Shown here: positions 1 through 64,000 of the stretch, in pieces | How positions within the stretch are numbered: position 1 is the stretch's first letter | Layout of the letters: each line of letters opens with the position of its first letter | Translations under genes and position numbers: made by a program | Origin: Streptomyces sp. NBC_01485 | GTDB taxonomy: Bacteria; Actinomycetota; Actinomycetes; Streptomycetales; Streptomycetaceae | Assembly (NCBI RefSeq): GCF_036227125.1 | Contig: NZ_CP109435.1 | Coordinates: 5,642,001 to 5,706,000, forward strand | Direction of reading: 5' to 3' | DNA length: 64,000 nucleotides | Notes under the pieces: generated by a model | Databases searched by the model: none | Told to the model about the DNA's origin: nothing | What the model saw: only the letters and a program-made list of their open reading frames with translations

Positions 1-396
1 GACAACCCCGACGCGAAGTGGGAGCAGATCCAGGCCCTGGCCAACTACAACTGCGCGCTGGCCTACTTCGAGGACCCGGTCATCGGCCCGGTGATCATCT
101 TCCCGAAGGGCTACGCGGGAGACATCAACGACCTCCAGACGCCGACCGACTGGACCGACCACGACGGTGTCGCCCCGACCACCTGGCCCACCGTCACCAC
201 GGCGAAGAGCCAGATGTTCACCGCAGCCCAGATCCAGGAGACCGTCGCGGCGGCCTACGCGAAGATCGACCCCGACCTCTTGGACACGTACCACGTGACG
301 GTCGGCTACGACGGGATGAGCGACCGGGTACTGGTGAGCACCGACGCCCCGTCCTCGGTCACGAATCCGTTGCTGAGCGAGTACCCCGCCAACTAG
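1..396 (+). CDS. C-terminal part of an unrecognised protein (5' end outside window)
   Basis: The reading frame is open from the first base and ends at TAG 394-396, giving the last 131 residues. I do not recognise the family. The sequence is hydrophilic, with tryptophans in the pattern DWTDHDG...TTWPTV, one Cys near the start and no membrane segment. It ends in a polar tail (LLSEYPAN). The even spread of charged and aromatic residues and third-position GC suggest a genuine globular, possibly secreted, enzyme or binding domain. A strong hairpin follows 58 bp downstream, which fits the end of a transcription unit. The reading frame is well supported; the function is unknown. Confidence 0.7.
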   Translation, partial: DNPDAKWEQIQALANYNCALAYFEDPVIGPVIIFPKGYAGDINDLQTPTDWTDHDGVAPTTWPTVTTAKSQMFTAAQIQETVAAAYAKIDPDLLDTYHVTVGYDGMSDRVLVSTDAPSSVTNPLLSEYPAN

Positions 397-453
397 ATCA
401 CCATCAAACAGCCCTGACCTGAGAGACGATCAGGACCGGCTGAGCTCAGATCA

Positions 454-488
454 GGGCGGGGCCCGGGTTACCTACCCGGGCCCCGCCC
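454..488. terminator. Bidirectional intrinsic terminator
   Basis: A perfect 15-bp GC-rich stem (454-468 with 474-488) closes a 5-nt loop, TACCT. It lies between the + strand gene ending at 396 and the - strand gene ending at 495. It has no T-tract, as is usual for streptomycete terminators, and its symmetry would serve both convergent genes. Confidence 0.85.
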
Positions 489-494
489 GCCGCT

Positions 495-1169
495 TTATGC
501 CCTCCGGGCGATCAGGAAGGCCTGCGGGGTGGACTCCCCCAAGTCGGTCTCCGCCTCGCGCACCGTGCGGGACCGTACGGTGAGGCCGGCCGACGTCAGC
601 AGCTCGGCCATCCGCTCGGGGCGGCGTCGTTCGAAGTCGAGGGTGACCGGGTGGCCCCAGGGGTGGTCGTGGGTTCGGGGCTCGTCGCCGACCTGGAAGG
701 CGAGGAGGAGGTGGCCGCCGGGGGTGAGGACGCGGTGGAACTCGGCGAAGAGGGCCGGAAGCTCGTCCACAGGGGTGTGGATGGAGGAGTAGAAGGAGAC
801 GACGCCGTCGAGGGAGCCGTCCGCGTGCCCGTCCAGCTTCAGCATCGACCCCTGCTCGAAGCGGATCCCCGGGTTCTCGCGCCGCGCGATCGCGAGCATC
901 GACTCCGAGAGGTCGAGTCCGGACACGTCGAGCCCGAGCGAGGCGAGGCGTCCCGTGGTCCGGCCGGGGCCGCACCCCAGGTCGGCCACCCGGCCACCGG
1001 CCCCGACGAACTCCGCGTACGCCGTGAGCACGGCCCGCTCCAACGGCCTGGCGGCGAGCTCGTCACGGAAGCGATCGGCGTAGTCCTCGGCGACGGCGTC
1101 GTAGAAGGTACGGGTGGCGGTGACGAAACCGGGAGTGGGGGCTGTGGTGGTGTCGGTGGTGTCGGTCAT
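495..1169 (-). CDS. Class I SAM-dependent methyltransferase
   Basis: This 224-residue protein has the Rossmann methyltransferase layout. Motif I is VADLGCGPGRTTGRL at about residues 54-68. An acidic residue at the end of strand 2 sits in VSGLDLSES, a motif II-like segment LDGVVSFYSSIHT follows, and the post-motif is LTPGGHLLLAF. The pattern matches the small Methyltransf_11/25 families acting on small molecules; the substrate cannot be read from the sequence. An upstream in-frame ATG (1265) would add 32 residues of non-conserved, intergenic-looking sequence, so I chose ATG 1169 (MTDTTDTTT). The gene is monocistronic and converges on the partial gene at 1-396 across a shared terminator. Confidence 0.85.
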   Translation of the reverse strand: MTDTTDTTTAPTPGFVTATRTFYDAVAEDYADRFRDELAARPLERAVLTAYAEFVGAGGRVADLGCGPGRTTGRLASLGLDVSGLDLSESMLAIARRENPGIRFEQGSMLKLDGHADGSLDGVVSFYSSIHTPVDELPALFAEFHRVLTPGGHLLLAFQVGDEPRTHDHPWGHPVTLDFERRRPERMAELLTSAGLTVRSRTVREAETDLGESTPQAFLIARRA

Positions 1170-1315
1170 GGGCGGGGACGCTAGCCGCCCCCACTGACAG
1201 CCGGGGCCGTTCCAAGCCACGACCGGCACGCCCGGCAAAGGCAGGAGCCCCGTGCCGTACGGCACAGGGCTCCTTGGGTACTGCTCTCAGACTTGCGATC
1301 CCACGGGTGTGAGGA

Positions 1316-1519
1316 TCAGACGGGGGTGACGTTCTCCGCCTGCGGACCCTTCGGGCCCTGCGTCACGTCGAAGGAGACCTGCTGGTTCTCCTCGAGTGAA
1401 CGGAAACCCTGCGCGTTGATCGCCGAGTAGTGGACGAAGACGTCGGGGCCGCCGCCTTCTTGGGCGATGAAGCCAAAGCCCTTTTCGGCGTTGAACCACT
1501 TCACGGTTCCGGTAGCCAT
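1316..1519 (-). CDS. Cold-shock domain protein (CspA family)
   Basis: This is a 67-residue single cold-shock domain, the usual family length. RNP1 is KGFGFI and RNP2 is DVFVHYSAI; the protein begins [14 protein letters not shown] and ends with the [11 protein letters not shown] segment typical of actinobacterial CspA/ScoF-type proteins. It should bind single-stranded RNA/DNA and act as an RNA chaperone in the cytoplasm. ATG 1519 is preceded by an excellent Shine-Dalgarno (AAGGAGG, 6-7 nt upstream). The gene diverges from mqnA, with a roughly 290-bp intergenic region that probably carries a structured 5' leader (see 1612-1642). Confidence 0.95.
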
Positions 1520-1611
1520 AAGCCCTCCTTGGGCCCAAAGGGTTGCCCTGCTCCAGAACCCTGCAAGCGTGAAAGCAAGTGCCGCACAACTGCATACGTC
1601 TGAAAACGACG

Positions 1612-1642
1612 AGAGCCCGCGGTTACATGCTCCGCAGGCTCT
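1612..1642 (-). promoter_or_regulatory. Hairpin in the probable 5' leader of the cold-shock gene
   Basis: The arms 1612-1622 and 1632-1642 pair over 10 of 11 positions (one C/A mismatch) around a 9-nt loop. The hairpin lies about 95-125 nt upstream of the cold-shock start, in the 1520-1807 intergenic region. Long structured leaders are known to act as temperature-responsive elements in csp mRNAs of other bacteria. That this leader is transcribed, and does the same, is inference. The rest of the intergenic region holds the mqnA promoter but no other gene that I can see. Confidence 0.4.
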
Positions 1643-1798
1643 GTACTGCAAGGGAAACCAAACTGCAACTTGCGGCGAGCCTAGCATGCAGGCAGCCGGA
1701 AGCAATAGAGGTCAAGATCACGTCACCCGGATGTTTGAAGATCGCGAAAAGCGGTTGACTCGGGGGTCGGACTCCGCAGCGTACCGGAAGGGGTCTAG

Positions 1799-2671
<873 letters not shown>

Positions 2672-2740
2672 CCTGCTGGTGAGTCCTACGGAGGTCTTCA
2701 TCCGGGGGCCGGGGTCTTTACGGGGGAGGGGTGGACGTCC

Positions 2741-4495
2741 ATGCAGCCGCTCGGTGCCGACGAACCCACGAGCGTGGGTCCCTACCGGCTGCTCGGCCGG
2801 CTCGGGTCCGGCGGGATGGGCCGGGTCTACCTGGGCCGCAGCGCCGGCGGCCGCACGGTCGCCGTGAAGATCGTGCACCCGCACCTCGCCCTCGACGAGG
2901 AGTTCCGCGCCCGTTTCCGGCGCGAGGTCGAGGCCGCGCGGCGGGTCGGCGGGGCGTGGACCGCGCCGGTCCTGGACGCCGACCCGGAGGCGCCGGTCCC
3001 GTGGGTCGCCACCGGCTACGCGGCCGGCCCCTCGCTCGCCGCGGCGGTCACCTCCGGCGACGGACCGCTGCCCGAGACTTCCGTACGCGTCCTGGGCGCG
3101 GGCCTGGCGGAGGCGCTCACGACCGTGCACGAACTGGGTCTGGTGCACCGGGACGTCAAGCCGTCCAACGTCCTGCTGACCGTCGACGGCCCGCTGCTCA
3201 TCGACTTCGGCATCGCCCGCGCGATCGACGGCACGGCCTCGCTCACCTCGACCGGCGTCTCGGTCGGCTCGCCCGGCTACATGGCCCCCGAGCAGATCCT
3301 CGGCCAGGGCGCGTCCGGCGCGGCCGACGTCTTCTCCCTCGGCGCGGTGCTGGCGTTCGCGGCGACCGGGCAACCCCCGTTCCCCGGCGACTCCTCGGCC
3401 GCCCTCCTCTACAAGGTCGTCCACGAGGAGCCGCGACTGGGCGAGCCGGACGGCGAACTGCGCGGCGAACTCCGGTCGGTGGTCGAGTCCTGCCTGTCCA
3501 AGGACCCGGCGGTACGGCCGTCCCCCGCCGAGGTGGCCCGCCGGCTCGCTCCCGAGGGCGCGGCCCGACTGGTGGCGGGCGGGTGGCTGCCGGGGGCGCT
3601 GGTGGAACAGATGGGCCGCAGCGCCGTACAACTGCTGAACCTGGAGGGGGCGGGGGCCGCAGCGGGGGCTGTCCTGTCCGGGCCGGTGGGCTTCAGCAGC
3701 CCGGCGCTGACGGCGGGGGAACCCGCGCTGACGGTGGGGGAGTTCGGGCCGCCGCCGGTGATGGACGCACCCGTGCCCGTCCCCGCGGCGCGGGACGCCG
3801 AACCGGCCGCCGCCGGGGCCGGACGTCCCGGCAAGGTCTCCGTCTCCGTGGCGGCCACCGCGGCGCCCGGTGAGGGCGGGCGCGGGCGGCGGCTGAGCTG
3901 CACCGTCGCGCTGGCGGTCGCGGGGGCGATGGCGGCGGTGACGGTCGGCTCGGTGTTCCTGTTCCGCCTGCTGCCGAACGGCGACGGCGACGGCGACAGT
4001 GACGCCGGCTCCGACGCCGGCAGCGGCGCTTACTCGTCGGCGCCGACGCCCGGTTCGAGTTCCGGTTCGAGTTCCGGTTCGAGTTCCGGTTCGAGCTCCG
4101 GTCCCGCCGCCGGCGAGACCCCCACAGCGCCCACCGCCCTCCCCGCCCGCTACGTCGGCACCTGGGAAGGCCAGGGCACCGGCCTCGACGGCGCTCTCCC
4201 GATGGGCACGTTCCGGGTGACGGTCCAACAGGCGGACCTGGGCGAGAAGTTGGGGGAGCTGCGGCAGACGGATGTGCTCGGCGGCGTCTGCGTCGACGTC
4301 CTGACACTGAAGCAGGTGACGGCGAAGGCGGTCGTGGCCACCTCCGCGGGCGCGAAGACCAACCACTCGGGCTGCAACCCCAAGCCCCACACGATCCGCC
4401 TCACCCCGACCGGCGACGACCTGACGTACGCCTCGGACAGCGCGGCGGAGGGCAACCCGGTGGCGCGGATGTCGAAGGTCGGGCAGTCGAGTTGA
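2741..4495 (+). CDS. Membrane-anchored Hanks-type Ser/Thr protein kinase
   Basis: The 584-residue protein has a cytoplasmic N-terminal kinase domain (residues about 14-270): glycine loop GSGGMG (22-27), Lys43, catalytic HRDVKPSN with Asp138, DFG at 155-157 and APE at 182-184. All catalytic residues are present. A linker rich in Ala, Gly and Pro leads to a single membrane segment (about 386-411). This is followed by an acidic stretch, a (SSGS)n spacer encoded by a 12-bp DNA repeat, and an extracellular domain of about 120 residues beginning near ARYVGTWEGQG. The outer domain has no PASTA repeats; it looks like a small beta-rich sensor or ligand-binding domain with two Cys. The target and signal are unknown. 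ATG 2741 follows a GGGAGGGG ribosome site. Confidence 0.92.
   Translation: MQPLGADEPTSVGPYRLLGRLGSGGMGRVYLGRSAGGRTVAVKIVHPHLALDEEFRARFRREVEAARRVGGAWTAPVLDADPEAPVPWVATGYAAGPSLAAAVTSGDGPLPETSVRVLGAGLAEALTTVHELGLVHRDVKPSNVLLTVDGPLLIDFGIARAIDGTASLTSTGVSVGSPGYMAPEQILGQGASGAADVFSLGAVLAFAATGQPPFPGDSSAALLYKVVHEEPRLGEPDGELRGELRSVVESCLSKDPAVRPSPAEVARRLAPEGAARLVAGGWLPGALVEQMGRSAVQLLNLEGAGAAAGAVLSGPVGFSSPALTAGEPALTVGEFGPPPVMDAPVPVPAARDAEPAAAGAGRPGKVSVSVAATAAPGEGGRGRRLSCTVALAVAGAMAAVTVGSVFLFRLLPNGDGDGDSDAGSDAGSGAYSSAPTPGSSSGSSSGSSSGSSSGPAAGETPTAPTALPARYVGTWEGQGTGLDGALPMGTFRVTVQQADLGEKLGELRQTDVLGGVCVDVLTLKQVTAKAVVATSAGAKTNHSGCNPKPHTIRLTPTGDDLTYASDSAAEGNPVARMSKVGQSS
4051..4098 (+). repeat. 12-bp tandem repeat, four copies, coding for (SSGS)n
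   Basis: Four adjacent 12-bp units of CGGTTCGAGTTC, the last with one change, lie inside the kinase gene and encode the serine/glycine spacer just outside the membrane. The unit is a multiple of three, so copy-number slippage would change spacer length without breaking the frame. Confidence 0.9.
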
Positions 4496-4514
4496 GCAGG
4501 GGTGACGGACGGGG

Positions 4515-5297
4515 ATGAACATGCCGCCCGGTGACGACTTGACGCTGATCGCCGTGGCCGCGCTGTGGGGCGCGGTGACGGGAACGCTCCTCCCGCGCGC
4601 CGCCTACCGCTTCTCCGTGCCGTGGGAGGAGGCGGAGGACGGATCGGCGGAGGACCCCGGCTGGCGGACGACCTGCCCGGACGGCCACCCGATCCGGGGC
4701 TGGCTCGGCCGGGCGAGGTGCGGGAGCTGCGCCGACACCGGTACCCCCTGCCCCTACGCCCCCGGCGCTCTCCTCCTCCCCACCCTCACCGTGCTGCTCT
4801 GCGCCGCGCTCGCCGTCGCCACCGGCACCCGCCCCGAACTGCTCGTGTGGCTGCTGCTGGCACCGGTCGGGGTGCTGCTGGCCGTCGTCGACCTGCGGGT
4901 GCGCCGGCTGCCCGATCCGCTCACCCTTCCGCTCGCCGTCGCCGCCCTCGCCCTGCTGGCCCCGGCCGCGCTGCTGCCCGAGCACGCCGGCCACTGGACC
5001 ACCGCCCTGCTGGGCGCCCTCGCCCTCGGCGCCGGCTATCTGGTGCTGCACCTCGTCAACCCCGGCGGCATGGCGTTCGGCGACGTGAAACTGGCGCTCG
5101 GGACGGGCGCCGTCCTCGGCTGGTACGGCTGGGCGACGGTCATGCTGGGCACCTTCGCCGCCTTCCTGTTCGGCGCGCTGTACGGCGGGGCCCTGGTCGT
5201 CGTGGGGCGTGCGGGACGCAAGACGGCGATCGCCTTCGGCCCGTTCATGCTGGCGGGGACGTTCACCGGGCTGCTGATCGGCGCGTACGCGGCCTGA
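4515..5297 (+). CDS. Type IV prepilin peptidase-like protease (A24 family)
   Basis: The 260-residue polytopic membrane protein has the A24 signature: a first catalytic Asp at about 126 in AVVDLRVRRLPD and the GxGD-like motif AFGDVKLALG with Asp190. The N-terminal cytoplasmic loop has four Cys (54, 69, 72, 79, including CGSC), resembling the zinc-binding loop of PilD-type enzymes that also N-methylate pilins. About seven hydrophobic segments are visible. It would cleave the leader of type IV pilin or Tad-like prepilins at the membrane. No pilin or secretion ATPase gene lies in this window, so its substrates are elsewhere. The gene starts 20 bp after the kinase; ATG 4515 has a weak ribosome site and ATG 4521 is an alternative. 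Confidence 0.9.
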   Translation: MNMPPGDDLTLIAVAALWGAVTGTLLPRAAYRFSVPWEEAEDGSAEDPGWRTTCPDGHPIRGWLGRARCGSCADTGTPCPYAPGALLLPTLTVLLCAALAVATGTRPELLVWLLLAPVGVLLAVVDLRVRRLPDPLTLPLAVAALALLAPAALLPEHAGHWTTALLGALALGAGYLVLHLVNPGGMAFGDVKLALGTGAVLGWYGWATVMLGTFAAFLFGALYGGALVVVGRAGRKTAIAFGPFMLAGTFTGLLIGAYAA

Positions 5298-5369
5298 GGT
5301 CCGGGTGCCGGAGGGGCTGGCGTAGGCTGGCTCGGTCTGTCCACAACCCTTGACGAAAGGGACGCTCCG

Positions 5370-6569
5370 GTGCCCGAGAAGGCCGACCTCCAGTCCGTGC
5401 TCGACCGTGCCGCGGACGGCGGGCGGATCACCCCGGAAGAGGCCCTCGCCCTCTACCGCGACGCCCCGCTGCACGCGCTCGGCGCCGCCGCCGACGCCGT
5501 ACGCCGCCGTATGTACGCGGGAACCGAGCACATCGCGACGTACATCATCGAGCGGAACATCAACTACACGAACGTGTGCGTCACGGCGTGCAAGTTCTGC
5601 GCCTTCTACGCGGCTCCGAAGGACACGGCCAAGGGCTGGACCCGCGACCTGGACGACATCCTGCGCCGCTGCGCCGAGACCGTCGAACTCGGCGGCACGC
5701 AGATCATGTTCCAGGGCGGGCACCACCCGGACTTCGGCGTCGAGTACTACGAGAAGCACTTCGCCGCGATCAAGGCCGCCTACCCGCAGCTGGTCATCCA
5801 CTCCCTCGGCGCGTCCGAGGTCGAGCACATGGCCCGGATCTCCAAGGTGAGCGTCGAGGAGGCCATCACGCGGATCCACGCGGCCGGCCTCGACTCCTTC
5901 GCGGGCGCGGGCGCCGAACTGCTCCCCGCCCGGCCCCGCAAGGCCATCGCGCCGCTCAAGGAGTCCGGCGAACGCTGGCTGGAGATCATGGAGGCCGCGC
6001 ACGGGCTGGGCGTCGAGTCGACGTCGACCATGCTGATGGGCACCGGCGAGACCAACGCCGAGCGCATCGAGCACCTGCGGATGATCCGTGACGTACAGGA
6101 CCGGACGGGCGGCTTCCGCGCCTTCATCCCGTACACCTACCAGCCCGAGAACAACCACCTGAAGGGCCGCACGCACGCGACGCTCTTCGAGTACCTGCGG
6201 ATGATCGCCATCGCCCGCCTGTTCATGGACAACGTCCGGCACATCCAGGGCTCTTGGCTGACGACCGGCAAGGAGGTCGGCCAACTCTCCCTGCACTACG
6301 GCGCGGACGACCTCGGCTCGATCATGCTGGAGGAGAACGTCGTCTCCTCGGCTGGCGCCAAGCACCGCTCCAACCGCCTCGAGATCATCGACCTGATCCG
6401 CAAGGCGGACCGCGTCCCGGCCCAGCGCGCGACGACGTACGGGCACCTTGTCGTGCACGACGACCCGGCGAACGACCCCGTCGACGAGCGGGTCATGTCC
6501 CACATCTCGTCCACCGCGATCGAGGGCGGCACGGCCCACCCCGAGTTGAAGCTCCTCGCTTCCAACTAG
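5370..6569 (+). CDS. mqnC: Cyclic dehypoxanthine futalosine synthase (radical SAM)
   Basis: MqnC cyclises dehypoxanthine futalosine by radical SAM chemistry, building the second ring of the naphthoquinone. The 399-residue length fits the family. The cluster-binding motif C70-x3-C74-x2-C77 sits in NVCVTACKFCAFY. It is followed by the TIM-barrel pattern ELGGTQIMFQGGHHPDFG and, later, STSTMLMGTGET and FIPYTYQPENNHL. The start is GTG 5370, with GAAAGGG about 8 nt upstream. A TAGGCT hexamer at 5323-5328 is a plausible -10. The next gene starts 7 bp downstream, so both are probably cotranscribed. Confidence 0.96.
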   Translation: MPEKADLQSVLDRAADGGRITPEEALALYRDAPLHALGAAADAVRRRMYAGTEHIATYIIERNINYTNVCVTACKFCAFYAAPKDTAKGWTRDLDDILRRCAETVELGGTQIMFQGGHHPDFGVEYYEKHFAAIKAAYPQLVIHSLGASEVEHMARISKVSVEEAITRIHAAGLDSFAGAGAELLPARPRKAIAPLKESGERWLEIMEAAHGLGVESTSTMLMGTGETNAERIEHLRMIRDVQDRTGGFRAFIPYTYQPENNHLKGRTHATLFEYLRMIAIARLFMDNVRHIQGSWLTTGKEVGQLSLHYGADDLGSIMLEENVVSSAGAKHRSNRLEIIDLIRKADRVPAQRATTYGHLVVHDDPANDPVDERVMSHISSTAIEGGTAHPELKLLASN

Positions 6570-6576
6570 CCTTCCT

Positions 6577-7200
6577 ATGCTGACGATTCACGCCGACTCC
6601 AAGGGCCGGGCGCTCGCCGTCGAGGGCGCCCGGATCGCCGAGGCCGGCCCGCTGGAGGGGCTCGTCGCCGCTTTTCCGCGGGCCCGGGTGCGCCAGTGGC
6701 CCGGCATTCTCACGCCCGGTCTCGTCAACCCGCACGGCACGGAGCTGCTGGAGCAGGCGTACCACCCGGACCCGCGCGAGGCCGACGAACTCGGCACCGA
6801 GCCCCTGACCGGCGCCGCGCTCGCGGCACTGGCCATGGCGCAGCCCCTGGACGACGCCCGCTGGGGCGCGAGCGCCCGGCGCGGGGTGCAGCGCATGCTG
6901 GCCCACGGCACGGTCGCGGCGGCCTGCGAGGCCGGCGAACTCCGCAGCCGCACGGTGCGGGACGCCGTACGCCGCTCCGGCCTGACGATCGTGAGCCGGC
7001 TCGGACACCCCGGCGGGGCGCCCTCGCTCGACCCGTACGCCGCCGGGTTGCCGGTGGAGTTCGCGCCCCCACGGGAGCGCCACTCCGCCGCCCGGTTCGC
7101 CGTGTTCGACGTACGGGACGAGGCCGAGCTCGCGGAGCGCGGCGCGGGCACGTGCGTGGCCACGGTGATCGAGGGCCGCCTCCTCTACCGACGCCGGTAG
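6577..7200 (+). CDS. Degenerate amidohydrolase (imidazolonepropionase-like) protein next to mqnC
   Basis: The 207-residue protein resembles the beta-sandwich and first strand of the amidohydrolase superfamily: VEGARIAEAGPLEGL followed by GILTPGLVNPHGTELLEQ. Catalytic members have a metal-binding HxH where this protein reads NPHG. Later metal ligands (His, His, Asp) are not evident, and the protein is about half the family's normal length. It ends with VIEGRLLYRRR, similar to the closing strand of the sandwich. It follows mqnC by 7 bp and is probably cotranscribed, which suggests a menaquinone-related role, perhaps binding rather than catalysis. Function is inferred only from context. Confidence 0.75.
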   Translation: MLTIHADSKGRALAVEGARIAEAGPLEGLVAAFPRARVRQWPGILTPGLVNPHGTELLEQAYHPDPREADELGTEPLTGAALAALAMAQPLDDARWGASARRGVQRMLAHGTVAAACEAGELRSRTVRDAVRRSGLTIVSRLGHPGGAPSLDPYAAGLPVEFAPPRERHSAARFAVFDVRDEAELAERGAGTCVATVIEGRLLYRRR

Positions 7201-7235
7201 GGCAACCCCTCAGGGGCGCGACAGCCCCCCGCGCG

Positions 7236-8294
7236 CTACTCCGAAAACGCTTGCGCAAACGCCCCCGAACTCTGCTCGACCCCACTGCAATTGGTCAGAG
7301 CGTCATTCTTTGCCGCGTCCGCGTCCGAACACTGCTGGTCCCGGAACGTCGACCACATGGAAACCCAGGAAATACCCTTCCGCACGGCGAACGCCCGCAC
7401 TTCCGCCGCGTCCGCCAGCGTGAACGTCTCGTTGGCGACGTCGTTCGTACCGATCATCGACGTGAGCGCCATCCCCCTCCACGCGACGGAGTCGTCCGTC
7501 CCGAACACCTTCTTCAACTGCGCCTGCGCGGCCGTCGCCGAGGTGATCGCGTACCCGCCCATGTCGCCGGCGTACGACTCGCCGTAGTTCATCGTCATGA
7601 GGTTGACGGTCGCGACCTGGACGTCGTACTTGTTCGCGGACGCCAGCAGCGCCAGGCCGTCGGCGTCCAGCCCGGTCGGCATCACCGGGAGAGTGAAGGA
7701 AACCTCCAGGTCAGGGCGTTCCTTCTGGAGTGCCGCGATCGCCTGGGAGCGCAGGGCGACCGAGTCGGAGTCGGTGAGTTCGTCGCCCTCGATGTCGAAG
7801 TCGGCCTGCGTGGAGCCGGCCGCGTCGAGCGCGTCGCCGTACGCCTCGGCGAGTTCCGACGCGCTGTCGCAGGTGGCCGCCAGCTCCTTGCCGGAGGCCC
7901 CGCCGAAGGAGACGCGCACCGTGGCGCCCGACTCCGTCAGCGCCGAGACGCGGGACTTCACCGCCGAGTCGCCGATGGCGTTCGTACCGTTCCACTTCGG
8001 CGTACAGCTACTGCCGCCGGCGATGACGAACGCCAGGTTGTACGTCGTCGGCGAGCCGGCAGCGTCGTTGTCGGAGGCCTCCGCCGCGCTCACGTAGGGC
8101 GCGTAGGAGGTGCCGGTACTTGATGATGTGGCGCTCGGTGACGCCGATGACGTCGATGACGGTGAGGGACTGCCGGCCTGTCCGGTGGCCCTGGGCGCCG
8201 CGTCCGACGTGCTGTCGGAACCGGCGGAGCATCCCGCCACGGCCAGGGCGAACAGGCAGGTGACCCCGGCCGTCGGCATCAGGAAACTCCTCAT
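7236..8294 (-). CDS. GH18 chitinase-like lipoprotein
   Basis: The 352-residue protein begins with a lipoprotein signal (MRSFLMPTAGVTCLFALAVAGC, lipid Cys22), then a Ser/Thr-rich linker (about 25-70) and a GH18 barrel. The catalytic DxDxE motif is visible as ADFDIEG near residue 165. Upstream is VRVSFGGASG, the SxGG strand, and downstream VNLMTMNYG, the usual substrate-binding Met-x-Tyr strand. It should hydrolyse chitin or related GlcNAc polymers at the cell surface. ATG 8294 is preferred over an upstream ATG because it places the signal peptide at the N-terminus. I found no palindromic DasR-like operator upstream. It diverges from a GlcNAc-polymer-synthase-like operon, which makes a role in remodelling that polymer attractive but unproven. 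Confidence 0.88.
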   Translation of the reverse strand: MRSFLMPTAGVTCLFALAVAGCSAGSDSTSDAAPRATGQAGSPSPSSTSSASPSATSSSTGTSYAPYVSAAEASDNDAAGSPTTYNLAFVIAGGSSCTPKWNGTNAIGDSAVKSRVSALTESGATVRVSFGGASGKELAATCDSASELAEAYGDALDAAGSTQADFDIEGDELTDSDSVALRSQAIAALQKERPDLEVSFTLPVMPTGLDADGLALLASANKYDVQVATVNLMTMNYGESYAGDMGGYAITSATAAQAQLKKVFGTDDSVAWRGMALTSMIGTNDVANETFTLADAAEVRAFAVRKGISWVSMWSTFRDQQCSDADAAKNDALTNCSGVEQSSGAFAQAFSE

Positions 8295-8600
8295 TGCGTA
8301 TGCACCCGCTCTCGTGATTTCTGTCTCAGAAGGGAAACAAGGGGCGTTCCCGAATTGGAAATGTCTCACATGTGGGCGGATCGCGCGGGAACAGTGGACA
8401 CACAGTCAGTTCATGGAAGTAAGCGCGCAAAGGTGATGACCACCCGCCCAAAAGGGATAATCAACCCTCCCATGGCGGCATGAGGTCGCGCAGGAGTTTC
8501 ATCGATCTCTCAGGGAACGGACAGGTTCACGCGTTTCTCATGGGCCTCTCACATGCGGCTCAGAGTTCACGCCACATAAAGGCTCTCTAATATCCGGGGA
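8295..8600. promoter_or_regulatory. Divergent promoter region, chitinase and MatB-like operon
   Basis: This 306-bp region holds no gene. On the + strand, TTCACG at 8566-8571 and TAATAT at 8588-8593 are spaced by 16 bp. They would start transcription within 1-2 bases of ATG 8601, giving a leaderless or nearly leaderless message. A second GTTCACG lies at about 8525. The motif TCTCA recurs near 8510, 8536 and 8547. No classical chitinase operator was found. Confidence 0.5.
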
Positions 8601-9017
8601 ATGCAATCCGAGCCCGCCATCGAAAGCCGTGCCGCCGTTCGCGGCAGCCGTCGCGGCCGCAAACGTGACGACGCCTCCGCAGAGGGGCCCGTGTTCGTTG
8701 ACAACTCCGGACGCAGGTCGAAACTGCTGCGCCGGATCGGCATCCTCCTGGGAGCCGGCTGCGTCGTGTACGCCGTCGTCCTCGGCGCCGCCTTCATGGG
8801 CTGGGGGACGTCCCTGACACCGTCCTCGCTGCTGCCGTTCGGCGGCGGAGGGCCGCGCGGCGGCCAGAACTCCGGCCCCGGCGGCGGCGATGCCCAGCCG
8901 CAGGGCGGCATCGGCACCCCGCCGTCGAGGCCCACCGGCACCCCGCCCACGGGCGTCGCCACGGGCGAGCCGCCCAGCTCCGCCCCGACCGCGACCGCGT
9001 CCGCGGCCGCCAACTGA
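8601..9017 (+). CDS. Small single-pass membrane protein, first gene of MatB-like operon
   Basis: This is a 138-residue protein with a basic cytoplasmic N-terminus (residues 1-45, RGSRRGRKRDD), one membrane segment (about 46-68, IGILLGAGCVVYAVVLGAAF) and a low-complexity extracellular tail rich in Gly, Pro, Thr and Ala. It has no recognised domain. It sits 19 bp ahead of the deacetylase/glycosyltransferase fusion and is probably an accessory subunit of that glycan machine, or a small wall-spanning protein. ATG 8601 has GGGGA immediately before it, too close for a normal ribosome site. With the -10 at 8588, this suggests leaderless translation. Confidence 0.75.
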   Translation: MQSEPAIESRAAVRGSRRGRKRDDASAEGPVFVDNSGRRSKLLRRIGILLGAGCVVYAVVLGAAFMGWGTSLTPSSLLPFGGGGPRGGQNSGPGGGDAQPQGGIGTPPSRPTGTPPTGVATGEPPSSAPTATASAAAN

Positions 9018-9036
9018 CCGGAGCGCAGCCACTCCC

Positions 9037-11457
9037 ATGACGACCACTTCCTCCTCCCGCGGCCGCCGCCGCGCCCCGTCCCGCATGGAGCGGGCGGCGG
9101 GCAAGGCCGCGGCGCTGCAGAAACCGCGCGTCATCCTCGCCCTGCTGCTCCTGCTCGCGCTGACCAGCGTGATGCTCCTGGACGGCTATCTGCGCGCCGA
9201 GGTCGGCGGCGACCAGCGCGTGCGCACCGGGGCCGGTGCGGGCAAGGTGCCCGAGGCGGTCCTCGACGGCGGCCCCATCCTGACCTTCCGGGGCGGCCGG
9301 GCCGCCACCGTCTCGGTGCCGGACAAGACGATCGCGCTGACCTTCGACGACGGCCCGAACCCGACCTGGACGCCCCAGGTGCTGGAGATCCTCCAGGAGT
9401 ACGACGTGCCCGGCACGTTCTTCCTGGTCGGCTCGATGGTCTCGCGCTACCCGGGCATCGTGAAGGACATGGTCGAGCAGGGCAACGAGGTGGGCATCCA
9501 CACCTTCACCCACGTCGACCTCTCCTACCAGTCCACCGCCCGCGTCGACCGCGAGATGGAGCAGACCCAGCTCGCGCTGGCGGGCGCGGCCGGCATCACG
9601 ACGACGCTCTTCCGCGCCCCGTACTCCTCCGAGACGGACGCCATCGACAACTACAGCTGGCCCATCTACGAGAAGCTCGGCGAGGACGGCTACACCAGCG
9701 TCTTCGTCGACACCGACAGCGACGACTGGAAGAAGCCGGGCGTCTCGAAGATCATCAAGTGGGCCACGCCGGAGGACGGCAAGGGCGCGTCGGTGCTCTT
9801 CCACGACGCGGGCGGCGAGCGCTCACAGACGATCAAGGCGCTGCCGACGTACATCAAGCAGATGAAGGCCGCGGGCTACACCTTCACCACCATCAGCGGC
9901 GCGATGCAGGAGCAGAACGGGGCAGGGCAGCAGCAGGCCGCGGGGGGCGCAGGAACTGCGGGGGACGCAGGGGCCACGGGGGCTGCTGGGGCTGCGGGGG
10001 CCGGTGGGGCGACCGGTGAGCAGCCCGGCGCCGTTCCGAACGGCGAGGGCAACGTCGCCGGCAACGGCTACGGTGCCGCCCCCGGCAACGGCAACGGCAA
10101 CGGCACCGGCAATGGCACGGGCAACGGCACCGGTACGGCCGTCGACCCCCTCCAGGCCGCCCACCGCGAGGCCACCGGCATGACCCTCTACGAGGGCAAG
10201 GCCCTCATCGCGGCGGTCACCCTCGCCGAATGGACCGTCCCGACGCTCTCGGTGGGACTGATGGTCGTCGGCGTGGCCGTCCTGGGCCGCTTCGGGATGA
10301 TGCTGATCCTGGCCCGCCGCCACTACAGACTGCGCAACAGGCGCCGCTTCACCTGGGGGCCGACCATCACCCGGCCGGTCAGCGTGATCGTCCCGGCGTA
10401 CAACGAGAAGGAGTGCATCGCCAACACCCTCACGTCGCTGGCCAAGAGCACCCACCCGATCGAGGTCATCGTCGTCGACGACGGTTCGACCGACCACACG
10501 TCCGAGATCGCGCGCGAGGCGGCGATGTCCCTCGGCATGACGAACGTCCGTGTCATCCGCCAGGAGAACGCGGGCAAGCCGGCCGCCCTCAACAACGGTG
10601 TCCGCAGCGCCGGTTACGACATCGTCGTGATGATGGACGGCGACACGGTGTTCGAGCCGGAGGCCGTGCACCAGCTCGTGCAGCCCTTCGCCGACCCGAA
10701 GGTCGGCGCCGTCGCCGGCAACGCCAAGGTCGGCAACCGCGACACGATCATCGGCGCCTGGCAGCACATCGAGTACGTGATGGGCTTCAACCTCGACCGC
10801 CGCATGTACGACCTGCTGCGCTGCATGCCCACCATCCCCGGCGCGATCGGCGCGTTCCGCCGCGACGCGGTGCTGGAGGTCGGCGGCATGAGCGAGGACA
10901 CCCTCGCCGAGGACACCGACATCACCATCGCCATGCACCGCGCGGGCTGGCAGGTCGTCTACCAGGAGCACGCCAAGGCCTGGACGGAGGCGCCGGGCTC
11001 CCTCAAGCAACTGTGGTCCCAGCGCTACCGCTGGTCCTACGGCACCATGCAGGCCCTGTGGAAGCACCGCAAGTCCCTGACGGACAAGGGGCCTTCGGGC
11101 CGCTTCGGCCGGGTCGGCATGCCGCTCGTGGTCCTCTTCCAGATCGTCACGCCGGTCTTCGCCCCGCTCATCGACGTCTTCACCGTCTACTCGATGATCT
11201 TCGTCGACTTCCAGGCGGCGCTGCTGGCCTGGCTGGCGGTCCTCGGCGTCCAACTGGGCTGCGCGGCCTACGCGTTCCGCCTGGACCGCGAGAAGTACCG
11301 CTACCTCCTCATGATGCCGCTCCAGCAACTGGCCTACCGCCAGATGATGTACCTCGTCCTCATCCACTCCTGCGTCACCGCCCTCACCGGCGGCCGCCTG
11401 CGCTGGCAGAAACTGAAGCGCACGGGCGAGGTCGGCACCCCGGCCGGGGTGAGCTGA
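9037..11457 (+). CDS. Bifunctional polysaccharide deacetylase / GT2 glycan synthase (MatB-like)
   Basis: The 806-residue fusion has a membrane anchor (31-50), then an extracellular CE4 deacetylase domain (about 95-290) with TFDDGPNP at 102-109 and metal-binding HTFTH at 155-159. A Gly/Ala/Asn low-complexity linker follows (about 300-375). The last part is a processive GT2 domain with VSVIVPAYNE near 448, VVDDGST near 481, MMDGDTVFE near 531, EDTD near 626 and QRYRW at 662-666, followed by membrane segments. The domain order matches Streptomyces MatB, which makes a poly-beta-1,6-GlcNAc-type surface polymer; here it would synthesise, export and partly deacetylate a GlcNAc-like glycan. The stop overlaps the next start (ATGA), so translation is coupled. 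Whether it is the mat locus itself or a paralogue cannot be told here. Confidence 0.92.
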   Translation: MTTTSSSRGRRRAPSRMERAAGKAAALQKPRVILALLLLLALTSVMLLDGYLRAEVGGDQRVRTGAGAGKVPEAVLDGGPILTFRGGRAATVSVPDKTIALTFDDGPNPTWTPQVLEILQEYDVPGTFFLVGSMVSRYPGIVKDMVEQGNEVGIHTFTHVDLSYQSTARVDREMEQTQLALAGAAGITTTLFRAPYSSETDAIDNYSWPIYEKLGEDGYTSVFVDTDSDDWKKPGVSKIIKWATPEDGKGASVLFHDAGGERSQTIKALPTYIKQMKAAGYTFTTISGAMQEQNGAGQQQAAGGAGTAGDAGATGAAGAAGAGGATGEQPGAVPNGEGNVAGNGYGAAPGNGNGNGTGNGTGNGTGTAVDPLQAAHREATGMTLYEGKALIAAVTLAEWTVPTLSVGLMVVGVAVLGRFGMMLILARRHYRLRNRRRFTWGPTITRPVSVIVPAYNEKECIANTLTSLAKSTHPIEVIVVDDGSTDHTSEIAREAAMSLGMTNVRVIRQENAGKPAALNNGVRSAGYDIVVMMDGDTVFEPEAVHQLVQPFADPKVGAVAGNAKVGNRDTIIGAWQHIEYVMGFNLDRRMYDLLRCMPTIPGAIGAFRRDAVLEVGGMSEDTLAEDTDITIAMHRAGWQVVYQEHAKAWTEAPGSLKQLWSQRYRWSYGTMQALWKHRKSLTDKGPSGRFGRVGMPLVVLFQIVTPVFAPLIDVFTVYSMIFVDFQAALLAWLAVLGVQLGCAAYAFRLDREKYRYLLMMPLQQLAYRQMMYLVLIHSCVTALTGGRLRWQKLKRTGEVGTPAGVS

Positions 11458-12665
11458 TGGGCGCGCACAGCAAGGGCGCCGTACGGCAGGACGTCCCGGC
11501 TGGTCCCGTCGGTCCCTCTGGTCCGGCTGGCACCTCTGGCCCTTCTGGTTCCTCTGGCCCCTCTGGTCCCGTCGGTCCCGGGCCATCGGGGGCCGGCGGA
11601 AAGCGGGCCGCGAAGCCCGAGCCCACGACCGTCCCCCAGCGGGACCGCTACTTCGACACCCTCCGCGCCCTCGCCCTGACCAGGGTCGTCGCCTACCACA
11701 CCTTCGGCTGGGCCTGGGCGGGCATGGTCTTCCCGTCCATGGGGATCATGTTCGGCCTGGCCGGCACCCTGATGGCGAAGTCCCTGGAGCGGCCCGCGCC
11801 CAAGGTCGTCAGGAGCCGACTGCGCCGCCTCCTGCCCCCTTTCTGGTTCTGGGGCGTCTTCGTCGTCCTGGCGATGCTGGTCCACGGCTGGATGCCGAAC
11901 TGGGAGATCGTCTACTGGATCGTCCCGCTGGGCGACCCGCCGGGCAACGCCTGGGGCGAGCAGGCCTGGGAGATCCTCTGGTACCTGCGGACGTACCTCT
12001 GGTTCGTCCTGCTGTCCCCGCTCCTGCTGCGCGTGTTCCGCCTGGCCCCGCTCCCGGTGCTCGCGCTCTCCCTCGCGCCGATCCTGGTCCTGAGCTTCGT
12101 CTGGACGGGCCCGGACAACCGCGTCGGCACCGCCCTGTGGGACCTGTCGACGTACCTCTTCTGCTGGATGCTCGGCTTCGCGCACCGCGACGGCGTCCTG
12201 CAGCGCGTGAAGCCGGCCCTGGTGGTCGTGGCGTCGCTGGCGGCGATCGGCTTCGGCGGCTGGTACGCCTTCACGCACCAGGCCGACGCCGGCACCTACG
12301 ACCTGGACGAGATCCCGCTCGCGCAGGCCTTCTGGTCGGCCGGCTTCGTCACGCTGCTGATGTGGGCGAAGGCCCGCTTCGGCATCGACTTCGCCTGGCT
12401 GACCCGGTTCCGGCGGACCAACCGGATCGTCACCGTCTTCAACGCGCGCGCCGTCACGATCTACCTCTGGCACCAGATCGCCCTGATCCTCGCCGTGCCG
12501 CTGATCGACCGGCTCTGGAACGTGCCCGCGTTCGAGACCTACCTGCCGCTGGACAGCCAGTGGTTCATGTTCGGCGTGGGCTGGCTGCTGATCGGCGTCT
12601 TCGTGCTGCTGTGCGGGTGGGTCGAGGACGTCGCGGCGAAGAAGAAGCCGAGGCTGCTGCCGTGA
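11457..12665 (+). CDS. Acyltransferase 3 family membrane protein with collagen-like N-terminus
   Basis: The 402-residue protein opens with nine Gly-X-Y triplets (residues 16-42), then a polytopic acyltransferase-3 domain. [20 protein letters not shown], at about 62-81, contains the R-x10-H family signature, and about ten hydrophobic segments follow. Family members O-acetylate or succinylate extracellular glycans. Coupled translation with the upstream synthase suggests it decorates that polymer. ATG 11457 overlaps the synthase stop by one base. The collagen-like head precedes the first membrane segment, so it is probably cytoplasmic, which is odd for such a motif. Confidence 0.88.
11502..11582 (+). 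repeat. Collagen-like Gly-X-Y repeat, nine triplets
   Basis: Nine consecutive Gly-X-Y triplets, mostly GPS, GPV, GSS and GTS, are encoded by imperfect 9-bp DNA repeats built on GGTCCCTCT at the start of the acyltransferase gene. The wobble bases vary (GGT/GGC, CCC/CCT/CCG), so the repeat is not a recent perfect duplication. Confidence 0.85.
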
Positions 12666-12708
12666 GGTTGCCCGAGGTTCCCCGAGGGCGTGCTGCAAGA
12701 ATGGTGAG

Positions 12709-13404
12709 GTGACCCGCGCTTCCCTGAACAAGCAGCCCCACGAAGTCGCCTCGATGTTCGACCGCGTGGCGGAACGGTACGACCTGACCAACGACGTGCT
12801 GTCGCTGGGCCAGGACCGGAGGTGGCGCAAGGAGGTCGCGAAGGCGGTCGACGCCCGACCCGCCCAGAAGGTCCTGGACCTCGCCGCGGGCACCGCCACC
12901 TCCTCCCTCCCCTTCGCGCAGACCGGCGCCTACGTCGTCCCCTGCGACTTCTCCCTCGGCATGCTCCAGGTCGGCAAGCGCAACCACGGCCGGCTGCCCT
13001 TCACGGCCGGCGACGCGACGAGGCTGCCCTTCAAGGACGACACCTTCGACGCCGTCACCATCTCCTTCGGGCTGCGCAACGTGCAGGACTTCGACGCCGC
13101 CCTGCGCGAGATGCACCGGGTGACCCGGCCCGGCGGACGCGTCGTGATCTGCGAGTTCTCGCATCCGACCTGGGCGCCCTTCCGGACCGTCTACACCGAG
13201 TACCTGATGCGCGCCCTGCCCCCGGTCGCCCGCGCGGTCTCCTCGAACCCCGACGCCTACGTCTATCTCGCCGAGTCCATCCGTGCCTGGCCCGACCAGC
13301 CCGCCCTGGCCGAGCACCTGCGCAAGGCCGGCTGGTCGAAGGTCGCCTGGCGCAACCTGACGGGCGGCGTGGTGACCCTGCACCGGGGCTTCAAGGAGAG
13401 CTGA
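12709..13404 (+). CDS. menG: Demethylmenaquinone methyltransferase
   Basis: MenG (UbiE family) methylates demethylmenaquinone with SAM in the last ring-modification step of menaquinone synthesis. The 231-residue protein shows [20 protein letters not shown] at the N-terminus, SAM motif [10 protein letters not shown] (about 52-61), and the UbiE signatures [13 protein letters not shown] and [20 protein letters not shown]. The start is GTG 12709 with a weak ribosome site. It lies 43 bp after the acyltransferase gene but is probably expressed on its own. A prenyl-chain reductase, the nuo operon and a polyprenyl synthase in the same window fit its role. Confidence 0.95.
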
Positions 13405-13411
13405 CGCCAGG

Positions 13412-13437
13412 ACTCACCCGCTGAACTCACCCGCTGA
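13412..13437. repeat. 13-bp tandem duplication over the PASTA-gene stop
   Basis: Two perfect copies of ACTCACCCGCTGA lie head to tail at 13412-13424 and 13425-13437, between the convergent menG and PASTA genes. The - strand stop (13427-13429) lies in one copy, and an equivalent stop exists in the other, so the duplication could have extended the protein by at most a few residues. Confidence 0.8.
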
Positions 13438-13783
13438 TCGCCTCGAAGGGATGATCCCGCGCGGGCGTGTCCAGCTCGCGCTGCAGCCCGCCCCCGCCCG
13501 GTCTCGGCACACGCGGCTCGTGCACGCCCGCGCCTCCGCCGCCCTCCCCCTCGCCGAAGTCGAACCACACGGTGACGACCGCACCGCGCGGCACCTCCAC
13601 ACCGGGCGGCGGGTACTGCCGTACGACGTGGTCGACGACCGCGCGGTGGAAGTCGGGCCGGTCCGGTGCGGCCAGCAGCACGCCGTGCGCCATGGCCGCC
13701 TCACGCGCGTCCACGGCCATCAGACCGACCAGCCTCGGCACACGCACTTCGGGTGTCTTGGGCGATATGAACACAGATGTCAC
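13427..13783 (-). CDS. Small PASTA-domain protein
   Basis: This 118-residue protein has one PASTA domain: VRVPRLVGLMAVDAREAAMAHGV, then VVRQYPPPGVEVPRGAVVTVWF (residues about 13-75). It ends in a glycine-rich tail. PASTA domains bind beta-lactams or muropeptides when they are extracellular. Here there is no signal peptide or membrane segment, so the protein may be cytoplasmic, and the ligand is unknown. The start is GTG 13783; an in-frame GTG three codons later is possible. It converges on menG, and I recall small one-PASTA proteins next to menG in other streptomycetes. Confidence 0.8.
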   Translation of the reverse strand: MTSVFISPKTPEVRVPRLVGLMAVDAREAAMAHGVLLAAPDRPDFHRAVVDHVVRQYPPPGVEVPRGAVVTVWFDFGEGEGGGGAGVHEPRVPRPGGGGLQRELDTPARDHPFEAISG

Positions 13784-13910
13784 CCCCAGCGGTACTGGAA
13801 GGGTAACCGCCCGGGGGTGTCGTCCGAAAGCGCTGAGTGCCCATCTGTAGCCGACGGCTACGGACAGTCACGAGACGGCGGGACGGCTTACCTGGTGAAC
13901 CGGCGACGGC

Positions 13911-14417
13911 TCACCAGGTGAGGCGGTAGCAGCGCCCCTCCCGCTTCGACTCCGGCGTCGTGAAGACCTCCCCGAGCCGCATGCCCAGCCGCCGCGTGAC
14001 GGCGATGGACCGCTCGTTGCGCGCGTCGACCATGGCCACCACCCCCGGCACCCCGGCCGCCCGCACCCGCTCCAGCGTCATCTGCGCGGCCGCCGTCACA
14101 TACCCCTGCCCCCAGTGCTCCCGCCCGAGCCGCCACCCGATCTCGATCTCCCCCTTGGGGCCCCACTCCCGAGGCCACGGCTGGGCGCCCGTGAACCCGA
14201 TGACCCGGTCGTCCCGGTCCAGCATCGTCCACAGGCAGAAACCGCGTTCGGCGTCGTGCCGGCGCTGGCGGGCGGTCAGCTCCTCGTAGGCGGACAGTTC
14301 CGCGGACCTGCCGCCGTGGAACTCCATCACGTCCGGGTGGTCGAACACCCGGTGCCAGGCGACCGCGTCCTCGTCCGTGGGAACACGCAGCCGTACAACG
14401 GGGAGAGCTCTGTTCAC
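13911..14417 (-). CDS. GNAT-family N-acetyltransferase (RimJ/RimL type)
   Basis: This 168-residue protein has the GNAT fold of the ribosomal-protein acetyltransferase group (Acetyltransf_3): VVRLRVPTDEDAVAWHRVFDHPDVMEF at the start, then IEIGWRLGREHWGQGYVTAAA, where the R-x-x-H-W-G-Q-G-Y segment is the acetyl-CoA pyrophosphate loop. ARNERSIAVTRRLGM follows, typical of the final helix. The substrate could be a protein N-terminus, an amine or an antibiotic. An upstream ATG exists at 14603, but GTG 14417 has a good ribosome site (GAAGGG) and begins where similarity starts, so I chose it. It diverges from the reductase gene at 14515. Confidence 0.87.
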   Translation of the reverse strand: MNRALPVVRLRVPTDEDAVAWHRVFDHPDVMEFHGGRSAELSAYEELTARQRRHDAERGFCLWTMLDRDDRVIGFTGAQPWPREWGPKGEIEIGWRLGREHWGQGYVTAAAQMTLERVRAAGVPGVVAMVDARNERSIAVTRRLGMRLGEVFTTPESKREGRCYRLTW

Positions 14418-14514
14418 TGGGCAGCCCTTCAGCGGGGTGATCAATTCTGCTGAATAGACTGCCCATGTCCAGTGCCGGTCGGCACGCAGATTCCGAACTT
14501 GGGGAGATCCCGCC

Positions 14515-15822
14515 GTGACCGTCGTGAACGAGCCCGACGCCGAGCCCCTCTCCGCGAACACCGCCGATGTGATCGTCGTCGGCGCGGGGCCCGCCGGCTC
14601 CACGACCGCCTACTACCTCGCCAAGGCCGGACTCGACGTACTCCTCCTGGAGAAGACCGAGTTCCCGCGCGAGAAGGTCTGCGGCGACGGCCTCACCCCG
14701 CGCGCCACCAAGCAGCTCGTGGCCATGGGCATCGACATCTCCGAGGAGGCCGGCTGGCTGCGCAACAAGGGCCTCAGGATCATCGGCGGCGGGGTGCGGT
14801 TGCAGCTCGACTGGCCGGATCTCGCCTCCTTCCCGGACTACGGACTCGTCCGCAAGCGCGACGACTTCGACGAGCAGCTCGCCCGCCAGGCCCAGAAGGC
14901 GGGCGCCCGCCTGTACGAGCGCTGCAACGTCGGCGCCCCGATCGTCGACGACCGCACCGGCCGCATCACCGGTGTGCACGCCAAACTGGGCGAGGAGAAG
15001 CGCGAAGTCACCTTCCGCGCCCCGCTGGTGGTGGCCGCCGACGGCAACTCCACCCGCCTCTCGCTCGCGATGGGCCTGCACCGCCGCGAGGACCGCCCGA
15101 TGGGCGTCGCGGTCCGCACCTACTTCACCTCCCCGCGCCACGAGGACGACTACCTGGAGTCCTGGCTGGAGCTGTGGGACCGCCGGGGCCCGGGCGAGGA
15201 CCGGCTGCTGCCGGGCTACGGCTGGATCTTCGGCATGGGCGACGGGACGTCGAACGTCGGCCTGGGCGTCCTGAACACCTCCGACTCCTTCAAGGAACTC
15301 GACTGGCGCGGGGTCCTCAAGGCCTGGTGCGCGTCCATGCCGGAGGACTGGGGTTACACCCCCGAAAACATGACCGGCCCGATCCGCGGCGCCGCCCTCC
15401 CCATGGCCTTCAACCGCAAGCCCCACTACACCAAGGGGCTGCTGCTGGTCGGCGACGCCGGCGGCCTGGTGAACCCCTTCAACGGCGAGGGCATCGCCTA
15501 CGCCATGGAGTCCGGCCAGATCGCCGCCGACGTCATCGTCCAGGCCCACGCCCGCGCCACCCCCGGCCAGCGCGAACTCGCCCTGCAGCGCTACCCGCAG
15601 ATCCTCGCGGACACCTACGGCGGCTACTACACGCTGGGCCGTGCCTTCGTGAAGCTCATCGGCAACCCGAAGGTCATGAAGATCGCGGCCCAGCGCGGCC
15701 TGACCCACCCCCTGCTGATGAAGTTCACCCTGAAGATGCTCGCCAACCTGACGGACCCCACGGGCGGCGACGCGATGGACCGCATCATCAACGGCCTGAG
15801 CAAGGTGGCCCCGAAGGCCTGA
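14515..15822 (+). CDS. Geranylgeranyl-reductase-family flavoprotein, probable menaquinone side-chain reductase
   Basis: The 435-residue FAD protein has VIVVGAGPAGSTTAYYLAKAG (GxGxxG, about 19-39), EKTEFPREKVCGDGLTPRA (the GGR-family catalytic region with C-G-D-G) and the second FAD motif LLLVGDAGGLVNPFNGEGIAYAMESG. The family reduces isoprenoid double bonds; the mycobacterial relative MenJ saturates one bond of the menaquinone tail. Streptomycetes make partly saturated MK-9, so a MenJ-like role is likely, helped by the position one gene pair away from menG. An archaeal-type lipid role is less likely. The start is GTG 14515 with GGGGAGA upstream. The 3' flank carries short tandem repeats. Confidence 0.88.
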   Translation: MTVVNEPDAEPLSANTADVIVVGAGPAGSTTAYYLAKAGLDVLLLEKTEFPREKVCGDGLTPRATKQLVAMGIDISEEAGWLRNKGLRIIGGGVRLQLDWPDLASFPDYGLVRKRDDFDEQLARQAQKAGARLYERCNVGAPIVDDRTGRITGVHAKLGEEKREVTFRAPLVVAADGNSTRLSLAMGLHRREDRPMGVAVRTYFTSPRHEDDYLESWLELWDRRGPGEDRLLPGYGWIFGMGDGTSNVGLGVLNTSDSFKELDWRGVLKAWCASMPEDWGYTPENMTGPIRGAALPMAFNRKPHYTKGLLLVGDAGGLVNPFNGEGIAYAMESGQIAADVIVQAHARATPGQRELALQRYPQILADTYGGYYTLGRAFVKLIGNPKVMKIAAQRGLTHPLLMKFTLKMLANLTDPTGGDAMDRIINGLSKVAPKA

Positions 15823-15865
15823 CGGCTCTGACGGGCCTGACGGCTCTCATGGGCCGGACCCGTCC

Positions 15866-15902
15866 GATCAGGACTTGCCTGATCAGGACTTGCCTGATCA
15901 GG
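15866..15902 (+). repeat. 15-bp tandem repeat, 2.5 copies, self-complementary
   Basis: GATCAGGACTTGCCT occurs at 15866-15880 and 15881-15895, with a partial third copy after it. Each junction contains the palindrome CCTGATCAGG, so the array can fold into small hairpins and may work as a terminator between the convergent reductase gene and the deformylase remnant. Just upstream, CTGACGGCTCTGACGGG is also partly duplicated. Confidence 0.75.
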
Positions 15903-15912
15903 CGGTGAGGGC

Positions 15913-16328
15913 TCACTGTTTGGCGGCCCGGCGCGCGAAGACCTCTTCCCGCCGGTCCGCCACCTGCCGCAGCGCCTGCTTCCGGCCCTTCTTCGAAAGC
16001 CGGTCCAGACAGACCTGACCGTCGAGATGGTCGCTCTCGTGCTCCAGGCACCGCGCGAAGTACCCGTGCCCCTCGACGACCAGCGGATGGCCCTCCCGGT
16101 CGCACCCCGCACCGCGGCCCGGTCCGGTCAGGCCGCCGTACGTCCATGACGCCTGTCGTCGATGAGCGCGGCCAGATCGGGCCCGGACTCGGTCACGTCC
16201 CGGCAGGACTTGTGCAGCACCTCTTCACCGCCCTCGGTGACCCTACGCGTGGCGAGCGTCTGTGTGGCTTCTGTGCGGCCCGTGAGTGGCCTGTGAGTGG
16301 CCCAACGGCGGCCTGCGCGCCCTGGCAC
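15913..16328 (-). pseudogene. Peptide deformylase pseudogene with internal deletion and frameshift
   Basis: Two pieces of a peptide deformylase lie in different - strand frames. The N-terminal piece (about 16150-16328) reads [12 protein letters not shown], then [14 protein letters not shown], the standard deformylase beginning. The C-terminal piece (15913 to about 16140) reads [19 protein letters not shown], containing the metal-binding H-E-x-x-x-H-like region, then [17 protein letters not shown] and a stop at 15913-15915. The whole middle is missing, including the GxGLAA loop and the Cys of EGCLS, and the two pieces are out of frame. No active deformylase can be made from this locus. As deformylase is essential, intact copies must exist elsewhere. 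Domain identity is strong; the exact deletion point (about 16110-16150) is uncertain. Confidence 0.85.
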
Positions 16329-16411
16329 GCCAGGGGAGCCCGAAGGGCCGCTGCCCCCGAGTGGCTGCGGCCCTTCCGTGCGTGAGGCGCCCTCAGGGGC
16401 ACCTGGAGGTG

Positions 16412-17251
16412 TCAGAGCACCCGCACCGCGCCGGTCGGCGGGTCGTACGACAGCGGCTTCTCGGCCACACCGGTGGACGGGTTCTGCGCGCCGACGAACA
16501 TGCCGTCGCCGACGTACACCGCCACGTGGTACGCGCTGCCCGCGCTGCCCCAGTACAGGATGTCGCCCGGCTGCAGGTTGTCCAGCGACACCTGGGTGCC
16601 GGCGGTCGACTGGTCCTGGGAGACGCGCGGCAGGCTGATGCCGACCTGCTTGAAGGCGGTCTGCATGAGACCCGAGCAGTCCCAGGAGTTGGGGCCGGTG
16701 CCGCCGGAGACGTAGGCGTCGCCGATCTGCGCCTTCACGAAGGCGATGACGGCGGCGGCCGAACCGGTCGCCGTGGACGTGCTGGTGCTGGTGTAACTGC
16801 TGGAACTGTCGCTCGACGTCGAGGTGAGCGTGGTCCGCTCGGCGTTGCGCGTGGCACGCTCGGCGGCGGCCTTGCGGGCGGCCTCGGCCTTCTTCGTGGC
16901 CTCCGCCTTCGCGTCGGCGAGGTCCTTCTTGGCCTCCTTGGCGGCGGCCGCGGCGGCCGCGTCACGCTCGGCCTGCAGCTGGTAGTTCGCCGCGGCCTGC
17001 TGTGTGGCCTGAGCGGACTGCGCGACCTGGGCGGCCAGGTCGCCCGTGAGCACGGGCAGTTCGAGCGTCTGCGTCACCGGCTCGGCGGCGTTCGCCGAAC
17101 CGGCCGCAGCGGCGACGGCCAGCGTGCCGAGTACACCACTGGCGACTCCGGTCCGCATCGCGATCGTCGACGCGCTGCGGCGGGGTTTCCGGTGGCTGCG
17201 TATGTGAGCGGTGTGGGACATGGGACCAAGCGATATCAGGGGCTCCTCCAT
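16412..17251 (-). CDS. Secreted NlpC/P60 peptidoglycan hydrolase
   Basis: The 279-residue secreted protein has a signal sequence ending near SANAAEP, an Ala/Lys-rich helical and probably coiled-coil region (about 75-150) with many AAAKEAKK-like segments, a Ser/Thr linker, and a C-terminal NlpC/P60 domain. The catalytic Cys is in NSWDCSGLMQTAF and the His in SAYHVAVYVG; DILYWG lies between. Family members cut D-Glu-to-diamino-acid bonds in wall peptides. ATG 17251 follows GAAGG; ATG 17221 is a possible alternative that keeps the signal peptide. The long upstream region lacks the ydaO riboswitch elements found before the transglycosylase at 52 kb. Confidence 0.9.
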   Translation of the reverse strand: MEEPLISLGPMSHTAHIRSHRKPRRSASTIAMRTGVASGVLGTLAVAAAAGSANAAEPVTQTLELPVLTGDLAAQVAQSAQATQQAAANYQLQAERDAAAAAAAKEAKKDLADAKAEATKKAEAARKAAAERATRNAERTTLTSTSSDSSSSYTSTSTSTATGSAAAVIAFVKAQIGDAYVSGGTGPNSWDCSGLMQTAFKQVGISLPRVSQDQSTAGTQVSLDNLQPGDILYWGSAGSAYHVAVYVGDGMFVGAQNPSTGVAEKPLSYDPPTGAVRVL

Positions 17252-17529
17252 ACCTTCAAGAAACGTGTGCTGCGCCACAGTTGTTCAATCGCTGTCCCAA
17301 TTCCCCCGCCTCGGGTTCTTTATTGACGCCGTAACGGACAATACGGGCACAGGTGATCAAGCCTGTGATCACGGTCTTTCATTGTTAAGTCCGAATTGCC
17401 CTCGGCCTAACACCGGTTGGGACCGTTGGCCAAGCCCCCTTGTTGTGCGCCTCTTGTGGATGTGGTGCAGGTCACGGAACGGTTACCGCGGCCGCCGCGC
17501 CTCGCGCAGGCGGTGGGACCGCTTCCGCT

Positions 17530-17556
17530 CGTGAACGCGTGAACGCGTGCACGCGT
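17530..17556 (+). repeat. 8-bp direct repeat TGAACGCG with three ACGCGT cores
   Basis: TGAACGCG occurs twice in tandem (17532-17539, 17540-17547), followed by the variant TGCACGCG, giving three ACGCGT cores spaced exactly 8 bp apart. The first, CGTGAACGCGTGAACG at 17530-17545, matches 12 of 16 positions of the Streptomyces Rex operator consensus as I remember it, with only one good half-site. It could be a weak Rex site or an unrelated direct-repeat operator. Confidence 0.5.
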
Positions 17557-17848
17557 CCACACCTCGCCCCGCCCTCCCTCTGATGTGTGAATGCGGTCCT
17601 CTATCAGGGCGCCGCGCCCATCGCCAATTTGCATGCAAGGGAAGATTCTTGATATTGAGATGCCCCTCGCGGCCTGCGGTGACGGGCGTAAATGTCACTT
17701 CTTGTGACCACTCTGACGCTTCGCGTATGTAGATCACCGCTGATATGACTTCATGATCCTTCGTCAGGTGGTGGAGATCACAAAGCTTGTGTAATACCCC
17801 GTGTCGCAGATCACAGATCGGCGGGCATAGGATGCGAGGCAGTTGGGC

Positions 17849-17866
17849 TTGTGACCTGCTTCACAT
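17849..17866 (+). promoter_or_regulatory. Rex (NADH/NAD+ redox repressor) operator for nuo
   Basis: TTGTGACCTGCTTCACAT is an inverted repeat, TGTGA-N6-TCACA, and matches the general Rex consensus TTGTGA-N6-TCACAA at 11 of the 12 defined positions. It starts 123 bp before nuoA. A TAGGAT hexamer at 17828-17833 would put the transcription start near 17840, so a bound protein would block elongation or polymerase binding. Rex is known in Streptomyces to control respiratory genes such as cydABCD, and I recall nuo as a target. Rex leaves DNA when NADH is high, so nuo would rise when NADH accumulates. The same dyad also fits the CRP-type consensus, so a Crp site is the main alternative. Confidence 0.8.
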
Positions 17867-17971
17867 GTTCGCGATCTTCGTCGGGACGGGCGGGGTTCGT
17901 GGGCCGGTGAGGCTGACGTGAGTCCGATGCCATCGCCAGCAGTCAGTGCCGACTGAGAGGAGCGAGGAGCG

Positions 17972-18331
17972 GTGAACGCGTATGCGCCCATCCTCGTACT
18001 GGGAGCCCTCGGGGCAGGCTTTGCGATCTTCTCCGTGGTCATGGCCACGCTGATCGGGCCGAAGCGGTACAACCGCGCCAAGCTCGAGGCCTACGAGTGC
18101 GGTATCGAGCCGACCCCCACGCCGGCCGGCGGCGGGCGCTTCCCCATCAAGTACTACCTGACGGCGATGCTCTTCATCGTCTTCGACATCGAGATCGTCT
18201 TCCTCTACCCCTGGGCCGTCACCTTCGACGCCCTGGGTGTTTTCGGGCTCGTGGAGATGCTGCTCTTCGTGCTCACCGTCTTCGTCGCGTACGCGTACGT
18301 ATGGCGGCGCGGCGGCCTGGAATGGGACTGA
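17972..18331 (+). CDS. nuoA: NADH-quinone oxidoreductase subunit A
   Basis: NuoA is a small membrane subunit at the junction of the arms of complex I. The 119-residue protein has three membrane helices, the loop [15 protein letters not shown] with the conserved Glu-Cys-Gly of the quinone-site loop, and the second-helix pattern [13 protein letters not shown] with the conserved acidic residues. The start is GTG 17972 behind GAGGAG. It is the first gene of the 14-gene nuo operon and the one nearest the Rex operator. The longer 5' leader of roughly 130 nt may carry further control. Confidence 0.96.
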
Positions 18332-18344
18332 GGGGCCTTTAGCC

Positions 18345-18899
18345 ATGGGACTCGAAGAAAAGCTGCCGAGTGGTTTCCTGCTGACCACCGTCGAGCAGGC
18401 CGCGGGCTGGGTGCGCAAGGCGTCCGTCTTCCCCGCCACGTTCGGCCTCGCGTGCTGTGCCATCGAGATGATGACCACCGGCGCCGGCCGCTACGACCTG
18501 GCGCGCTTCGGTATGGAGGTCTTCCGGGGTTCGCCCCGCCAGGCGGACCTGATGATCGTCGCCGGCCGGGTCAGCCAGAAGATGGCGCCGGTGCTCCGGC
18601 AGGTCTACGACCAGATGCCCAACCCCAAGTGGGTCATCTCCATGGGCGTGTGCGCCTCCTCCGGAGGCATGTTCAACAACTACGCGATCGTCCAGGGCGT
18701 CGACCACATCGTCCCCGTCGACATCTACCTCCCGGGCTGCCCGCCGCGCCCCGAGATGCTGATCGACGCGATCCTCAAGCTCCACCACAAGATCCAGAAC
18801 TCCAAGCTGGGCGTGAACGCCGAGGAAGCGGCCCGCGAGGCGGAGGAAGCGGCGCTCAAGGCCCTGCCCACGATCGAGATGAAGGGGCTGCTGCGGTGA
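18345..18899 (+). CDS. nuoB: NADH-quinone oxidoreductase subunit B (N2 cluster)
   Basis: NuoB carries cluster N2, which hands electrons to menaquinone. The 184-residue protein has all four ligands: tandem C37-C38 in [10 protein letters not shown]103 in GVCASSGG and C132 in PGCPPRPE. The tail after residue 155 is acidic and alanine-rich, longer than in many bacteria and typical of actinomycetes. ATG 18345 is 13 bp after nuoA. Its stop overlaps the nuoC GTG. Confidence 0.97.
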
Positions 18900-19630
18900 G
18901 CGACGCGAACGGGGTGAACCCCGAGAAGGATCTCTCCTCCTCCAACCTCCCCGGCCAGCGAGGCCAGGGCGGCGAGGAGGTCCGCGTCCAGCGAGGCATG
19001 TTCGGAGCGAACAACGGCGGCGACACCTCCGGCTACGGCGGCCTGGTCCGCTCGGTCCGCCTCCCGGGAGCGGCGAGCCGGCCCTACGGCGGCTGGTTCG
19101 ACGAGGTCGCCGACGAACTCGAGGGCGCGCTGGAGGAGCAGGGCCTGCTCCCCGAGAACGCGATCGAGAAGACGGTCGTCGACCGCGACGAGCTCACCTT
19201 CCACATCGAGCGCGAGCACCTGCTCGGCGTCGCCCGCACCCTGCGCGACGACCCGGCCCTGCGCTTCGAGCTCTGTACCGGCGTCAGCGCCGTGCACTAC
19301 CCGGGCGACAAGGGGCGCGAGCTGCACGCCGTCTACCACCTGCGCTCGATCACCCACAACCGGCTGATCCGCCTGGAGGTCAGCGCCCCGGACGCCGACC
19401 CGCACATGCCGTCCCTGGTCTCCGTGTATCCGACCAACGACTGGCACGAGCGCGAGACCTACGACTTCTTCGGGATCGTCTTCGACGATCACCCGGCCCT
19501 GACGCGGATCATGATGCCGGACGACTGGCAGGGCCATCCGCAGCGCAAGGACTACCCCCTCGGCGGCATCCCCGTCGAGTACAAGGGCGCCCAGATCCCG
19601 GCTCCGGACCAGCGGAGGTCGTACTCGTGA
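18896..19630 (+). CDS. nuoC: NADH-quinone oxidoreductase subunit C
   Basis: NuoC is the 30-kDa subunit of the peripheral arm and forms part of the quinone-site scaffold with NuoD. The 244-residue protein has the family signature [20 protein letters not shown] followed by [14 protein letters not shown] near the C-terminus. An unusual hydrophilic N-terminal extension of about 65 residues, rich in Gly, Asn and Ser, precedes the conserved fold. The GTG 18896 start overlaps the nuoB stop by 4 bp and the nuoC stop overlaps the nuoD GTG, so translation is coupled. Confidence 0.95.
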
Positions 19631-20967
19631 GCACACAGTCAGCATCCGCGGCCTCCGCCGCCTCGCCGCGCGAGACCACCGAGGGCACCGTGTACACGGT
19701 CACCGGTGGCGACTGGGACGAGGTCGTCCGGTCCGCGGCCCGCGCCGACGACGAGCGCATCGTCGTCAACATGGGGCCCCAGCACCCCTCCACCCACGGG
19801 GTGCTCCGCCTCATCCTGGAGATCGAGGGCGAGACGGTCACCGAGGCCCGCTGCGGCATCGGCTACCTCCACACCGGCATCGAGAAGAACCTCGAGTACC
19901 GCACGTGGACACAGGGCACCACGTTCGTGACGCGCATGGACTACCTGACGTCCTTCTTCAACGAGACCGCCTACTGTCTCGCCGTCGAGAAGCTCCTCGG
20001 CGTCGAGGACCAGATCACCGAGCGAGCCAAGATCATCCGGGTGCTCCTGATGGAGCTGAACCGGATGTCCTCCCACCTGGTGTGCATCGCCACCGGCGGC
20101 ATGGAACTCGGCGCCACCACGATCATGATCTACGGATTCCGTGATCGTGAACTGATTCTCGACATCTACGAGCTCATCACGGGCCTGCGGATGAACCACG
20201 CGTACATCCGTCCCGGCGGACTCGCCCAGGACCTGCCGCCCGGCGCGGTGGACCAGATCCGCGAGTTCGTGAAGAAGATGAAGAAGAACCTCCCCGAGTA
20301 CGACAAGCTCGCCACCGGGAACCCCATCTTCAAGGCCCGTATGCAGGACGTCGGCTATCTCGACCTGGCCGGCTGCATGGCCCTCGGCGCCACCGGCCCG
20401 ATCCTGCGCTCCACCGGCCTCCCGCACGACCTGCGCAAGACGCAGCCGTACTGCGACTACGAGACGTACGACTTCGACGTCCCGACCGCCGACTCCTGCG
20501 ACTCCTACGGCCGCTTCCTGATCCGGCTGGAGGAGATGCGCCAGTCGCTCAGGATCGTCGAGCAGTGCCTGGACCGGCTGCAGCCCGGCCCGGTCATGGT
20601 CGCCGACCGGAAGATCGCCTGGCCCGCCCAGCTCGCCCTGGGACCCGACGGTCTCGGCAACTCCCTCGACCACATCAAGAAGATCATGGGCACCTCCATG
20701 GAGGCCCTGATCCACCACTTCAAGCTGGTCACCGAGGGCTTCCGCGTACCGCCGGGACAGGCGTACGTGGCCGTCGAGTCACCCAAGGGCGAACTCGGGG
20801 TGCACGCCGTCTCCGACGGAGGCACCCGCCCCTACCGGGTCCACTTCCGGGACCCGTCCTTCACCAACCTGCAGGCCATGGCGGCGATGTGCGAGGGCGG
20901 CCAGGTCGCCGACGTCATCGTCGCCGTCGCCTCCATCGACCCCGTGATGGGAGGCGTCGACCGGTGA
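19627..20967 (+). CDS. nuoD: NADH-quinone oxidoreductase subunit D
   Basis: NuoD is the 49-kDa subunit, which forms the quinone head-group pocket with NuoB. The 446-residue protein shows [14 protein letters not shown] with the conserved quinone-site His, [33 protein letters not shown], and the C-terminal DPVMGGVDR ending typical of the family. The N-terminal 40 residues are a poorly conserved Ser/Ala-rich extension. It is translationally coupled to nuoC and nuoE by 4-bp overlaps. Confidence 0.97.
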
Positions 20968-21836
20968 CCATCTCTTCTTCCGCGCAGGGCGTCAGCCTGG
21001 GCATGCCCGAACTGCCCGCGCCCGCCTACCCGGACGACGTCCGCGCCCGGCTGGAGGCGGACGCGCGCGAGATCATCGCCCGCTACCCCGACTCCCGGTC
21101 CGCGCTCCTGCCGTTGCTGCACCTCGTGCAGGCGGAGGAGGGCCACGTCACGCGCACCGGGATGCGGTTCTGCGCGGACGTGCTGGACCTGACCACGGCC
21201 GAGGTCACCGCGGTCGCCACCTTCTACACCATGTACCGGCGCCGCCCCAGCGGCGACTACCAGGTGGGCGTCTGCACCAACACGCTGTGCGCGGTGATGG
21301 GCGGCGACGCGATCTTCGAGGAGCTCCAGGAGTACCTGGGTGTCGGCAACGGTGGGACCACCGACGACGGAAAGATCACTCTGGAGCACATCGAGTGCAA
21401 CGCGGCCTGCGACTTCGCGCCGGTCGTGATGGTCAACTGGGAGTTCTTCGACAACCAGACCGTGCAGAGCGCCAAACGCATGGTGGACGACCTGCGGATC
21501 GGACGCACGGTCTCGCCGACGCGCGGTGCGCCGCTGTGCACCTTCAAGGAGACCGCCCGGATCCTGGCGGGCTTCCCCGACGAGCGGGACGGGGCCGTCG
21601 AGGCGAGCGGCAGTGCGGGACCGGCGTCGCTGGCGGGTCTTCGCCTGGCAAGGGGAGAGACCGCACCCGCGCGCGTGGTCCACCCGCGGGACGGCGGGCC
21701 GCACGACGAGCCGCAGGACCGGGCGGTGCACGAGCCGTCGCCCACCGAGCACCTGAGTTCGCACGACGCGCCGCAGGAGACGTCGGCCTCCGACCCGGCC
21801 CACCCGGCAGGGCCTACCGCCGAGGAGGGGGAGTGA
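20964..21836 (+). CDS. nuoE: NADH-quinone oxidoreductase subunit E, with long C-terminal tail
   Basis: NuoE holds the [2Fe-2S] cluster N1a. The 290-residue protein has the thioredoxin-like domain with cluster ligands in [12 protein letters not shown] (C104, C109) and [14 protein letters not shown] (about 145 and 149). Typical NuoE proteins are roughly 160-200 residues. Here a low-complexity tail of about 85 residues, rich in Pro, His, Asp and Glu, follows residue 205. Its role is unknown and it is probably disordered. The gene is coupled to nuoD and overlaps the nuoF start. Confidence 0.95.
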
Positions 21837-23185
21837 TGACCTTGGCACCCGAACTGAAAGGCAGCAGCCCCGAGAAGCTGCTCGCACCCGTGCTGTCGGC
21901 CTTCTGGGACGAGGACAGGTCCTGGAGCCTGGACGTCTACCGAAGGCACGAAGGATACGAGGGCCTCCGCAAGGCGCTCGCCATGTCGCCGGACGACCTG
22001 ATCGCGTACGTCAAGGAATCAGGTCTGCGAGGGCGGGGCGGCGCGGGATTCCCGACGGGAATGAAATGGCAGTTCATTCCCCAGGGGGATGGAAAGCCGC
22101 ACTATCTAGTTGTCAACGCCGACGAATCGGAGCCCGGGACCTGCAAGGACATCCCGCTCCTCTTCGCGAACCCGCACAGCCTCATCGAGGGCATGGTCAT
22201 CGCGTGTTATGCCATCAGGTCGTCTCATGCCTTCATCTATCTGCGTGGTGAAGTCGTCCCTGTGCTGCGGCGGTTGCACGAGGCCGTGCGCGAGGCCTAC
22301 GCGGCCGGTTACCTCGGCGAGAACATCCTGGGCAGCGGACTCGACCTCGAACTCACCGTGCACGCCGGCGCCGGCGCGTACATCTGCGGTGAGGAGACCG
22401 CGCTGCTCGACTCGCTCGAAGGCCGCCGTGGTCAACCGCGGCTTCGTCCCCCCTTTCCTGCGGTCGCGGGCCTCTACGCGTGCCCGACTGTGGTGAATAA
22501 CGTCGAGTCGATCGCGTCAGTTCCCGCGATCCTGCAAAACGGCAAAGAATGGTTCAGGTCGATGGGAAGCGAGAAGTCCCCGGGCTTCACGCTCTACTCG
22601 CTCAGCGGCCATGTCGCCGGCCCCGGCCAGTACGAAGCCCCGCTCGGCATCACCCTCCGCCAACTCCTCGAGATGAGCGGCGGCATGCGACCCGGGCACC
22701 GGCTCAAGTTCTGGACGCCGGGCGGCTCCTCGACGCCGATGTTCACCGACGAGCACCTCGACGTCCCTCTTGACTACGAAGGAGTGGGTGCCGCGGGTTC
22801 CATGCTCGGCACCAAAGCTCTGCAGTGCTTCGACGAGACGACCTGCGTCGTGCGTGCCGTCACCCGCTGGACCGAGTTCTACGCCCACGAGTCCTGCGGC
22901 AAGTGCACCCCGTGCCGCGAAGGCACGTACTGGCTCGTGCAGTTGCTGCGGGACATCGAGGCAGGCAAGGGCGCCCTCTCCGATCTCGACAAGCTCAACG
23001 ACATCGCCGACAACATCAACGGCAAGTCCTTCTGCGCCCTCGGCGACGGCGCGGCCTCGCCGATCTTCTCCTCGCTCAAGTACTTCCGCGAGGAGTACGA
23101 GGAGCACATCACGGGCCGCGGCTGCCCCTTCGACCCGGCCAGGTCGACGGCCTGGGCGGACAAGCACACGGAGGTGAACGCATGA
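21836..23185 (+). CDS. nuoF: NADH-quinone oxidoreductase subunit F (NADH/FMN)
   Basis: NuoF binds NADH and FMN and carries cluster N3; it is the electron entry point of complex I. The 449-residue protein shows [16 protein letters not shown] (NADH/FMN loop, about 64-78), [31 protein letters not shown] (FMN) and the cluster motif [13 protein letters not shown] (Cys at about 353, 356, 359), with the fourth Cys in SFCALGDGA near 399. All ligands are intact. ATG 21836 overlaps the nuoE stop; GTG 21833 is an alternative. Two internal stretches (about 22040-22260 and 22480-22560) are noticeably poorer in GC3 than the rest of the operon. Confidence 0.96.
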
Positions 23186-25713
23186 CGGTGACCACCAGCG
23201 CTCCCTCCGGGGGCGGCGAGGCGGCGGTCCCGCCGGAAGATCTCGTGACGCTGACCATCGACGGCGCCGAGATCAGCGTGCCCAAGGGCACCCTGGTCAT
23301 CCGGGCCGCCGAACAGCTCGGCATCGAGATCCCCCGCTTCTGCGACCACCCTCTCCTCGACCCGGCGGGCGCCTGCCGCCAGTGCATCGTCGAGGTCGAG
23401 GGCCAGCGCAAACCCATGGCGTCCTGCACGATCACCTGTACGGACGGGATGGTGGTGAAGACTCAACTCACCTCGCCCGTGGCCGAGAAGGCGCAGCACG
23501 GTGTGATGGAGCTGCTCCTCATCAACCACCCGCTGGACTGCCCGGTCTGCGACAAGGGCGGCGAGTGCCCCCTGCAGAACCAGGCCATGTCGCACGGCCA
23601 GGCGGAGTCCCGCTTCGAGGGCCGCAAGCGGACGTACGAGAAGCCCGTCCCGATCTCCACGCAGGTGCTGCTCGACCGTGAACGGTGCGTGCTGTGCGCG
23701 CGCTGCACCCGGTTCTCCAACCAGATCGCGGGCGACCCGATGATCGAGCTGGTCGAGCGGGGCGCGCTGCAGCAGGTCGGCACCGGTGAGGGCGACCCCT
23801 TCGAGTCGTACTTCTCCGGCAACACCATCCAGATCTGCCCCGTCGGCGCGCTGACCTCGGCGGCGTACCGATTCCGCTCCCGGCCCTTCGACCTCGTCTC
23901 CTCGCACTCCGTGTGCGAGCACTGCTCCGGCGGCTGCGCCACGCGCACCGACCACCGGCGCGGCAAGGTCATGCGGCGCCTGGCCGCCGACGATCCCGAG
24001 GTCAACGAGGAGTGGATCTGCGACAAGGGGCGGTTCGCGTTCCGGTACGCGCAGCAGCGGGACCGGCTCGACACGCCTCTGGTGCGCAACGCCGAGGGCG
24101 ACCTCGTACCGGCTTCCTGGCCGGAGGCGTTGCAGATCGCGGCTCAGGGGCTGCTGGCGTCGCGCGGCAGGACCGGTGTCCTGACCGGCGGCCGGCTCAC
24201 CGTCGAGGACGCCTACGCGTACAGCAAGTTCGCGCGCGTGGCGCTCGACACCAACGACATCGACTTCCGCGCGCGCGTGCACAGCAGCGAGGAGGCCGAC
24301 TTCCTGGCCGCCCGCGTCGCAGGCCGGGGCCGTGACCTTGGGGGCACCTCCCGGACGGAGTCTGGGGGAGGTACGGGCGTCACGTACACCTCGCTGGAGA
24401 AGGCGCCCGCCGTCCTGCTGGTCGGGTTCGAGTCGGAGGAGGAGGCACCCGGCGTCTTCCTGCGTCTGCGCAAGGCCTGGCGCGGGCACGGGCAGCGGGT
24501 GTTCTCGCTGGCCACGCATGCCACCCGGGGTCTGGGGAAGGCGGGCGGCACGCTGCTGCCGGCCGCTCCGGGCACCGAGACGGAGTGGCTGGACGCGCTG
24601 GCGAGTGATGACGGCCTGGAGGGCGCGGGCGCGAAGGCCGCCGAGGCGCTGCGGGCCGACGGCGCGGTGATCGTCGTCGGGGAGCGGCTGGCCAGTGTGG
24701 CCGGCGGTCTCACCGCCGCCGTGCGGGCCGCCTCGGCGACCGGCGCCCGGCTGGCGTGGATTCCGCGCAGGGCGGGGGAGCGGGGCGCGATCGAGGCGGG
24801 TGCGCTGCCGTCGCTGCTGCCGGGCGGACGTCCGGCCACCGATCCACGCGCGCGTGCGGAGGTCGCCGCGGTCTGGGGCCTGGCCGAACTCCCGCACCGG
24901 TACGGCCGGGACACCGGGCAGATCGTCGAGGCCGCCGCGTCCGGCGAACTTCAGGCGCTGCTCGTCGCGGGCGTCGAGGTCGCGGACCTGCCCGACCCGC
25001 CGCGCGCGCGTGAGGCGCTCGCCGAGGCCGGTTTCGTGGTGTCGCTGGAGCTGCGGCCCGGCGAGGTCGCCGAGCGCGCCGACGTCGTCCTCCCGGTGGC
25101 CGCGGTCGCCGAGAAGGCGGGCGCCTTCCTCAACTGGGAGGGCCGGGTCCGCTCCTTCGAGGCGGCGCTGAAGCCCGACCAGATGACCCGCCGCCCGGCG
25201 CCCTCCGACGCGCGCGTGCTGCAGATGCTGGCCGACGCCATGGACGTCCACCTCGGCCTGCCGGACCTGCGCACCGCGCGCGCGGAGCTCGACCGGCTCG
25301 GCGCCTGGGACGGCCCCCGGGCCACCGAACCCCTGGAGACCGCCGCTCAGTTGCCGCGCCCCGCCGCCGGGGAGGCCGTCCTCGCCGGGCACCGTCTGCT
25401 GCTCGACCAGGGTGTCCTCCAGCAGGGCGACGAGGCGCTCGCCGGGACCCGGCACGCCGCACGCGCGCGTGTGTCGCCCGCCACGGCCGCCGAGGCGGGC
25501 GTCAAGGACGGCGACGTGCTCGCCGTGACCGGACCCGCCGGAGTGGTCGAACTGCCGCTGCAGATCACCGAGATGCCCGACCGCGTGGTCTGGCTCCCGC
25601 TGAACTCCACCGGCCGGGGCGTCGCCTCCGACGCCGGGGCCACGCCCGGCTCCCTCGTCCGTATCGGCCCGGCGACGCTCACCGCCGACGCCCCCAAGGA
25701 GGTGGAGGCATGA
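23182..25713 (+). CDS. nuoG: NADH-quinone oxidoreductase subunit G
   Basis: NuoG is the large iron-sulfur subunit of the peripheral arm. The 843-residue protein has the [2Fe-2S] N1b ligands (C54, C65, C68, C82), the N5 cluster with a His ligand (H116, C120, C123, C129), N4 (C169, C172, C175, C219) and the extra N7 motif (C245, C248, C252, C280), followed by a molybdopterin-oxidoreductase-like domain without cofactor residues. At about residues 386-400 a GC-rich palindromic segment (24338-24375) is read in frame as a Gly/Ser/Thr loop and looks like an inserted element. ATG 23182 overlaps the nuoF stop. Confidence 0.96.
24338..24375 (+). repeat. Palindromic GC-rich element inside nuoG
   Basis: The 7-bp arms ACCTCCC (24346-24352) and GGGAGGT (24366-24372) flank a 13-nt loop that contains a further GAC/GTC pairing. 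The surrounding CTTGGGGGC...GTACGGGC frame resembles a short repeat that I recall scattered through intergenic DNA of Streptomyces genomes. Here it sits in coding sequence and keeps the frame, adding a flexible linker to NuoG. That it was inserted is inferred; alignment with other NuoG proteins would show whether the segment is absent elsewhere. Confidence 0.55.
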
Positions 25714-27071
25714 GCCCGTACTTCGCCGCTGAAGACCTCTCGATGTTCGGCCGCGACCCCTGGTGGCTGGTCGTCGTCAAGGCCGTCTTCTGCTTCGCCT
25801 TCCTGATGGTGACCGTGCTGTTCTCCATCGTGTGGGAGCGCAAGGTCGTCGCCTGGATGCAACTGCGCATCGGTCCCAACCGGCACGGCCCCTGGGGCAT
25901 GCTCCAGTCGCTCGCCGACGGCGTCAAACTGATGCTGAAGGAGGACCTCATCGTCAAGCGCGCGGACAAGGTGGTGTACGTCCTCGCGCCGATCATCGCG
26001 GCCATCCCGGCCTTCATGGCGATCGCGGTGATCCCCTTCGGCCCGGCCGACAACGAGATCTCGATCCTCGGCCAGCGCACCACGATGCAGTTGACCGACC
26101 TGCCGATCGCGATGCTCTACATCCTCGCGGTCGCCTCGGTAGGCATCTACGGCATCGTGCTGGCGGGCTGGAGTTCCGGCTCCACCTACCCGCTGCTGGG
26201 CGGCCTGCGGTCCTGCGCGCAGATGATCTCCTACGAGATCGCCATGGGCGCCGCGTTCGCGTCGGTGTTCCTCTACTCGGGGTCGATGTCGACGTCGACG
26301 ATCGTCGAGCAGCAGCAGGACCGCTGGTACATCCTGCTGCTGCCGGTGTCGTTCATCCTGTACATCGTCACGATGGTCGGCGAGACCAACCGCGCCCCCT
26401 TCGACATGCCGGAGTCCGAGGGCGACCTGGTCGGCGGCTTCAACACCGAGTACTCGTCGATCAAGTTCGCGCTGTTCATGCTCGCCGAGTACGTGAACAT
26501 GGTGACGGTCTCCGCCGTGGCGACCACGCTCTTCCTCGGCGGCTGGCGGGCCCCCTGGCCGATCAGCACCTTCTGGGAGGGCGCGAACCACGGCTGGTGG
26601 CCGATGCTCTGGTTCGTCGTCAAGGTGCAACTGCTGCTGTTCTTCTTCATCTGGCTGCGCGGCACGCTGCCCCGCGTCCGCTACGACCAGTTGATGAAGC
26701 TCGGCTGGAAGGTCCTGATCCCGGTCTCGGTGACGTGGCTGATGCTCGTCGCGACGGTGCGCACGCTGCGCAACGAGCACTACGACTTCGCCGACATCTT
26801 CCTGTACGTCGCCGGCGGTGTCCTGGGCGTGCTGTTGCTCTCCTTCGTCGTGGACATGTTCCGCAACGGAGGGAAGGAGGCGCAGGCCCCCGCCGAGACG
26901 GCCGGTTTCGACCCGATGGCGGGCGGATTCCCCGTGCCGCCGCTGCCCGGACAGGAGCTGCCGCCGGTGCCGAGGCGCAGCCCGCGCCGGGAGCGGGAGC
27001 TCATTGTCAGTGGTGGGGTGGACACTGTGAGTGACGGATCGCTGGATGGAAAGGAGGCGTCCGATGGCTGA
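25710..27071 (+). CDS. nuoH: NADH-quinone oxidoreductase subunit H
   Basis: NuoH is the membrane subunit next to the quinone site and links redox chemistry to proton pumping. The 453-residue protein has the expected hydrophobic helices and the signatures [56 protein letters not shown] and [19 protein letters not shown] hydrophilic C-terminal tail of about 70 residues is longer than in enterobacteria. ATG 25710 follows AAGGAGG and overlaps the nuoG stop. The end overlaps the nuoI start by 8 bp. Confidence 0.96.
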
Positions 27072-27675
27072 GGAGCCAAAGGAGACCGGGCAGTCGAAGC
27101 CCGGCTTCCAGAACCCCGTGGCCGGCTTCGGTGTGACCTTCAAGGCCATGTTCAAGAAGCGGCTGACCGAGCAGTACCCGGAGCAGGAGAAGACCACGGC
27201 TCCCCGGTTCCACGGACGGCACCAGCTCAACCGCCATCCGGACGGCCTGGAGAAGTGCGTCGGCTGCGAGCTGTGCGCCTGGGCCTGCCCCGCCGACGCC
27301 ATCTACGTGGAGGGCGCGGACAACACAGAGGAGGAGCGCTACTCGCCGGGCGAGCGGTACGGGCGCGTCTACCAGATCAACTACGCCCGCTGCATCCTGT
27401 GCGGCCTGTGCATCGAGGCGTGCCCCACGCGCGCGTTGACGATGACCAACGAGTTCGAGCTCGCCGACTCCAGCCGCGCCAACCTGATCTACACCAAGGA
27501 GCAACTGCTCGCCGGCCTCGAGGACGGCATGGTGGACTCCCCGCACGCCATCTACCCGGGGACGGACGAACAGGACTACTACCAAGGTCTGGTCACGGAG
27601 GCCGCGCCGGGCACGGAGCAGCAGGTTGCCGTCTCCAAGGGCGAGAAGCCTTTGGACGAGGAGGTGGAGGCATGA
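27064..27675 (+). CDS. nuoI: NADH-quinone oxidoreductase subunit I (N6a/N6b ferredoxin)
   Basis: NuoI carries clusters N6a and N6b between NuoG and NuoB. The 203-residue protein has two full CxxCxxCxxxCP motifs: C65, C68, C71, C75 and C110, C113, C116, C120. ATG 27064 (MAEEPKET) is preferred over an upstream in-frame ATG at 27031 because it follows a clear AAGGAGG. The acidic C-terminal extension of about 50 residues is typical of actinomycetes. It overlaps nuoH by 8 bp and nuoJ by 4 bp. Confidence 0.96.
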
Positions 27676-28526
27676 GCGCGCAGCTCGCCGCCTACTCCAC
27701 CTCCACCGGCGAGGCCTTTCAGTTCTGGGTGCTCGGCACCGTCGCGGTGATCGGTGCCCTGTGCACCGTCTTCATGAAGAGGGCCGTGCACAGCGCGCTC
27801 TGCCTCGCCGGAACCATGATCGTCCTGGCGGTGTTCTACCTCGCCAACGGCGCCTACTTCCTGGGCATCGTGCAGATCGTCGTCTACACCGGCGCGATCA
27901 TGATGCTGTTCCTGTTCGTGGTGATGCTCGTGGGCGTCACCGCGGCGGACTCCCTGAAGGAGACCATCAAGGGCCAGCGCTGGCTGGCCCTCGTCAGCGG
28001 CCTCGGCTTCGGCGTCCTGCTGATCGCCGGCATCGGCAACGCCTCCCTGACGGAGTTCGACGGCCTCGCCGAGGCGAACGCGAACGGCAACGTGGAGGGC
28101 CTCGCGGCCCTCATCTTCACGAAGTACGTCTTCGCCTTCGAGATCACCGGCGCGCTGCTCATCACGGCCGCCGTCGGCGCCATGGTGCTCACCCACCGCG
28201 AGCGCACCGAGCGCCCGAAGACCCAGCGGGAGCTGTCCGAACAGCGGGTCCGCGAGGGCAAGCACGTACCGCCGCTGCCCGCCCCCGGGGTGTACGCGCG
28301 GCACAACGCCGTCGACGTCCAGGGCCTGCTGCCCGACGGCACTCCGTCGGAGCTCACGGTCAGCAAGACGCTGCGCGAGCGCGGCCAGATCCGGGACGTG
28401 TCCACCGAGGCGCTGAACGACCTCAAGGCCTTGGAACAGCGCGCCGAGGAGCGCCTGGAGCGGTCCGCGATCGAGCCGCCGCACCTGAAGCGGAACTCTC
28501 CGCAGGCCGAGGAGGCATCGAAGTGA
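27672..28526 (+). CDS. nuoJ: NADH-quinone oxidoreductase subunit J
   Basis: NuoJ is a five-helix membrane subunit. The 284-residue protein shows the characteristic [20 protein letters not shown] segment containing the functionally important pi-bulge helix, then FVVMLVGV. After the last helix (near residue 180) follows a charged cytoplasmic tail of about 100 residues ([20 protein letters not shown] onward) that is absent from the E. coli protein. The tail is rich in Arg/Glu and may be helical. It is coupled to nuoI and nuoK by 4-bp overlaps. Confidence 0.95.
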
Positions 28527-28822
28527 ACCCCGTCAACTACCTCTACCTCGCGGCCCTGTTGTTCACGATCGGTGCGACGGGTGTGCTGATCAGGCGCAAC
28601 GCGATCGTCGTGTTCATGTGCATCGAACTCATGCTCAACGCCTGCAACCTCGCGTTCGTCACCTTCTCCCGGATGCACGGCAATCTCGACGGCCAGATCA
28701 TCGCCTTCTTCACGATGGTCGTCGCCGCCGCGGAGGTCGTGGTGGGACTCGCGATCATCGTGTCGCTGTTCCGTTCCCGCCACTCGGCCTCGGTCGACGA
28801 CGCCAGCCTGATGAAGCTGTAA
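28523..28822 (+). CDS. nuoK: NADH-quinone oxidoreductase subunit K
   Basis: NuoK is a three-helix antiporter-linked subunit related to MrpC. The 99-residue protein has the expected length and the conserved Glu in the second helix within [15 protein letters not shown], with a second Glu in [13 protein letters not shown]. The start is GTG 28523, overlapping the nuoJ stop. A 15-bp gap to nuoL follows. Confidence 0.96.
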
Positions 28823-28837
28823 GGGGTCGGAAGAATC

Positions 28838-30751
28838 GTGGAGAACCTGATTGCGCTGCTCATCGCGGCGCCCCTGCTCGGAGCGGCCGTCCTTCTGGTC
28901 GGCGGCCGTCGGCTCGACGCCGTGGGCCACTGGATCGGCACGCTCCTGTCGACCACCTCGTTCGTGCTCGCCGTCGTCCTCTTCGGCGACCTGCTGAGCA
29001 AGGACGCCGAACACCGGACCCTGACGCAGTACCTGTTCAGCTGGATCCCGGTCGAGGGCTTCCAGGCGGACGTCGCCTTCCGCCTCGACCAGTTGTCGAT
29101 GACGTTCGTGCTGCTGATCACGGGCGTCGGCTCGCTGATCCACCTGTACTCGGTCGGGTACATGGAGCACGACGAGCGGCGCCGCCGCTTCTTCGGCTAC
29201 CTGAACCTGTTCCTCGCGGCGATGCTGCTGCTCGTCCTCGCCGACAACTACCTGCTGCTGTACGTCGGCTGGGAGGGCGTCGGTCTCGCGTCCTACCTGC
29301 TCATCGGCTTCTGGCAGCACAAGCCCAGCGCCGCGACGGCCGCGAAGAAGGCCTTCCTGGTCAACCGCGTCGGCGACATGGGCCTGTCGATCGCCATCAT
29401 GCTGATGTTCACCACCTTCGGCACCTTCGCCTTCGGCCCGCTGCTCGGGACGGAGGGAGAACCCGGCATCGCCGGGGACGCGAGCGAGGGCAGGCTCACC
29501 GCCATCGCCCTGATGCTGCTGCTCGCCGCCTGCGGCAAGTCCGCCCAGGTGCCGTTGCAGTCCTGGCTCGGGGACGCCATGGAGGGCCCGACCCCGGTCT
29601 CGGCCCTCATCCACGCGGCGACGATGGTGACCGCGGGCGTGTACCTGATCGTCCGGTCCGCCGCGATCTTCAACGCGGCGCCCGACGCGCAACTGGTCGT
29701 CACGGTCGTAGGCGCCGTCACGCTCCTGTTCGGTGCGATCGTCGGTTGCGCGAAGGACGACATCAAGAAGGCGCTGGCCGGCTCGACGATGTCGCAGATC
29801 GGCTACATGGTGCTGGCCGCGGGCCTCGGCCCCATCGGCTACGTCTTCGCGATCATGCACCTGGTGACGCACGGCTTCTTCAAGGCCGGTCTGTTCCTCG
29901 GCGCCGGCTCGGTCATGCACGGCATGAACGACGAGGTCGACATGAGGAAGTACGGCGGCCTCCGGACGTACATGCCGATCACCTTCGTCACCTTCGGCCT
30001 CGGCTACCTCGCCATCATCGGCTTCCCGGGGCTGTCCGGCTTCTTCTCCAAGGACAAGATCATCGAGGCGGCGTTCGCCAAGGGCGGCACCGAGGGCTGG
30101 ATCCTCGGCGGCTGCGCCCTGCTCGGCGCGGCCATCACCGCGTACTACATGACGCGCGTGATGCTGATGACGTTCTTCGGCGAGAAGCGCTGGCAGCCCG
30201 ACGAGCACGGGCACGAGCCGCACCCGCACGAGTCCCCGAAGTCCATGACGATCCCGATGATCGTGCTGGCCTTCGGATCGGTCTTCGCCGGCGGGTTCTT
30301 CAGCATCGGCGACCGCTTCGTGCACTGGCTGGAGCCGGTCACCGGCCACTCCCACGGCGACTCCCCGGTCAGCGCCCTGACGGTCACCCTCGCCACCATG
30401 GTGGTGCTCGTCGTCGGAGTGGCCATCGCCTACGCCCAGTACGGTCGCCGTCCCGTCCCCGTCGTCGCCCCGCGCGGGTCGCTGCTCACCCGCGCGGCCC
30501 GGCGCGACCTGCTCCAGGACGACTTCAACCACGTCGTCCTGGTCCGCGGCGGCGAGCACCTCACGCGCTCCCTGGTCTACGTCGACCACACCCTGGTCGA
30601 CGGCGTCGTCAACGGCACGGCGGCCTCGGTCGGCGGCCTCTCCGGGCGGCTGCGCCGGCTGCAGAACGGCTACGCGCGTTCGTACGCGGTCTCGATGTTC
30701 GGCGGTGTGGCGATCCTCATCGCCGCGACCCTGCTGATGAGGGCGGTCTGA
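28838..30751 (+). CDS. nuoL: NADH-quinone oxidoreductase subunit L
   Basis: NuoL is the distal antiporter-like proton-pumping subunit with the long lateral helix. The 637-residue protein has [18 protein letters not shown], where the key Glu lies in the fifth helix, [33 protein letters not shown] and [19 protein letters not shown] with conserved pump Lys and His residues. A His/Pro-rich loop ([13 protein letters not shown], about residue 460) precedes the C-terminal region, which ends in a further membrane helix. The start is GTG 28838. Confidence 0.96.
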
Positions 30752-30756
30752 TACCG

Positions 30757-32328
30757 ATGTCCTTTCCTCTGCTGACAGCGACGGCCGCGCTCCCGGCGAT
30801 CGGGGCGGTCGCCACGGCCGCCGTACCGGCCGCCCGGCGCAACGCCGCCAAAGCGCTGGCGCTGCTGTTCTCCCTCGGGACGCTCGCCCTGGCGATCGTC
30901 GTCCTGGTCCGCTTCGACCCCGGCGGCGACCGCTACCAGCTCACCGAATCCCACTCCTGGATCAAGGACTTCGGGGTCAGGTACGAGCTGGGCGTGGACG
31001 GCATCGCGGTCGCGCTCATCGCGCTGACCGCCCTGCTGATCCCGTTCATCATCCTGGCGGGCTGGCACGACGCCGATCCACTGGAGACGGGCAACAAGCG
31101 CTGGCGGCCTACGCAGGGCTTCTTCGCCCTGATCCTGGCCGTCGAGGCGATGGTGATCATCTCCTTCGAGGCCACCGACGTCTTCCTCTTCTACATCTTC
31201 TTCGAAGCCATGCTCATCCCGATGTACTTCCTCATCGGCGGCTTCGGCGACCGTGCCCATGAGTACGGCGAGGAGACGGCGTCCACGCAACGGTCGTACG
31301 CGGCCGTGAAGTTCCTGCTGTACAACCTGGTCGGCGGTCTGATCATGCTGGCCGCGGTGATCGGCCTCTATGTCGTCGCCGGGAACTTCAGCCTCCAGGA
31401 GATCGCGCAGGCCCGCGCCGGCGGCACGCTCGACATGGCGACGAACACCGAACGCTGGCTGTTCCTCGGTTTCTTCTTCGCCTTCGCGGTGAAGGCCCCC
31501 CTGTGGCCGCTGCACACCTGGCTGCCCAACGCCATGGGCGAGGCCACCGCGCCGGTCGCCGTGCTCATCACGGCGGTCGTCGACAAGGTGGGCACTTTCG
31601 CGATGCTCCGGTTCTGCCTCCAGTTGTTCCCGGAGGCGAGCAAGTGGGCGACGCCCGTCATCCTCGTCCTCGCGGTGATCAGCATCATCTACGGGGCGCT
31701 GCTCGCCGTGGGACAGCGGGACATCAAGCGGCTGGTGGCGTACGCGTCGATCTCGCACTTCGGGTTCATCGTGCTGGGCATCTTCGCGATGACCAGCCAG
31801 GGGCAGTCCGGCGCGACGCTCTACATGGTCAACCACGGCATCTCGACAGCGGCCCTGATGCTGGTCGCCGGCTTCCTGATCTCGCGCCGTGGCTCGCGGC
31901 TCATCGCCGACTACGGCGGGGTGCAGAAGGTCGCCCCGGTGCTCGCCGGCACCTTCCTGATCGGCGGCCTGGCGACGCTGTCGCTGCCCGGGCTCGCGCC
32001 CTTCGTGAGCGAGTTCCTCGTCCTGGTCGGCACGTTCGCGCGCTACCCGGCGATCGGCATCATCGCCACCTTCGGCATCGTCCTCGCCGCGCTCTACACC
32101 CTCGTCCTCTACCAGCGGACGATGACGGGCCCGGTGAAACCCGAGGTCTCCGCGATGCCCGACCTCCGCGCGCGTGAGCTCGTGGTCGTCGCCCCGCTGA
32201 TCGTGCTGCTGATCTTCCTCGGCGTCTATCCGAAGCCGGTCACGGACATCGTGAACCCGGCGGTCAAGCAGACCCTGTCCGACGTACACAAGAAGGACCC
32301 CAAGCCCGAGGTGGAGGCGGCCAAGTGA
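30757..32328 (+). CDS. nuoM: NADH-quinone oxidoreductase subunit M
   Basis: NuoM is an antiporter-like proton-pumping subunit. The 523-residue protein shows FYIFFEAMLIPMYFLIGGFG with the conserved Glu of the fifth helix, FFAFAVKAPLWPLHTWLPNA with the central Lys, and RLVAYASISHFGFIVLG. The C-terminus is soluble and charged (HKKDPKPEVEAAK). ATG 30757 is 5 bp after nuoL. The stop overlaps the nuoN GTG by 4 bp. Confidence 0.96.
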   Translation: MSFPLLTATAALPAIGAVATAAVPAARRNAAKALALLFSLGTLALAIVVLVRFDPGGDRYQLTESHSWIKDFGVRYELGVDGIAVALIALTALLIPFIILAGWHDADPLETGNKRWRPTQGFFALILAVEAMVIISFEATDVFLFYIFFEAMLIPMYFLIGGFGDRAHEYGEETASTQRSYAAVKFLLYNLVGGLIMLAAVIGLYVVAGNFSLQEIAQARAGGTLDMATNTERWLFLGFFFAFAVKAPLWPLHTWLPNAMGEATAPVAVLITAVVDKVGTFAMLRFCLQLFPEASKWATPVILVLAVISIIYGALLAVGQRDIKRLVAYASISHFGFIVLGIFAMTSQGQSGATLYMVNHGISTAALMLVAGFLISRRGSRLIADYGGVQKVAPVLAGTFLIGGLATLSLPGLAPFVSEFLVLVGTFARYPAIGIIATFGIVLAALYTLVLYQRTMTGPVKPEVSAMPDLRARELVVVAPLIVLLIFLGVYPKPVTDIVNPAVKQTLSDVHKKDPKPEVEAAK

Positions 32329-33983
32329 GCGCATCAGCCGTCCACAGCCTGTGGACAACGGCGGCAACCGCGGCCGAACCGATCTCGAAGATCGACACGC
32401 CCAAGATCGAGTACGGGCAATTGTCGCCCACCTTGATCGTCGTCGGCGCGGCGGTCATCGGGGTGCTGGTCGAGGCGTTCGTGCCGCGCAAGCACCGCTA
32501 CTACGCACAGTTGTTCGTATCCGTCGTGGCGCTGGTCGCCGCCTTCGCCGCGGTGGTCGCGCTGGCGGAGGGCGGGTACGGCACCACGAAGGCGCGCATC
32601 GCCGCCATGGGCGCGATCGCCGTCGACGGACCGGCCCTCTTCCTCCAGGGCACCATCCTGCTGGCCGCCCTGGTCGGCCTCTTCACCTTCGCCGAGCGGC
32701 GCCTCGACCCCGAGGTGCACGGCAACCGCGTCGACTCCTTCGCAGCCCAGGCGGCCTCCGTGCCGGGCAGCGACAGCGAGCAGGCCGCCGTCAAGGCCGG
32801 GTTCGCGACCACCGAGGTCTTCCCGCTGCTGCTGTTCGCGGTCGCCGGCATGCTGGTCTTCCCGTCGGCCAACGACCTGCTGACCTTCTTCATCGCCCTG
32901 GAAGTCTTCTCGCTGCCGCTGTACCTGCTGTGCGCCCTGGCCCGCCGCAAGCGGCTCATGTCGCAGGAGGCCGCGGTCAAGTACTTCCTCCTCGGCGCGT
33001 TCGCCTCCGCGTTCACCCTCTTCGGCATCGCGCTGCTGTACGGGTACGCGGGCTCGGTGTCGTACGGCACGATCGCGCAGGTCGTCGACGGCACCGTCCA
33101 GAACGTCAACCCGGCGCTCGCCGACACCATGGGCAACGACGCGCTGCTCCTCGTCGGCGCGGCGATGATCGTCATGGGGCTGCTGTTCAAGGTGGGCGCG
33201 GTGCCGTTCCACATGTGGACGCCCGACGTCTACCAGGGCGCGCCGACCCCGGTCACCGGCTTCATGGCCGCGGCGACCAAGGTGGCCGCCTTCGGCGCGC
33301 TGCTGCGCCTGCTGTACGTCGTGCTGCCCGGCCTGCGCTGGGACTGGCGGCCGGTCATGTGGGGCGTCGCGATCGTCACCATGCTGGGCGGCGCGATCGT
33401 CGCGATCACGCAGACCGACATCAAGCGGCTGCTGGCGTACTCGTCCATCGCGCACGCCGGATTCATCCTTGCGGGTGTCATCGCGACCACTCCGGACGGC
33501 GTGTCGTCCGTCCTCTTCTACCTGGCCGCGTACTCGTTCGTGACGATCGGCGCGTTCGCGGTGGTCACCCTCGTGCGCGACGCCGGTGGCGAGGCCACGC
33601 ACCTGTCCAAGTGGGCGGGGCTCGGCCGGCGGTCGCCGCTGGTGGCGGCCGTGTTCGCGGTGTTCCTGCTGGCCTTCGCCGGCATCCCGCTGACCTCCGG
33701 GTTCGCCGGAAAGTTCGCCGTGTTCAAGGCGGCCGCGGAGGGCGGCGCGGCTCCGCTGGTCGTGGTCGGTGTGATCTCGTCGGCGATCGCCGCCTTCTTC
33801 TACATCCGGGTGATCGTGCTGATGTTCTTCAGCGAGCCGCGGCCCGAGGGCCCGACCGTCGCCGTTCCGTCGCCGCTGACGATGATGGCGATCGGGGTGG
33901 GCGTGGCGGTCACGCTGGTGCTCGGTGTGGCGCCGCAGTACTTCCTGGACCTGGCGAACCAGGCCGGGGTGTTCGTGCGCTGA
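32325..33983 (+). CDS. nuoN: NADH-quinone oxidoreductase subunit N
   Basis: NuoN is the third antiporter-like proton-pumping subunit. The 552-residue protein shows FFIALEVFSLPLYLLCALAR with the conserved Glu, VGAVPFHMWTPDVYQGAPTP with the central Lys region just before it, and KRLLAYSSIAHAGFILAG. It is somewhat longer than the E. coli protein because of an insertion around residues 120-160 (ERRLDPEVHGNRVDS and following). It ends the nuo operon and is followed by a strong terminator at 34028-34071. Confidence 0.96.
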   Translation: MSASAVHSLWTTAATAAEPISKIDTPKIEYGQLSPTLIVVGAAVIGVLVEAFVPRKHRYYAQLFVSVVALVAAFAAVVALAEGGYGTTKARIAAMGAIAVDGPALFLQGTILLAALVGLFTFAERRLDPEVHGNRVDSFAAQAASVPGSDSEQAAVKAGFATTEVFPLLLFAVAGMLVFPSANDLLTFFIALEVFSLPLYLLCALARRKRLMSQEAAVKYFLLGAFASAFTLFGIALLYGYAGSVSYGTIAQVVDGTVQNVNPALADTMGNDALLLVGAAMIVMGLLFKVGAVPFHMWTPDVYQGAPTPVTGFMAAATKVAAFGALLRLLYVVLPGLRWDWRPVMWGVAIVTMLGGAIVAITQTDIKRLLAYSSIAHAGFILAGVIATTPDGVSSVLFYLAAYSFVTIGAFAVVTLVRDAGGEATHLSKWAGLGRRSPLVAAVFAVFLLAFAGIPLTSGFAGKFAVFKAAAEGGAAPLVVVGVISSAIAAFFYIRVIVLMFFSEPRPEGPTVAVPSPLTMMAIGVGVAVTLVLGVAPQYFLDLANQAGVFVR

Positions 33984-34027
33984 CCTACGGCGCGTGCGTG
34001 TGTGCGTGCTTGCGTGATTTGTGTGCG

Positions 34028-34071
34028 GCGGGCCCGGTTCCCCTTGGTTTTCCCAGAGGGGCCGGGCCCGC
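34028..34071 (+). terminator. nuo operon terminator
   Basis: A 10-bp perfect outer stem (34028-34037 with 34062-34071, core GCGGGCCCGG) continues after a 2-nt bulge into a 5-bp inner stem (34040-34044 with 34057-34061). It lies 45 bp after the nuoN stop and before the recQ promoter region. Confidence 0.88.
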
Positions 34072-34200
34072 AGTCATGTTCGAGTGACGAGAGTTGTACA
34101 CAGGGTGACTCGATTGGGCCTGTGGATAACTCGGGTGCTGTCAGTCCGGACCCCTATCGTGGAGGCAGTGGTCGAGGGACGACGTACGGGGGACCAGACG

Positions 34201-36261
<2,061 letters not shown>

Positions 36262-36363
36262 GGGACTGGACACGGGGGACCGACCCGACGGGCTGACTGG
36301 ACGGGCTGACAGGACTGGCACCTGGCGGGGACGGCTGGGGACCGGCCTCAGCGGAGCGGTTCC

Positions 36364-36471
36364 TCATAGGCACGTGGCGCATGTCGCGTACGCCCTGACG
36401 TCCGAGTCCGTCGTCGCCGTGGCCAGGGCGGCGCGGGCGGCCTCCGGGGCGGGTGCGGTGACGGGGCCCAT
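36364..36471 (-). CDS. Possible 35-residue small protein with CATCL C-terminus
   Basis: A short frame, ATG 36471 to a stop at 36364, encodes a peptide rich in Ala, Thr and Pro that ends in AYATCATCL, with two cysteines three residues apart. A moderate ribosome site (GAGGTC) lies 6 nt upstream. It falls in the 320-bp gap between recQ and the M56 gene, beyond the M56 terminator. I do not recognise it. High GC makes such frames common by chance, so it is offered only as a candidate. The remainder of the gap (36262-36363) contains short GACGGGCTGAC repeats and no other gene. Confidence 0.25.
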   Translation of the reverse strand: MGPVTAPAPEAARAALATATTDSDVRAYATCATCL

Positions 36472-36553
36472 CGTGCGGACCTCGTTGGTGACATGGCCTT
36501 GAGCGGCGACGGTGGTCGCGCCCCGGCCTGCGTGGCTGCTGACCTGGGAAGAC

Positions 36554-36579
36554 TGGCGGATCTTGACCAAGATCCGCCA
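36554..36579 (-). terminator. Perfect palindromic terminator after the M56 peptidase gene
   Basis: Two perfect 12-bp arms (36554-36565 and 36568-36579, TGGCGGATCTTG) are separated by two bases, directly beyond the M56 stop at 36582. Folding as RNA would open the innermost pair to form a loop. It could also act as a protein-binding dyad, but the position argues for termination. Confidence 0.8.
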
Positions 36580-36581
36580 GG

Positions 36582-37520
36582 TCAGGACAACGCCGTCAGT
36601 CCCGGGGCGAAGGTGATCAGCAGGGGCAGCAGGGGGACCAGCGTGGCCGCTGCCGTCGTCAGCGCCCGGTGTCTGCGGAGCAGGCGCGGGGGCGGCTGGA
36701 GCAGTCGGTCGACGCGCTCGCCCAGGAGGCGGTGACTGGAGGCGCAGGACAGGACGCCCCGGTGCTGGTTCAGCTCGATCAGAGCCAGCGCCGTCGTCAG
36801 ATGGCCGCAGCGGCGCGACGCCGTGTCGTCGGCGGCGAGTTCGACCAGGCGGTGGGTCTGGTCGCAGAAGTGGGAGAAGAGCGGAATACGGGGGAAGCCG
36901 GTGGCAAGGGCGGTCGAGAGGTGGAGCAGCCAGTCGTGGTGGGCGCGGGCATGGCCGCGTTCGTGGGTGAGGACGGCGTCCAGTTGGTGGGAGGTGAGGC
37001 GGTGCAGGGCGCCGGTCGTCACGATCAACTGGGGCGGACTGCCGGGCATCCACCAGGCGTCGGGATACTCGTCCTCCAGCACGAGCAGCGGGCCGCGGGC
37101 GGAAGGCAGGCCCGCAGGCAGGTCCGGGGCGCGTTCCCGCAGGTGCGCCCTGGCCTGGCCACGACGCCGGCGCGCGTCGACGAGCTCGCGGGCCAGCATC
37201 GCGGTGGTCCAGGCGGCCCCGCAGGCCAGCAGCAGAGTCAGGGCCGCTGCCCACAGTGGGACGCCGGAGAGGTCGTACGCCTCGGTGACCGCGGGCGGTG
37301 CGGGGGCGAAGACCCGCGCGCGGACGGTGTGGAACACGGCCGTGGCACCCAGCACCAGGGCTGTCAGGCAGCACAGCAGGACCGTGGCGACCAGGCACTG
37401 CCACACCCACAGCCCGACCACGGGCTCCCGCTCGGGCCATACGGAGCGGGTGAGCGCACGCGGAGCCGGCACGGCGGCCGTCAGCGCGACGACGCTCAGC
37501 AGGAGCAGGCAGACGGTCAT
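36582..37520 (-). CDS. M56 family (BlaR1/MecR1-like) membrane metallopeptidase
   Basis: The 312-residue membrane protein has three or four helices in the first half, the zinc motif HERGH in AVLTHERGHARAHHDWL, the third-ligand region VELAADDTASRRCG, and a final hydrophobic segment. BlaR1-type proteins cut a BlaI/MecI repressor after sensing a signal. Here there is no extracellular sensor domain, and no BlaI-type gene lies next to it, although such pairs are common in streptomycetes. ATG 37520 follows GGAG and is chosen over ATG 37571, which would add a non-hydrophobic leader. A perfect palindromic terminator follows the stop. Confidence 0.88.
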   Translation of the reverse strand: MTVCLLLLSVVALTAAVPAPRALTRSVWPEREPVVGLWVWQCLVATVLLCCLTALVLGATAVFHTVRARVFAPAPPAVTEAYDLSGVPLWAAALTLLLACGAAWTTAMLARELVDARRRRGQARAHLRERAPDLPAGLPSARGPLLVLEDEYPDAWWMPGSPPQLIVTTGALHRLTSHQLDAVLTHERGHARAHHDWLLHLSTALATGFPRIPLFSHFCDQTHRLVELAADDTASRRCGHLTTALALIELNQHRGVLSCASSHRLLGERVDRLLQPPPRLLRRHRALTTAAATLVPLLPLLITFAPGLTALS

Positions 37521-37851
37521 GCCATGGGCTCCGGATCCTGGTCGGGAAGGGGGCGTGCGCCACGTGCGCACGGGATGCGTACCGCGTACCCGTGTGTGTG
37601 CGGCCTGCCACGGGCGACGGGCTCGGTGCGAGGACCGTGCCCGCCGCCAGTATGACGGCGGTTACTCCGGGAGTCAGCCCACGAAGACGCCCCGATTCAG
37701 CCCGGACCGCCCCGCACTGTCCCCGGCTCCATCGCCGGCTCCGTCACCGACCCTGTCACCGGCACCATCACCGGCACCATCACTGGTCCCGTCGCAGGTC
37801 TCATCACGGGTCCCGTCACGGGTCCTGCCACGGGGCCTGTCGTCGGCACCG
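37521..37851. other. 331-bp non-coding gap upstream of the M56 gene
   Basis: Between fumarylacetoacetase and the M56 gene, both on the - strand, I see no gene. The right part is the 12-bp minisatellite described at 37725-37856. The left part (37521-37724) must hold the M56 promoter, but I see no clear -10/-35 pair. A peptide of repeated Thr-Gly-Pro-Val units can be translated across the repeat, yet it lacks a start with a ribosome site and any conserved sequence. Confidence 0.6.
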
Positions 37852-37856
37852 TCAGC
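37725..37856. repeat. 12-bp degenerate minisatellite, eleven copies
   Basis: Eleven consecutive 12-bp units with consensus GGTCCCGTCACG (variants GGCACCATCACC, GGCTCCGTCACC and others) fill 37725-37856. The last unit overlaps the fumarylacetoacetase stop codon (37852-37854). There is no indel between units. It looks like an array grown from the 3' end of the gene by slippage and then drifted. Confidence 0.85.
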
Positions 37857-39075
37857 CGTCGCTTCGCTCGGCGACCACCCTCCCGCTCACTTCTCCGAGT
37901 CCCACCCGTGCGCCGCCGGGGCCGGGAGCCCATGCCGACAGGGTCACCACGTCGCCGTCCTCCAGGAACGTCCGCTTGCCGTCGGGGAGTTCGAGCGGGT
38001 CACGGCCGTTCCAGGTCAGTTCCAGGAGGGAGCCGCGCTCGTGCGGGTTCGGGCCGCTCACCGTGCCCGAGCCGTACAGGTCGCCGGTGCGCAGGGAGGC
38101 GCCGTTGACGGTGAGGTGGGCGAGTTGCTGGGCGGCCGTCCAGTACATGGTGGAGAAGGGCGGATCGGAGACGACGTGACCGTTGAGCGCGACGGAGATG
38201 CGCAGGTCGTAGCCGGCGGGTTCGGTGGCCGAGTCGTCCAGGTAGGGGAGCAGGGGGTGGGTCCGCTCCGGGGGCGTCACCCGCGCGCTCTCCAGGGCTT
38301 CCAGCGGGGTGACCCAGGCCGACACCGACGTGGCGAACGACTTGGCGAGGAACGGGCCGAGAGGGACGTACTCCCAGGCCTGGAGGTCGCGGGCCGACCA
38401 GTCGTTGAGCAGGCACAGGCCGAAGACGTGTTCGCGGAAGTCGGTCAGCCCGACCGGGTTGCCCTGCCGCGAGGGCACGCCGACCACGAAGCCGACCTCG
38501 GCCTCGATGTCGAGCCGCACGGACGGGCCGAAGACGGGGGCCGGATCGGCGGGCGCCTTGCGCTGGCCCGACGGGCGGACGACGTCCGTGCCGGAGACCA
38601 CGACCGTGCCGGCGCGGCCGTGGTAGCCGATCGGCAGGTGCTTCCAGTTCGGCAGGAGGACGTCCCCGGCGTCCGGGCGGAAGATCGCTCCCGCGTTCCG
38701 GGCGTGGTGCTCGGAGGAGTAGAAGTCGACGTAGTCGGCGACCTCGAACGGGAGGTGCAGGGTCACCGCGGAGAGGGGGTGGAACAGCGGTTCGACGGTG
38801 GGGCGGTGGGCGGGGTCGGTCACCCACTCCGTCAGCGCGCGGCGCACCTGCGACCAGGCCGTACGGCCCGCCGCCAGCAGCGCGTCGAGAGTCGGCGCGG
38901 CGAGCAGCTCGGCGTGCGGCGAGCCGAGCGCGCGGGCCGCCGCGCCCGCGTCGAGGACGTGGTCGCCCAGCCGGACGCCGACGGTCCGCTGCGCGGAGCC
39001 CGCGAGGGAGAACACACCGTACGGAAGGTTGTGCGGACCGAAGGGGTCGCCTTCGGGAAGGTCGAAGGGGGGCAT
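37852..39075 (-). CDS. fahA: Fumarylacetoacetase
   Basis: The enzyme splits 4-fumarylacetoacetate to fumarate and acetoacetate, the last step of tyrosine/phenylalanine catabolism. The 407-residue protein has the two-domain FAH layout: a small N-terminal domain (FDLPEGDPFGPHNLPYGVFS) and the catalytic domain with FYSSEHHARNAG, containing the metal ligand region and catalytic His, then GYHGRAGTVVVSG, IEAEVGFVVG, LLNDWSARDLQAWEY and SGPNPHERGSLLELTWNG. ATG 39075 (MPPFDLPEG) has a GAGAGG-like site. No other homogentisate-pathway genes are nearby. Confidence 0.95.
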   Translation of the reverse strand: MPPFDLPEGDPFGPHNLPYGVFSLAGSAQRTVGVRLGDHVLDAGAAARALGSPHAELLAAPTLDALLAAGRTAWSQVRRALTEWVTDPAHRPTVEPLFHPLSAVTLHLPFEVADYVDFYSSEHHARNAGAIFRPDAGDVLLPNWKHLPIGYHGRAGTVVVSGTDVVRPSGQRKAPADPAPVFGPSVRLDIEAEVGFVVGVPSRQGNPVGLTDFREHVFGLCLLNDWSARDLQAWEYVPLGPFLAKSFATSVSAWVTPLEALESARVTPPERTHPLLPYLDDSATEPAGYDLRISVALNGHVVSDPPFSTMYWTAAQQLAHLTVNGASLRTGDLYGSGTVSGPNPHERGSLLELTWNGRDPLELPDGKRTFLEDGDVVTLSAWAPGPGGARVGLGEVSGRVVAERSDG

Positions 39076-39406
39076 CGGGTACTGCCTCTCTTTCGTGTCG
39101 TTCGGGTCTTTCATACGCTCTTTGGTGCGCTCTTCGGCGCTCGCCATGTCGTGCTCGCCGGACTCCGGGCGGGTGCCGCGCGGGTGCGCCGAGCCGCGCC
39201 ACACGTTACGGCCGACCTCGCGGAGCCGACACGGGGGCAGGACCGGCCAGGCGCTTCGGCCCGCAGCGCTCCGCGTCCGGTTGCTCACCGGAAGTCGTCC
39301 GCCGGCCGGTCCGCAATCTTGACGGAGCGGTGCGAAAGGGGACACTCTGAACGGGTGCTGGAAGGCCTCGGGGAGGGGGCTTTCGCCTGGCACACCTGGG
39401 GGGCGA
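39076..39406. promoter_or_regulatory. Divergent intergenic region, fahA and the glycan cluster
   Basis: This 331-bp region separates fahA from the first gene of the glycan cluster. On the + strand TTGACG at 39319-39324 followed about 18 bp later by CACTCT (39343-39348) is a possible promoter for the aminotransferase gene. No gene or clear operator is visible; several short CGGCC-rich dyads are present, as expected from base composition. Confidence 0.4.
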
Positions 39407-40651
39407 ATGGCCATAGGGGAGGCCGGTCTCGGGTCGGCGCGGCGTGGCTCACGGCCGAAGCGGCTGGAAGCGACGATGCGCGACAGACTCGGCCGGGAAT
39501 GCGTGTACGTGCCGTCGTGCAGATTCGGGCTGTTCGTGGCCTTGCGCCACTGGTGCCCGCCCGGCGGACGCGTGCTGATGTCGCCGGTCAACGACGACGT
39601 GATCTTCTTCGTCGTGCTCGCGGCCGGACTGAGACCGGTGCAGGCGCCGTTGAACCCGCTGGACGCGTCGATCGACGTCGACGCTGTGCCCGACGAGGTG
39701 TGGGGCTCGCTGTCTGGCGTGCTCACGACCAATCTGTACGGCAACCCGGACGACACTCCGCGCCTGCGGGAGAAGTGCGACACGCTGGGCATCCCGTTGT
39801 TCGAGGACGGGGCGCACGCGATCGGCAGCGAGGTGGGCGGCCGGCCGGTCGGGGCCTGGGGCGACGCCTCGGTCTTCAGCCTGTCCAAGCATGTCGGCGC
39901 CAAGGCCGGCGGTTTCCTGGCCTGCGCCGACCCGGGGCTGCGCGAGGCCCTGGAGAAGACCTGCGAGGACCTGCTGCTGCCGGGGCGGTTCACGGCGGAA
40001 CTCGCCTACACCGTCCGGCCGTTCGCGGAAGCGGCCGTGCGGGGGCTGCGGCTGCGGCGGGCGGCCTGGGCCACCATGCGGCTGCTCGGGCTGATGGAGC
40101 GGGAGGAGATCCGGATGCCGCTGCGGCCGGCCGAGCTGGCCCGTGCCGTCGACGCGGCGCCGGACCTCGCCGCGCACGACTCCTGGGTCCGCGTCGACAT
40201 GCACGACTACCGGCTGCGTTCGGGACCGCTGAGAGCGGGCCGTATCGGCCGCCGGCTCGACCGCCTGGACGAGGTGCTGACCGCCTGCCGGGCGGGCACG
40301 GAACTGCTGCTGTCCACACGCTGGGCGCAGCCCGCGGCACCCCGCGCCGACCGCGCCGACCACGTCCAACCCCTGTTCCGGGTCCCCTTGTTCGTCGCCG
40401 ACCGGGAGGCCGCGAGGGCGGCGCTCGCCCGGCGGGGCATCGTCGTCGGGTACCTCTATGACCCGCCGCTGGACGACTACGCGGGTGCCGCCTTCACCGA
40501 CCCGTCGCCCGATCCCGCAGGGGCGCGCTGGTTCGCCCGGCACGCGCTGCCCGTGGATCCGCTGCGGGCCCGGCAGGTCGTCGAGGTGCTCCAGGAATCC
40601 GGCGTACGGCCGGCCGAGGTGCCGGGAGGGCTGGAGCCGACCCGTGGCTGA
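39407..40651 (+). CDS. DegT/DnrJ/EryC1/StrS-family PLP aminotransferase
   Basis: This 414-residue PLP enzyme belongs to the sugar aminotransferase fold. The internal aldimine Lys161 is in VFSLSKHVGAKAGGF and the PLP-contacting Asp134 in LFEDGAHAIGSE; VLTTNLYGNPDDTPRL is the usual preceding strand. The family makes amino sugars from keto-sugar nucleotides. This member diverges from standard ones after residue 200, with an Arg-rich helical region, so the substrate could differ. ATG 39407 follows GGGGGCG. Its end overlaps the flippase start by 8 bp, so the two are coupled, supporting a role in a precursor for an exported glycan. Confidence 0.85.
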   Translation: MAIGEAGLGSARRGSRPKRLEATMRDRLGRECVYVPSCRFGLFVALRHWCPPGGRVLMSPVNDDVIFFVVLAAGLRPVQAPLNPLDASIDVDAVPDEVWGSLSGVLTTNLYGNPDDTPRLREKCDTLGIPLFEDGAHAIGSEVGGRPVGAWGDASVFSLSKHVGAKAGGFLACADPGLREALEKTCEDLLLPGRFTAELAYTVRPFAEAAVRGLRLRRAAWATMRLLGLMEREEIRMPLRPAELARAVDAAPDLAAHDSWVRVDMHDYRLRSGPLRAGRIGRRLDRLDEVLTACRAGTELLLSTRWAQPAAPRADRADHVQPLFRVPLFVADREAARAALARRGIVVGYLYDPPLDDYAGAAFTDPSPDPAGARWFARHALPVDPLRARQVVEVLQESGVRPAEVPGGLEPTRG

Positions 40652-43019
40652 GACCCAGGCCGAGATCCAGGTACCCGAGCCCTCGGCGCCGTCCGCCGGG
40701 ACGGAGGCGGCAGGCCCGGCGCCGGCCGGCAGCGGCCGAGGCTCCGACTCCCTGTTCCGGAACGCCTACTTCCTGATGCTCAGCACGGGCGTCTCCGCCG
40801 TGCTGGGACTGGGCTTCTGGCTGGTGGCCGCGCGCTACTACTCGGAGGAGGCCGTCGGGCAGGGCTCGGCCGCGATCGCGGCGATGCGGCTGCTCGCCAG
40901 CGTCACGGCGACGACGATGATCGGCGCCGTCGTCCGCTTCGTGCCGCGCGCGGGACGGGCCACGGGCTCGCTGGTGTGGCGGGCGTACGCGGCCAGTTCG
41001 GTGGTCGTGGCCGTCGCCGCGTTCGTCTTCCTGCTCACCCTCGATCTGTGGGGGGCGACGTACGCACCGCTCGGCACGACGGCCGCGGGGGCGGTGTTCG
41101 TCGTCGCGTGTGTGGCGTGGGCCCTGCTCACCCTCCAGGACGGGGTGCTCACCGGGCTGCGCAGATCGGGGTGGGTGCCCCTCGGCAACGCGGTGTTCTC
41201 GGTGGGCAAGCTGATCCTGCTGGTCGTCGTCGCGACCGCGCTGCCGGTGCTCGGCATCTTCGTGTCCTGGGCCGTCGCGATCGCGTTCTCGACCCTGCCG
41301 CTGGGCTGGTTGATCTTCCGCAGGCTGATCCCGCGCCAGGCCGCCGCCGACCGCGACCTGGAGCCCCCCGCGCTGCGGGAGATGGGCCGCTTCCTGGCCG
41401 GGGACTCGCTGGGCGCGCTGTTCAGCCTGGCGATGATCAACCTGCTGCCGGTGATGGTCGCGGTCCGCTTCAGCGCGGCGGAGAACGGCTACTTCTACGT
41501 GGCGTACACCGTCGGCGGCACGATGGAGTTCATGGCCATCAACATGGCCTCCTCCCTCACCGCGCACGCCTCGCACGACCCGCGCCGGCTCGCCGACGGA
41601 GTACGCGGGGCGCTGCGCCGGATGGCGCTGCTGCTGGTGCCGGTGGTGCTCGTGCTGGTGCTGTTCGCCCCGCAGATCCTGCTGCCGTTCAACGAGGACT
41701 ACGCCGAGCACGGCACCACCGTGCTGCGGCTGCTGGCCGCGGGGGCGCTGCCCAGGGTCGTGGTCGAGCTGTACATCGGGGTGCTGCGGGTGCAGGGCCG
41801 TACCGGGGTGCTCGCCGCGCTCCAGGGCGCCATGTGCACGCTCGTGCTGGGCGCCGCGGCCGTGCTGTTCGCCCCGGCCGGGATCGCGGGCGCGGGCTGG
41901 GCGGTGCTGCTCAGCATGACCCTGATCGCCGCCGTCTCCGCCGTCGGCCTGCGCTCCGCGTTGCGCCGCAACGACCGCCTGCCCGCAGGACGGTCCGCCG
42001 TCGCCCCGGCCTACGGCACGCGCTGGGCGCGGCTGAACGCCACCGCCGGGTACGGCACGAACTGGGCGCGCCGGGCGGCGTACGAGCGGGAGGGCATCGA
42101 CGAGGACACGGTCACCCTGTTCATAGGGCGTCCCGGGTACGAACGTGAGGCGTTGCAGGCGGACACGCTCGCGCTGATCGTGCGGCCGCACGGGGGCGGT
42201 GGACGGGATGCGGTGGCCGACGAGGAGAGCGTGGCCCACGAGGAGGACGCGGCTCGGAGTGGTGCGGCGGTGCGGTCCTCGTCCGCCCGGGCACGGGCAC
42301 GGGGGCGGTGGGTCGGGGGCGTCCTGTGGGGTCTGCTCGGTGTGGGGACCGCGGTGTTCTGGGCGGCGTTGCGCGAGCTGCCGTGGTCCGACGGGCCGTC
42401 GGCCGATGTGCTGACCGGGCGTCAGTTGCTGGCGGCGCTGCCGCTCACGGCGCTCGTCGCCGGGGGGCTCGTGCTCGTGGTGTTCGTCGGGGCGGTGACG
42501 TTGCGCGCCGCGAGAGACGCGTGGTTGCCGGGGGCTGCGCTGGGGTCCGCGCTGCTCGCCCTGTACGCCGTACCCGTCGCCTTCGGCTGGGAACCGACGC
42601 CGGTCGGTGGGGCGTTGTACGGGAAAGCAGCCCGTTTCCTCGCGGACGGGGTGGGGCTCGACGGGCCCGAGCCGCTGTTGCGGTGGGCGCCGCCGGCCGG
42701 GCAGCTCCTGTGTCTCATACCGCTGTGGCTGCTGCTGGCGCGCGCGGGCCGGCGGCTGACGTGGCCGGGGCGCTGGGGGGTCCTGTACCTCGTCGCGCTG
42801 GGCGACTGGGTGTGGCGGCAGGAGCTCGCGCCGACGGCGCTGCCCCTGTTCGGCGTCCTCGTTCTCGTGCTCGCCCTCGCCACCCTGTCGCTGCGGCTCT
42901 GCGGGAAGGAGAGACGGGCGCAGGACCGGCGGCGAACTGTCAGCGAGGCGGGACGGGCTGGTGGAAGTAGCCGTTCTTCCCCGCCTCGCGGTAACCGTCG
43001 AGACCCGGGCCCGCGTTGA
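40644..43019 (+). CDS. Wzx-like polysaccharide flippase fused to an extra membrane domain
   Basis: The 791-residue protein begins with a hydrophilic Pro/Ala segment, then an oligosaccharide flippase (MOP/Wzx-like) domain with about 12 helices (about 33-450; e.g. FRNAYFLMLSTGVSAVLGLG and ENGYFYVAYTVGGTMEFMA). After a cytoplasmic linker (about 455-550) with the repeated pattern YGT-(R/N)-WAR comes a second membrane domain of about six helices (about 555-755), then a basic tail. Ordinary flippases are 420-520 residues. The extra domain has no motif that I recognise. GTG 40644 overlaps the aminotransferase. The 3' end overlaps the convergent GH26-like gene by 80 bp. Confidence 0.82.
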   Translation: MAETQAEIQVPEPSAPSAGTEAAGPAPAGSGRGSDSLFRNAYFLMLSTGVSAVLGLGFWLVAARYYSEEAVGQGSAAIAAMRLLASVTATTMIGAVVRFVPRAGRATGSLVWRAYAASSVVVAVAAFVFLLTLDLWGATYAPLGTTAAGAVFVVACVAWALLTLQDGVLTGLRRSGWVPLGNAVFSVGKLILLVVVATALPVLGIFVSWAVAIAFSTLPLGWLIFRRLIPRQAAADRDLEPPALREMGRFLAGDSLGALFSLAMINLLPVMVAVRFSAAENGYFYVAYTVGGTMEFMAINMASSLTAHASHDPRRLADGVRGALRRMALLLVPVVLVLVLFAPQILLPFNEDYAEHGTTVLRLLAAGALPRVVVELYIGVLRVQGRTGVLAALQGAMCTLVLGAAAVLFAPAGIAGAGWAVLLSMTLIAAVSAVGLRSALRRNDRLPAGRSAVAPAYGTRWARLNATAGYGTNWARRAAYEREGIDEDTVTLFIGRPGYEREALQADTLALIVRPHGGGGRDAVADEESVAHEEDAARSGAAVRSSSARARARGRWVGGVLWGLLGVGTAVFWAALRELPWSDGPSADVLTGRQLLAALPLTALVAGGLVLVVFVGAVTLRAARDAWLPGAALGSALLALYAVPVAFGWEPTPVGGALYGKAARFLADGVGLDGPEPLLRWAPPAGQLLCLIPLWLLLARAGRRLTWPGRWGVLYLVALGDWVWRQELAPTALPLFGVLVLVLALATLSLRLCGKERRAQDRRRTVSEAGRAGGSSRSSPPRGNRRDPGPR

Positions 43020-44400
43020 CGGTCAGATCGCACGCTGCCTGGTCGGAGGTCGGCCGGTTCCAGTGCACCAGCGCCTTCACGTCGGGGAGCTGCTTCACGG
43101 CGGCGGGGATCTGGGTGTACCAGTCGCGCTGGCGCTGCGGGGCACCGGCGTCGGGCGCGGTGGCGAACTCCGCGAGCATCACGGGCTTGTCGTCGGTGAT
43201 GTTCGCGCGCAGCCACTCGTAGCTGGGCCGCTGGCTGCGCAGGAAGTCCTTCCAGTCGGTGGTGTCGTGGCACTCGTAGTAGTTGTACTGGTCCATGGCG
43301 ATCCAGTCGACGTACGCGTCCCCGGGGTAGAGCGCCTTCATGTCGGCCGCGCTGCCGAGGTAGCCGGAGACGGTCCACACCCACACGACGTTGTCGGCGC
43401 CCAGTTTCCGGAACCGGTCGCGAAGGTGGCGGTACGCCGCGATGAACTCCTTCGGGGTGCCGGCGCCTTCCTTGATGCGGGCGTCGGTCTCCTGGTCGAA
43501 GGAGAGGAAGACACGTTTCCCGTAGGCCTTGATACGCCGGATCTGCGGATCGAGGATCTTCTCGTCGAGTTTTCCGGAGGCGATGTTCTTCCAGCCGAGC
43601 TGGGTCTCCGTCCAGTTCTCGTGGTGCGGCTCGGTCCAGACGGTGGACTCCCAGGCCAGCATGAGCAGCCGGTCCTTGCCGAGGTCTACTTCGTCGGGGG
43701 TGAGCAGTTCTCCGTCGAGCTCGGTGCCGGACATGTCGTGGTAGTTGTAGACGAGGTCGAGCCTGCGGCCGATCCGCTTCTCGAAGCCGAGGACGGCGTC
43801 CTTGAGCGAGCCGTTCCCTGCGTACGGCACGGCGGCGCCCCACCAGGCGCCGCAGGGCGGAACCAGCGAGCCGGTCGGGGCGCAGGGACCGGTGGGCAGC
43901 TCGCCCGAGGCGGCGTTGTCGGGCAGGGCGTCCGTGGCGGACTCCGGGTCCTCGGAGCGGCCGGCCCAGATGCCGATCCCGGCGAGCAACGCGGCCACCG
44001 CCACGAGTACGACAGCCGTGCAGGAGCGCCGCCTTACACCCCTCGTCCTGTCCCGCACGTCGCCGTCGCCCTTCATGCCGCCCCCCGTGGCAGCGCCCCC
44101 TGTGGCACGACCACCCGTGGCGCCACTCCCTGTGCCGCTGCCCGTATCGCCCTCCACGTCGTCAGTCATGGCACGGCCAGTGCCGCCGTTCCCCTTACCG
44201 CCACGCATGGAAACCCCCGTGCCGTTCCCCGTATCGCCTGTATCGCCCGTACCACTCGCATCGCCCTTATCGCGCCTCACGGGACGGCTCCCCGTGTCCG
44301 TCCCGCCGCCCGGCTTCGACGGCTCGTGTGGCCCGCGCAGCCCGTCCCGGTTCCGGTTCTGGGTCCAGGTCCTGTTCCGGAAGCGGTGGCGTCCCGTCAT
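42940..44400 (-). CDS. Membrane-anchored GH26-like glycoside hydrolase
   Basis: The 486-residue protein has a long low-complexity N-terminus (1-115; Gly, Thr, Asp, Arg with GDTGDTGNG-type repeats), one membrane helix (about 127-146) and an extracellular (beta/alpha)8-like domain. The domain matches GH26: PCGAWWGAAVPY, acid/base Glu in FLSFDQETDARI, VWVWTVSGYLG, YVDWIAMDQYNYYECHD and nucleophile Glu in KPVMLAEFAT. GH26 enzymes cleave beta-mannan or mixed beta-glucans. ATG 44400 forms an ATGA overlap with the upstream gene's stop; later ATGs (44208, 44169, 44076) would drop the low-complexity part. It would trim or release the glycan made by its neighbours. Confidence 0.85.
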   Translation of the reverse strand: MTGRHRFRNRTWTQNRNRDGLRGPHEPSKPGGGTDTGSRPVRRDKGDASGTGDTGDTGNGTGVSMRGGKGNGGTGRAMTDDVEGDTGSGTGSGATGGRATGGAATGGGMKGDGDVRDRTRGVRRRSCTAVVLVAVAALLAGIGIWAGRSEDPESATDALPDNAASGELPTGPCAPTGSLVPPCGAWWGAAVPYAGNGSLKDAVLGFEKRIGRRLDLVYNYHDMSGTELDGELLTPDEVDLGKDRLLMLAWESTVWTEPHHENWTETQLGWKNIASGKLDEKILDPQIRRIKAYGKRVFLSFDQETDARIKEGAGTPKEFIAAYRHLRDRFRKLGADNVVWVWTVSGYLGSAADMKALYPGDAYVDWIAMDQYNYYECHDTTDWKDFLRSQRPSYEWLRANITDDKPVMLAEFATAPDAGAPQRQRDWYTQIPAAVKQLPDVKALVHWNRPTSDQAACDLTVNAGPGLDGYREAGKNGYFHQPVPPR

Positions 44401-44942
44401 GTGGTGCTGCCGGCGGAGGGCCTGCGTTTGGGCTTGGTGCGTTCGAGGGCGCCGCGTCGTGCGGCGGGCAGGGGCAGGCCCGGCAGGGCCGCGGTGATCG
44501 TCGTGAAACCGGCGAGTGAGACGAGGAAGACGGTCATCGAGAAGCCCTTCACCAGGAACAGCGAGGTGGCGGTGAGCACGCCGAGCGAGAGGCTGATGGG
44601 CGCGGCGAGCGCGACGGCCTCCAGCCGGGCGCCGGCGGCCAGCGCGCCCGGCTGCGGATACAGCGCCGCGCAGCCCGGGCCGAACAGGACGAAGAGCAGT
44701 ACCGGGATCCAGCGCAGCGGAGCGGGGCCGGGCACGGTGGTGGCGGCCAGTGCCAGCCAGCCCGAGACCGCGACGAGCACTCTGCGGACTCTGCGGACTC
44801 TGAGCACTCTGCGGGCTCTGAGGTGAGTCGAGGCGATCCCGGTGCCCTTGGACTGGTCGGCCCGGTCGGCATGGTTGGCCCGGTCGGCCCGGTATGCCTC
44901 GGCGGTGGTGTTCGTCGGTTCGGTCGCTTCGTGGTCGGTCAT
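44397..44942 (-). CDS. Small polytopic membrane protein of the glycan cluster
   Basis: The 181-residue protein has a charged N-terminus (1-45) with short repeats (RADRANHADRADQ; RRVLRVRRVRRVLV), then three or four membrane helices (about 48-145) and a basic tail ending KPKRRPSAGSTT. I do not recognise the family. The arginine-rich segment is encoded by a 9-bp DNA repeat (CTCTGCGGA) near 44778-44820. ATG 44942 has AAGGTG at good spacing. It lies 25 bp after the glycosyltransferase-like gene and overlaps the GH26-like gene by 4 bp, so it belongs to this operon. It might be a polymerase or export accessory subunit. Confidence 0.7.
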   Translation of the reverse strand: MTDHEATEPTNTTAEAYRADRANHADRADQSKGTGIASTHLRARRVLRVRRVRRVLVAVSGWLALAATTVPGPAPLRWIPVLLFVLFGPGCAALYPQPGALAAGARLEAVALAAPISLSLGVLTATSLFLVKGFSMTVFLVSLAGFTTITAALPGLPLPAARRGALERTKPKRRPSAGSTT

Positions 44943-44967
44943 CGGGCACCTTGTGGTCGGTCATCGA

Positions 44968-46851
44968 TCATCGGGCGGCCGGGCGGTACTCCAGGACGAC
45001 GCCGTAAGGGTGGCTTTCGACGGTCCGGAAGAGGGGTGAGGCGGTCAGTTTCGACCGCAGGGTCTCGAAGCCGTCGGCGGGCAGCAGGCCCTCGCCGGTG
45101 GCGTAGATGTCCTGGGTGCGGGTGAGGACGACGTACGCCTTCGTGCCCGGCGTGATTCCGGCGGCGAGGTAGGCGGCGGGGTCCTTCAGCATCTTCTCGT
45201 TCTCGGGCAGTGCCTGTTCGGCGAAGAACCAGTGTTCGAGGCGGTCGTAGTGGCGGAGCGCCTGCGGGAAGGAACCGGTGGTGGCGAGGATCAGCGAACC
45301 GTCGGGCGCCGCGTCGAGGGCCCTGGTGACCAGCGCGGTCTCCTGGGGCGGCGTGTAGAACATCTGCTCCTTGCCGTAGTACGACGGCAGGAAGCCGGCC
45401 AGCAGCACCAGCAGAACGGCCGGCAGGGCGACGGCCGCGGCCCGGCGCCGTAGCACCCTCGCCCTGCTGCGGTGGGTCCCCGCGACGGCCGGCACGAGCG
45501 CGGCGGCGGCGAAGAAGGCCGCGCCGGGCAGGGCGAACAGGTAGACGCGGAAGAGCATCTCGCCGCCGTAGTCGTTGACGGCGAACAGCGGCACCGGGGC
45601 GACGGACACCAGCAGCAGCGGCAGCGCGCTGCGGGTCAGCCGGCGCCGCAGCACGACGGCGGTCCCGGCGAGGACGGCGATCGCCAGCACCATCGCCACG
45701 TTGGCGGTTCCCGCGAGTTCGGGACCGGGTCCGGTGAGCTGTCCCGCGTAGCCCGCGCGCGAGTTCTCGGTCAGTTCGCCGATCGACTTCCTGATGGTGG
45801 CGAGCGTCTCGACGAACAGCGGCCGCCCCATGGTCAGGTCCCAGGTGAGCATCAGCAGCGCGGCGACGACCAGCAGCCCGTAGTTGCGGTAGCGGCGCGT
45901 GAAACTGAGCGCGAGCAGACAGATGGTGAGCATCACCGGGGTGAGCTGGTGCGTGGCGTTGACGGCGGCGATCAGCGGGGCCAGGATCACCACGCAGACC
46001 GCGCGCTGCCTGCTGCCCGTCGGCGGCGGGACGGGGGCGGCCACGGGGTCGAGGTAGGTGCGGTCCCGTAGCCGCCCTGCCGAGCCGGGCCGCACGAAGT
46101 GCCGCAGCACCACCGCGAGCACCGTCAGATGCAGCAGGTACGCGAGTGCCTGCGGGGCGAAGTAGTCCTGGCCCACCCAGTTGGCGAGCTGGAAGATCCA
46201 CACGGCGGTCCAGATCAGCCGCCAGTCCTCGCAGAAGGTGCGGTAGATCAGGACGAGCACCGGGATCATGAGCAGGCCGACGACGATGGGCGCCCAGTTG
46301 GCGTACGCGGCGGCGCTCTCCACGCCGAACGCGCGCACCAGGCCCGCGTTGAGCGTGAAGAAGCCCGGCCACTGGTCGTACGCCGACATGTTGCCCGACA
46401 ACGCCGCACCCGGCCGCAACTCACCGTTGGCGAGCAGCGTGTTGACGATGGCGTCGTGCTTGGAGGCCCACGGGTAGCGCACCGCGTCGTACAGCACCGC
46501 CGGGGGCGCCTTGAGCGCGAACAGCAGCGCGGCACAGTGCGCGGCAGGCCACCAGGGCGCCGTGCCCGCGCGCCGCAGACTGAGGACGAAGCCCGCGGTG
46601 AGGACCAGCAACGACAGGTAGTAGGCGGCCGGGAGCCGGTCCAGCAGGCCGTAGTCGCCCATCTCCCGGAAGCCGATGCGGGGCAGCGCGTACACCCACA
46701 GCCCGGCGGCGAGCAGCAGCGTCAGCAGGGCGGCGTCCGGCGGGCGGCGCGGGATCCGCCACGGTCTGCGTCGTTCACCGCCGGTGGTCGGCGGCGCAGG
46801 GGCGGGTAGCTCGCTGCTCTCGGTGGTCGGTACAGGCACATGCTGCTGCAC
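44968..46851 (-). CDS. Polytopic membrane protein, probable GT-C type glycosyltransferase or polymerase
   Basis: The 627-residue protein has about 12-13 membrane helices after a Pro/Thr-rich N-terminus, and a soluble C-terminal domain of about 120 residues (from about 505, LPSYYGKEQMFYTPPQET onward). The first extracellular loop (about 140-175: KHDAIVNTLLANGEL and NMSAYDQWPGFFTLNAG) has acidic and aromatic residues placed as in GT-C enzymes, which use lipid-linked sugars outside the membrane. A Wzy-like polymerase is the alternative. ATG 46851 lies 130 bp after the deacetylase stop, so it may have its own promoter. Confidence 0.72.
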   Translation of the reverse strand: MQQHVPVPTTESSELPAPAPPTTGGERRRPWRIPRRPPDAALLTLLLAAGLWVYALPRIGFREMGDYGLLDRLPAAYYLSLLVLTAGFVLSLRRAGTAPWWPAAHCAALLFALKAPPAVLYDAVRYPWASKHDAIVNTLLANGELRPGAALSGNMSAYDQWPGFFTLNAGLVRAFGVESAAAYANWAPIVVGLLMIPVLVLIYRTFCEDWRLIWTAVWIFQLANWVGQDYFAPQALAYLLHLTVLAVVLRHFVRPGSAGRLRDRTYLDPVAAPVPPPTGSRQRAVCVVILAPLIAAVNATHQLTPVMLTICLLALSFTRRYRNYGLLVVAALLMLTWDLTMGRPLFVETLATIRKSIGELTENSRAGYAGQLTGPGPELAGTANVAMVLAIAVLAGTAVVLRRRLTRSALPLLLVSVAPVPLFAVNDYGGEMLFRVYLFALPGAAFFAAAALVPAVAGTHRSRARVLRRRAAAVALPAVLLVLLAGFLPSYYGKEQMFYTPPQETALVTRALDAAPDGSLILATTGSFPQALRHYDRLEHWFFAEQALPENEKMLKDPAAYLAAGITPGTKAYVVLTRTQDIYATGEGLLPADGFETLRSKLTASPLFRTVESHPYGVVLEYRPAAR

Positions 46852-46981
46852 GCTGAAGCTCCCCTCCCCCAGGTCAACTATAGGAATTTCGTCGCCTTTT
46901 CACACCAAAATCGTCAAAGCCTCCTCCGTGACGGCCACACCTCGTCGCCCCTGGCCTCTGCCCTCGCCCTCGCCCTCGGGC

Positions 46982-47830
46982 TCAGCCGGCGAAGAGCGGC
47001 CCCCGGACGACGGCGCGGGCGTGGCGGTACCACCGCCAGCCGACCGTCCTCGGCCCGTCGCGATACGGGGCGATCCGGGCGCCGGAACCCGTCAGCCAGC
47101 CCTCGACGTCGGCGACGGTGTGGCTGCGGCGCACGATGAGCCGGGCGATGCGGTAGCGCTCGTCGCGGTCCGAACTCAGCGCGTGCCGCACGGCGGTGGC
47201 CGTCTCGTAGCCCGCGGCGGCCGCCATCCGCCGTACCCGACCGCTGTTGTAGCCGTGCGGATAGGCGAGGTGGCGGACGAGGTGGCCGAGGGCGTCCTCC
47301 AACACCGAGCGGGACGCCCGCAGTTCGTGCGCGAGCGCCCGGGGCGCGAGGGTGTCCAACTGCGCGTGGGTGACCGTGTGGCTGCCGATCTCCATGCCGT
47401 ACTGCTCCAGCCGCGCCGCCTGCTGCAACGTCATCATCGGCGCGGGCGGCAGCAGACTGCGCCCGCCCGGGGCGATGGCGCCGGTCGTGAGATAGGCGGT
47501 GGCGGACAGCCCGCGCCCGGCCAGCGCCTCGGCGGTCGCACCCGGCAGGTCGGCGAAACCGTCGTCGAAGGTGAGCAGCACCGGCCGGGACGGCAACGGC
47601 GCCCGCCCCGCGAGGTGGTCGGCGAGCGCGCTGATCGTGACGGGCGTGCGTCCGCTGTCGACGACGGCGTCCAGATGCTCGCCGAACTGCTTCGGACTGA
47701 CGGTGAACTCGGCGATCCAGTCCGGCGGATCCTCCATCACGGCGTGGTACAGGAACACCGGGATGCTGTCCCCTCGGTCCCTCCTGTCCCCTCCATCCCC
47801 CCTGTTCTCTCTGTGCGCGGACGCCGTCAT
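46982..47830 (-). CDS. Polysaccharide deacetylase (CE4/NodB family)
   Basis: The 282-residue protein is a CE4 deacetylase with metal-binding TFDDGFAD (about 104-111), SHTVTH (His pair, about 150-155) and the catalytic-barrel strand HLAYPHGYNS. FLYHAVMEDPP at the start is typical of the YadE/PgaB-like branch. No signal peptide or membrane helix is apparent, so it may act inside the cell on lipid-linked intermediates, or be exported by another route. It is coupled to the upstream GT2 by a 4-bp overlap. Confidence 0.9.
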   Translation of the reverse strand: MTASAHRENRGDGGDRRDRGDSIPVFLYHAVMEDPPDWIAEFTVSPKQFGEHLDAVVDSGRTPVTISALADHLAGRAPLPSRPVLLTFDDGFADLPGATAEALAGRGLSATAYLTTGAIAPGGRSLLPPAPMMTLQQAARLEQYGMEIGSHTVTHAQLDTLAPRALAHELRASRSVLEDALGHLVRHLAYPHGYNSGRVRRMAAAAGYETATAVRHALSSDRDERYRIARLIVRRSHTVADVEGWLTGSGARIAPYRDGPRTVGWRWYRHARAVVRGPLFAG

Positions 47831-49275
47831 CGCGCCGTCCCCCGTTCCTGCTGCGCCGGCCGCAGTCGCAGCGCGCGCCGGGCGCGCAAATACCCCACCG
47901 GCCCATAGAGCATGCCGCGCCGCTGGAGCCGGGACAGCCGCCCGGGCCAGGCGTGCGCCCGGTCGTCGTGCCCGCCGGGCGCGCCCCCCGCACGCGCCTC
48001 CGCCCCGGCTCCCGCCCCCACGCCTCGGGCCTCCGCTTCCCGACTCGCCGTCAGCCTTCGCGCGTACGCCAGTCCCCTGGGCAGTCGGGCCAGGAACGCG
48101 GGCAGCAGGCCGGGGCGGTTGACGAGGATCGCGGTGAGGTAGGCGGTGAGGCCGGCGCCGTAGCCGTACGCCTGGGTCTCCAGGTCCTGCCAGGTCTCCC
48201 GGTGGTGGTGCCAGACCAGCGCGTGCGGGGTGTAGTGCAGCCGGTGGCCCTCGGCGAGGACGCGGACGAACCCGTAGAGGTCGTCGCCGCCCCGCGCGCG
48301 CGTGCCCGCACCCGTCGCCGGGTCGAAGCCGCCGACCGCCCGCAGCACCTCCGTACGGAAGGCCATGCTCGCGCCGGAGCCGAAGCGGCCCGCGGTGAAG
48401 GGGAACAGCGGCTCGTCGGCGGGCGGGTCCAGTGGGTCGTACGTGCGTGCCGTGAAGCCCTTGGCGAAACCGCCGTGGCTCTCCAGGAGGACCTGGGCGG
48501 GCGTGCGCAGCCGGGCCGGGAGGATGAGGCCGGTGGCGCAGCCGAGGCGGGGGTCCGCGGTGAAGGGCGCGGTGAGTTCCGTGAGCCAGCGCGGGTCCGC
48601 CACGACGTCGTCGTCCGTGAAGGCGATCACCTCGCCGTGCGCGACCGCGACGCCCCTGTTGTGCGCGACGGCGAGACCGGGCACCGGCTCGGTCACGTAC
48701 CGCACGCGCTCGGCGTACTTGTGCTCGACGAGGTCCCGGGTCGCGTCCGTCACGGGCGCGTTGTCGACGACGACGATCTCGAAGTCCGGGTGGTCCTGGG
48801 CGAGGAGCGAGTCGAGGGCGTGGGCGAGCAGCGCGGCGCGTTCGCGGGTGGCGATCACGACGGTGGTGGACGGTACGGGCGTCGGGCCGGGCGGCGGGTC
48901 GGGTACCGGGTCTGACGTCTGGCCTGGTGCCGGGCCTGGTGGTGGACCGGGCAGGTGGACGGGCCCTGTCGAAGCGTGTCCGCGGGCGGCGAGGCCCACC
49001 AGGAACGTCTTCGGATCGGCGCCCTCCGGTACCTGCGCGAGCAGCGTCCCGACCGGCCGCCCACCCCGCCTGACCAGCACGAACACCGGTCCGTGCGTGA
49101 CGGGCCGGCTGCCCGGACCGGGTCTGAGCACGCCACCCCCGTCCAGACTCCCGTCCAGACCCCCGTCCAGTTCGAGGTCGAGGTCGAGCTCGGCGACCTG
49201 CACCGGCCGGATCTCCAGGAACCTCTGTATCTCCCGCCGTACGGTCTCCTGCTGCACAGCTCTTGCGCGGAACAT
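47827..49275 (-). CDS. Family 2 glycosyltransferase
   Basis: The 482-residue protein has an N-terminal region of about 110 residues with EVRR-type helical and acidic segments, a Pro-rich linker (about 115-150), and a GT2 domain: TTVVIATRERAALLAHALDS, FEIVVVDNAP, the DxD-type motif AFTDDDVVADP, and RGGDDLYGFVRVLAEGHRLHY. It lacks membrane helices and the Q-x-x-R-W motif, so it is probably a single-addition enzyme. The C-terminal tail is basic. ATG 49275 follows AAGGGGGG; an upstream in-frame extension lacks such a site. The next gene on this strand ends 41 bp upstream. Confidence 0.9.
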   Translation of the reverse strand: MFRARAVQQETVRREIQRFLEIRPVQVAELDLDLELDGGLDGSLDGGGVLRPGPGSRPVTHGPVFVLVRRGGRPVGTLLAQVPEGADPKTFLVGLAARGHASTGPVHLPGPPPGPAPGQTSDPVPDPPPGPTPVPSTTVVIATRERAALLAHALDSLLAQDHPDFEIVVVDNAPVTDATRDLVEHKYAERVRYVTEPVPGLAVAHNRGVAVAHGEVIAFTDDDVVADPRWLTELTAPFTADPRLGCATGLILPARLRTPAQVLLESHGGFAKGFTARTYDPLDPPADEPLFPFTAGRFGSGASMAFRTEVLRAVGGFDPATGAGTRARGGDDLYGFVRVLAEGHRLHYTPHALVWHHHRETWQDLETQAYGYGAGLTAYLTAILVNRPGLLPAFLARLPRGLAYARRLTASREAEARGVGAGAGAEARAGGAPGGHDDRAHAWPGRLSRLQRRGMLYGPVGYLRARRALRLRPAQQERGTAR

Positions 49276-49316
49276 GAACCCCCCTTGTCTCATGACCGTG
49301 CCGACCGGCGATCCCG

Positions 49317-50453
49317 TCACGGCCGGCGCAGGCGGCCCGCGCCCTTCAGCGTCCGTGCGGCCGCCGCGGCGAGCCCCGGCCGGTTGCGCACGAAGTGGTG
49401 CGCGCGGCGGGACGGTTCGCGGCTGAGCCAGTAGAGCGCGGCGCCCGCCCCCGGACGGGTCCACGCCCCCTCGTACACGGGGATCTCCCCTGTCTTCAGC
49501 GAGTCCTTGTACTCGGCCGCGCCCCGCCCCAGGTCGAGCAGGCCGATGCCCTCGGCGGCGGCCGACTCGGCCATCCGCAGATGCAGCACCAGGCCGGGCG
49601 AGAACTTCGCGAACTCCGGTTCGTACGACGGGAACCAGCAGGCCAGGACGGTCGACGAACGCAGTCCGAAGTGCGCGGCGATCGGCTGCTCACCGGCGTA
49701 CAGGACGGACAGTGTGCCGGCGCACTCCGGCGCGCGCGTCTCGGCGAGCGCCGCCACGAGCCGGGTGATCCACTCCTGGGCGAACCGGTCCCGGCGGCCG
49801 GTCCTGCGGTACTGCCCGGACTTCCACGCCATGAGCGTGCGCAGCGCGGCCGGGTCGCGTTCGTCGAACACGAACCGCAGCTCCCCGACCTGACGGCCGA
49901 GCTTGCGCTCCTTGGCGAGCGTCGTCTTCAGGAACTTCGGCGACTGGGCGCGCAGTACCGACTCGTAGGTCTCGTAACCCTTTTCGACGTCGATGACATA
50001 GGAGGTGTACTCCTCGGCCGCGTGCGGGACGAACAGCCCTTGTTCCGCCTCCAGGTTGTCGAAGGCGAAGCTCGACAGCGAGCACGCCCGCATCAGTTCG
50101 GCGGCGTTCAGCCCGAGACCCGGGGCCAGCACCGCGCCCTGCGCGTCCGAGACGCCGTACGCGAGGGCCTGGCCCTGGCCGAGCCGGCCCCGCTCATGGG
50201 GCAGGAAGCCGACCGGCTCACGCCCCTCGTACACCACCGCCACCCGCGCGCGGGGCCGCACGAGCCCCACGGCGTCGGTGAACTCCGGTTCCATGAAGGG
50301 GTTTCGCGGAAGCGTCGACGCGGCACGCAGCGCGCGCCACCGCTCCCTCTCCCCCTCGCCGAGGTCTTCCGGCCTCAGCACACGAATGCGCCCACTGCTC
50401 AACCTGACCCCCCGATCAAGTCCCCCCTGGACACCTGGACGGTACCGCTCCAT
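49317..50453 (-). CDS. CelD/BcsL-type GNAT acyltransferase
   Basis: The 378-residue protein has two GNAT-like halves of the Acetyltransf_6 (CelD/BcsL) group, related in fold to FemAB. Visible features are RNPFMEPEFTDAVG, VVYEGREPVGFLPHERG, SPKFLKTTLAKERKLGR and the C-terminal acyl-CoA or substrate region GLLDLGRGAAEYKDSLKTGE. Members are frequent in polysaccharide loci and acylate sugars or transfer amino acids. It is the first gene of the leftward glycan operon. ATG 50453 is used here, but its ribosome site is poor; a TTG at about 50402 behind GGGGGTCAGG is a serious alternative. Confidence 0.87.
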   Translation of the reverse strand: MERYRPGVQGGLDRGVRLSSGRIRVLRPEDLGEGERERWRALRAASTLPRNPFMEPEFTDAVGLVRPRARVAVVYEGREPVGFLPHERGRLGQGQALAYGVSDAQGAVLAPGLGLNAAELMRACSLSSFAFDNLEAEQGLFVPHAAEEYTSYVIDVEKGYETYESVLRAQSPKFLKTTLAKERKLGRQVGELRFVFDERDPAALRTLMAWKSGQYRRTGRRDRFAQEWITRLVAALAETRAPECAGTLSVLYAGEQPIAAHFGLRSSTVLACWFPSYEPEFAKFSPGLVLHLRMAESAAAEGIGLLDLGRGAAEYKDSLKTGEIPVYEGAWTRPGAGAALYWLSREPSRRAHHFVRNRPGLAAAAARTLKGAGRLRRP

Positions 50454-50639
50454 CAGGGCGTGGCGGTAGGTAGCGTGGCATGTTGTTGCCAACCGGTGCA
50501 GAGGCCTTTAACCGTCCGCTACCCGGCGATGCGTCAGAAAGCCGTTTCTTTTAAAGGGGAGTTGGCAGAACCGGGCAGCACCCGGTCGTCGTTCGGTGCG
50601 CGTCGAACCCGGGGGCTGCGGGATCCGTATTCTCTGATC
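50454..50639. promoter_or_regulatory. Divergent promoter region of the glycan operon and HAD gene
   Basis: This 186-bp gap is the only place where the leftward glycan operon can have its first promoter. It contains TTGTTGCCAAC near 50481 and CTTTTAAAGGGG near 50549, the latter an AT-rich dyad unusual for this GC background. No firm -10/-35 pair can be assigned. Confidence 0.35.
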
Positions 50640-51542
50640 ATGGCCGCACCCACCGCATATGCCGCACGCACCCGGTACTCCCCGTACTCCCTCATCGCCA
50701 CCGACCTGGACGGAACGCTGCTCCGCGGCGACGACACCTTCTCCGACCGGTCGCTCGACGCGCTCGCGCGGGTGGCGCACGCGGGCGCACGCCACCTCGT
50801 GGTGACGGGCCGGCCGGCCCCGCGGGTACGACCGCTGCTCGACCGCCTGCACAGCAGGGGGCTCGCGGTGTGCGGACAGGGCGCGCAGTTGTACGACGCC
50901 GGCGCGGACCGTCTGCTGTGGTCGGTCACCCTGGACCGGGAACTGGCGGAGACCGCGCTCGGCAAGATCGAGGCGGAGGTGGGGCAGCTGTACGCGGCCG
51001 TCGACCAGGACGGCGTCGACGGGCTGACGCTCATCGAGCCGGGCTACCGGATGCCGCACCCGACCCTGCCCGCCCTGCGCGTCGAGCGGCGCGACGACCT
51101 GTGGTGCGAGCCGATCAGCAAGGTGCTGCTGCGCCATCCCACCCTGTCCGACGACGAGTTGGCGGCGACGGCCCGCTCGGCGGTCGGCTCGCTCGCCACG
51201 GTGACCATGTCGGGTCCCGGCACGGTCGAGTTGCAGCCCTGCGGGATCACCAAGGCGACGGGCCTGGCGCTGGCGGCCGAACACCTGGGCCTGCGGGCCG
51301 AGGACACCATCGCCTTCGGGGACATGCCCAACGACATCCCGATGTTCGACTGGGCCGCGCGCGGAGTCGCGATGGCCAACGCCCACCCCGAACTCAAGGC
51401 GGTGGCCGACGAGGTGACGACGTCGAACGAGGACGACGGCGTGGCCGTCGTCCTCGAAAGACTGTTTCCGCAGGACCCCGTTGGACCCTCTAGGACCCGT
51501 AGTACCCGTGGACCCCTAGAGACTGACCTCAACGCCCCGTAA
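50640..51542 (+). CDS. HAD-superfamily phosphatase (Cof type)
   Basis: The 300-residue protein has the HAD motifs: I, LIATDLDGTLL; II, HLVVTGRPAPR; III, the Lys in GITKATGLALAAEHLG; and IV, AFGDMPNDIPMFDWA. The cap between motifs II and III is of the Cof (C2b) type. Such enzymes dephosphorylate sugar phosphates, flavin intermediates and similar metabolites; the substrate cannot be predicted. The C-terminal 20 residues (RTRSTRGPLETD) are encoded by short repeats. ATG 50640 (MAAPTAYAAR) is the likely start. The stop is 10 bp from the convergent transglycosylase gene. Confidence 0.92.
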   Translation: MAAPTAYAARTRYSPYSLIATDLDGTLLRGDDTFSDRSLDALARVAHAGARHLVVTGRPAPRVRPLLDRLHSRGLAVCGQGAQLYDAGADRLLWSVTLDRELAETALGKIEAEVGQLYAAVDQDGVDGLTLIEPGYRMPHPTLPALRVERRDDLWCEPISKVLLRHPTLSDDELAATARSAVGSLATVTMSGPGTVELQPCGITKATGLALAAEHLGLRAEDTIAFGDMPNDIPMFDWAARGVAMANAHPELKAVADEVTTSNEDDGVAVVLERLFPQDPVGPSRTRSTRGPLETDLNAP

Positions 51543-51551
51543 GGGGGACTG

Positions 51552-52034
51552 TCAGTACGCGCCGAAGACGTTGTCGATCGAGCCGTACCGGGCGGCCGCG
51601 TAGTTGCAGGCCGCGGTGATGTTCGCGACCGGGTCGTACGAGTTCCACGACGTGCCGGAGACGTGGTAGGCGTTGAAGGTCGGGTCGATCACCTGGAGCA
51701 GGCCCTTGGACGGGATGCCCGCGGCCGCGTTGGAGTCCCAGAGGTTGATGGCGTTGGGGTTGCCCGAGGACTCGCGGATGACGTTGCGGTAGATGCCGTT
51801 GTACGACCCCGGGATCCCGTGCTGCGCCATGACCTGGAGGGACGCGCGGATCCAGCCGTCGAGGTTGTTGGCGTAGCCGAGGCTGGTCGCGGTGGCGACG
51901 GTCGGGGTCGCCGCGGAGGCGCTGGTCGCTCCGATGATCGGGAGGGCGAGCACGGCCGCGCCGGCGGCGGCGGCGGTGAGCGTGCGGACGAGACGGGTAC
52001 GCCGGTTGCGGCGCGGCTGAGCGACAGCGGACAT
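51552..52034 (-). CDS. Secreted SLT-fold transglycosylase under riboswitch control
   Basis: The 160-residue secreted protein has a signal peptide (MSAVAQPRRNRRTRLVRTL, then a hydrophobic stretch to SASAA, about 38). The SLT/lysozyme-like domain has catalytic Glu in NVIRESSGNPNAINLWDSNA and the supporting SKGLLQVIDPTFNAYH and NITAACNYAAARYGS segments. It should cut the glycan strands of peptidoglycan. ATG 52034 follows GAGAGG. The leader is a clear ydaO-type riboswitch, so expression should fall when cyclic di-AMP is high. Compact single-domain transglycosylases of this size with the same leader are common in actinomycetes. Confidence 0.93.
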   Translation of the reverse strand: MSAVAQPRRNRRTRLVRTLTAAAAGAAVLALPIIGATSASAATPTVATATSLGYANNLDGWIRASLQVMAQHGIPGSYNGIYRNVIRESSGNPNAINLWDSNAAAGIPSKGLLQVIDPTFNAYHVSGTSWNSYDPVANITAACNYAAARYGSIDNVFGAY

Positions 52035-52047
52035 GACGAAGTTCCTC

Positions 52048-52205
52048 TCCGGCGCCTGCGAGGTGAGCTGTCGGGTTCGGGCGGGAGCTGCCCGGCCGCG
52101 TCCTGACGGACGCGACTTCACCCCGAGCCGTACCGGTATGTCTGAAGCATCCGGTTTGGCGACTTACCTGGTTCCCCCGCTCCTGCCGTGCGGTTCTCTC
52201 GGAGG
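52048..52205 (-). promoter_or_regulatory. ydaO-type cyclic di-AMP riboswitch
   Basis: On the - strand the leader carries the conserved ydaO blocks in order: ACGGCAGGAGCGGGGGAACC (about 52170-52189), CUCGGGGUGAAG (about 52115-52126), GAACCCGACAGCU (about 52067-52079) and CACCUCGCAGGCG (about 52053-52065). A variable GC-rich stem (52087-52110) fits the usual extra helix. The last block ends about 16 nt before the ATG, close to the ribosome site. In streptomycetes this class binds c-di-AMP and switches off wall-hydrolase genes such as rpfA. The 5' boundary is approximate. Confidence 0.92.
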
Positions 52206-52209
52206 GTGA

Positions 52210-52740
52210 CGGGCGGCGGCAGGATTCGGCGTTCCGCCCGACAGGTCGGGAACGTATGCGACGGCACATGTCCGGAACAAGTGGCGAATTCACAGATCAA
52301 CCCTATTGACCTCTGTCTGTGGCCTATGGGGTGCTTGATCCTTTGTGTGCGCAAAGCGCCAACTTGCTTGGGGTTGCGGGGGATGCGGGGGATCGGCGGG
52401 GTTGCGGGCCGGAGCCGGGTCGCCGTGGCGAGTGAGCCAACTCACCGACGTTCGCAAGAGTGGCAAATCGGACATTAATCCGAACTCGTACCGAAAGGAA
52501 CGTCGAGGGGCTGGGTGTGTCGGTAACCGACATAAATCATTACTTCTGGGTAACTCTATAAATATCTGTTCATACGTACTGATCAGAAACATAACGGGCG
52601 TGATCCGATACCGCCGGGCCTGTAACCGTGGGGGCTATCGGTGATCGAAACGTGACCGGATACGCTGACTTGAGTGGTGGCAGAGACCTATCGACAAACC
52701 GCGTAATCGCCAGTGGACACCAGCAGACAGGAGACCCCTC
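52210..52740. promoter_or_regulatory. Divergent region with an AT-rich island before the polyprenyl synthase gene
   Basis: No gene is visible in these 530 bp. The left end holds the promoter of the riboswitch transcript. From 52519 to about 52600 the DNA is unusually AT-rich for this genome, with the dyad GTCGGT-A-ACCGAC (52519-52531), repeated GGTAAC, and TATAAATA at 52557-52564, a possible promoter. TACGCT at about 52662 may be the -10 of the polyprenyl synthase. The island could be an operator region or foreign DNA remnant. Confidence 0.5.
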
Positions 52741-53751
52741 GTGACCGTCGTCGGGCCGTTCGGGCTGAGCGTGCGGGACCAGGCTCTGGAAGCCGATGTC
52801 CAGGCCGGATTGGCGGCTGTCGAGGAAGGCTTGCTCGAGGCCACCAAGAGTGAGGTCCCGTTCATCACGGAGGCCGCCCAGCATCTCGTGCGGGCGGGCG
52901 GGAAGCGGTTCCGGCCCCTGCTCGTGGCCCTCGCGGCGCAGTTCGGTGACCCGTACGCGCCGGGCATCGTGCCGTCGGCCGTGGTCGTCGAGCTCACCCA
53001 CCTGGCCACTCTGTACCACGACGACGTGATGGACGAGGCAGCCGTGCGCCGCGGGGTGCCCAGCGCCAACGCACGCTGGGGGAACTCGGTCGCCGTCCTC
53101 ACGGGTGACTTCCTCTTCGCGCGCGCCTCCCACATCCTGGCCGACCTCGGGCCGGAGGCGGTGCGGGTGCAGGCGGAGGCGTTCGAGCGGCTGGTCACCG
53201 GGCAGATCCTGGAGACGGCCGGGCCGACGGACGGGCGCGACCCGGTCGAGCACTACCTCGACGTGCTCGCCGGCAAGACGGGCTCGCTGGTGGCGGTGGC
53301 CTGCCGGTTCGGGGCGATGATGTCGGGCGCCGACGAGACGGTCGTCGACGTGCTGACGCAGTACGGCGAGCGGCTGGGCGTCGCCTTCCAGCTCGCGGAC
53401 GACGTCCTGGACATCGCGTCCGACTCGCACGAGTCGGGCAAGACGCCCGGCACGGACCTTCGCGAGGGCGTTCCCACGCTGCCCGTGCTGCGGCTGCGGG
53501 AGCGGGCGGCGCGGTTGTCGTTGCCCGAGGACATCGCGCTGTGCGAGCTGCTGGACTCCGACCTCAGTGACGACGACCGGCTCGCCGAGGCCCTGGAGGC
53601 GCTCCGGGCCCACCCGGCGCTGGAGCAGGCCCGCCGCGACACCGTGCGGTACGCGAAGGACGCGCGGTCCGCGCTGGCGCCGCTGCGGGAGTGCGACGCG
53701 AAGGCGGCGCTGCTGGAACTCTGCGACGCGGTGGTCCACCGAGCCGGCTGA
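52741..53751 (+). CDS. Long-chain polyprenyl diphosphate synthase (probable menaquinone tail)
   Basis: The 336-residue trans-isoprenyl synthase has both Asp-rich motifs: HDDVMDE in LATLYHDDVMDEAAVRRG (about 92-98) and QLADDVLDIASD (about 217-228), plus GGKRFRPLLV and the GKTGSLVAVACRFGA helix. The short side chains before the first motif (A-T-L-Y) favour a long product. Streptomycetes mainly make MK-9, so a nonaprenyl synthase is expected, though heptaprenyl or octaprenyl is possible. The start is GTG 52741. The same gene family clusters with menG and menJ in mycobacteria, supporting a menaquinone role. Confidence 0.93.
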   Translation: MTVVGPFGLSVRDQALEADVQAGLAAVEEGLLEATKSEVPFITEAAQHLVRAGGKRFRPLLVALAAQFGDPYAPGIVPSAVVVELTHLATLYHDDVMDEAAVRRGVPSANARWGNSVAVLTGDFLFARASHILADLGPEAVRVQAEAFERLVTGQILETAGPTDGRDPVEHYLDVLAGKTGSLVAVACRFGAMMSGADETVVDVLTQYGERLGVAFQLADDVLDIASDSHESGKTPGTDLREGVPTLPVLRLRERAARLSLPEDIALCELLDSDLSDDDRLAEALEALRAHPALEQARRDTVRYAKDARSALAPLRECDAKAALLELCDAVVHRAG

Positions 53752-54100
53752 CCCCCTCCGCTCCGGAACGTCCACCGCCTTCTCCGGAACGTCCTCCACC
53801 CCGGAACGCCCTCCACCCGGAAACCCCTACGGGTTCGAACCCCCGCTCGTCGGAACCTCCGCTTGTCGGAACCCCCGTTCGTCGGTACCCCTACGGGTTG
53901 GATGCCGCCTCACCGCCTTCGTGTCATACCCCAGGCGTACACGGAGTTGGCTCCCCGGTCTGACGCTTTTCCGTGTGCGATTTGGTCAGATGGGAACCAC
54001 GGAAAACATCACTCCTCACCGATTCGGGTGAGAATGGCGGCTTGGGGTGGGACGTTCAGCGGTATGACCGGCCGCCGCCGACGACGGAGGTAAGGCACAC
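53752..54100. repeat. 349-bp gap with two short tandem arrays
   Basis: No gene is seen. CCGGAACG recurs at about 53763, 53783 and 53800 within a longer irregular unit. A 16-bp unit (GCTCGTCGGAACCTCC) occurs three times at 53845-53892. CCCCTACGGG occurs twice, at 53824 and 53888, flanking that array. The right end (53930-54100) must hold the promoter of the LolA-like gene, and GGAGGTAAGG just before 54101 is its ribosome site. Confidence 0.7.
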
Positions 54101-55393
54101 ATGGCACCGAAGGCAACCGACGACACCATGACCGGCGGGGAGCCGAACGGCGGGACGTTCGACGGCGGGGAGGCCAAGGATCTGCGCGCCGGGCGGCGCA
54201 AGGCCGTGCGGTACGTCGTCCCGGTCACCGTGATCGGTGTCGCGGCGGCGACGATCGGGCTGGTCCCCGCGCTCGCCGACTCCGGCGACCCCGACCTGCC
54301 GAAGATCACCGCGCAGCAACTCCTCGACAAGATCGCCGCTTCGGACGTACAGCAGTTGTCCGGCACGGTGAAGATCACCACCGATCTCGGGCTGCCCGAC
54401 CTCGGCGGGCTGGAGAGCGGTCTCCTTTCCGGCGCCGCACAGCAGGGCGGTGACGGTTCGTCCGCCGACCCGTCCGCCAAGCTCACCGAACTCGCCTCCG
54501 GCACGCACACCCTGCGCGTCGCCGCCGACGGCCCCGACAAGCAGAAGCTCTCGCTGCTGGAGAACGCGGCCGAGTACAGCGTCATCCACAACGGCAAGAA
54601 CGTGTGGGGGTACGACAGCGCCTCCAACGAGGTCTATCACTCCACCGTCGACGAGAGCTCCAAGAAGGGCGAGACGGAGACCCCCGTTCCGGCCACGCCC
54701 AAGGACCTCACCGAGGACGCCCTGAAGGCGGTCGACGACACGACCTCCGTGACCGTCGACGGCACCGTCCATGTCGCCGGCCGCGACGCCTACAAGCTGC
54801 TGGTCAAGCCGAAGCAGTCCGGTTCCACGGTCGGCGCGATCAGCGTGGCCGTGGACGCGAAGACGGGCCTGCCGCTGAAGTTCACGCTGACCCCCGCGAG
54901 CGGCGGCGCCGCCGTCGTGGACGTCGGCTTCACCGAGGTCAGCTTCGCCAAGCCCGCCGCCTCCACCTTCGACTTCACCGCCCCCAAGGGCGCGAAGGTC
55001 ACCGAGGGCGACGCGGCCGACAAGGGCGACGCGGGAAGCGGCAAGTGGGACAAGGAGGGTGCGACGGAGAAGACGCCGCAGCACTCCGACCCGTCCGGCG
55101 ACGACTTCGCGCAGGGCTTCGGCGGCGCCGACGGTCTGAACGTCCTCGGCGAGGGCTGGACCTCCGTCGCCACCTTCGACACCGGCGGCGAGGGCGTGCC
55201 CTCAGGCTCCGCGGCCGGCGGAGAGATCGGCGGCTTCCTCGGCTCCCTCGGCGACAAGGTGAGCGGCAAGTTCGGCTCCGGGACCGTCTTCTCCACACGC
55301 CTGATCAACGCCCTGATCACGGACGACGGCAAGGTCTACGTCGGCGCGGTCACCAAGGACGCCCTGGTGAAGGCGGCGAACGCGGCGAAGTAG
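54101..55393 (+). CDS. LolA-like (DUF2092-type) secreted or membrane-anchored protein
   Basis: The 430-residue protein has one N-terminal hydrophobic segment (about 38-60, YVVPVTVIGVAAATIGLVPA), which may be an anchor or uncleaved signal, then an extracellular beta-rich domain of the LolA/LppX-like fold: ITAQQLLDKIAASDVQQLSG, GTHTLRVAADGPDKQKLSLL and WGYDSASNEVYH. The fold carries hydrophobic molecules. In Gram-positive bacteria such proteins are thought to bind lipids or act as sigma-factor sensors. It is followed 36 bp later by an ABC exporter, which suggests that the exporter hands it a lipid or that it guards the envelope. ATG 54101 follows GGAGG. Confidence 0.82.
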   Translation: MAPKATDDTMTGGEPNGGTFDGGEAKDLRAGRRKAVRYVVPVTVIGVAAATIGLVPALADSGDPDLPKITAQQLLDKIAASDVQQLSGTVKITTDLGLPDLGGLESGLLSGAAQQGGDGSSADPSAKLTELASGTHTLRVAADGPDKQKLSLLENAAEYSVIHNGKNVWGYDSASNEVYHSTVDESSKKGETETPVPATPKDLTEDALKAVDDTTSVTVDGTVHVAGRDAYKLLVKPKQSGSTVGAISVAVDAKTGLPLKFTLTPASGGAAVVDVGFTEVSFAKPAASTFDFTAPKGAKVTEGDAADKGDAGSGKWDKEGATEKTPQHSDPSGDDFAQGFGGADGLNVLGEGWTSVATFDTGGEGVPSGSAAGGEIGGFLGSLGDKVSGKFGSGTVFSTRLINALITDDGKVYVGAVTKDALVKAANAAK

Positions 55394-55429
55394 GCAGTTG
55401 AGGCAAGGGTTCGGGAGATCGGGGAGCGG

Positions 55430-56428
55430 ATGGGGGCGGGGATGGAGGCGGGGGAGCCGGTGGCGGAACCGGCGCGGGAGCCCATGGACGACGGAACCGT
55501 CATCCACACCCGCGCCCTCACCAAGCGCTTCCGCGGCGGACAACTCGCCGTCGACGGTCTCGACCTGACCGTCCCGGCGGGCAGTGTCTTCGGCTTCCTC
55601 GGTCCCAACGGCTCCGGTAAGACCACCACCATCCGCATGCTGATGGGGCTCATCGAACCCACGGCCGGCTCGGCCCGCGTCCTGGGGCAACCCATGCCGC
55701 GGGCCGCGCGCACCGTACTGCCGCACGTCGGGGCCCTCATCGAGGGACCCGCCCTCTACGGCTTCCTCTCCGGCCGCGACAACCTGCTCCGCTACGACGC
55801 CGCCGACCCGACCGCCGACCCGCGCACCCGGCGTGCGCGGGTCGCGGCGACGCTGGAGCGGGTGGGGCTGACGGCCGCCGCCGGCAAGAAGGCGAAGGCG
55901 TACTCGCTCGGCATGAAACAGCGCCTGGGCCTCGCCGCCGCCCTTCTCCAGCCCCGCCGCCTGCTCGTCCTCGACGAGCCGACCAACGGCCTGGATCCGC
56001 AGGGCATGCGCGAAATCCGTTCGCTGATCCGGGAGTTGGCCGCGGAGGGCACCACCGTCTTCCTCTCCTCGCACCTGCTCGACGAGATCGAGCAGGTATG
56101 CACGCACGCGGCGGTGATGGCGCAGGGCCGGCTGATCGTCCAGGGCTCGGTGGCGGACCTCGCGGCGGGGACCCGCGGCCGGCTGGTCGTGACGACCCCG
56201 GACCCGGCGGACGCGGCCCGGGTGCTGAAGGAGCAGGGCGCGGGCGACGTCGTCACGGGCGAGGACCACGTGAGCGCCGAGGCGCCGCCTCCGGAGCGCG
56301 ATCTCGCCGACCTGAACGCCGCGTTGGTGACAGCGGGCGTCCGCGTTCGCGGCTTCACCGTCGAACGGGCCTCCCTGGAGGACGCGTTCGTGGCGCTCAC
56401 GGGGGAGGGATTCGATGTCGCAGGCTGA
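55430..56428 (+). CDS. ABC transporter ATP-binding protein (DrrA-like)
   Basis: The 332-residue nucleotide-binding subunit has Walker A GPNGSGKTTTIRML, Q-loop region HVGALIEGPALYG, signature YSLGMKQRLGLAAAL, Walker B LLVLDEPTNGLD and switch His in SSHLLDEIEQ. The ending (VERASLEDAFVALTGE) is that of DrrA/CcmA-type exporters of antibiotics or lipids. ATG 55430 gives an extra acidic leader of about 20 residues; ATG at codon 5 or 19 is possible. It overlaps the permease gene by 14 bp. Confidence 0.93.
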   Translation: MGAGMEAGEPVAEPAREPMDDGTVIHTRALTKRFRGGQLAVDGLDLTVPAGSVFGFLGPNGSGKTTTIRMLMGLIEPTAGSARVLGQPMPRAARTVLPHVGALIEGPALYGFLSGRDNLLRYDAADPTADPRTRRARVAATLERVGLTAAAGKKAKAYSLGMKQRLGLAAALLQPRRLLVLDEPTNGLDPQGMREIRSLIRELAAEGTTVFLSSHLLDEIEQVCTHAAVMAQGRLIVQGSVADLAAGTRGRLVVTTPDPADAARVLKEQGAGDVVTGEDHVSAEAPPPERDLADLNAALVTAGVRVRGFTVERASLEDAFVALTGEGFDVAG

Positions 56429-57344
56429 AGCCGAGCGCCCGGCGGGCCCGTCGCCGGCGGGCCCGTCCAGGGCAAGCACGTTTCCGGCAAGCCGGTTGTG
56501 GACGTTCGGGCTGCTCCGCAGCGAACTGCTGACCACCTTCCGACGCTGGCGCACCCTCGCGCTGCTGGCCGTGCTGGCGGCCGTGCCGGTACTGGTCGGG
56601 ATCGCCGTGAAGATGGAGACGAGCGGCGACTCGTCCGCCGGACCGGGCGGCGGAGGAGGGGGCGGGGGCGGGGGTCCGGCATTCATCGCGCAGATCACCA
56701 ACAACGGCCTTTTCCTGGTCTTCACCGCGCTGGCCGCGACCCTGCCGTTCTTCCTGCCGATGGCGATCGGCGTCATAGCGGGCGACGCGATCGCCGGCGA
56801 GGCGAGCGCGGGCACGCTGCGCTACCTCCTGGTCGCCCCGGCCGGCCGCACCCGCCTCCTCCTCACGAAGTACGCCACCGTGATGGCGTTCTGCCTGGTG
56901 GCGACACTCGTCGTCGCGGTCTCGGCGCTGGTGGTCGGGGCCCTGCTGTTCCCCCTCGGCGATCTCACCACCATCTCCGGTACGACGATCTCCTTCGCCG
57001 ACGGCCTGCTACGGGCACTGCTGATCGCCCTGGTCGTCGCCGCGTCGCTGACAGGCGTGGCCGCGCTGGGCCTGTTCGTCTCCACGCTCACGAGCAGCGG
57101 CATCGCGGCGATGGCGACGACCGTGGGCCTGCTGATCACGGTCCAGATCCTCGACCAGATACCCCAACTGCACGCCCTTCAGCCGTACTTCTTCTCGCAC
57201 TACTGGCTGTCCTTCGCCGACCTCATGCGCGAGCCGGTCTACTGGGACGACCTGCAGAAGAACCTCGGCCTCCAGGCCCTGTACGCGGCGGTCTTCGGCT
57301 CGGCGGCCTGGGCACGCTTCACGACGAAGGACGTCACGGCCTAG
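56415..57344 (+). CDS. ABC-2 type transporter permease
   Basis: This 309-residue permease has six membrane helices after a Pro/Ser-rich start. The first is at about 45-65 (ALLAVLAAVPVLVGIAVKM), followed by a loop with ten consecutive glycines (about 77-86). GDAIAGEASAGTLRYLLVAPAGRT is the typical ABC-2 coupling segment. It forms an exporter with the preceding ATPase and is possibly functionally linked to the LolA-like protein. The run of Gly codons (near 56643-56672) is likely prone to slippage. Its 3' end overlaps the convergent oxidoreductase gene by 4 bp. Confidence 0.92.
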   Translation: MSQAEAERPAGPSPAGPSRASTFPASRLWTFGLLRSELLTTFRRWRTLALLAVLAAVPVLVGIAVKMETSGDSSAGPGGGGGGGGGGPAFIAQITNNGLFLVFTALAATLPFFLPMAIGVIAGDAIAGEASAGTLRYLLVAPAGRTRLLLTKYATVMAFCLVATLVVAVSALVVGALLFPLGDLTTISGTTISFADGLLRALLIALVVAASLTGVAALGLFVSTLTSSGIAAMATTVGLLITVQILDQIPQLHALQPYFFSHYWLSFADLMREPVYWDDLQKNLGLQALYAAVFGSAAWARFTTKDVTA

Positions 57345-57994
57345 CCGGCCCTCTCGTAGGCGGAGGTCTCCTGGCCGACCGTCTCCTGGCCGACCGTCTC
57401 GAAGTCGGCCGTCTCGTAGGCGAAGCGCGCGAGGGGTGCCTCCTGCGCGAAGAACGTCTTCGCGTGCGTCAGCGCCTCCGAGTCCTTCAGGACGTCGCCG
57501 GGCTTGCTGCCGTTGCCGAGCAGCACCCCGCCGAAGCGCATCCTCAGGTACGCGGCCGAGTTGTGGAACGTGCCGATGAGCGGGTCGGCGACCACGGTCT
57601 GCTCGTGCGCGAGCGCGGTGACGCCCCAGAGGGTGCGCCCGGCGAGCGTCTCCTTGAAGTCGACCTCGGGGGTGCGCAGCCAGCCCGACCAGTGGTCCAG
57701 GTAGCGCTTGGTCTGGGCGGAGACCGAGTACCAGTACAGCGGGGACACGATCACGATGTCCGTCGCGGCGAGCGTGGCGTCGAGCAGCAGTGCCGCGCTG
57801 CCCTCGGTGGGGCGGACGTGGTCGCTGTCGTGCCGTAGGTCCTCGAAGTCGGGCAGGGGGTGCCGGGCGAGGCTGATCCACGTCTGCTCGACGTCGGAGG
57901 GCAACTGGTCGGCGGCCTCGCGGGCCAGCAACTCGGTGTTGCCGTCCGGTCGGCTGCTGCCCAGCACGAACAGGAAACTGCGGTGCGTCGTCAT
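57341..57994 (-). CDS. NAD(P)H-dependent flavodoxin-like oxidoreductase
   Basis: The 217-residue protein has the FMN-binding flavodoxin-like fold of NADPH-dependent FMN reductases and quinone reductases: FLFVLGSSRPDGNTELLAREA (phosphate loop), TDIVIVSPLYWYSVSAQTKRYLDHW (FMN loop) and TLWGVTALAHEQTVV. It may reduce quinones or nitro compounds. The C-terminus is a tandem repeat of ETVGQ encoded by 15-bp units. ATG 57994 follows GGGGGA. An AT-rich promoter segment (about 58030-58065, TGCATTATATGAGCG) lies upstream. Confidence 0.88.
   Translation of the reverse strand: MTTHRSFLFVLGSSRPDGNTELLAREAADQLPSDVEQTWISLARHPLPDFEDLRHDSDHVRPTEGSAALLLDATLAATDIVIVSPLYWYSVSAQTKRYLDHWSGWLRTPEVDFKETLAGRTLWGVTALAHEQTVVADPLIGTFHNSAAYLRMRFGGVLLGNGSKPGDVLKDSEALTHAKTFFAQEAPLARFAYETADFETVGQETVGQETSAYERAG
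57366..57425 (-). repeat. 15-bp tandem repeat at the 3' end of the oxidoreductase gene
   Basis: Four 15-bp units (GTCTCCTGGCCGACC type) span 57366-57425. The first two are identical and the next two degenerate. They encode ETVGQ, ETVGQ and then drifted versions, at the extreme C-terminus where extension is unlikely to disturb the fold. Confidence 0.85.
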
Positions 57995-58283
57995 GGCTCG
58001 ATCCCCCAAGTAGTCGGCGTACGGGGATATCCTGCATCTGCATTATATGAGCGCGCAAGTAATTATCGGTGAGGTGTCTGGGGCTTTTGGGGCCTCTGGG
58101 GCGTCCGTGGGGTCTGGGGCGTCCGTGGGGTCTGGGGTGTCCGGGCGACTGCCAGCAGCAGCCGCCCGCCCGCACGGCCGCGGCGATCTCCATGGCCCGG
58201 GGCCGCTCCAGAGGCGTCATCCCGGACCCCACCCGTACTACCCGTACTAACCCCTGCTACCTCTACTACGCCGGCTACCCGTA
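57995..58283. repeat. Non-coding gap with 18-bp and TAC-rich repeats
   Basis: An 18-bp unit (TCTGGGGCGTCCGTGGGG) is repeated at 58095-58112 and 58113-58130 with a partial third copy to 58142. CTACTACCCGTACTA-like motifs recur between about 58229 and 58292. The left end contains the oxidoreductase promoter in an AT-rich patch near 58030-58065. No gene is supported. Confidence 0.7.
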
Positions 58284-58787
58284 CTACCCCCTGCTTGTGA
58301 GCCGGGACAGTGCTGCCGTCTCTCGTGGCGGGCTGCCGCCCAGGTCGCCGAGGCGCCAGTCCGTCACCCAGGGGACGCGGTACACGTCGATGACCGACTC
58401 GATCATCCGCACGCGCTGGACGAGCGGCCGGGGCAGTCGTCCCGGTGCGTCCGCGACCAGTACCACCGCGTCCAGGTCGAGCCCTCGCGGAGCCTCCCCG
58501 CACCGGAAGACGTCCACCGTCCGCAGGACGGACTCCAGCCCGGCCGCATGCGTACGGGCGACCAGCAGGACGGACGGGGGAGCGCCGGGGCCGGGCCACT
58601 CGCGCCCGCAGTCGTGGCCGCCGTAGACCGTGGCGAGCGTGGAACTGCCGGCCCCGCCGTGCGTGGCGACCCAGGAGAAGCGCCGGGGCGTGGCGGTGGA
58701 GGCGTACGGCATCGGCACCGGATCCGGTGTGGCCACCGGCCCCCGGATCCAGATCTCCGGCCCCCGTTGCCCGTCCGTCGTCCGCAT
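58284..58787 (-). CDS. DUF6668-like protein with a degenerate P-loop
   Basis: The 167-residue protein contains FSWVATHGGAGSSTLATVYG (about 38-57), which resembles the deviant Walker A loop of MinD/ParA-type ATPases (GGxGKT) but lacks the Lys. It has VLLVARTHAAGLESVLR and LDAVVLVADAPGRLP where Walker B would be. I recall this as the DUF6668 group in streptomycetes, function unknown. ATG 58787 is likely. It diverges, across 214 bp, from a proline-rich helical protein gene, and the two may form a functional pair. Confidence 0.75.
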   Translation of the reverse strand: MRTTDGQRGPEIWIRGPVATPDPVPMPYASTATPRRFSWVATHGGAGSSTLATVYGGHDCGREWPGPGAPPSVLLVARTHAAGLESVLRTVDVFRCGEAPRGLDLDAVVLVADAPGRLPRPLVQRVRMIESVIDVYRVPWVTDWRLGDLGGSPPRETAALSRLTSRG

Positions 58788-59001
58788 GGTGCGTGTCCCT
58801 CCAAGTCGTCGCCGTCCCCTCCGGGAAATCCCTGATCCTGGTCCTGGGGCGGCCCCGGGAGCGGGGCGTGGGTTCCTGGAACGATGCTGTGACGTCGTGG
58901 TGACGTGCGGACCGGGAGCGCTCGGAGAGACTCAACAGTACGTGGACACGTACGCGTACTTGGACGACCGGATCGTGACGACGCATCCGAGTGAGGAACC
59001 G

Positions 59002-60333
59002 ATGTCTCGACTCAGCCGTGAGAAGAAGCGGGAACACAACCACGACGGCCGGCCGGTCGCCGTGGTGGCACCGCTCGACGTCCATGTCCGCGGGGGCGGG
59101 GCGGCGTCGATAGGCGGCGTCCCGGTCGCGGCGGTCGACGGCGAGGAGATCCAGCGCGCCGTCCTGAGCCACCTCCACCGCATCGCCCTCGCCACCGGAC
59201 ACCCGGTACTCGCCTCGGTCCACGACGAACGCATCGGCTACGTCGTCCCCCTGCGCGTGGACCCGGACGGCTCCAGCCACTTCACGGCGGAGCCCCTGCG
59301 AACGACGGCGACACCGGCGACGATGAATCAGGCGGCGATGACACCGGCGGTGACACGGGAGCCGGCGCCCGACGTACGGAGTGGCGAACCCGCGTCTGCC
59401 CCCGCTCCCGTCCCCGCGCCTGTCGAGGACGAGCGGCCTGCTCAGCCGCGTGGCGACAAGCCCACGTACACGCTCCAGGCCGTACCGGAACGACCGGGAC
59501 CCCGGTACGACACCCCGGCCCCCGGCACCGTCACCGCCCCGACGGGCGTGTTCGGCCCGCCCCCGACAATGGACGACCTGCCGAACCCGGCGGACGCAAC
59601 CCCCACTTCACCCCCCACGTCAAACCCCACCGCGCCCCCGACTCCACCCCTACCCCCACCCCCTGCTCCGACCCCGCTACCCCTGCCGACCCCCACCTCA
59701 ACCCCTACGCCCCCAGCCCCCAGCCCCCTCCTCCCCCACGACCTCATCTCCGACTCGGCCGCCGACCTCGAACGTGACCTCAAGCCCACCCCCGCCCGCG
59801 GCTTCGACGCCGTCGCGGAGGCGGTGCTCGGGGTCGGGGACGATCCTCGTACCCTCCAGGGCGAGGACGGCGTCCCCGCGCTCCTCGGGGAACCGGTGGC
59901 GCGGATCAACGAGGCCGTGCGGGCGGGCCGGATTGACGCGGCGGCCGGTCTCGCGGAGCGGACCGTGCTGGAGGCGTCCGGGACGCTGGGGCCGGAGCAC
60001 CCCGAAGTGCTCCGGCTGCGCGAACTCACCGCGTACATCGCCTACTTGGCAGGCGACCCGGTGCGTTCCTTCCACGCCTCCCTCGACCTGGCCCGCATCC
60101 GCCGCCGGACCCTGGACGCGGAGGCCGCGTACGGCAACGTCCAGAGCGCGGCGACGGCCTGGCGTGCCGTACGCGACCCCTTGCAAGGGCTGAACCTGGG
60201 GACCGAACTCCTCGGCCTGTGGACGGAGCTCACCACCGAGGAGGGCCCGGCCGCCGACGACGTCGAGGAACTGGAGTCGGCCCGCGCGCGCATGCTCCGC
60301 CTGGCCGAACGCGCCCGCACCTCAGGCGCGTAG
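59002..60333 (+). CDS. Proline-rich protein with C-terminal TPR-like helical domain
   Basis: The 443-residue protein has an N-terminal domain of about 100 residues (VVAPLDVHVRGGGAASIGG and following), a disordered region very rich in Pro, Thr and Ala (about 115-245), and a helical C-terminal domain (about 250-440). The helical domain looks like degenerate tetratricopeptide repeats (AAGLAERTVLEASGTLGPEH, ELTAYIAYLAGDPVRSFHAS). No signal peptide or membrane helix is present. The function is unknown; scaffold or effector-chaperone roles are possible. ATG 59002 follows GAGGAA. The frame is open further upstream but without a better start. Confidence 0.8.
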   Translation: MSRLSREKKREHNHDGRPVAVVAPLDVHVRGGGAASIGGVPVAAVDGEEIQRAVLSHLHRIALATGHPVLASVHDERIGYVVPLRVDPDGSSHFTAEPLRTTATPATMNQAAMTPAVTREPAPDVRSGEPASAPAPVPAPVEDERPAQPRGDKPTYTLQAVPERPGPRYDTPAPGTVTAPTGVFGPPPTMDDLPNPADATPTSPPTSNPTAPPTPPLPPPPAPTPLPLPTPTSTPTPPAPSPLLPHDLISDSAADLERDLKPTPARGFDAVAEAVLGVGDDPRTLQGEDGVPALLGEPVARINEAVRAGRIDAAAGLAERTVLEASGTLGPEHPEVLRLRELTAYIAYLAGDPVRSFHASLDLARIRRRTLDAEAAYGNVQSAATAWRAVRDPLQGLNLGTELLGLWTELTTEEGPAADDVEELESARARMLRLAERARTSGA

Positions 60334-60405
60334 CCAACTCGGCTGTCGATCAGAAGGAGTCGACCAGTTGGAGTCAGTCGGGCGAGTCGATCAGGCGGAC
60401 GTCGA

Positions 60406-61464
<1,059 letters not shown>

Positions 61465-61505
61465 TCAAGAGCGGTATCAGGACACGGGATCCACCTACCG
61501 GACTA

Positions 61506-61586
61506 CCGGACCACGGGGCTGCCGGACCACGGGGCTGCCGGGCTATAGGGCTTCCGGCCCATCGGGCTTCCGGGCTACCCGGGCTG
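61506..61586. repeat. 16-bp tandem repeat, five copies
   Basis: Five head-to-tail units of CCGGACCACGGGGCTG lie in the 250-bp gap between the aminopeptidase and VOC genes. The first two are identical (61506-61521, 61522-61537), the next three diverged. The array is followed by a short GC-rich dyad (CTACCCGGG) near 61576. No gene overlaps it. The remainder of the gap (61372-61505) contains CCATGGTGAA-type repeats and the aminopeptidase promoter. Confidence 0.85.
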
Positions 61587-61621
61587 CGGGGCTTCCGGAA
61601 ACCTCAAGCTCCCCGAGACCC

Positions 61622-62113
61622 CTAGTGCACGCAGAACTCGTTCCCCTCCGGGTCCGCCATGACCACCCACGCCCCGGAAGGCTCCTTCACCTCCCGCAGC
61701 ACACTCGCCCCCAGCGCCGTCAGCCGCTCGACCTCCCCGTCCCGCAGCCCCACACCGGGATGCAGATCGAGGTGGAGCCTGTTCTTGACCGTCTTCGGCT
61801 CCGGGACCCGCTGGAACAGCAGCCGCCGCCCGAGCCCGGTCCCGCTGTCGGGGTCGTACGGGTCGTCAGGGTGGCGTACGGCGACCAGGTCGCGGAAGGC
61901 GAGGCGGCCGTGGAACTCCACCGTCGCCGCCCCCGGCAGTGCGCCGAGTTCCAGCAGACGCTCGATCAGCGCGCTGTTGTCCTCGGTCGCGTAGTGCAGC
62001 GCGGCGCCCCAGAAATCGGCCTGCGCGTGCGGGTCGGCGGAGTCGACGACGAGCTTCCAGTGCACGGGCACGGCAGTGGGCGTCGCCTCAGATGCTGACG
62101 GTGTCTCGGTCAT
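61622..62113 (-). CDS. VOC (glyoxalase-like) family protein
   Basis: The 163-residue protein has the paired beta-alpha-beta-beta-beta modules of the vicinal-oxygen-chelate fold: VHWKLVVDSADPHAQADFWGAAL at the start and NRLHLDLHPGV, EREV and WVVMADPEGNEFCVH at the end. The closing DPEGNEFCVH is the hallmark of the Glyoxalase_6 group found in many actinomycete proteins of unknown substrate. ATG 62113 is chosen because similarity begins about 17 residues later; the longer frame upstream is Pro/Arg-rich and overlaps the MFS remnant. It lies back to back with that remnant. Confidence 0.88.
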   Translation of the reverse strand: MTETPSASEATPTAVPVHWKLVVDSADPHAQADFWGAALHYATEDNSALIERLLELGALPGAATVEFHGRLAFRDLVAVRHPDDPYDPDSGTGLGRRLLFQRVPEPKTVKNRLHLDLHPGVGLRDGEVERLTALGASVLREVKEPSGAWVVMADPEGNEFCVH

Positions 62114-62127
62114 GCAGCCACTTGTAG

Positions 62128-63160
62128 CAGGACTGGGTGTTCTTTGCCCCGGTGCCGCTGGCTGCGGCCCTGTTCCTGGCGGCGCTGCGTCTGGTGCCCA
62201 GGCCGGACGGGCGGGCCGGGCGGGCCGGATGGGCCGGGCGCGCCGGTCGTCGTGCGGCGGGGCTTCGACGTCCCGGGCGCCGTCACCGTGGCCGGCGCGA
62301 TGCTGCTGGCCGCCTACACCGTCGTACGACTGGAGCACGGGGCGGACGGGTGGCCGCTGACGGTGGCCGCCGGGCTCGGCGCCGGGCTCCTCGCGGTCGT
62401 CTCCGTGGCGATCGAGCGACGGGCCGCGCACCCGCTCGTCCGGCTCGGGATCCTGCGCAGGGGAGCGCTCGTCCGGGCGGATCTCGGGGCGCTGCTGTTC
62501 GTCGGCGCGTTCTTCGGGTTCCAGTTCGTGCTGACGCTGTACCTACAGGAGTTGCGCGGCTGGTCGTCGCTCCGGACGGCGATCGCGCTGGTCGTGATGG
62601 GGTGCGACGCGGTGCTCGCCCCCACGCTCACCCCGAGGCTCGTCGCCCGCTACGGCATCGCCCGGGTGATCGTCGGCGGCTTCCTGCTCGCGATCGTGGC
62701 GTACGGACTGTTACTGCCGGTGGGGATGGACTGGCCGTACGCGGCGATGTTCCCGACGCTGCTGATCGCGGGCACCGCGTTCGCACTGGCCTACGGTCCG
62801 CTGACCATCGCGGCGACCGACGGCGTGGCCGCGGAGGCGCAGGGGCTCGCGGGCGGCCTGCTGCACACCTCGACCCAGTTCGGCTCGGCGATCGGTATCT
62901 CCGCCGTGACCGCGGTCTACGGCTTGGCGAGGGGGGAGGTCCCCGCCTCCGGGACGGCGGATACTTCCCCAGGGGCGGCGGGCGTGGCGGACGCGGCGGA
63001 GGCCGCGCTCTCCGCCTTCCGTACGGCGCTGGCGGTGCCCGTCGTGATGGTCGTGCTGGGCGCCCTCGTGTCGCTGATGTCACTGAGGTCGGGGAGGCCA
63101 GTGGGGTCGGTGAGGTCGCCGCGGTCGGAAAGGCTGGTGCGGTCGGTGAGGCCGTCGCGG
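62128..63160 (+). pseudogene. Decayed DHA2-type MFS drug transporter, 5' half missing and frameshifted
   Basis: DWVFFAPVPLAAALFLAALR (from 62131) is the seventh-helix start of DHA2/EmrB-QacA transporters. The rest of the protein continues in another frame from about 62255 (RRGFDVPGAVTVAGAMLLAA), with further helices such as VRLGILRR, FGFQFVLTLYLQELRGW and AEAQGLAGGLLHTSTQFGSAIGIS. The first six helices are missing and an in-frame stop (62125) precedes the remnant. The frameshift lies in a GGGCCGG-rich run (about 62205-62255). A TTA leucine codon, rare in this genus, occurs at 62711-62713. The 3' end overlaps rarD, so its true end is unclear. Confidence 0.82.
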
Positions 63161-64000
63161 TCGGCTGCGAGTGCGCGGGACGCTCGGCGCGAGGTGCGCA
63201 GCGCGTCGCCGGTGAGCAGCACCAGCGCCAGCCAGACCAGCGCGAACCCGGCCCAGCGCTCGGGCGGCATGGCCTCGCCGAAGTAGAAGACGCCGAGCAG
63301 GAACTGGAAGACCGGCGCCGTGTACTGCAGCAGGCCCAGCGTGGACAGCGGCACGCGGATCGCCGCCGCGCCGAAGCAGACGAGGGGGAGCGCGGTGACG
63401 ATGCCGGTGGAGGCGAGCAGGGCCGCGTGTCCGGCGCCCTCGGTCGTGAAGGTGGCGTCGCCGTGCGCGGACAGCCACAGCAGGTAGCCCAGCGCGGGCA
63501 GGAACTGGACGGCGGTCTCGGCGGTCAGCGACTCGACCCCGCCGAGGTTCACCTTCTTCTTCACGAGCCCGTAGGTGGCGAAGGAGAAGGCGAGGACGAG
63601 GGAGATCCACGGCGGGCGGCCGTAGCCGATGGTCAGGACCAGCACCGCGGTGAGGCCGACGCCGACCGCCGCCCACTGCACGGGCCGCAGCCGTTCCTTG
63701 AGTATCAGCACGCCCATCGCGATGGTGACCAGCGGGTTGATGAAGTACCCGAGGGACGCCTCGACCACGTGGCCGCTGTTCACGGCCCAGATGTAGACGC
63801 CCCAGTTCACGGTGATGAAGGCCGCGGCGATCACGATGAGCGCGAGCCGGCGCGGCTGTCGCAGCAGCTCACCGGCCCACGCCCAGCGCCGTACGACGAG
63901 CAGCGCGGCGGCGACGAAGGCGAGGGACCACACCATGCGGTGGGCGAGTATCTCGGTCGCCCCGGCCGGCTTGAGCAGGGGCCAGAAGAGGGGGACCAGC
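62917..64000 (-). CDS. rarD: RarD/EamA-family transporter (5' end outside window)
   Basis: The frame enters from the right edge (LVPLFWPLLKPAG, then TEILAHRMVWSLAFVAAALL) and has the EamA-type helices characteristic of RarD: ITVNWGVYIWAVNSGHVVEASLGYFINPL, RLRPVQWAAVGVGL and LLQYTAPVFQFLLGVFYFGE. About ten helices are present, a few residues of the start missing. After the last helix the protein runs on for about 75 extra residues (LTDRTSLSDRGDLTDPTGL onward), encoded antisense to the end of the decayed MFS gene. That tail is probably a read-through extension. The substrate of RarD proteins is uncertain. Confidence 0.9.
   Translation of the reverse strand, partial: LVPLFWPLLKPAGATEILAHRMVWSLAFVAAALLVVRRWAWAGELLRQPRRLALIVIAAAFITVNWGVYIWAVNSGHVVEASLGYFINPLVTIAMGVLILKERLRPVQWAAVGVGLTAVLVLTIGYGRPPWISLVLAFSFATYGLVKKKVNLGGVESLTAETAVQFLPALGYLLWLSAHGDATFTTEGAGHAALLASTGIVTALPLVCFGAAAIRVPLSTLGLLQYTAPVFQFLLGVFYFGEAMPPERWAGFALVWLALVLLTGDALRTSRRASRALAADRDGLTDRTSLSDRGDLTDPTGLPDLSDISDTRAPSTTITTGTASAVRKAESAASAASATPAAPGEVSAVPEAGTSPLAKP

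Follow-up and report, generated by a model that had tools for sequence, protein, structure and literature searches.

An eight-gene Streptomyces locus for a probable Wzx-type surface glycan, with an exchangeable centre

An eight-gene cluster of Streptomyces sp. NBC_01485 is built as a mosaic in which the centre can be exchanged, a feature that an earlier, sequence-only reading of the same DNA had overlooked; judging by the gene trees, the centre has been exchanged repeatedly as a block between two ancient types, like capsule-type switching. The cluster is probably, in our judgement, a Wzx-type surface-glycan assembly locus, made of a constant frame and an exchangeable core, with a GT-C-fold membrane glycosyltransferase in place of Wzy. 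Streptomyces surface glycans are poorly known. The locus is widely shared and has two natural alleles at one site, and the role of its polymerase-hydrolase module could be asked by a cassette swap between close species.

The locus and its frame genes

The window, the whole stretch of 64,000 nucleotides that was analysed, carries the eight genes at positions 39407-50453, where two genes on the + strand converge on six on the - strand, in the number, strands and layout described by the sequence-only reading. That reading had also proposed that the cluster, with fahA on one side and a HAD gene on the other, is an inserted or lineage-specific one. Both flanks were confirmed by Pfam (PF01557 and PF08282), the two genes adjoin each other in congeners and close relatives without the locus, and the locus is absent from this site in most congeners examined, in agreement with the proposal.

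Table 1. Features of the locus and its edges (positions in the window)
Feature	Positions	Strand	Remarks
fahA (fumarylacetoacetase)	37852..39204	-	left edge of site; PF01557 123.1 bits
DegT/DnrJ/EryC1-type sugar aminotransferase	39407..40651	+	frame gene; PF01041 71.3 bits, cut-off 19.8
WzxE-like flippase	40644..43019	+	frame gene; disordered linker ~447-541 and C-terminal helical extension
Exchangeable cassette GT-C - small protein - GH26	42940..46851	-	two types, discordant trees
GH26 glycosidase	42940..44400	-	cassette; PF02156 25.7 bits, cut-off 20.2
Small membrane protein, DUF1616-like family	44397..44942	-	cassette
GT-C-fold membrane glycosyltransferase	44968..46851	-	cassette; candidate polymerase or ligase
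CE4 polysaccharide/oligosaccharide deacetylase	46982..47830	-	frame gene; PF01522 75 bits, cut-off 23.1
GT2 glycosyltransferase	47827..49293	-	frame gene; PF00535 84.2 bits, cut-off 23.3
PF13480 (Acetyltransf_6) acyltransferase	49317..50453	-	frame gene; PF13480 136.5 bits, cut-off 22
HAD-family hydrolase	50640..51542	+	right edge of site; PF08282 161.5 bits

The ATGA overlaps and short gaps that had been noticed are present: 4-bp overlaps of the ATGA type join the GT2 and CE4 genes (47827-47830) and the small-protein and GH26 genes (44397-44400), and the intergenic gaps measure 23 bp between acyltransferase and GT2, 25 bp between GT-C and small protein and 130 bp between CE4 and GT-C. The aminotransferase and flippase genes share 8 bp instead of an ATGA, the start codon being GTG, and the same 8-bp overlap was found in the relatives' loci L040, L041 and L084 by the codon-usage gene caller. 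The convergent 3' ends of the flippase and GH26 genes share 80 bp. None of the eight genes contains a TTA codon, a scan for promoters and terminators gave no more matches than in shuffled sequence, and a repeat scan, run with no control, returned short imperfect repeats only. The gene caller, which scores codon usage, missed the GH26 gene of the window and those of some relatives (L139, L140, L141), all found by tblastn, so GH26 counts from the gene caller are too low.

At the level of families the proposed enzyme roles hold, as the DegT, CE4, GT2, PF13480 and GH26 proteins score over their Pfam cut-offs (Table 1) and the flippase is recognised by fold. Lys161 of the aminotransferase, which we take to be the place of the PLP lysine, is kept in 68 of 68 aligned proteins. 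Of 110 aligned CE4 proteins, 109 keep both Asp of the motif TFDDG and 107 keep both His of HTxxH; in the GT2 protein, where about 140 residues precede the GT2 domain, each D of the DDD motif is kept in at least 105 of 107. The acyltransferase is 70-97% identical to eight relatives, which suggest a start at 50381, and phmmer found no PDB relative of it up to E 1. Against the HfsH equivalog NCBIfam NF050820 the CE4 protein scores 37.2 bits (cut-off 400); as the NCBIfam matches of the DegT, CE4, GT2 and flippase proteins all lie far under their cut-offs, they were not used for naming a sugar. The flippase reaches 24.3 bits against Pfam Polysacc_synt, under the cut-off of 28.2. Its AlphaFold model (pLDDT 73) has WzxE 9g9n as top Foldseek match (E 1.2e-7, TM by target 0.71), with TM by target of 0.71-0.77 to WzxE and further matches to MATE and MurJ, and despite the Pfam score the protein is, by its modelled fold, a Wzx-type flippase.

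The central proteins and the place of Wzy

No family of the Wzy or O-antigen-ligase type of polymerase was found in the eight proteins, nor an initiating sugar-phosphate transferase or Wzz among the eight genes, absences that weigh against the Wzx-type reading and that the sequence-only reading had passed over. The single PF02397 transferase match of the genome lies 2.3 Mb away, at C1:3386983, beside a gene for a Wzy_C protein, and two PF04932 proteins are encoded elsewhere in the genome; this locus could be served by the Wzy_C protein near PF02397 or by another such protein at a different place. PF02706 (Wzz) has no match in the genome; of 14 control genomes, 8 have one.

The polytopic protein has no Pfam match, and a Pfam identity by way of a family-wide scan was rejected, the matches being weak and to unrelated families (best E 0.061). 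Its AlphaFold model (pLDDT 86) was compared with known structures by Foldseek, which ranks AftA first (E 1.8e-7) and ArnT second (E 6.8e-7), and by VIA-align, with Z scores of 21.6 for STT3, 21.2 for AglB, 17.2 for AftA, 17.0 for PglB and 16.2 for ArnT. On this model we are confident of a GT-C fold near STT3/AglB, AftA and ArnT, and the earlier GT-C-like label was apt. Residues K131, H132, D229, H301, E431 and R435 are invariant in 43 members and, from the order of the helices, would lie in outside-facing loops.

By VIA-align the structures closest to the model are oligosaccharyltransferases, enzymes that put entire glycans on proteins, and the polymerase role is therefore put forward as a candidate. 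In an oligosaccharyltransferase-like working, the GT-C protein would pass the edited and flipped oligosaccharide in a single transfer to surface proteins or a wall polymer; no repeat polymer would arise, and GH26 would only trim. The VIA-align ranking, the absence of Wzy from the locus and that of PF02706 from the genome favour this alternative, but we consider it unlikely, as Foldseek places AftA and ArnT first, the string WWD, a motif typical of STT3, PglB and AglB, is absent from the window protein, and a GH26 enzyme would better fit a polymer.

Concerning the small protein next to it, the sequence-only reading recognised the membrane nature and missed an affinity to a DUF1616-like family. 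Of 37 aligned family members, 28 match PF07760 with E values no higher than 1 (the best being 2.8e-7), and the window protein, which itself gives no PF07760/DUF1616 match, is tentatively placed in this DUF1616-like family by way of its relatives. In 73 of 79 named loci the GT-C gene is followed, at a distance of no more than 500 bp, by a + strand gene of 110-260 codons. The GH26 protein, the start codon of which may be at 44400 or further in, has an N-terminal membrane segment as judged by eye. A phmmer search against PDB matched it at 2e-18 to 'Endoglucanase H'; the alignment pairs two Glu, presumably the catalytic residues, both of which are invariant in 11 of 11 aligned proteins; profile and glutamates together assign it to GH26, with the activity predicted.

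In the Wzx-type assembly that we favour, a lipid-linked sugar would be started by an enzyme encoded elsewhere and extended by GT2 in the cytoplasm, with an amino sugar supplied by the aminotransferase; CE4 would remove an N-acetyl group, and the amine so freed would receive another acyl group from the PF13480 enzyme. The WzxE-like flippase would turn the lipid-linked oligosaccharide outward, the GT-C protein and its DUF1616-like partner would polymerise it outside the membrane, or hand it to an acceptor, replacing classical Wzy, and the anchored GH26 would cut the chain and thereby trim or release the polymer. We infer each of these reactions, and the polymer itself.

Exchange of the centre and distribution of the gene set

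Among 64 loci that have the full set of five frame genes plus the GT-C gene, we found two deep cassette types, opposite in orientation, which share one five-gene frame and both occur at the fahA-HAD site. In 20 loci the centre has the window orientation and GT-C is 66-100% identical; in the 44 with the other orientation it is 36-44% identical. The division into two types also holds for GH26, with 11 and 41 of its 52 rows. The type other than that of the window, type B, is carried for example by S. coeruleorubidus ATCC 13740 and S. viridochromogenes DSM 40736. In the tree of three frame genes, the 10 window-type loci at the site need 5 changes, at least 4 of them forced, and the GT-C tree has 1 change for the window type; a single clade for the window type is rejected (p-AU 5e-71). 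The cassette would decide the linkage and thus the surface type. The overall GT-C/GH26 correlation of 0.99 stems from the two-type split; a special co-evolution of these two proteins inside each type was rejected, as all genes correlate at 0.75-0.97 there.

We hold it quite improbable that the centre did not move, that is, that two old paralogous loci were lost differently or that frame and flanks moved. In favour of this reading, the conflict of topologies alone is silent on which part moved, each type is also found at places other than the fahA-HAD site (window type 9 of 64 loci, other type 3), and the left border of the cassette is not sharp, since within the window type the flippase correlates at 0.92 with GT-C and at 0.79 with the aminotransferase. 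Against this reading, however, both types sit at the same site, the fahA+HAD tree scatters the window type too (5 changes, at least 4 forced), and 60-residue blocks of the window are 77-96% identical to its type-B neighbours L186 and L187 in the aminotransferase and 26-58% in GT-C; with six distant type-A loci these values are 68-87% and 65-96%.

The genes are not scattered independently in relatives. With the GT-C protein as query, 80 named actinobacterial loci were found, and the expected clustering is seen in 63-73 of them for each partner sought within up to 10 kb (GT2 73, flippase 72, CE4 71, acyltransferase 65, aminotransferase 63, GH26 63). Distant actinobacteria, with the loci L160, L193 and L200 among them, also have relatives of the whole set of eight in one place, an arrangement that is more than chance, and by this comparative evidence the eight genes form one system. 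A GH26 relative was undetected in five of the nine window-type loci at other sites and in L142, so GH26 is dispensable. Fusions occur in 23 of 120 stretches (GT2-GT-C 17, flippase-GT2-GT-C 3, flippase-GT-C 3), counts that include one contig twice (L044 = L165) and are a lower bound, overlapping flippase/GT-C matches being excluded; among the fused chains are a Rhodococcus one with 1749 residues and a Mycolicibacterium one with 1703.

In multi-component transmembrane glycosylation, a polyprenyl-phosphate-sugar synthase pairs with a GT-C protein. A decoration of this kind, with single lipid-phosphate-linked sugars added by GT-C to an existing wall polymer and a monosaccharide lipid exported by the flippase, seems to us very improbable, for although the 17 GT2-GT-C fusions resemble that pairing and the GT-C model has AftA and ArnT folds, the window flippase is WzxE/MATE-like by fold, whereas the available text of PMC13390465 describes small GtrA-type flippases for such systems, and the window locus lacks the class of GT2 that is fused to GT-C elsewhere.

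For Wzx-type assembly, the Pfam-less GT-C family and its DUF1616-like partner, sometimes fused to flippase and GT2, make a candidate Wzy substitute, and DUF1616 gains a testable setting. More tentatively, and as a possibility that we rather doubt, the pair may be a new polymerase class that acts on lipid-linked oligosaccharides, takes the place of Wzy in many actinobacteria and is matched by its own GH26; cassette exchange would then be a switch of polymer type, in a two-allele Streptomyces 'serotype' system kept by phages, predators or neighbours. A search of open-licence papers for Streptomyces phage receptors gave nothing specific.

Comparison with known systems

Among the open-licence papers searched we found no report of this very cluster, nor a paper on DUF1616 together with a glycosyltransferase and polysaccharide. 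The sequence-only reading had seen no clear counterpart, a view that we revise: relatives of the GT-C protein are encoded in at least 577 stretches of public genomes, and the imp and wps clusters of Actinoplanes share the logic and are, by analogy, the nearest published systems.

In Actinoplanes missouriensis, imp is the cluster for the sporangium matrix polysaccharide (PMC12691653). By its described domains it resembles our locus in a Wzx flippase (ImpC), a GT2 (ImpG), a GT-C-like protein proposed as Wzy (ImpE, Alg6_Alg8 superfamily), a five-helix protein without domain (ImpD) and an adjoining glycosidase gene, gimB (GH5); it differs in having three GT4 enzymes and GH5 instead of GH26, and CE4, DegT and PF13480 are not in its seven genes as given in the available text (PMC12691653). 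Its single-gene mutants all had misshapen sporangia, and those of impD and impE released only ~10^2 spores; by contrast, spore release was as in the wild type in the mutant that lacked the entire cluster, which counts against the support drawn from the imp analogy (PMC12691653).

The wps-1 cluster of the same species combines GT2, GH26 (WpsE) and Wzx, and its authors knew of no earlier characterised Wzx/Wzy cluster with GH26 (PMC13390465). It differs from ours by its own O-antigen-ligase-like Wzy, Wzz, GT26, two sulfotransferases and a methyltransferase, and CE4, DegT and PF13480 are not among the domains listed for it in the text available (PMC13390465). In wps-3, CE4, a DegT aminotransferase, a BioF2-like acyltransferase and Wzx occur together, but with GT4, Wzy, Wzz, a monooxygenase and a dioxygenase, and GH26 is not listed in that text; a sporangial role was concluded for wps-1 and gsf, not for wps-3 (PMC13390465).

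In the Caulobacter holdfast, the CE4 enzyme HfsH and the GNAT acyltransferase HfsK modify a lipid-assembled, flipped glycan, and HfsK was suggested to acylate the amines freed by HfsH (PMC5362036, PMC8449245). The holdfast is, however, a Gram-negative adhesin, HfsK is under c-di-GMP control with hfsK outside the core locus, deletion of hfsK had no effect in Hirschia baltica, and the descriptions available do not mention GT-C, GH26 or DegT (PMC5362036, PMC8449245).

The exchange itself is paralleled by pneumococcal cps, described as a recombination hot spot in a constant position that gives different surface polymers. In capsule loci of this kind, constant genes flank an exchangeable centre that holds the polymerase. 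The Streptomyces locus differs from cps in that only two deep types were seen, the cassette includes a glycosidase and its orientation is opposite between types, and it belongs to another phylum and would employ another class of polymerase.

The eight-gene locus and its relatives

The locus between fahA and the HAD gene is a distinct variant of the actinobacterial Wzx-type systems, with a Pfam-less GT-C protein, a DUF1616-like partner and a GH26 protein. All eight genes are present as described by the sequence-only reading (gene coordinates checked; host genome 9.17 Mb in two contigs), whose enzyme list is correct at family level; the cluster is real, and the claim that it lacks a clear counterpart falls, since counterparts exist. 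Five of the eight proteins pass the curated Pfam cut-off (DegT aminotransferase, GH26, the CE4 Polysacc_deac_1, Glycos_transf_2 and the Acetyltransf_6 acyltransferase, PF13480), the flippase scores under its cut-off, and the Pfam scan gave no match for the window's GT-C-like and small membrane proteins and no integrase or transposase family in any of the eight. Among aligned relatives, the aminotransferase lysine is kept in 68/68, both CE4 aspartates in 109/110 and both histidines in 107/110, each GT2 DDD aspartate in at least 105/107 and the two GH26 glutamates in 11/11; the last align with glutamates of Endoglucanase H (a PDB protein), which we take to be the catalytic pair. Judged from sequence, these motifs are those to be expected of working enzymes.

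The AlphaFold model of the GT-C-like protein (43 sequences, mean pLDDT 86) gave AftA (1.8e-7), ArnT (6.8e-7) and AglB (8.1e-7) as top Foldseek matches and VIA-align Z scores of 21.6 for STT3, 21.2 for AglB, 17.2 for AftA, 17.0 for PglB and 16.2 for ArnT; on these matches of the model, the predicted GT-C fold can be regarded as settled. The oligosaccharyltransferase motif WWD is absent from its sequence, and residues invariant among the 43 members, including K131, H132, D229, H301, E431 and R435, would lie on the outer face, judging from helix order. For the flippase (pLDDT 73) the best structural match is WzxE, ahead of MATE and MurJ proteins, and a disordered linker (447-541) precedes a C-terminal helical extension. 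We assign the small protein to a DUF1616-like family: among 37 aligned members, 28 gave a PF07760 match with E no higher than 1 (best 2.8e-7), and the window's own copy gave none.

A GT-C relative occurs in 40 of 81 genomes of the family. Searching the window and the 40 surrounding stretches, none longer than 20 kb, with the eight proteins, we found the flippase in 39 of the 41, GT2 in 39, CE4 in 38, the small protein in 12, the acyltransferase in 11, GH26 in 9 and the aminotransferase in 5. Across this wider set GT-C is thus regularly accompanied by flippase, GT2 and CE4, and loci with the full eight form a subset. In named genomes, a scan confirmed at least 577 GT-C relatives, and around the best 80 of these (up to 10 kb), which as top matches are biased toward the window's kin, tblastn recovered GT2 in 73, flippase in 72, CE4 in 71, acyltransferase in 65, aminotransferase and GH26 in 63 each and the small protein in 32; judged by gene order, 73 of 79 named loci of this set have a gene of 110-260 codons immediately after GT-C. 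Genera represented among the best 80 include Streptomyces, to which the window's closest named relatives belong, Streptacidiphilus, Kitasatospora, Actinospica, Nonomuraea, Microtetraspora, Streptosporangium, Planomonospora, Rhizohabitans, Spongiactinospora, Rhodococcus and Mycolicibacterium. The locus is a system, not a chance neighbourhood.

GT-C is fused in 23 of 120 stretches, always without internal stops. Its partner is a GT2 in 17 (among which L044 and L165 represent a single contig), the flippase together with a GT2 in 3 and the flippase by itself in 3. The GT2 fused to GT-C is of a second kind, missing from the window locus (about 28-38% identity to the window GT2). After both triple fusions listed in the table come the small-protein and CE4 genes.

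Coordinates of features in the window, its host genome (contig G000:C1) and stretches of related genomes (L-numbers)
Feature	Stretch	Position	Detail
Flippase-GT2-GT-C single ORF	L182, Rhodococcus sp. CH91	6497-11746	1749 codons
Flippase-GT2-GT-C single ORF	L194, Mycolicibacterium elephantis	6629-11740	1703 codons
Other insert, fahA-HAD interval	L088	1712-4316	one of pair a pyridine-nucleotide oxidoreductase
Flippase/GH26 convergent 3' ends	window	42940-43019	80 bp overlap
c-di-AMP riboswitch	window	52038-52241 (-)	RF00379, 58.8 bits (gathering 38)
Small gene by riboswitch	window	51552-52034/52121	by eye, secreted-transglycosylase-like
PF02397 match	G000:C1	3386983
PF02397 and Wzy_C genes	G000:C1	3386983-3388624	about 0.6 kb apart

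The insertion site

The HAD protein was sought in 101 genomes of the genus, with a match in 100, and 60 places were retrieved. Of the 36 belonging to near relatives (HAD identity 76-96%), five carry the locus (L074, L084, L089, L090, L105), 17 have fahA and HAD at most 1.5 kb apart (in three of these a small ORF was predicted in the gap), 13 have the interval occupied by other genes (for 11, a gene pair of some 400-450 codons), and one (L086) is a stretch without fahA or any locus gene. The second gene of the L088 pair gave no Pfam match. The locus was found in none of the other 24 places: nine are empty, four have other content and 11 lack fahA in the stretch, the HAD match being possibly non-orthologous in some of these. 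The nearest empty relative (L075, HAD 96%) has 355 bp between the fahA and HAD matches, and on a fahA+HAD tree of 75 loci, presence versus emptiness takes five changes (62 loci counted). From this survey and tree, therefore, the locus is gained and lost at a site where other inserts occur as well. A riboswitch lies beside the site, just upstream of a small gene (table).

Exchange of the cassette

We compared 64 loci, including the window, that have GT-C and the five frame genes (aminotransferase, flippase, CE4, GT2, acyltransferase), with aminotransferase and acyltransferase identity above 60%. GT-C runs opposite to the aminotransferase, as in the window, in 20 (66-100% GT-C identity to the window) and in the same direction in 44 (36-44%), without exception. 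With both flanks visible, 11 window-type and 36 second-type loci lie at the fahA-HAD site, and five more second-type loci lie there with one flank visible; nine window-type and three second-type loci lie elsewhere.

A quick-method tree was built from three frame genes (1045 columns; 60 loci, four duplicate contigs having been dropped). On it, the 10 window-type loci of the site need five changes, at least four forced by well-supported branches, and the two types over the whole tree seven; a single window-type clade is rejected (p-AU 5e-71). On the GT-C tree the window type needs one change. The fahA+HAD tree agrees with the frame tree (five changes, at least four forced).

Identities in 60-residue blocks were taken between the window and either the second-type L186/L187 or six distant window-type species. 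The window is nearer to L186/L187 in the aminotransferase (77-96% versus 68-87%), in CE4 (e.g. 94% versus 73% at 181-240) and in the GT2 and acyltransferase blocks, and far nearer to its own type in GT-C (96% versus 34% at 61-120) and GH26 (90% versus 47% at 241-300). The right exchange border falls between GT-C and CE4; the left is less sharp, because the window's flippase from residue 421 is slightly nearer to its own type (e.g. 58% versus 52%) and flippase and GT-C distances correlate at 0.92 inside that type. The flippase and GH26 genes overlap at the cassette-frame junction.

GH26 divides into the same two types as GT-C. With both types pooled, the correlation of distances is 0.99 between GT-C and GH26, compared with 0.42-0.53 when they are set against frame genes. 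It is 0.89-0.93 among the aminotransferase, CE4, GT2 and acyltransferase, and 0.77-0.82 between these four and the flippase. A special joint drift of GT-C and GH26 is ruled out, all genes correlating at 0.75-0.97 inside each type, and their bond is thus one of shared exchange. At a single chromosomal site, the cassette (GT-C, small protein, GH26) is swapped between two deeply separated forms. Since direction is fixed within each type, the data suggest replacement of entire cassettes rather than inversion in situ, and recombination between conserved frame genes would be the simplest route. GH26 is an accessory, since no relative was detected in L145-L149, five of the nine window-type loci away from the site; in L145 and L147 the small-protein gene abuts the flippase gene.

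Proposed pathway and published clusters

A surface-glycan locus of Wzx type, with a constant frame and an exchangeable core, is in our view the probable explanation, and we infer that the cassette is the polymer-determining part. None of the eight genes encodes an initiating sugar-phosphate transferase, Wzy or Wzz. The single PF02397 match of the host genome lies in another part of the chromosome, near one of two Wzy_C proteins (table); PF02706 gave no match in this genome, and a PF02397 protein is present in 12 of 12 checked genomes carrying the system. In the proposed Wzx-dependent pathway, GT-C and the DUF1616-like protein would stand in place of Wzy, and CE4 would deacetylate the glycan before its amine is acylated.

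This last route would mirror the deacetylation and then amine acylation suggested for HfsH and HfsK of the Caulobacter holdfast (PMC5362036); deleting hfsK was reported to be without effect in Hirschia baltica (PMC8449245). For the imp cluster of Actinoplanes missouriensis, PMC12691653 proposes the GT-C-like ImpE in the same Wzy role; when impE, or the gene of the five-helix protein ImpD, was mutated, sporangia set free no more than some 10^2 spores, although spore release of the whole-cluster mutant was like wild type. This mutant and the less sharp left border slightly reduce our confidence in the explanation. The authors of a second A. missouriensis cluster, wps-1, knew no previously characterised Wzx/Wzy cluster bearing GH26 (PMC13390465), and wps-1 is the sole published case that we found in which, as at the window locus, GH26 forms part of a Wzx cluster.
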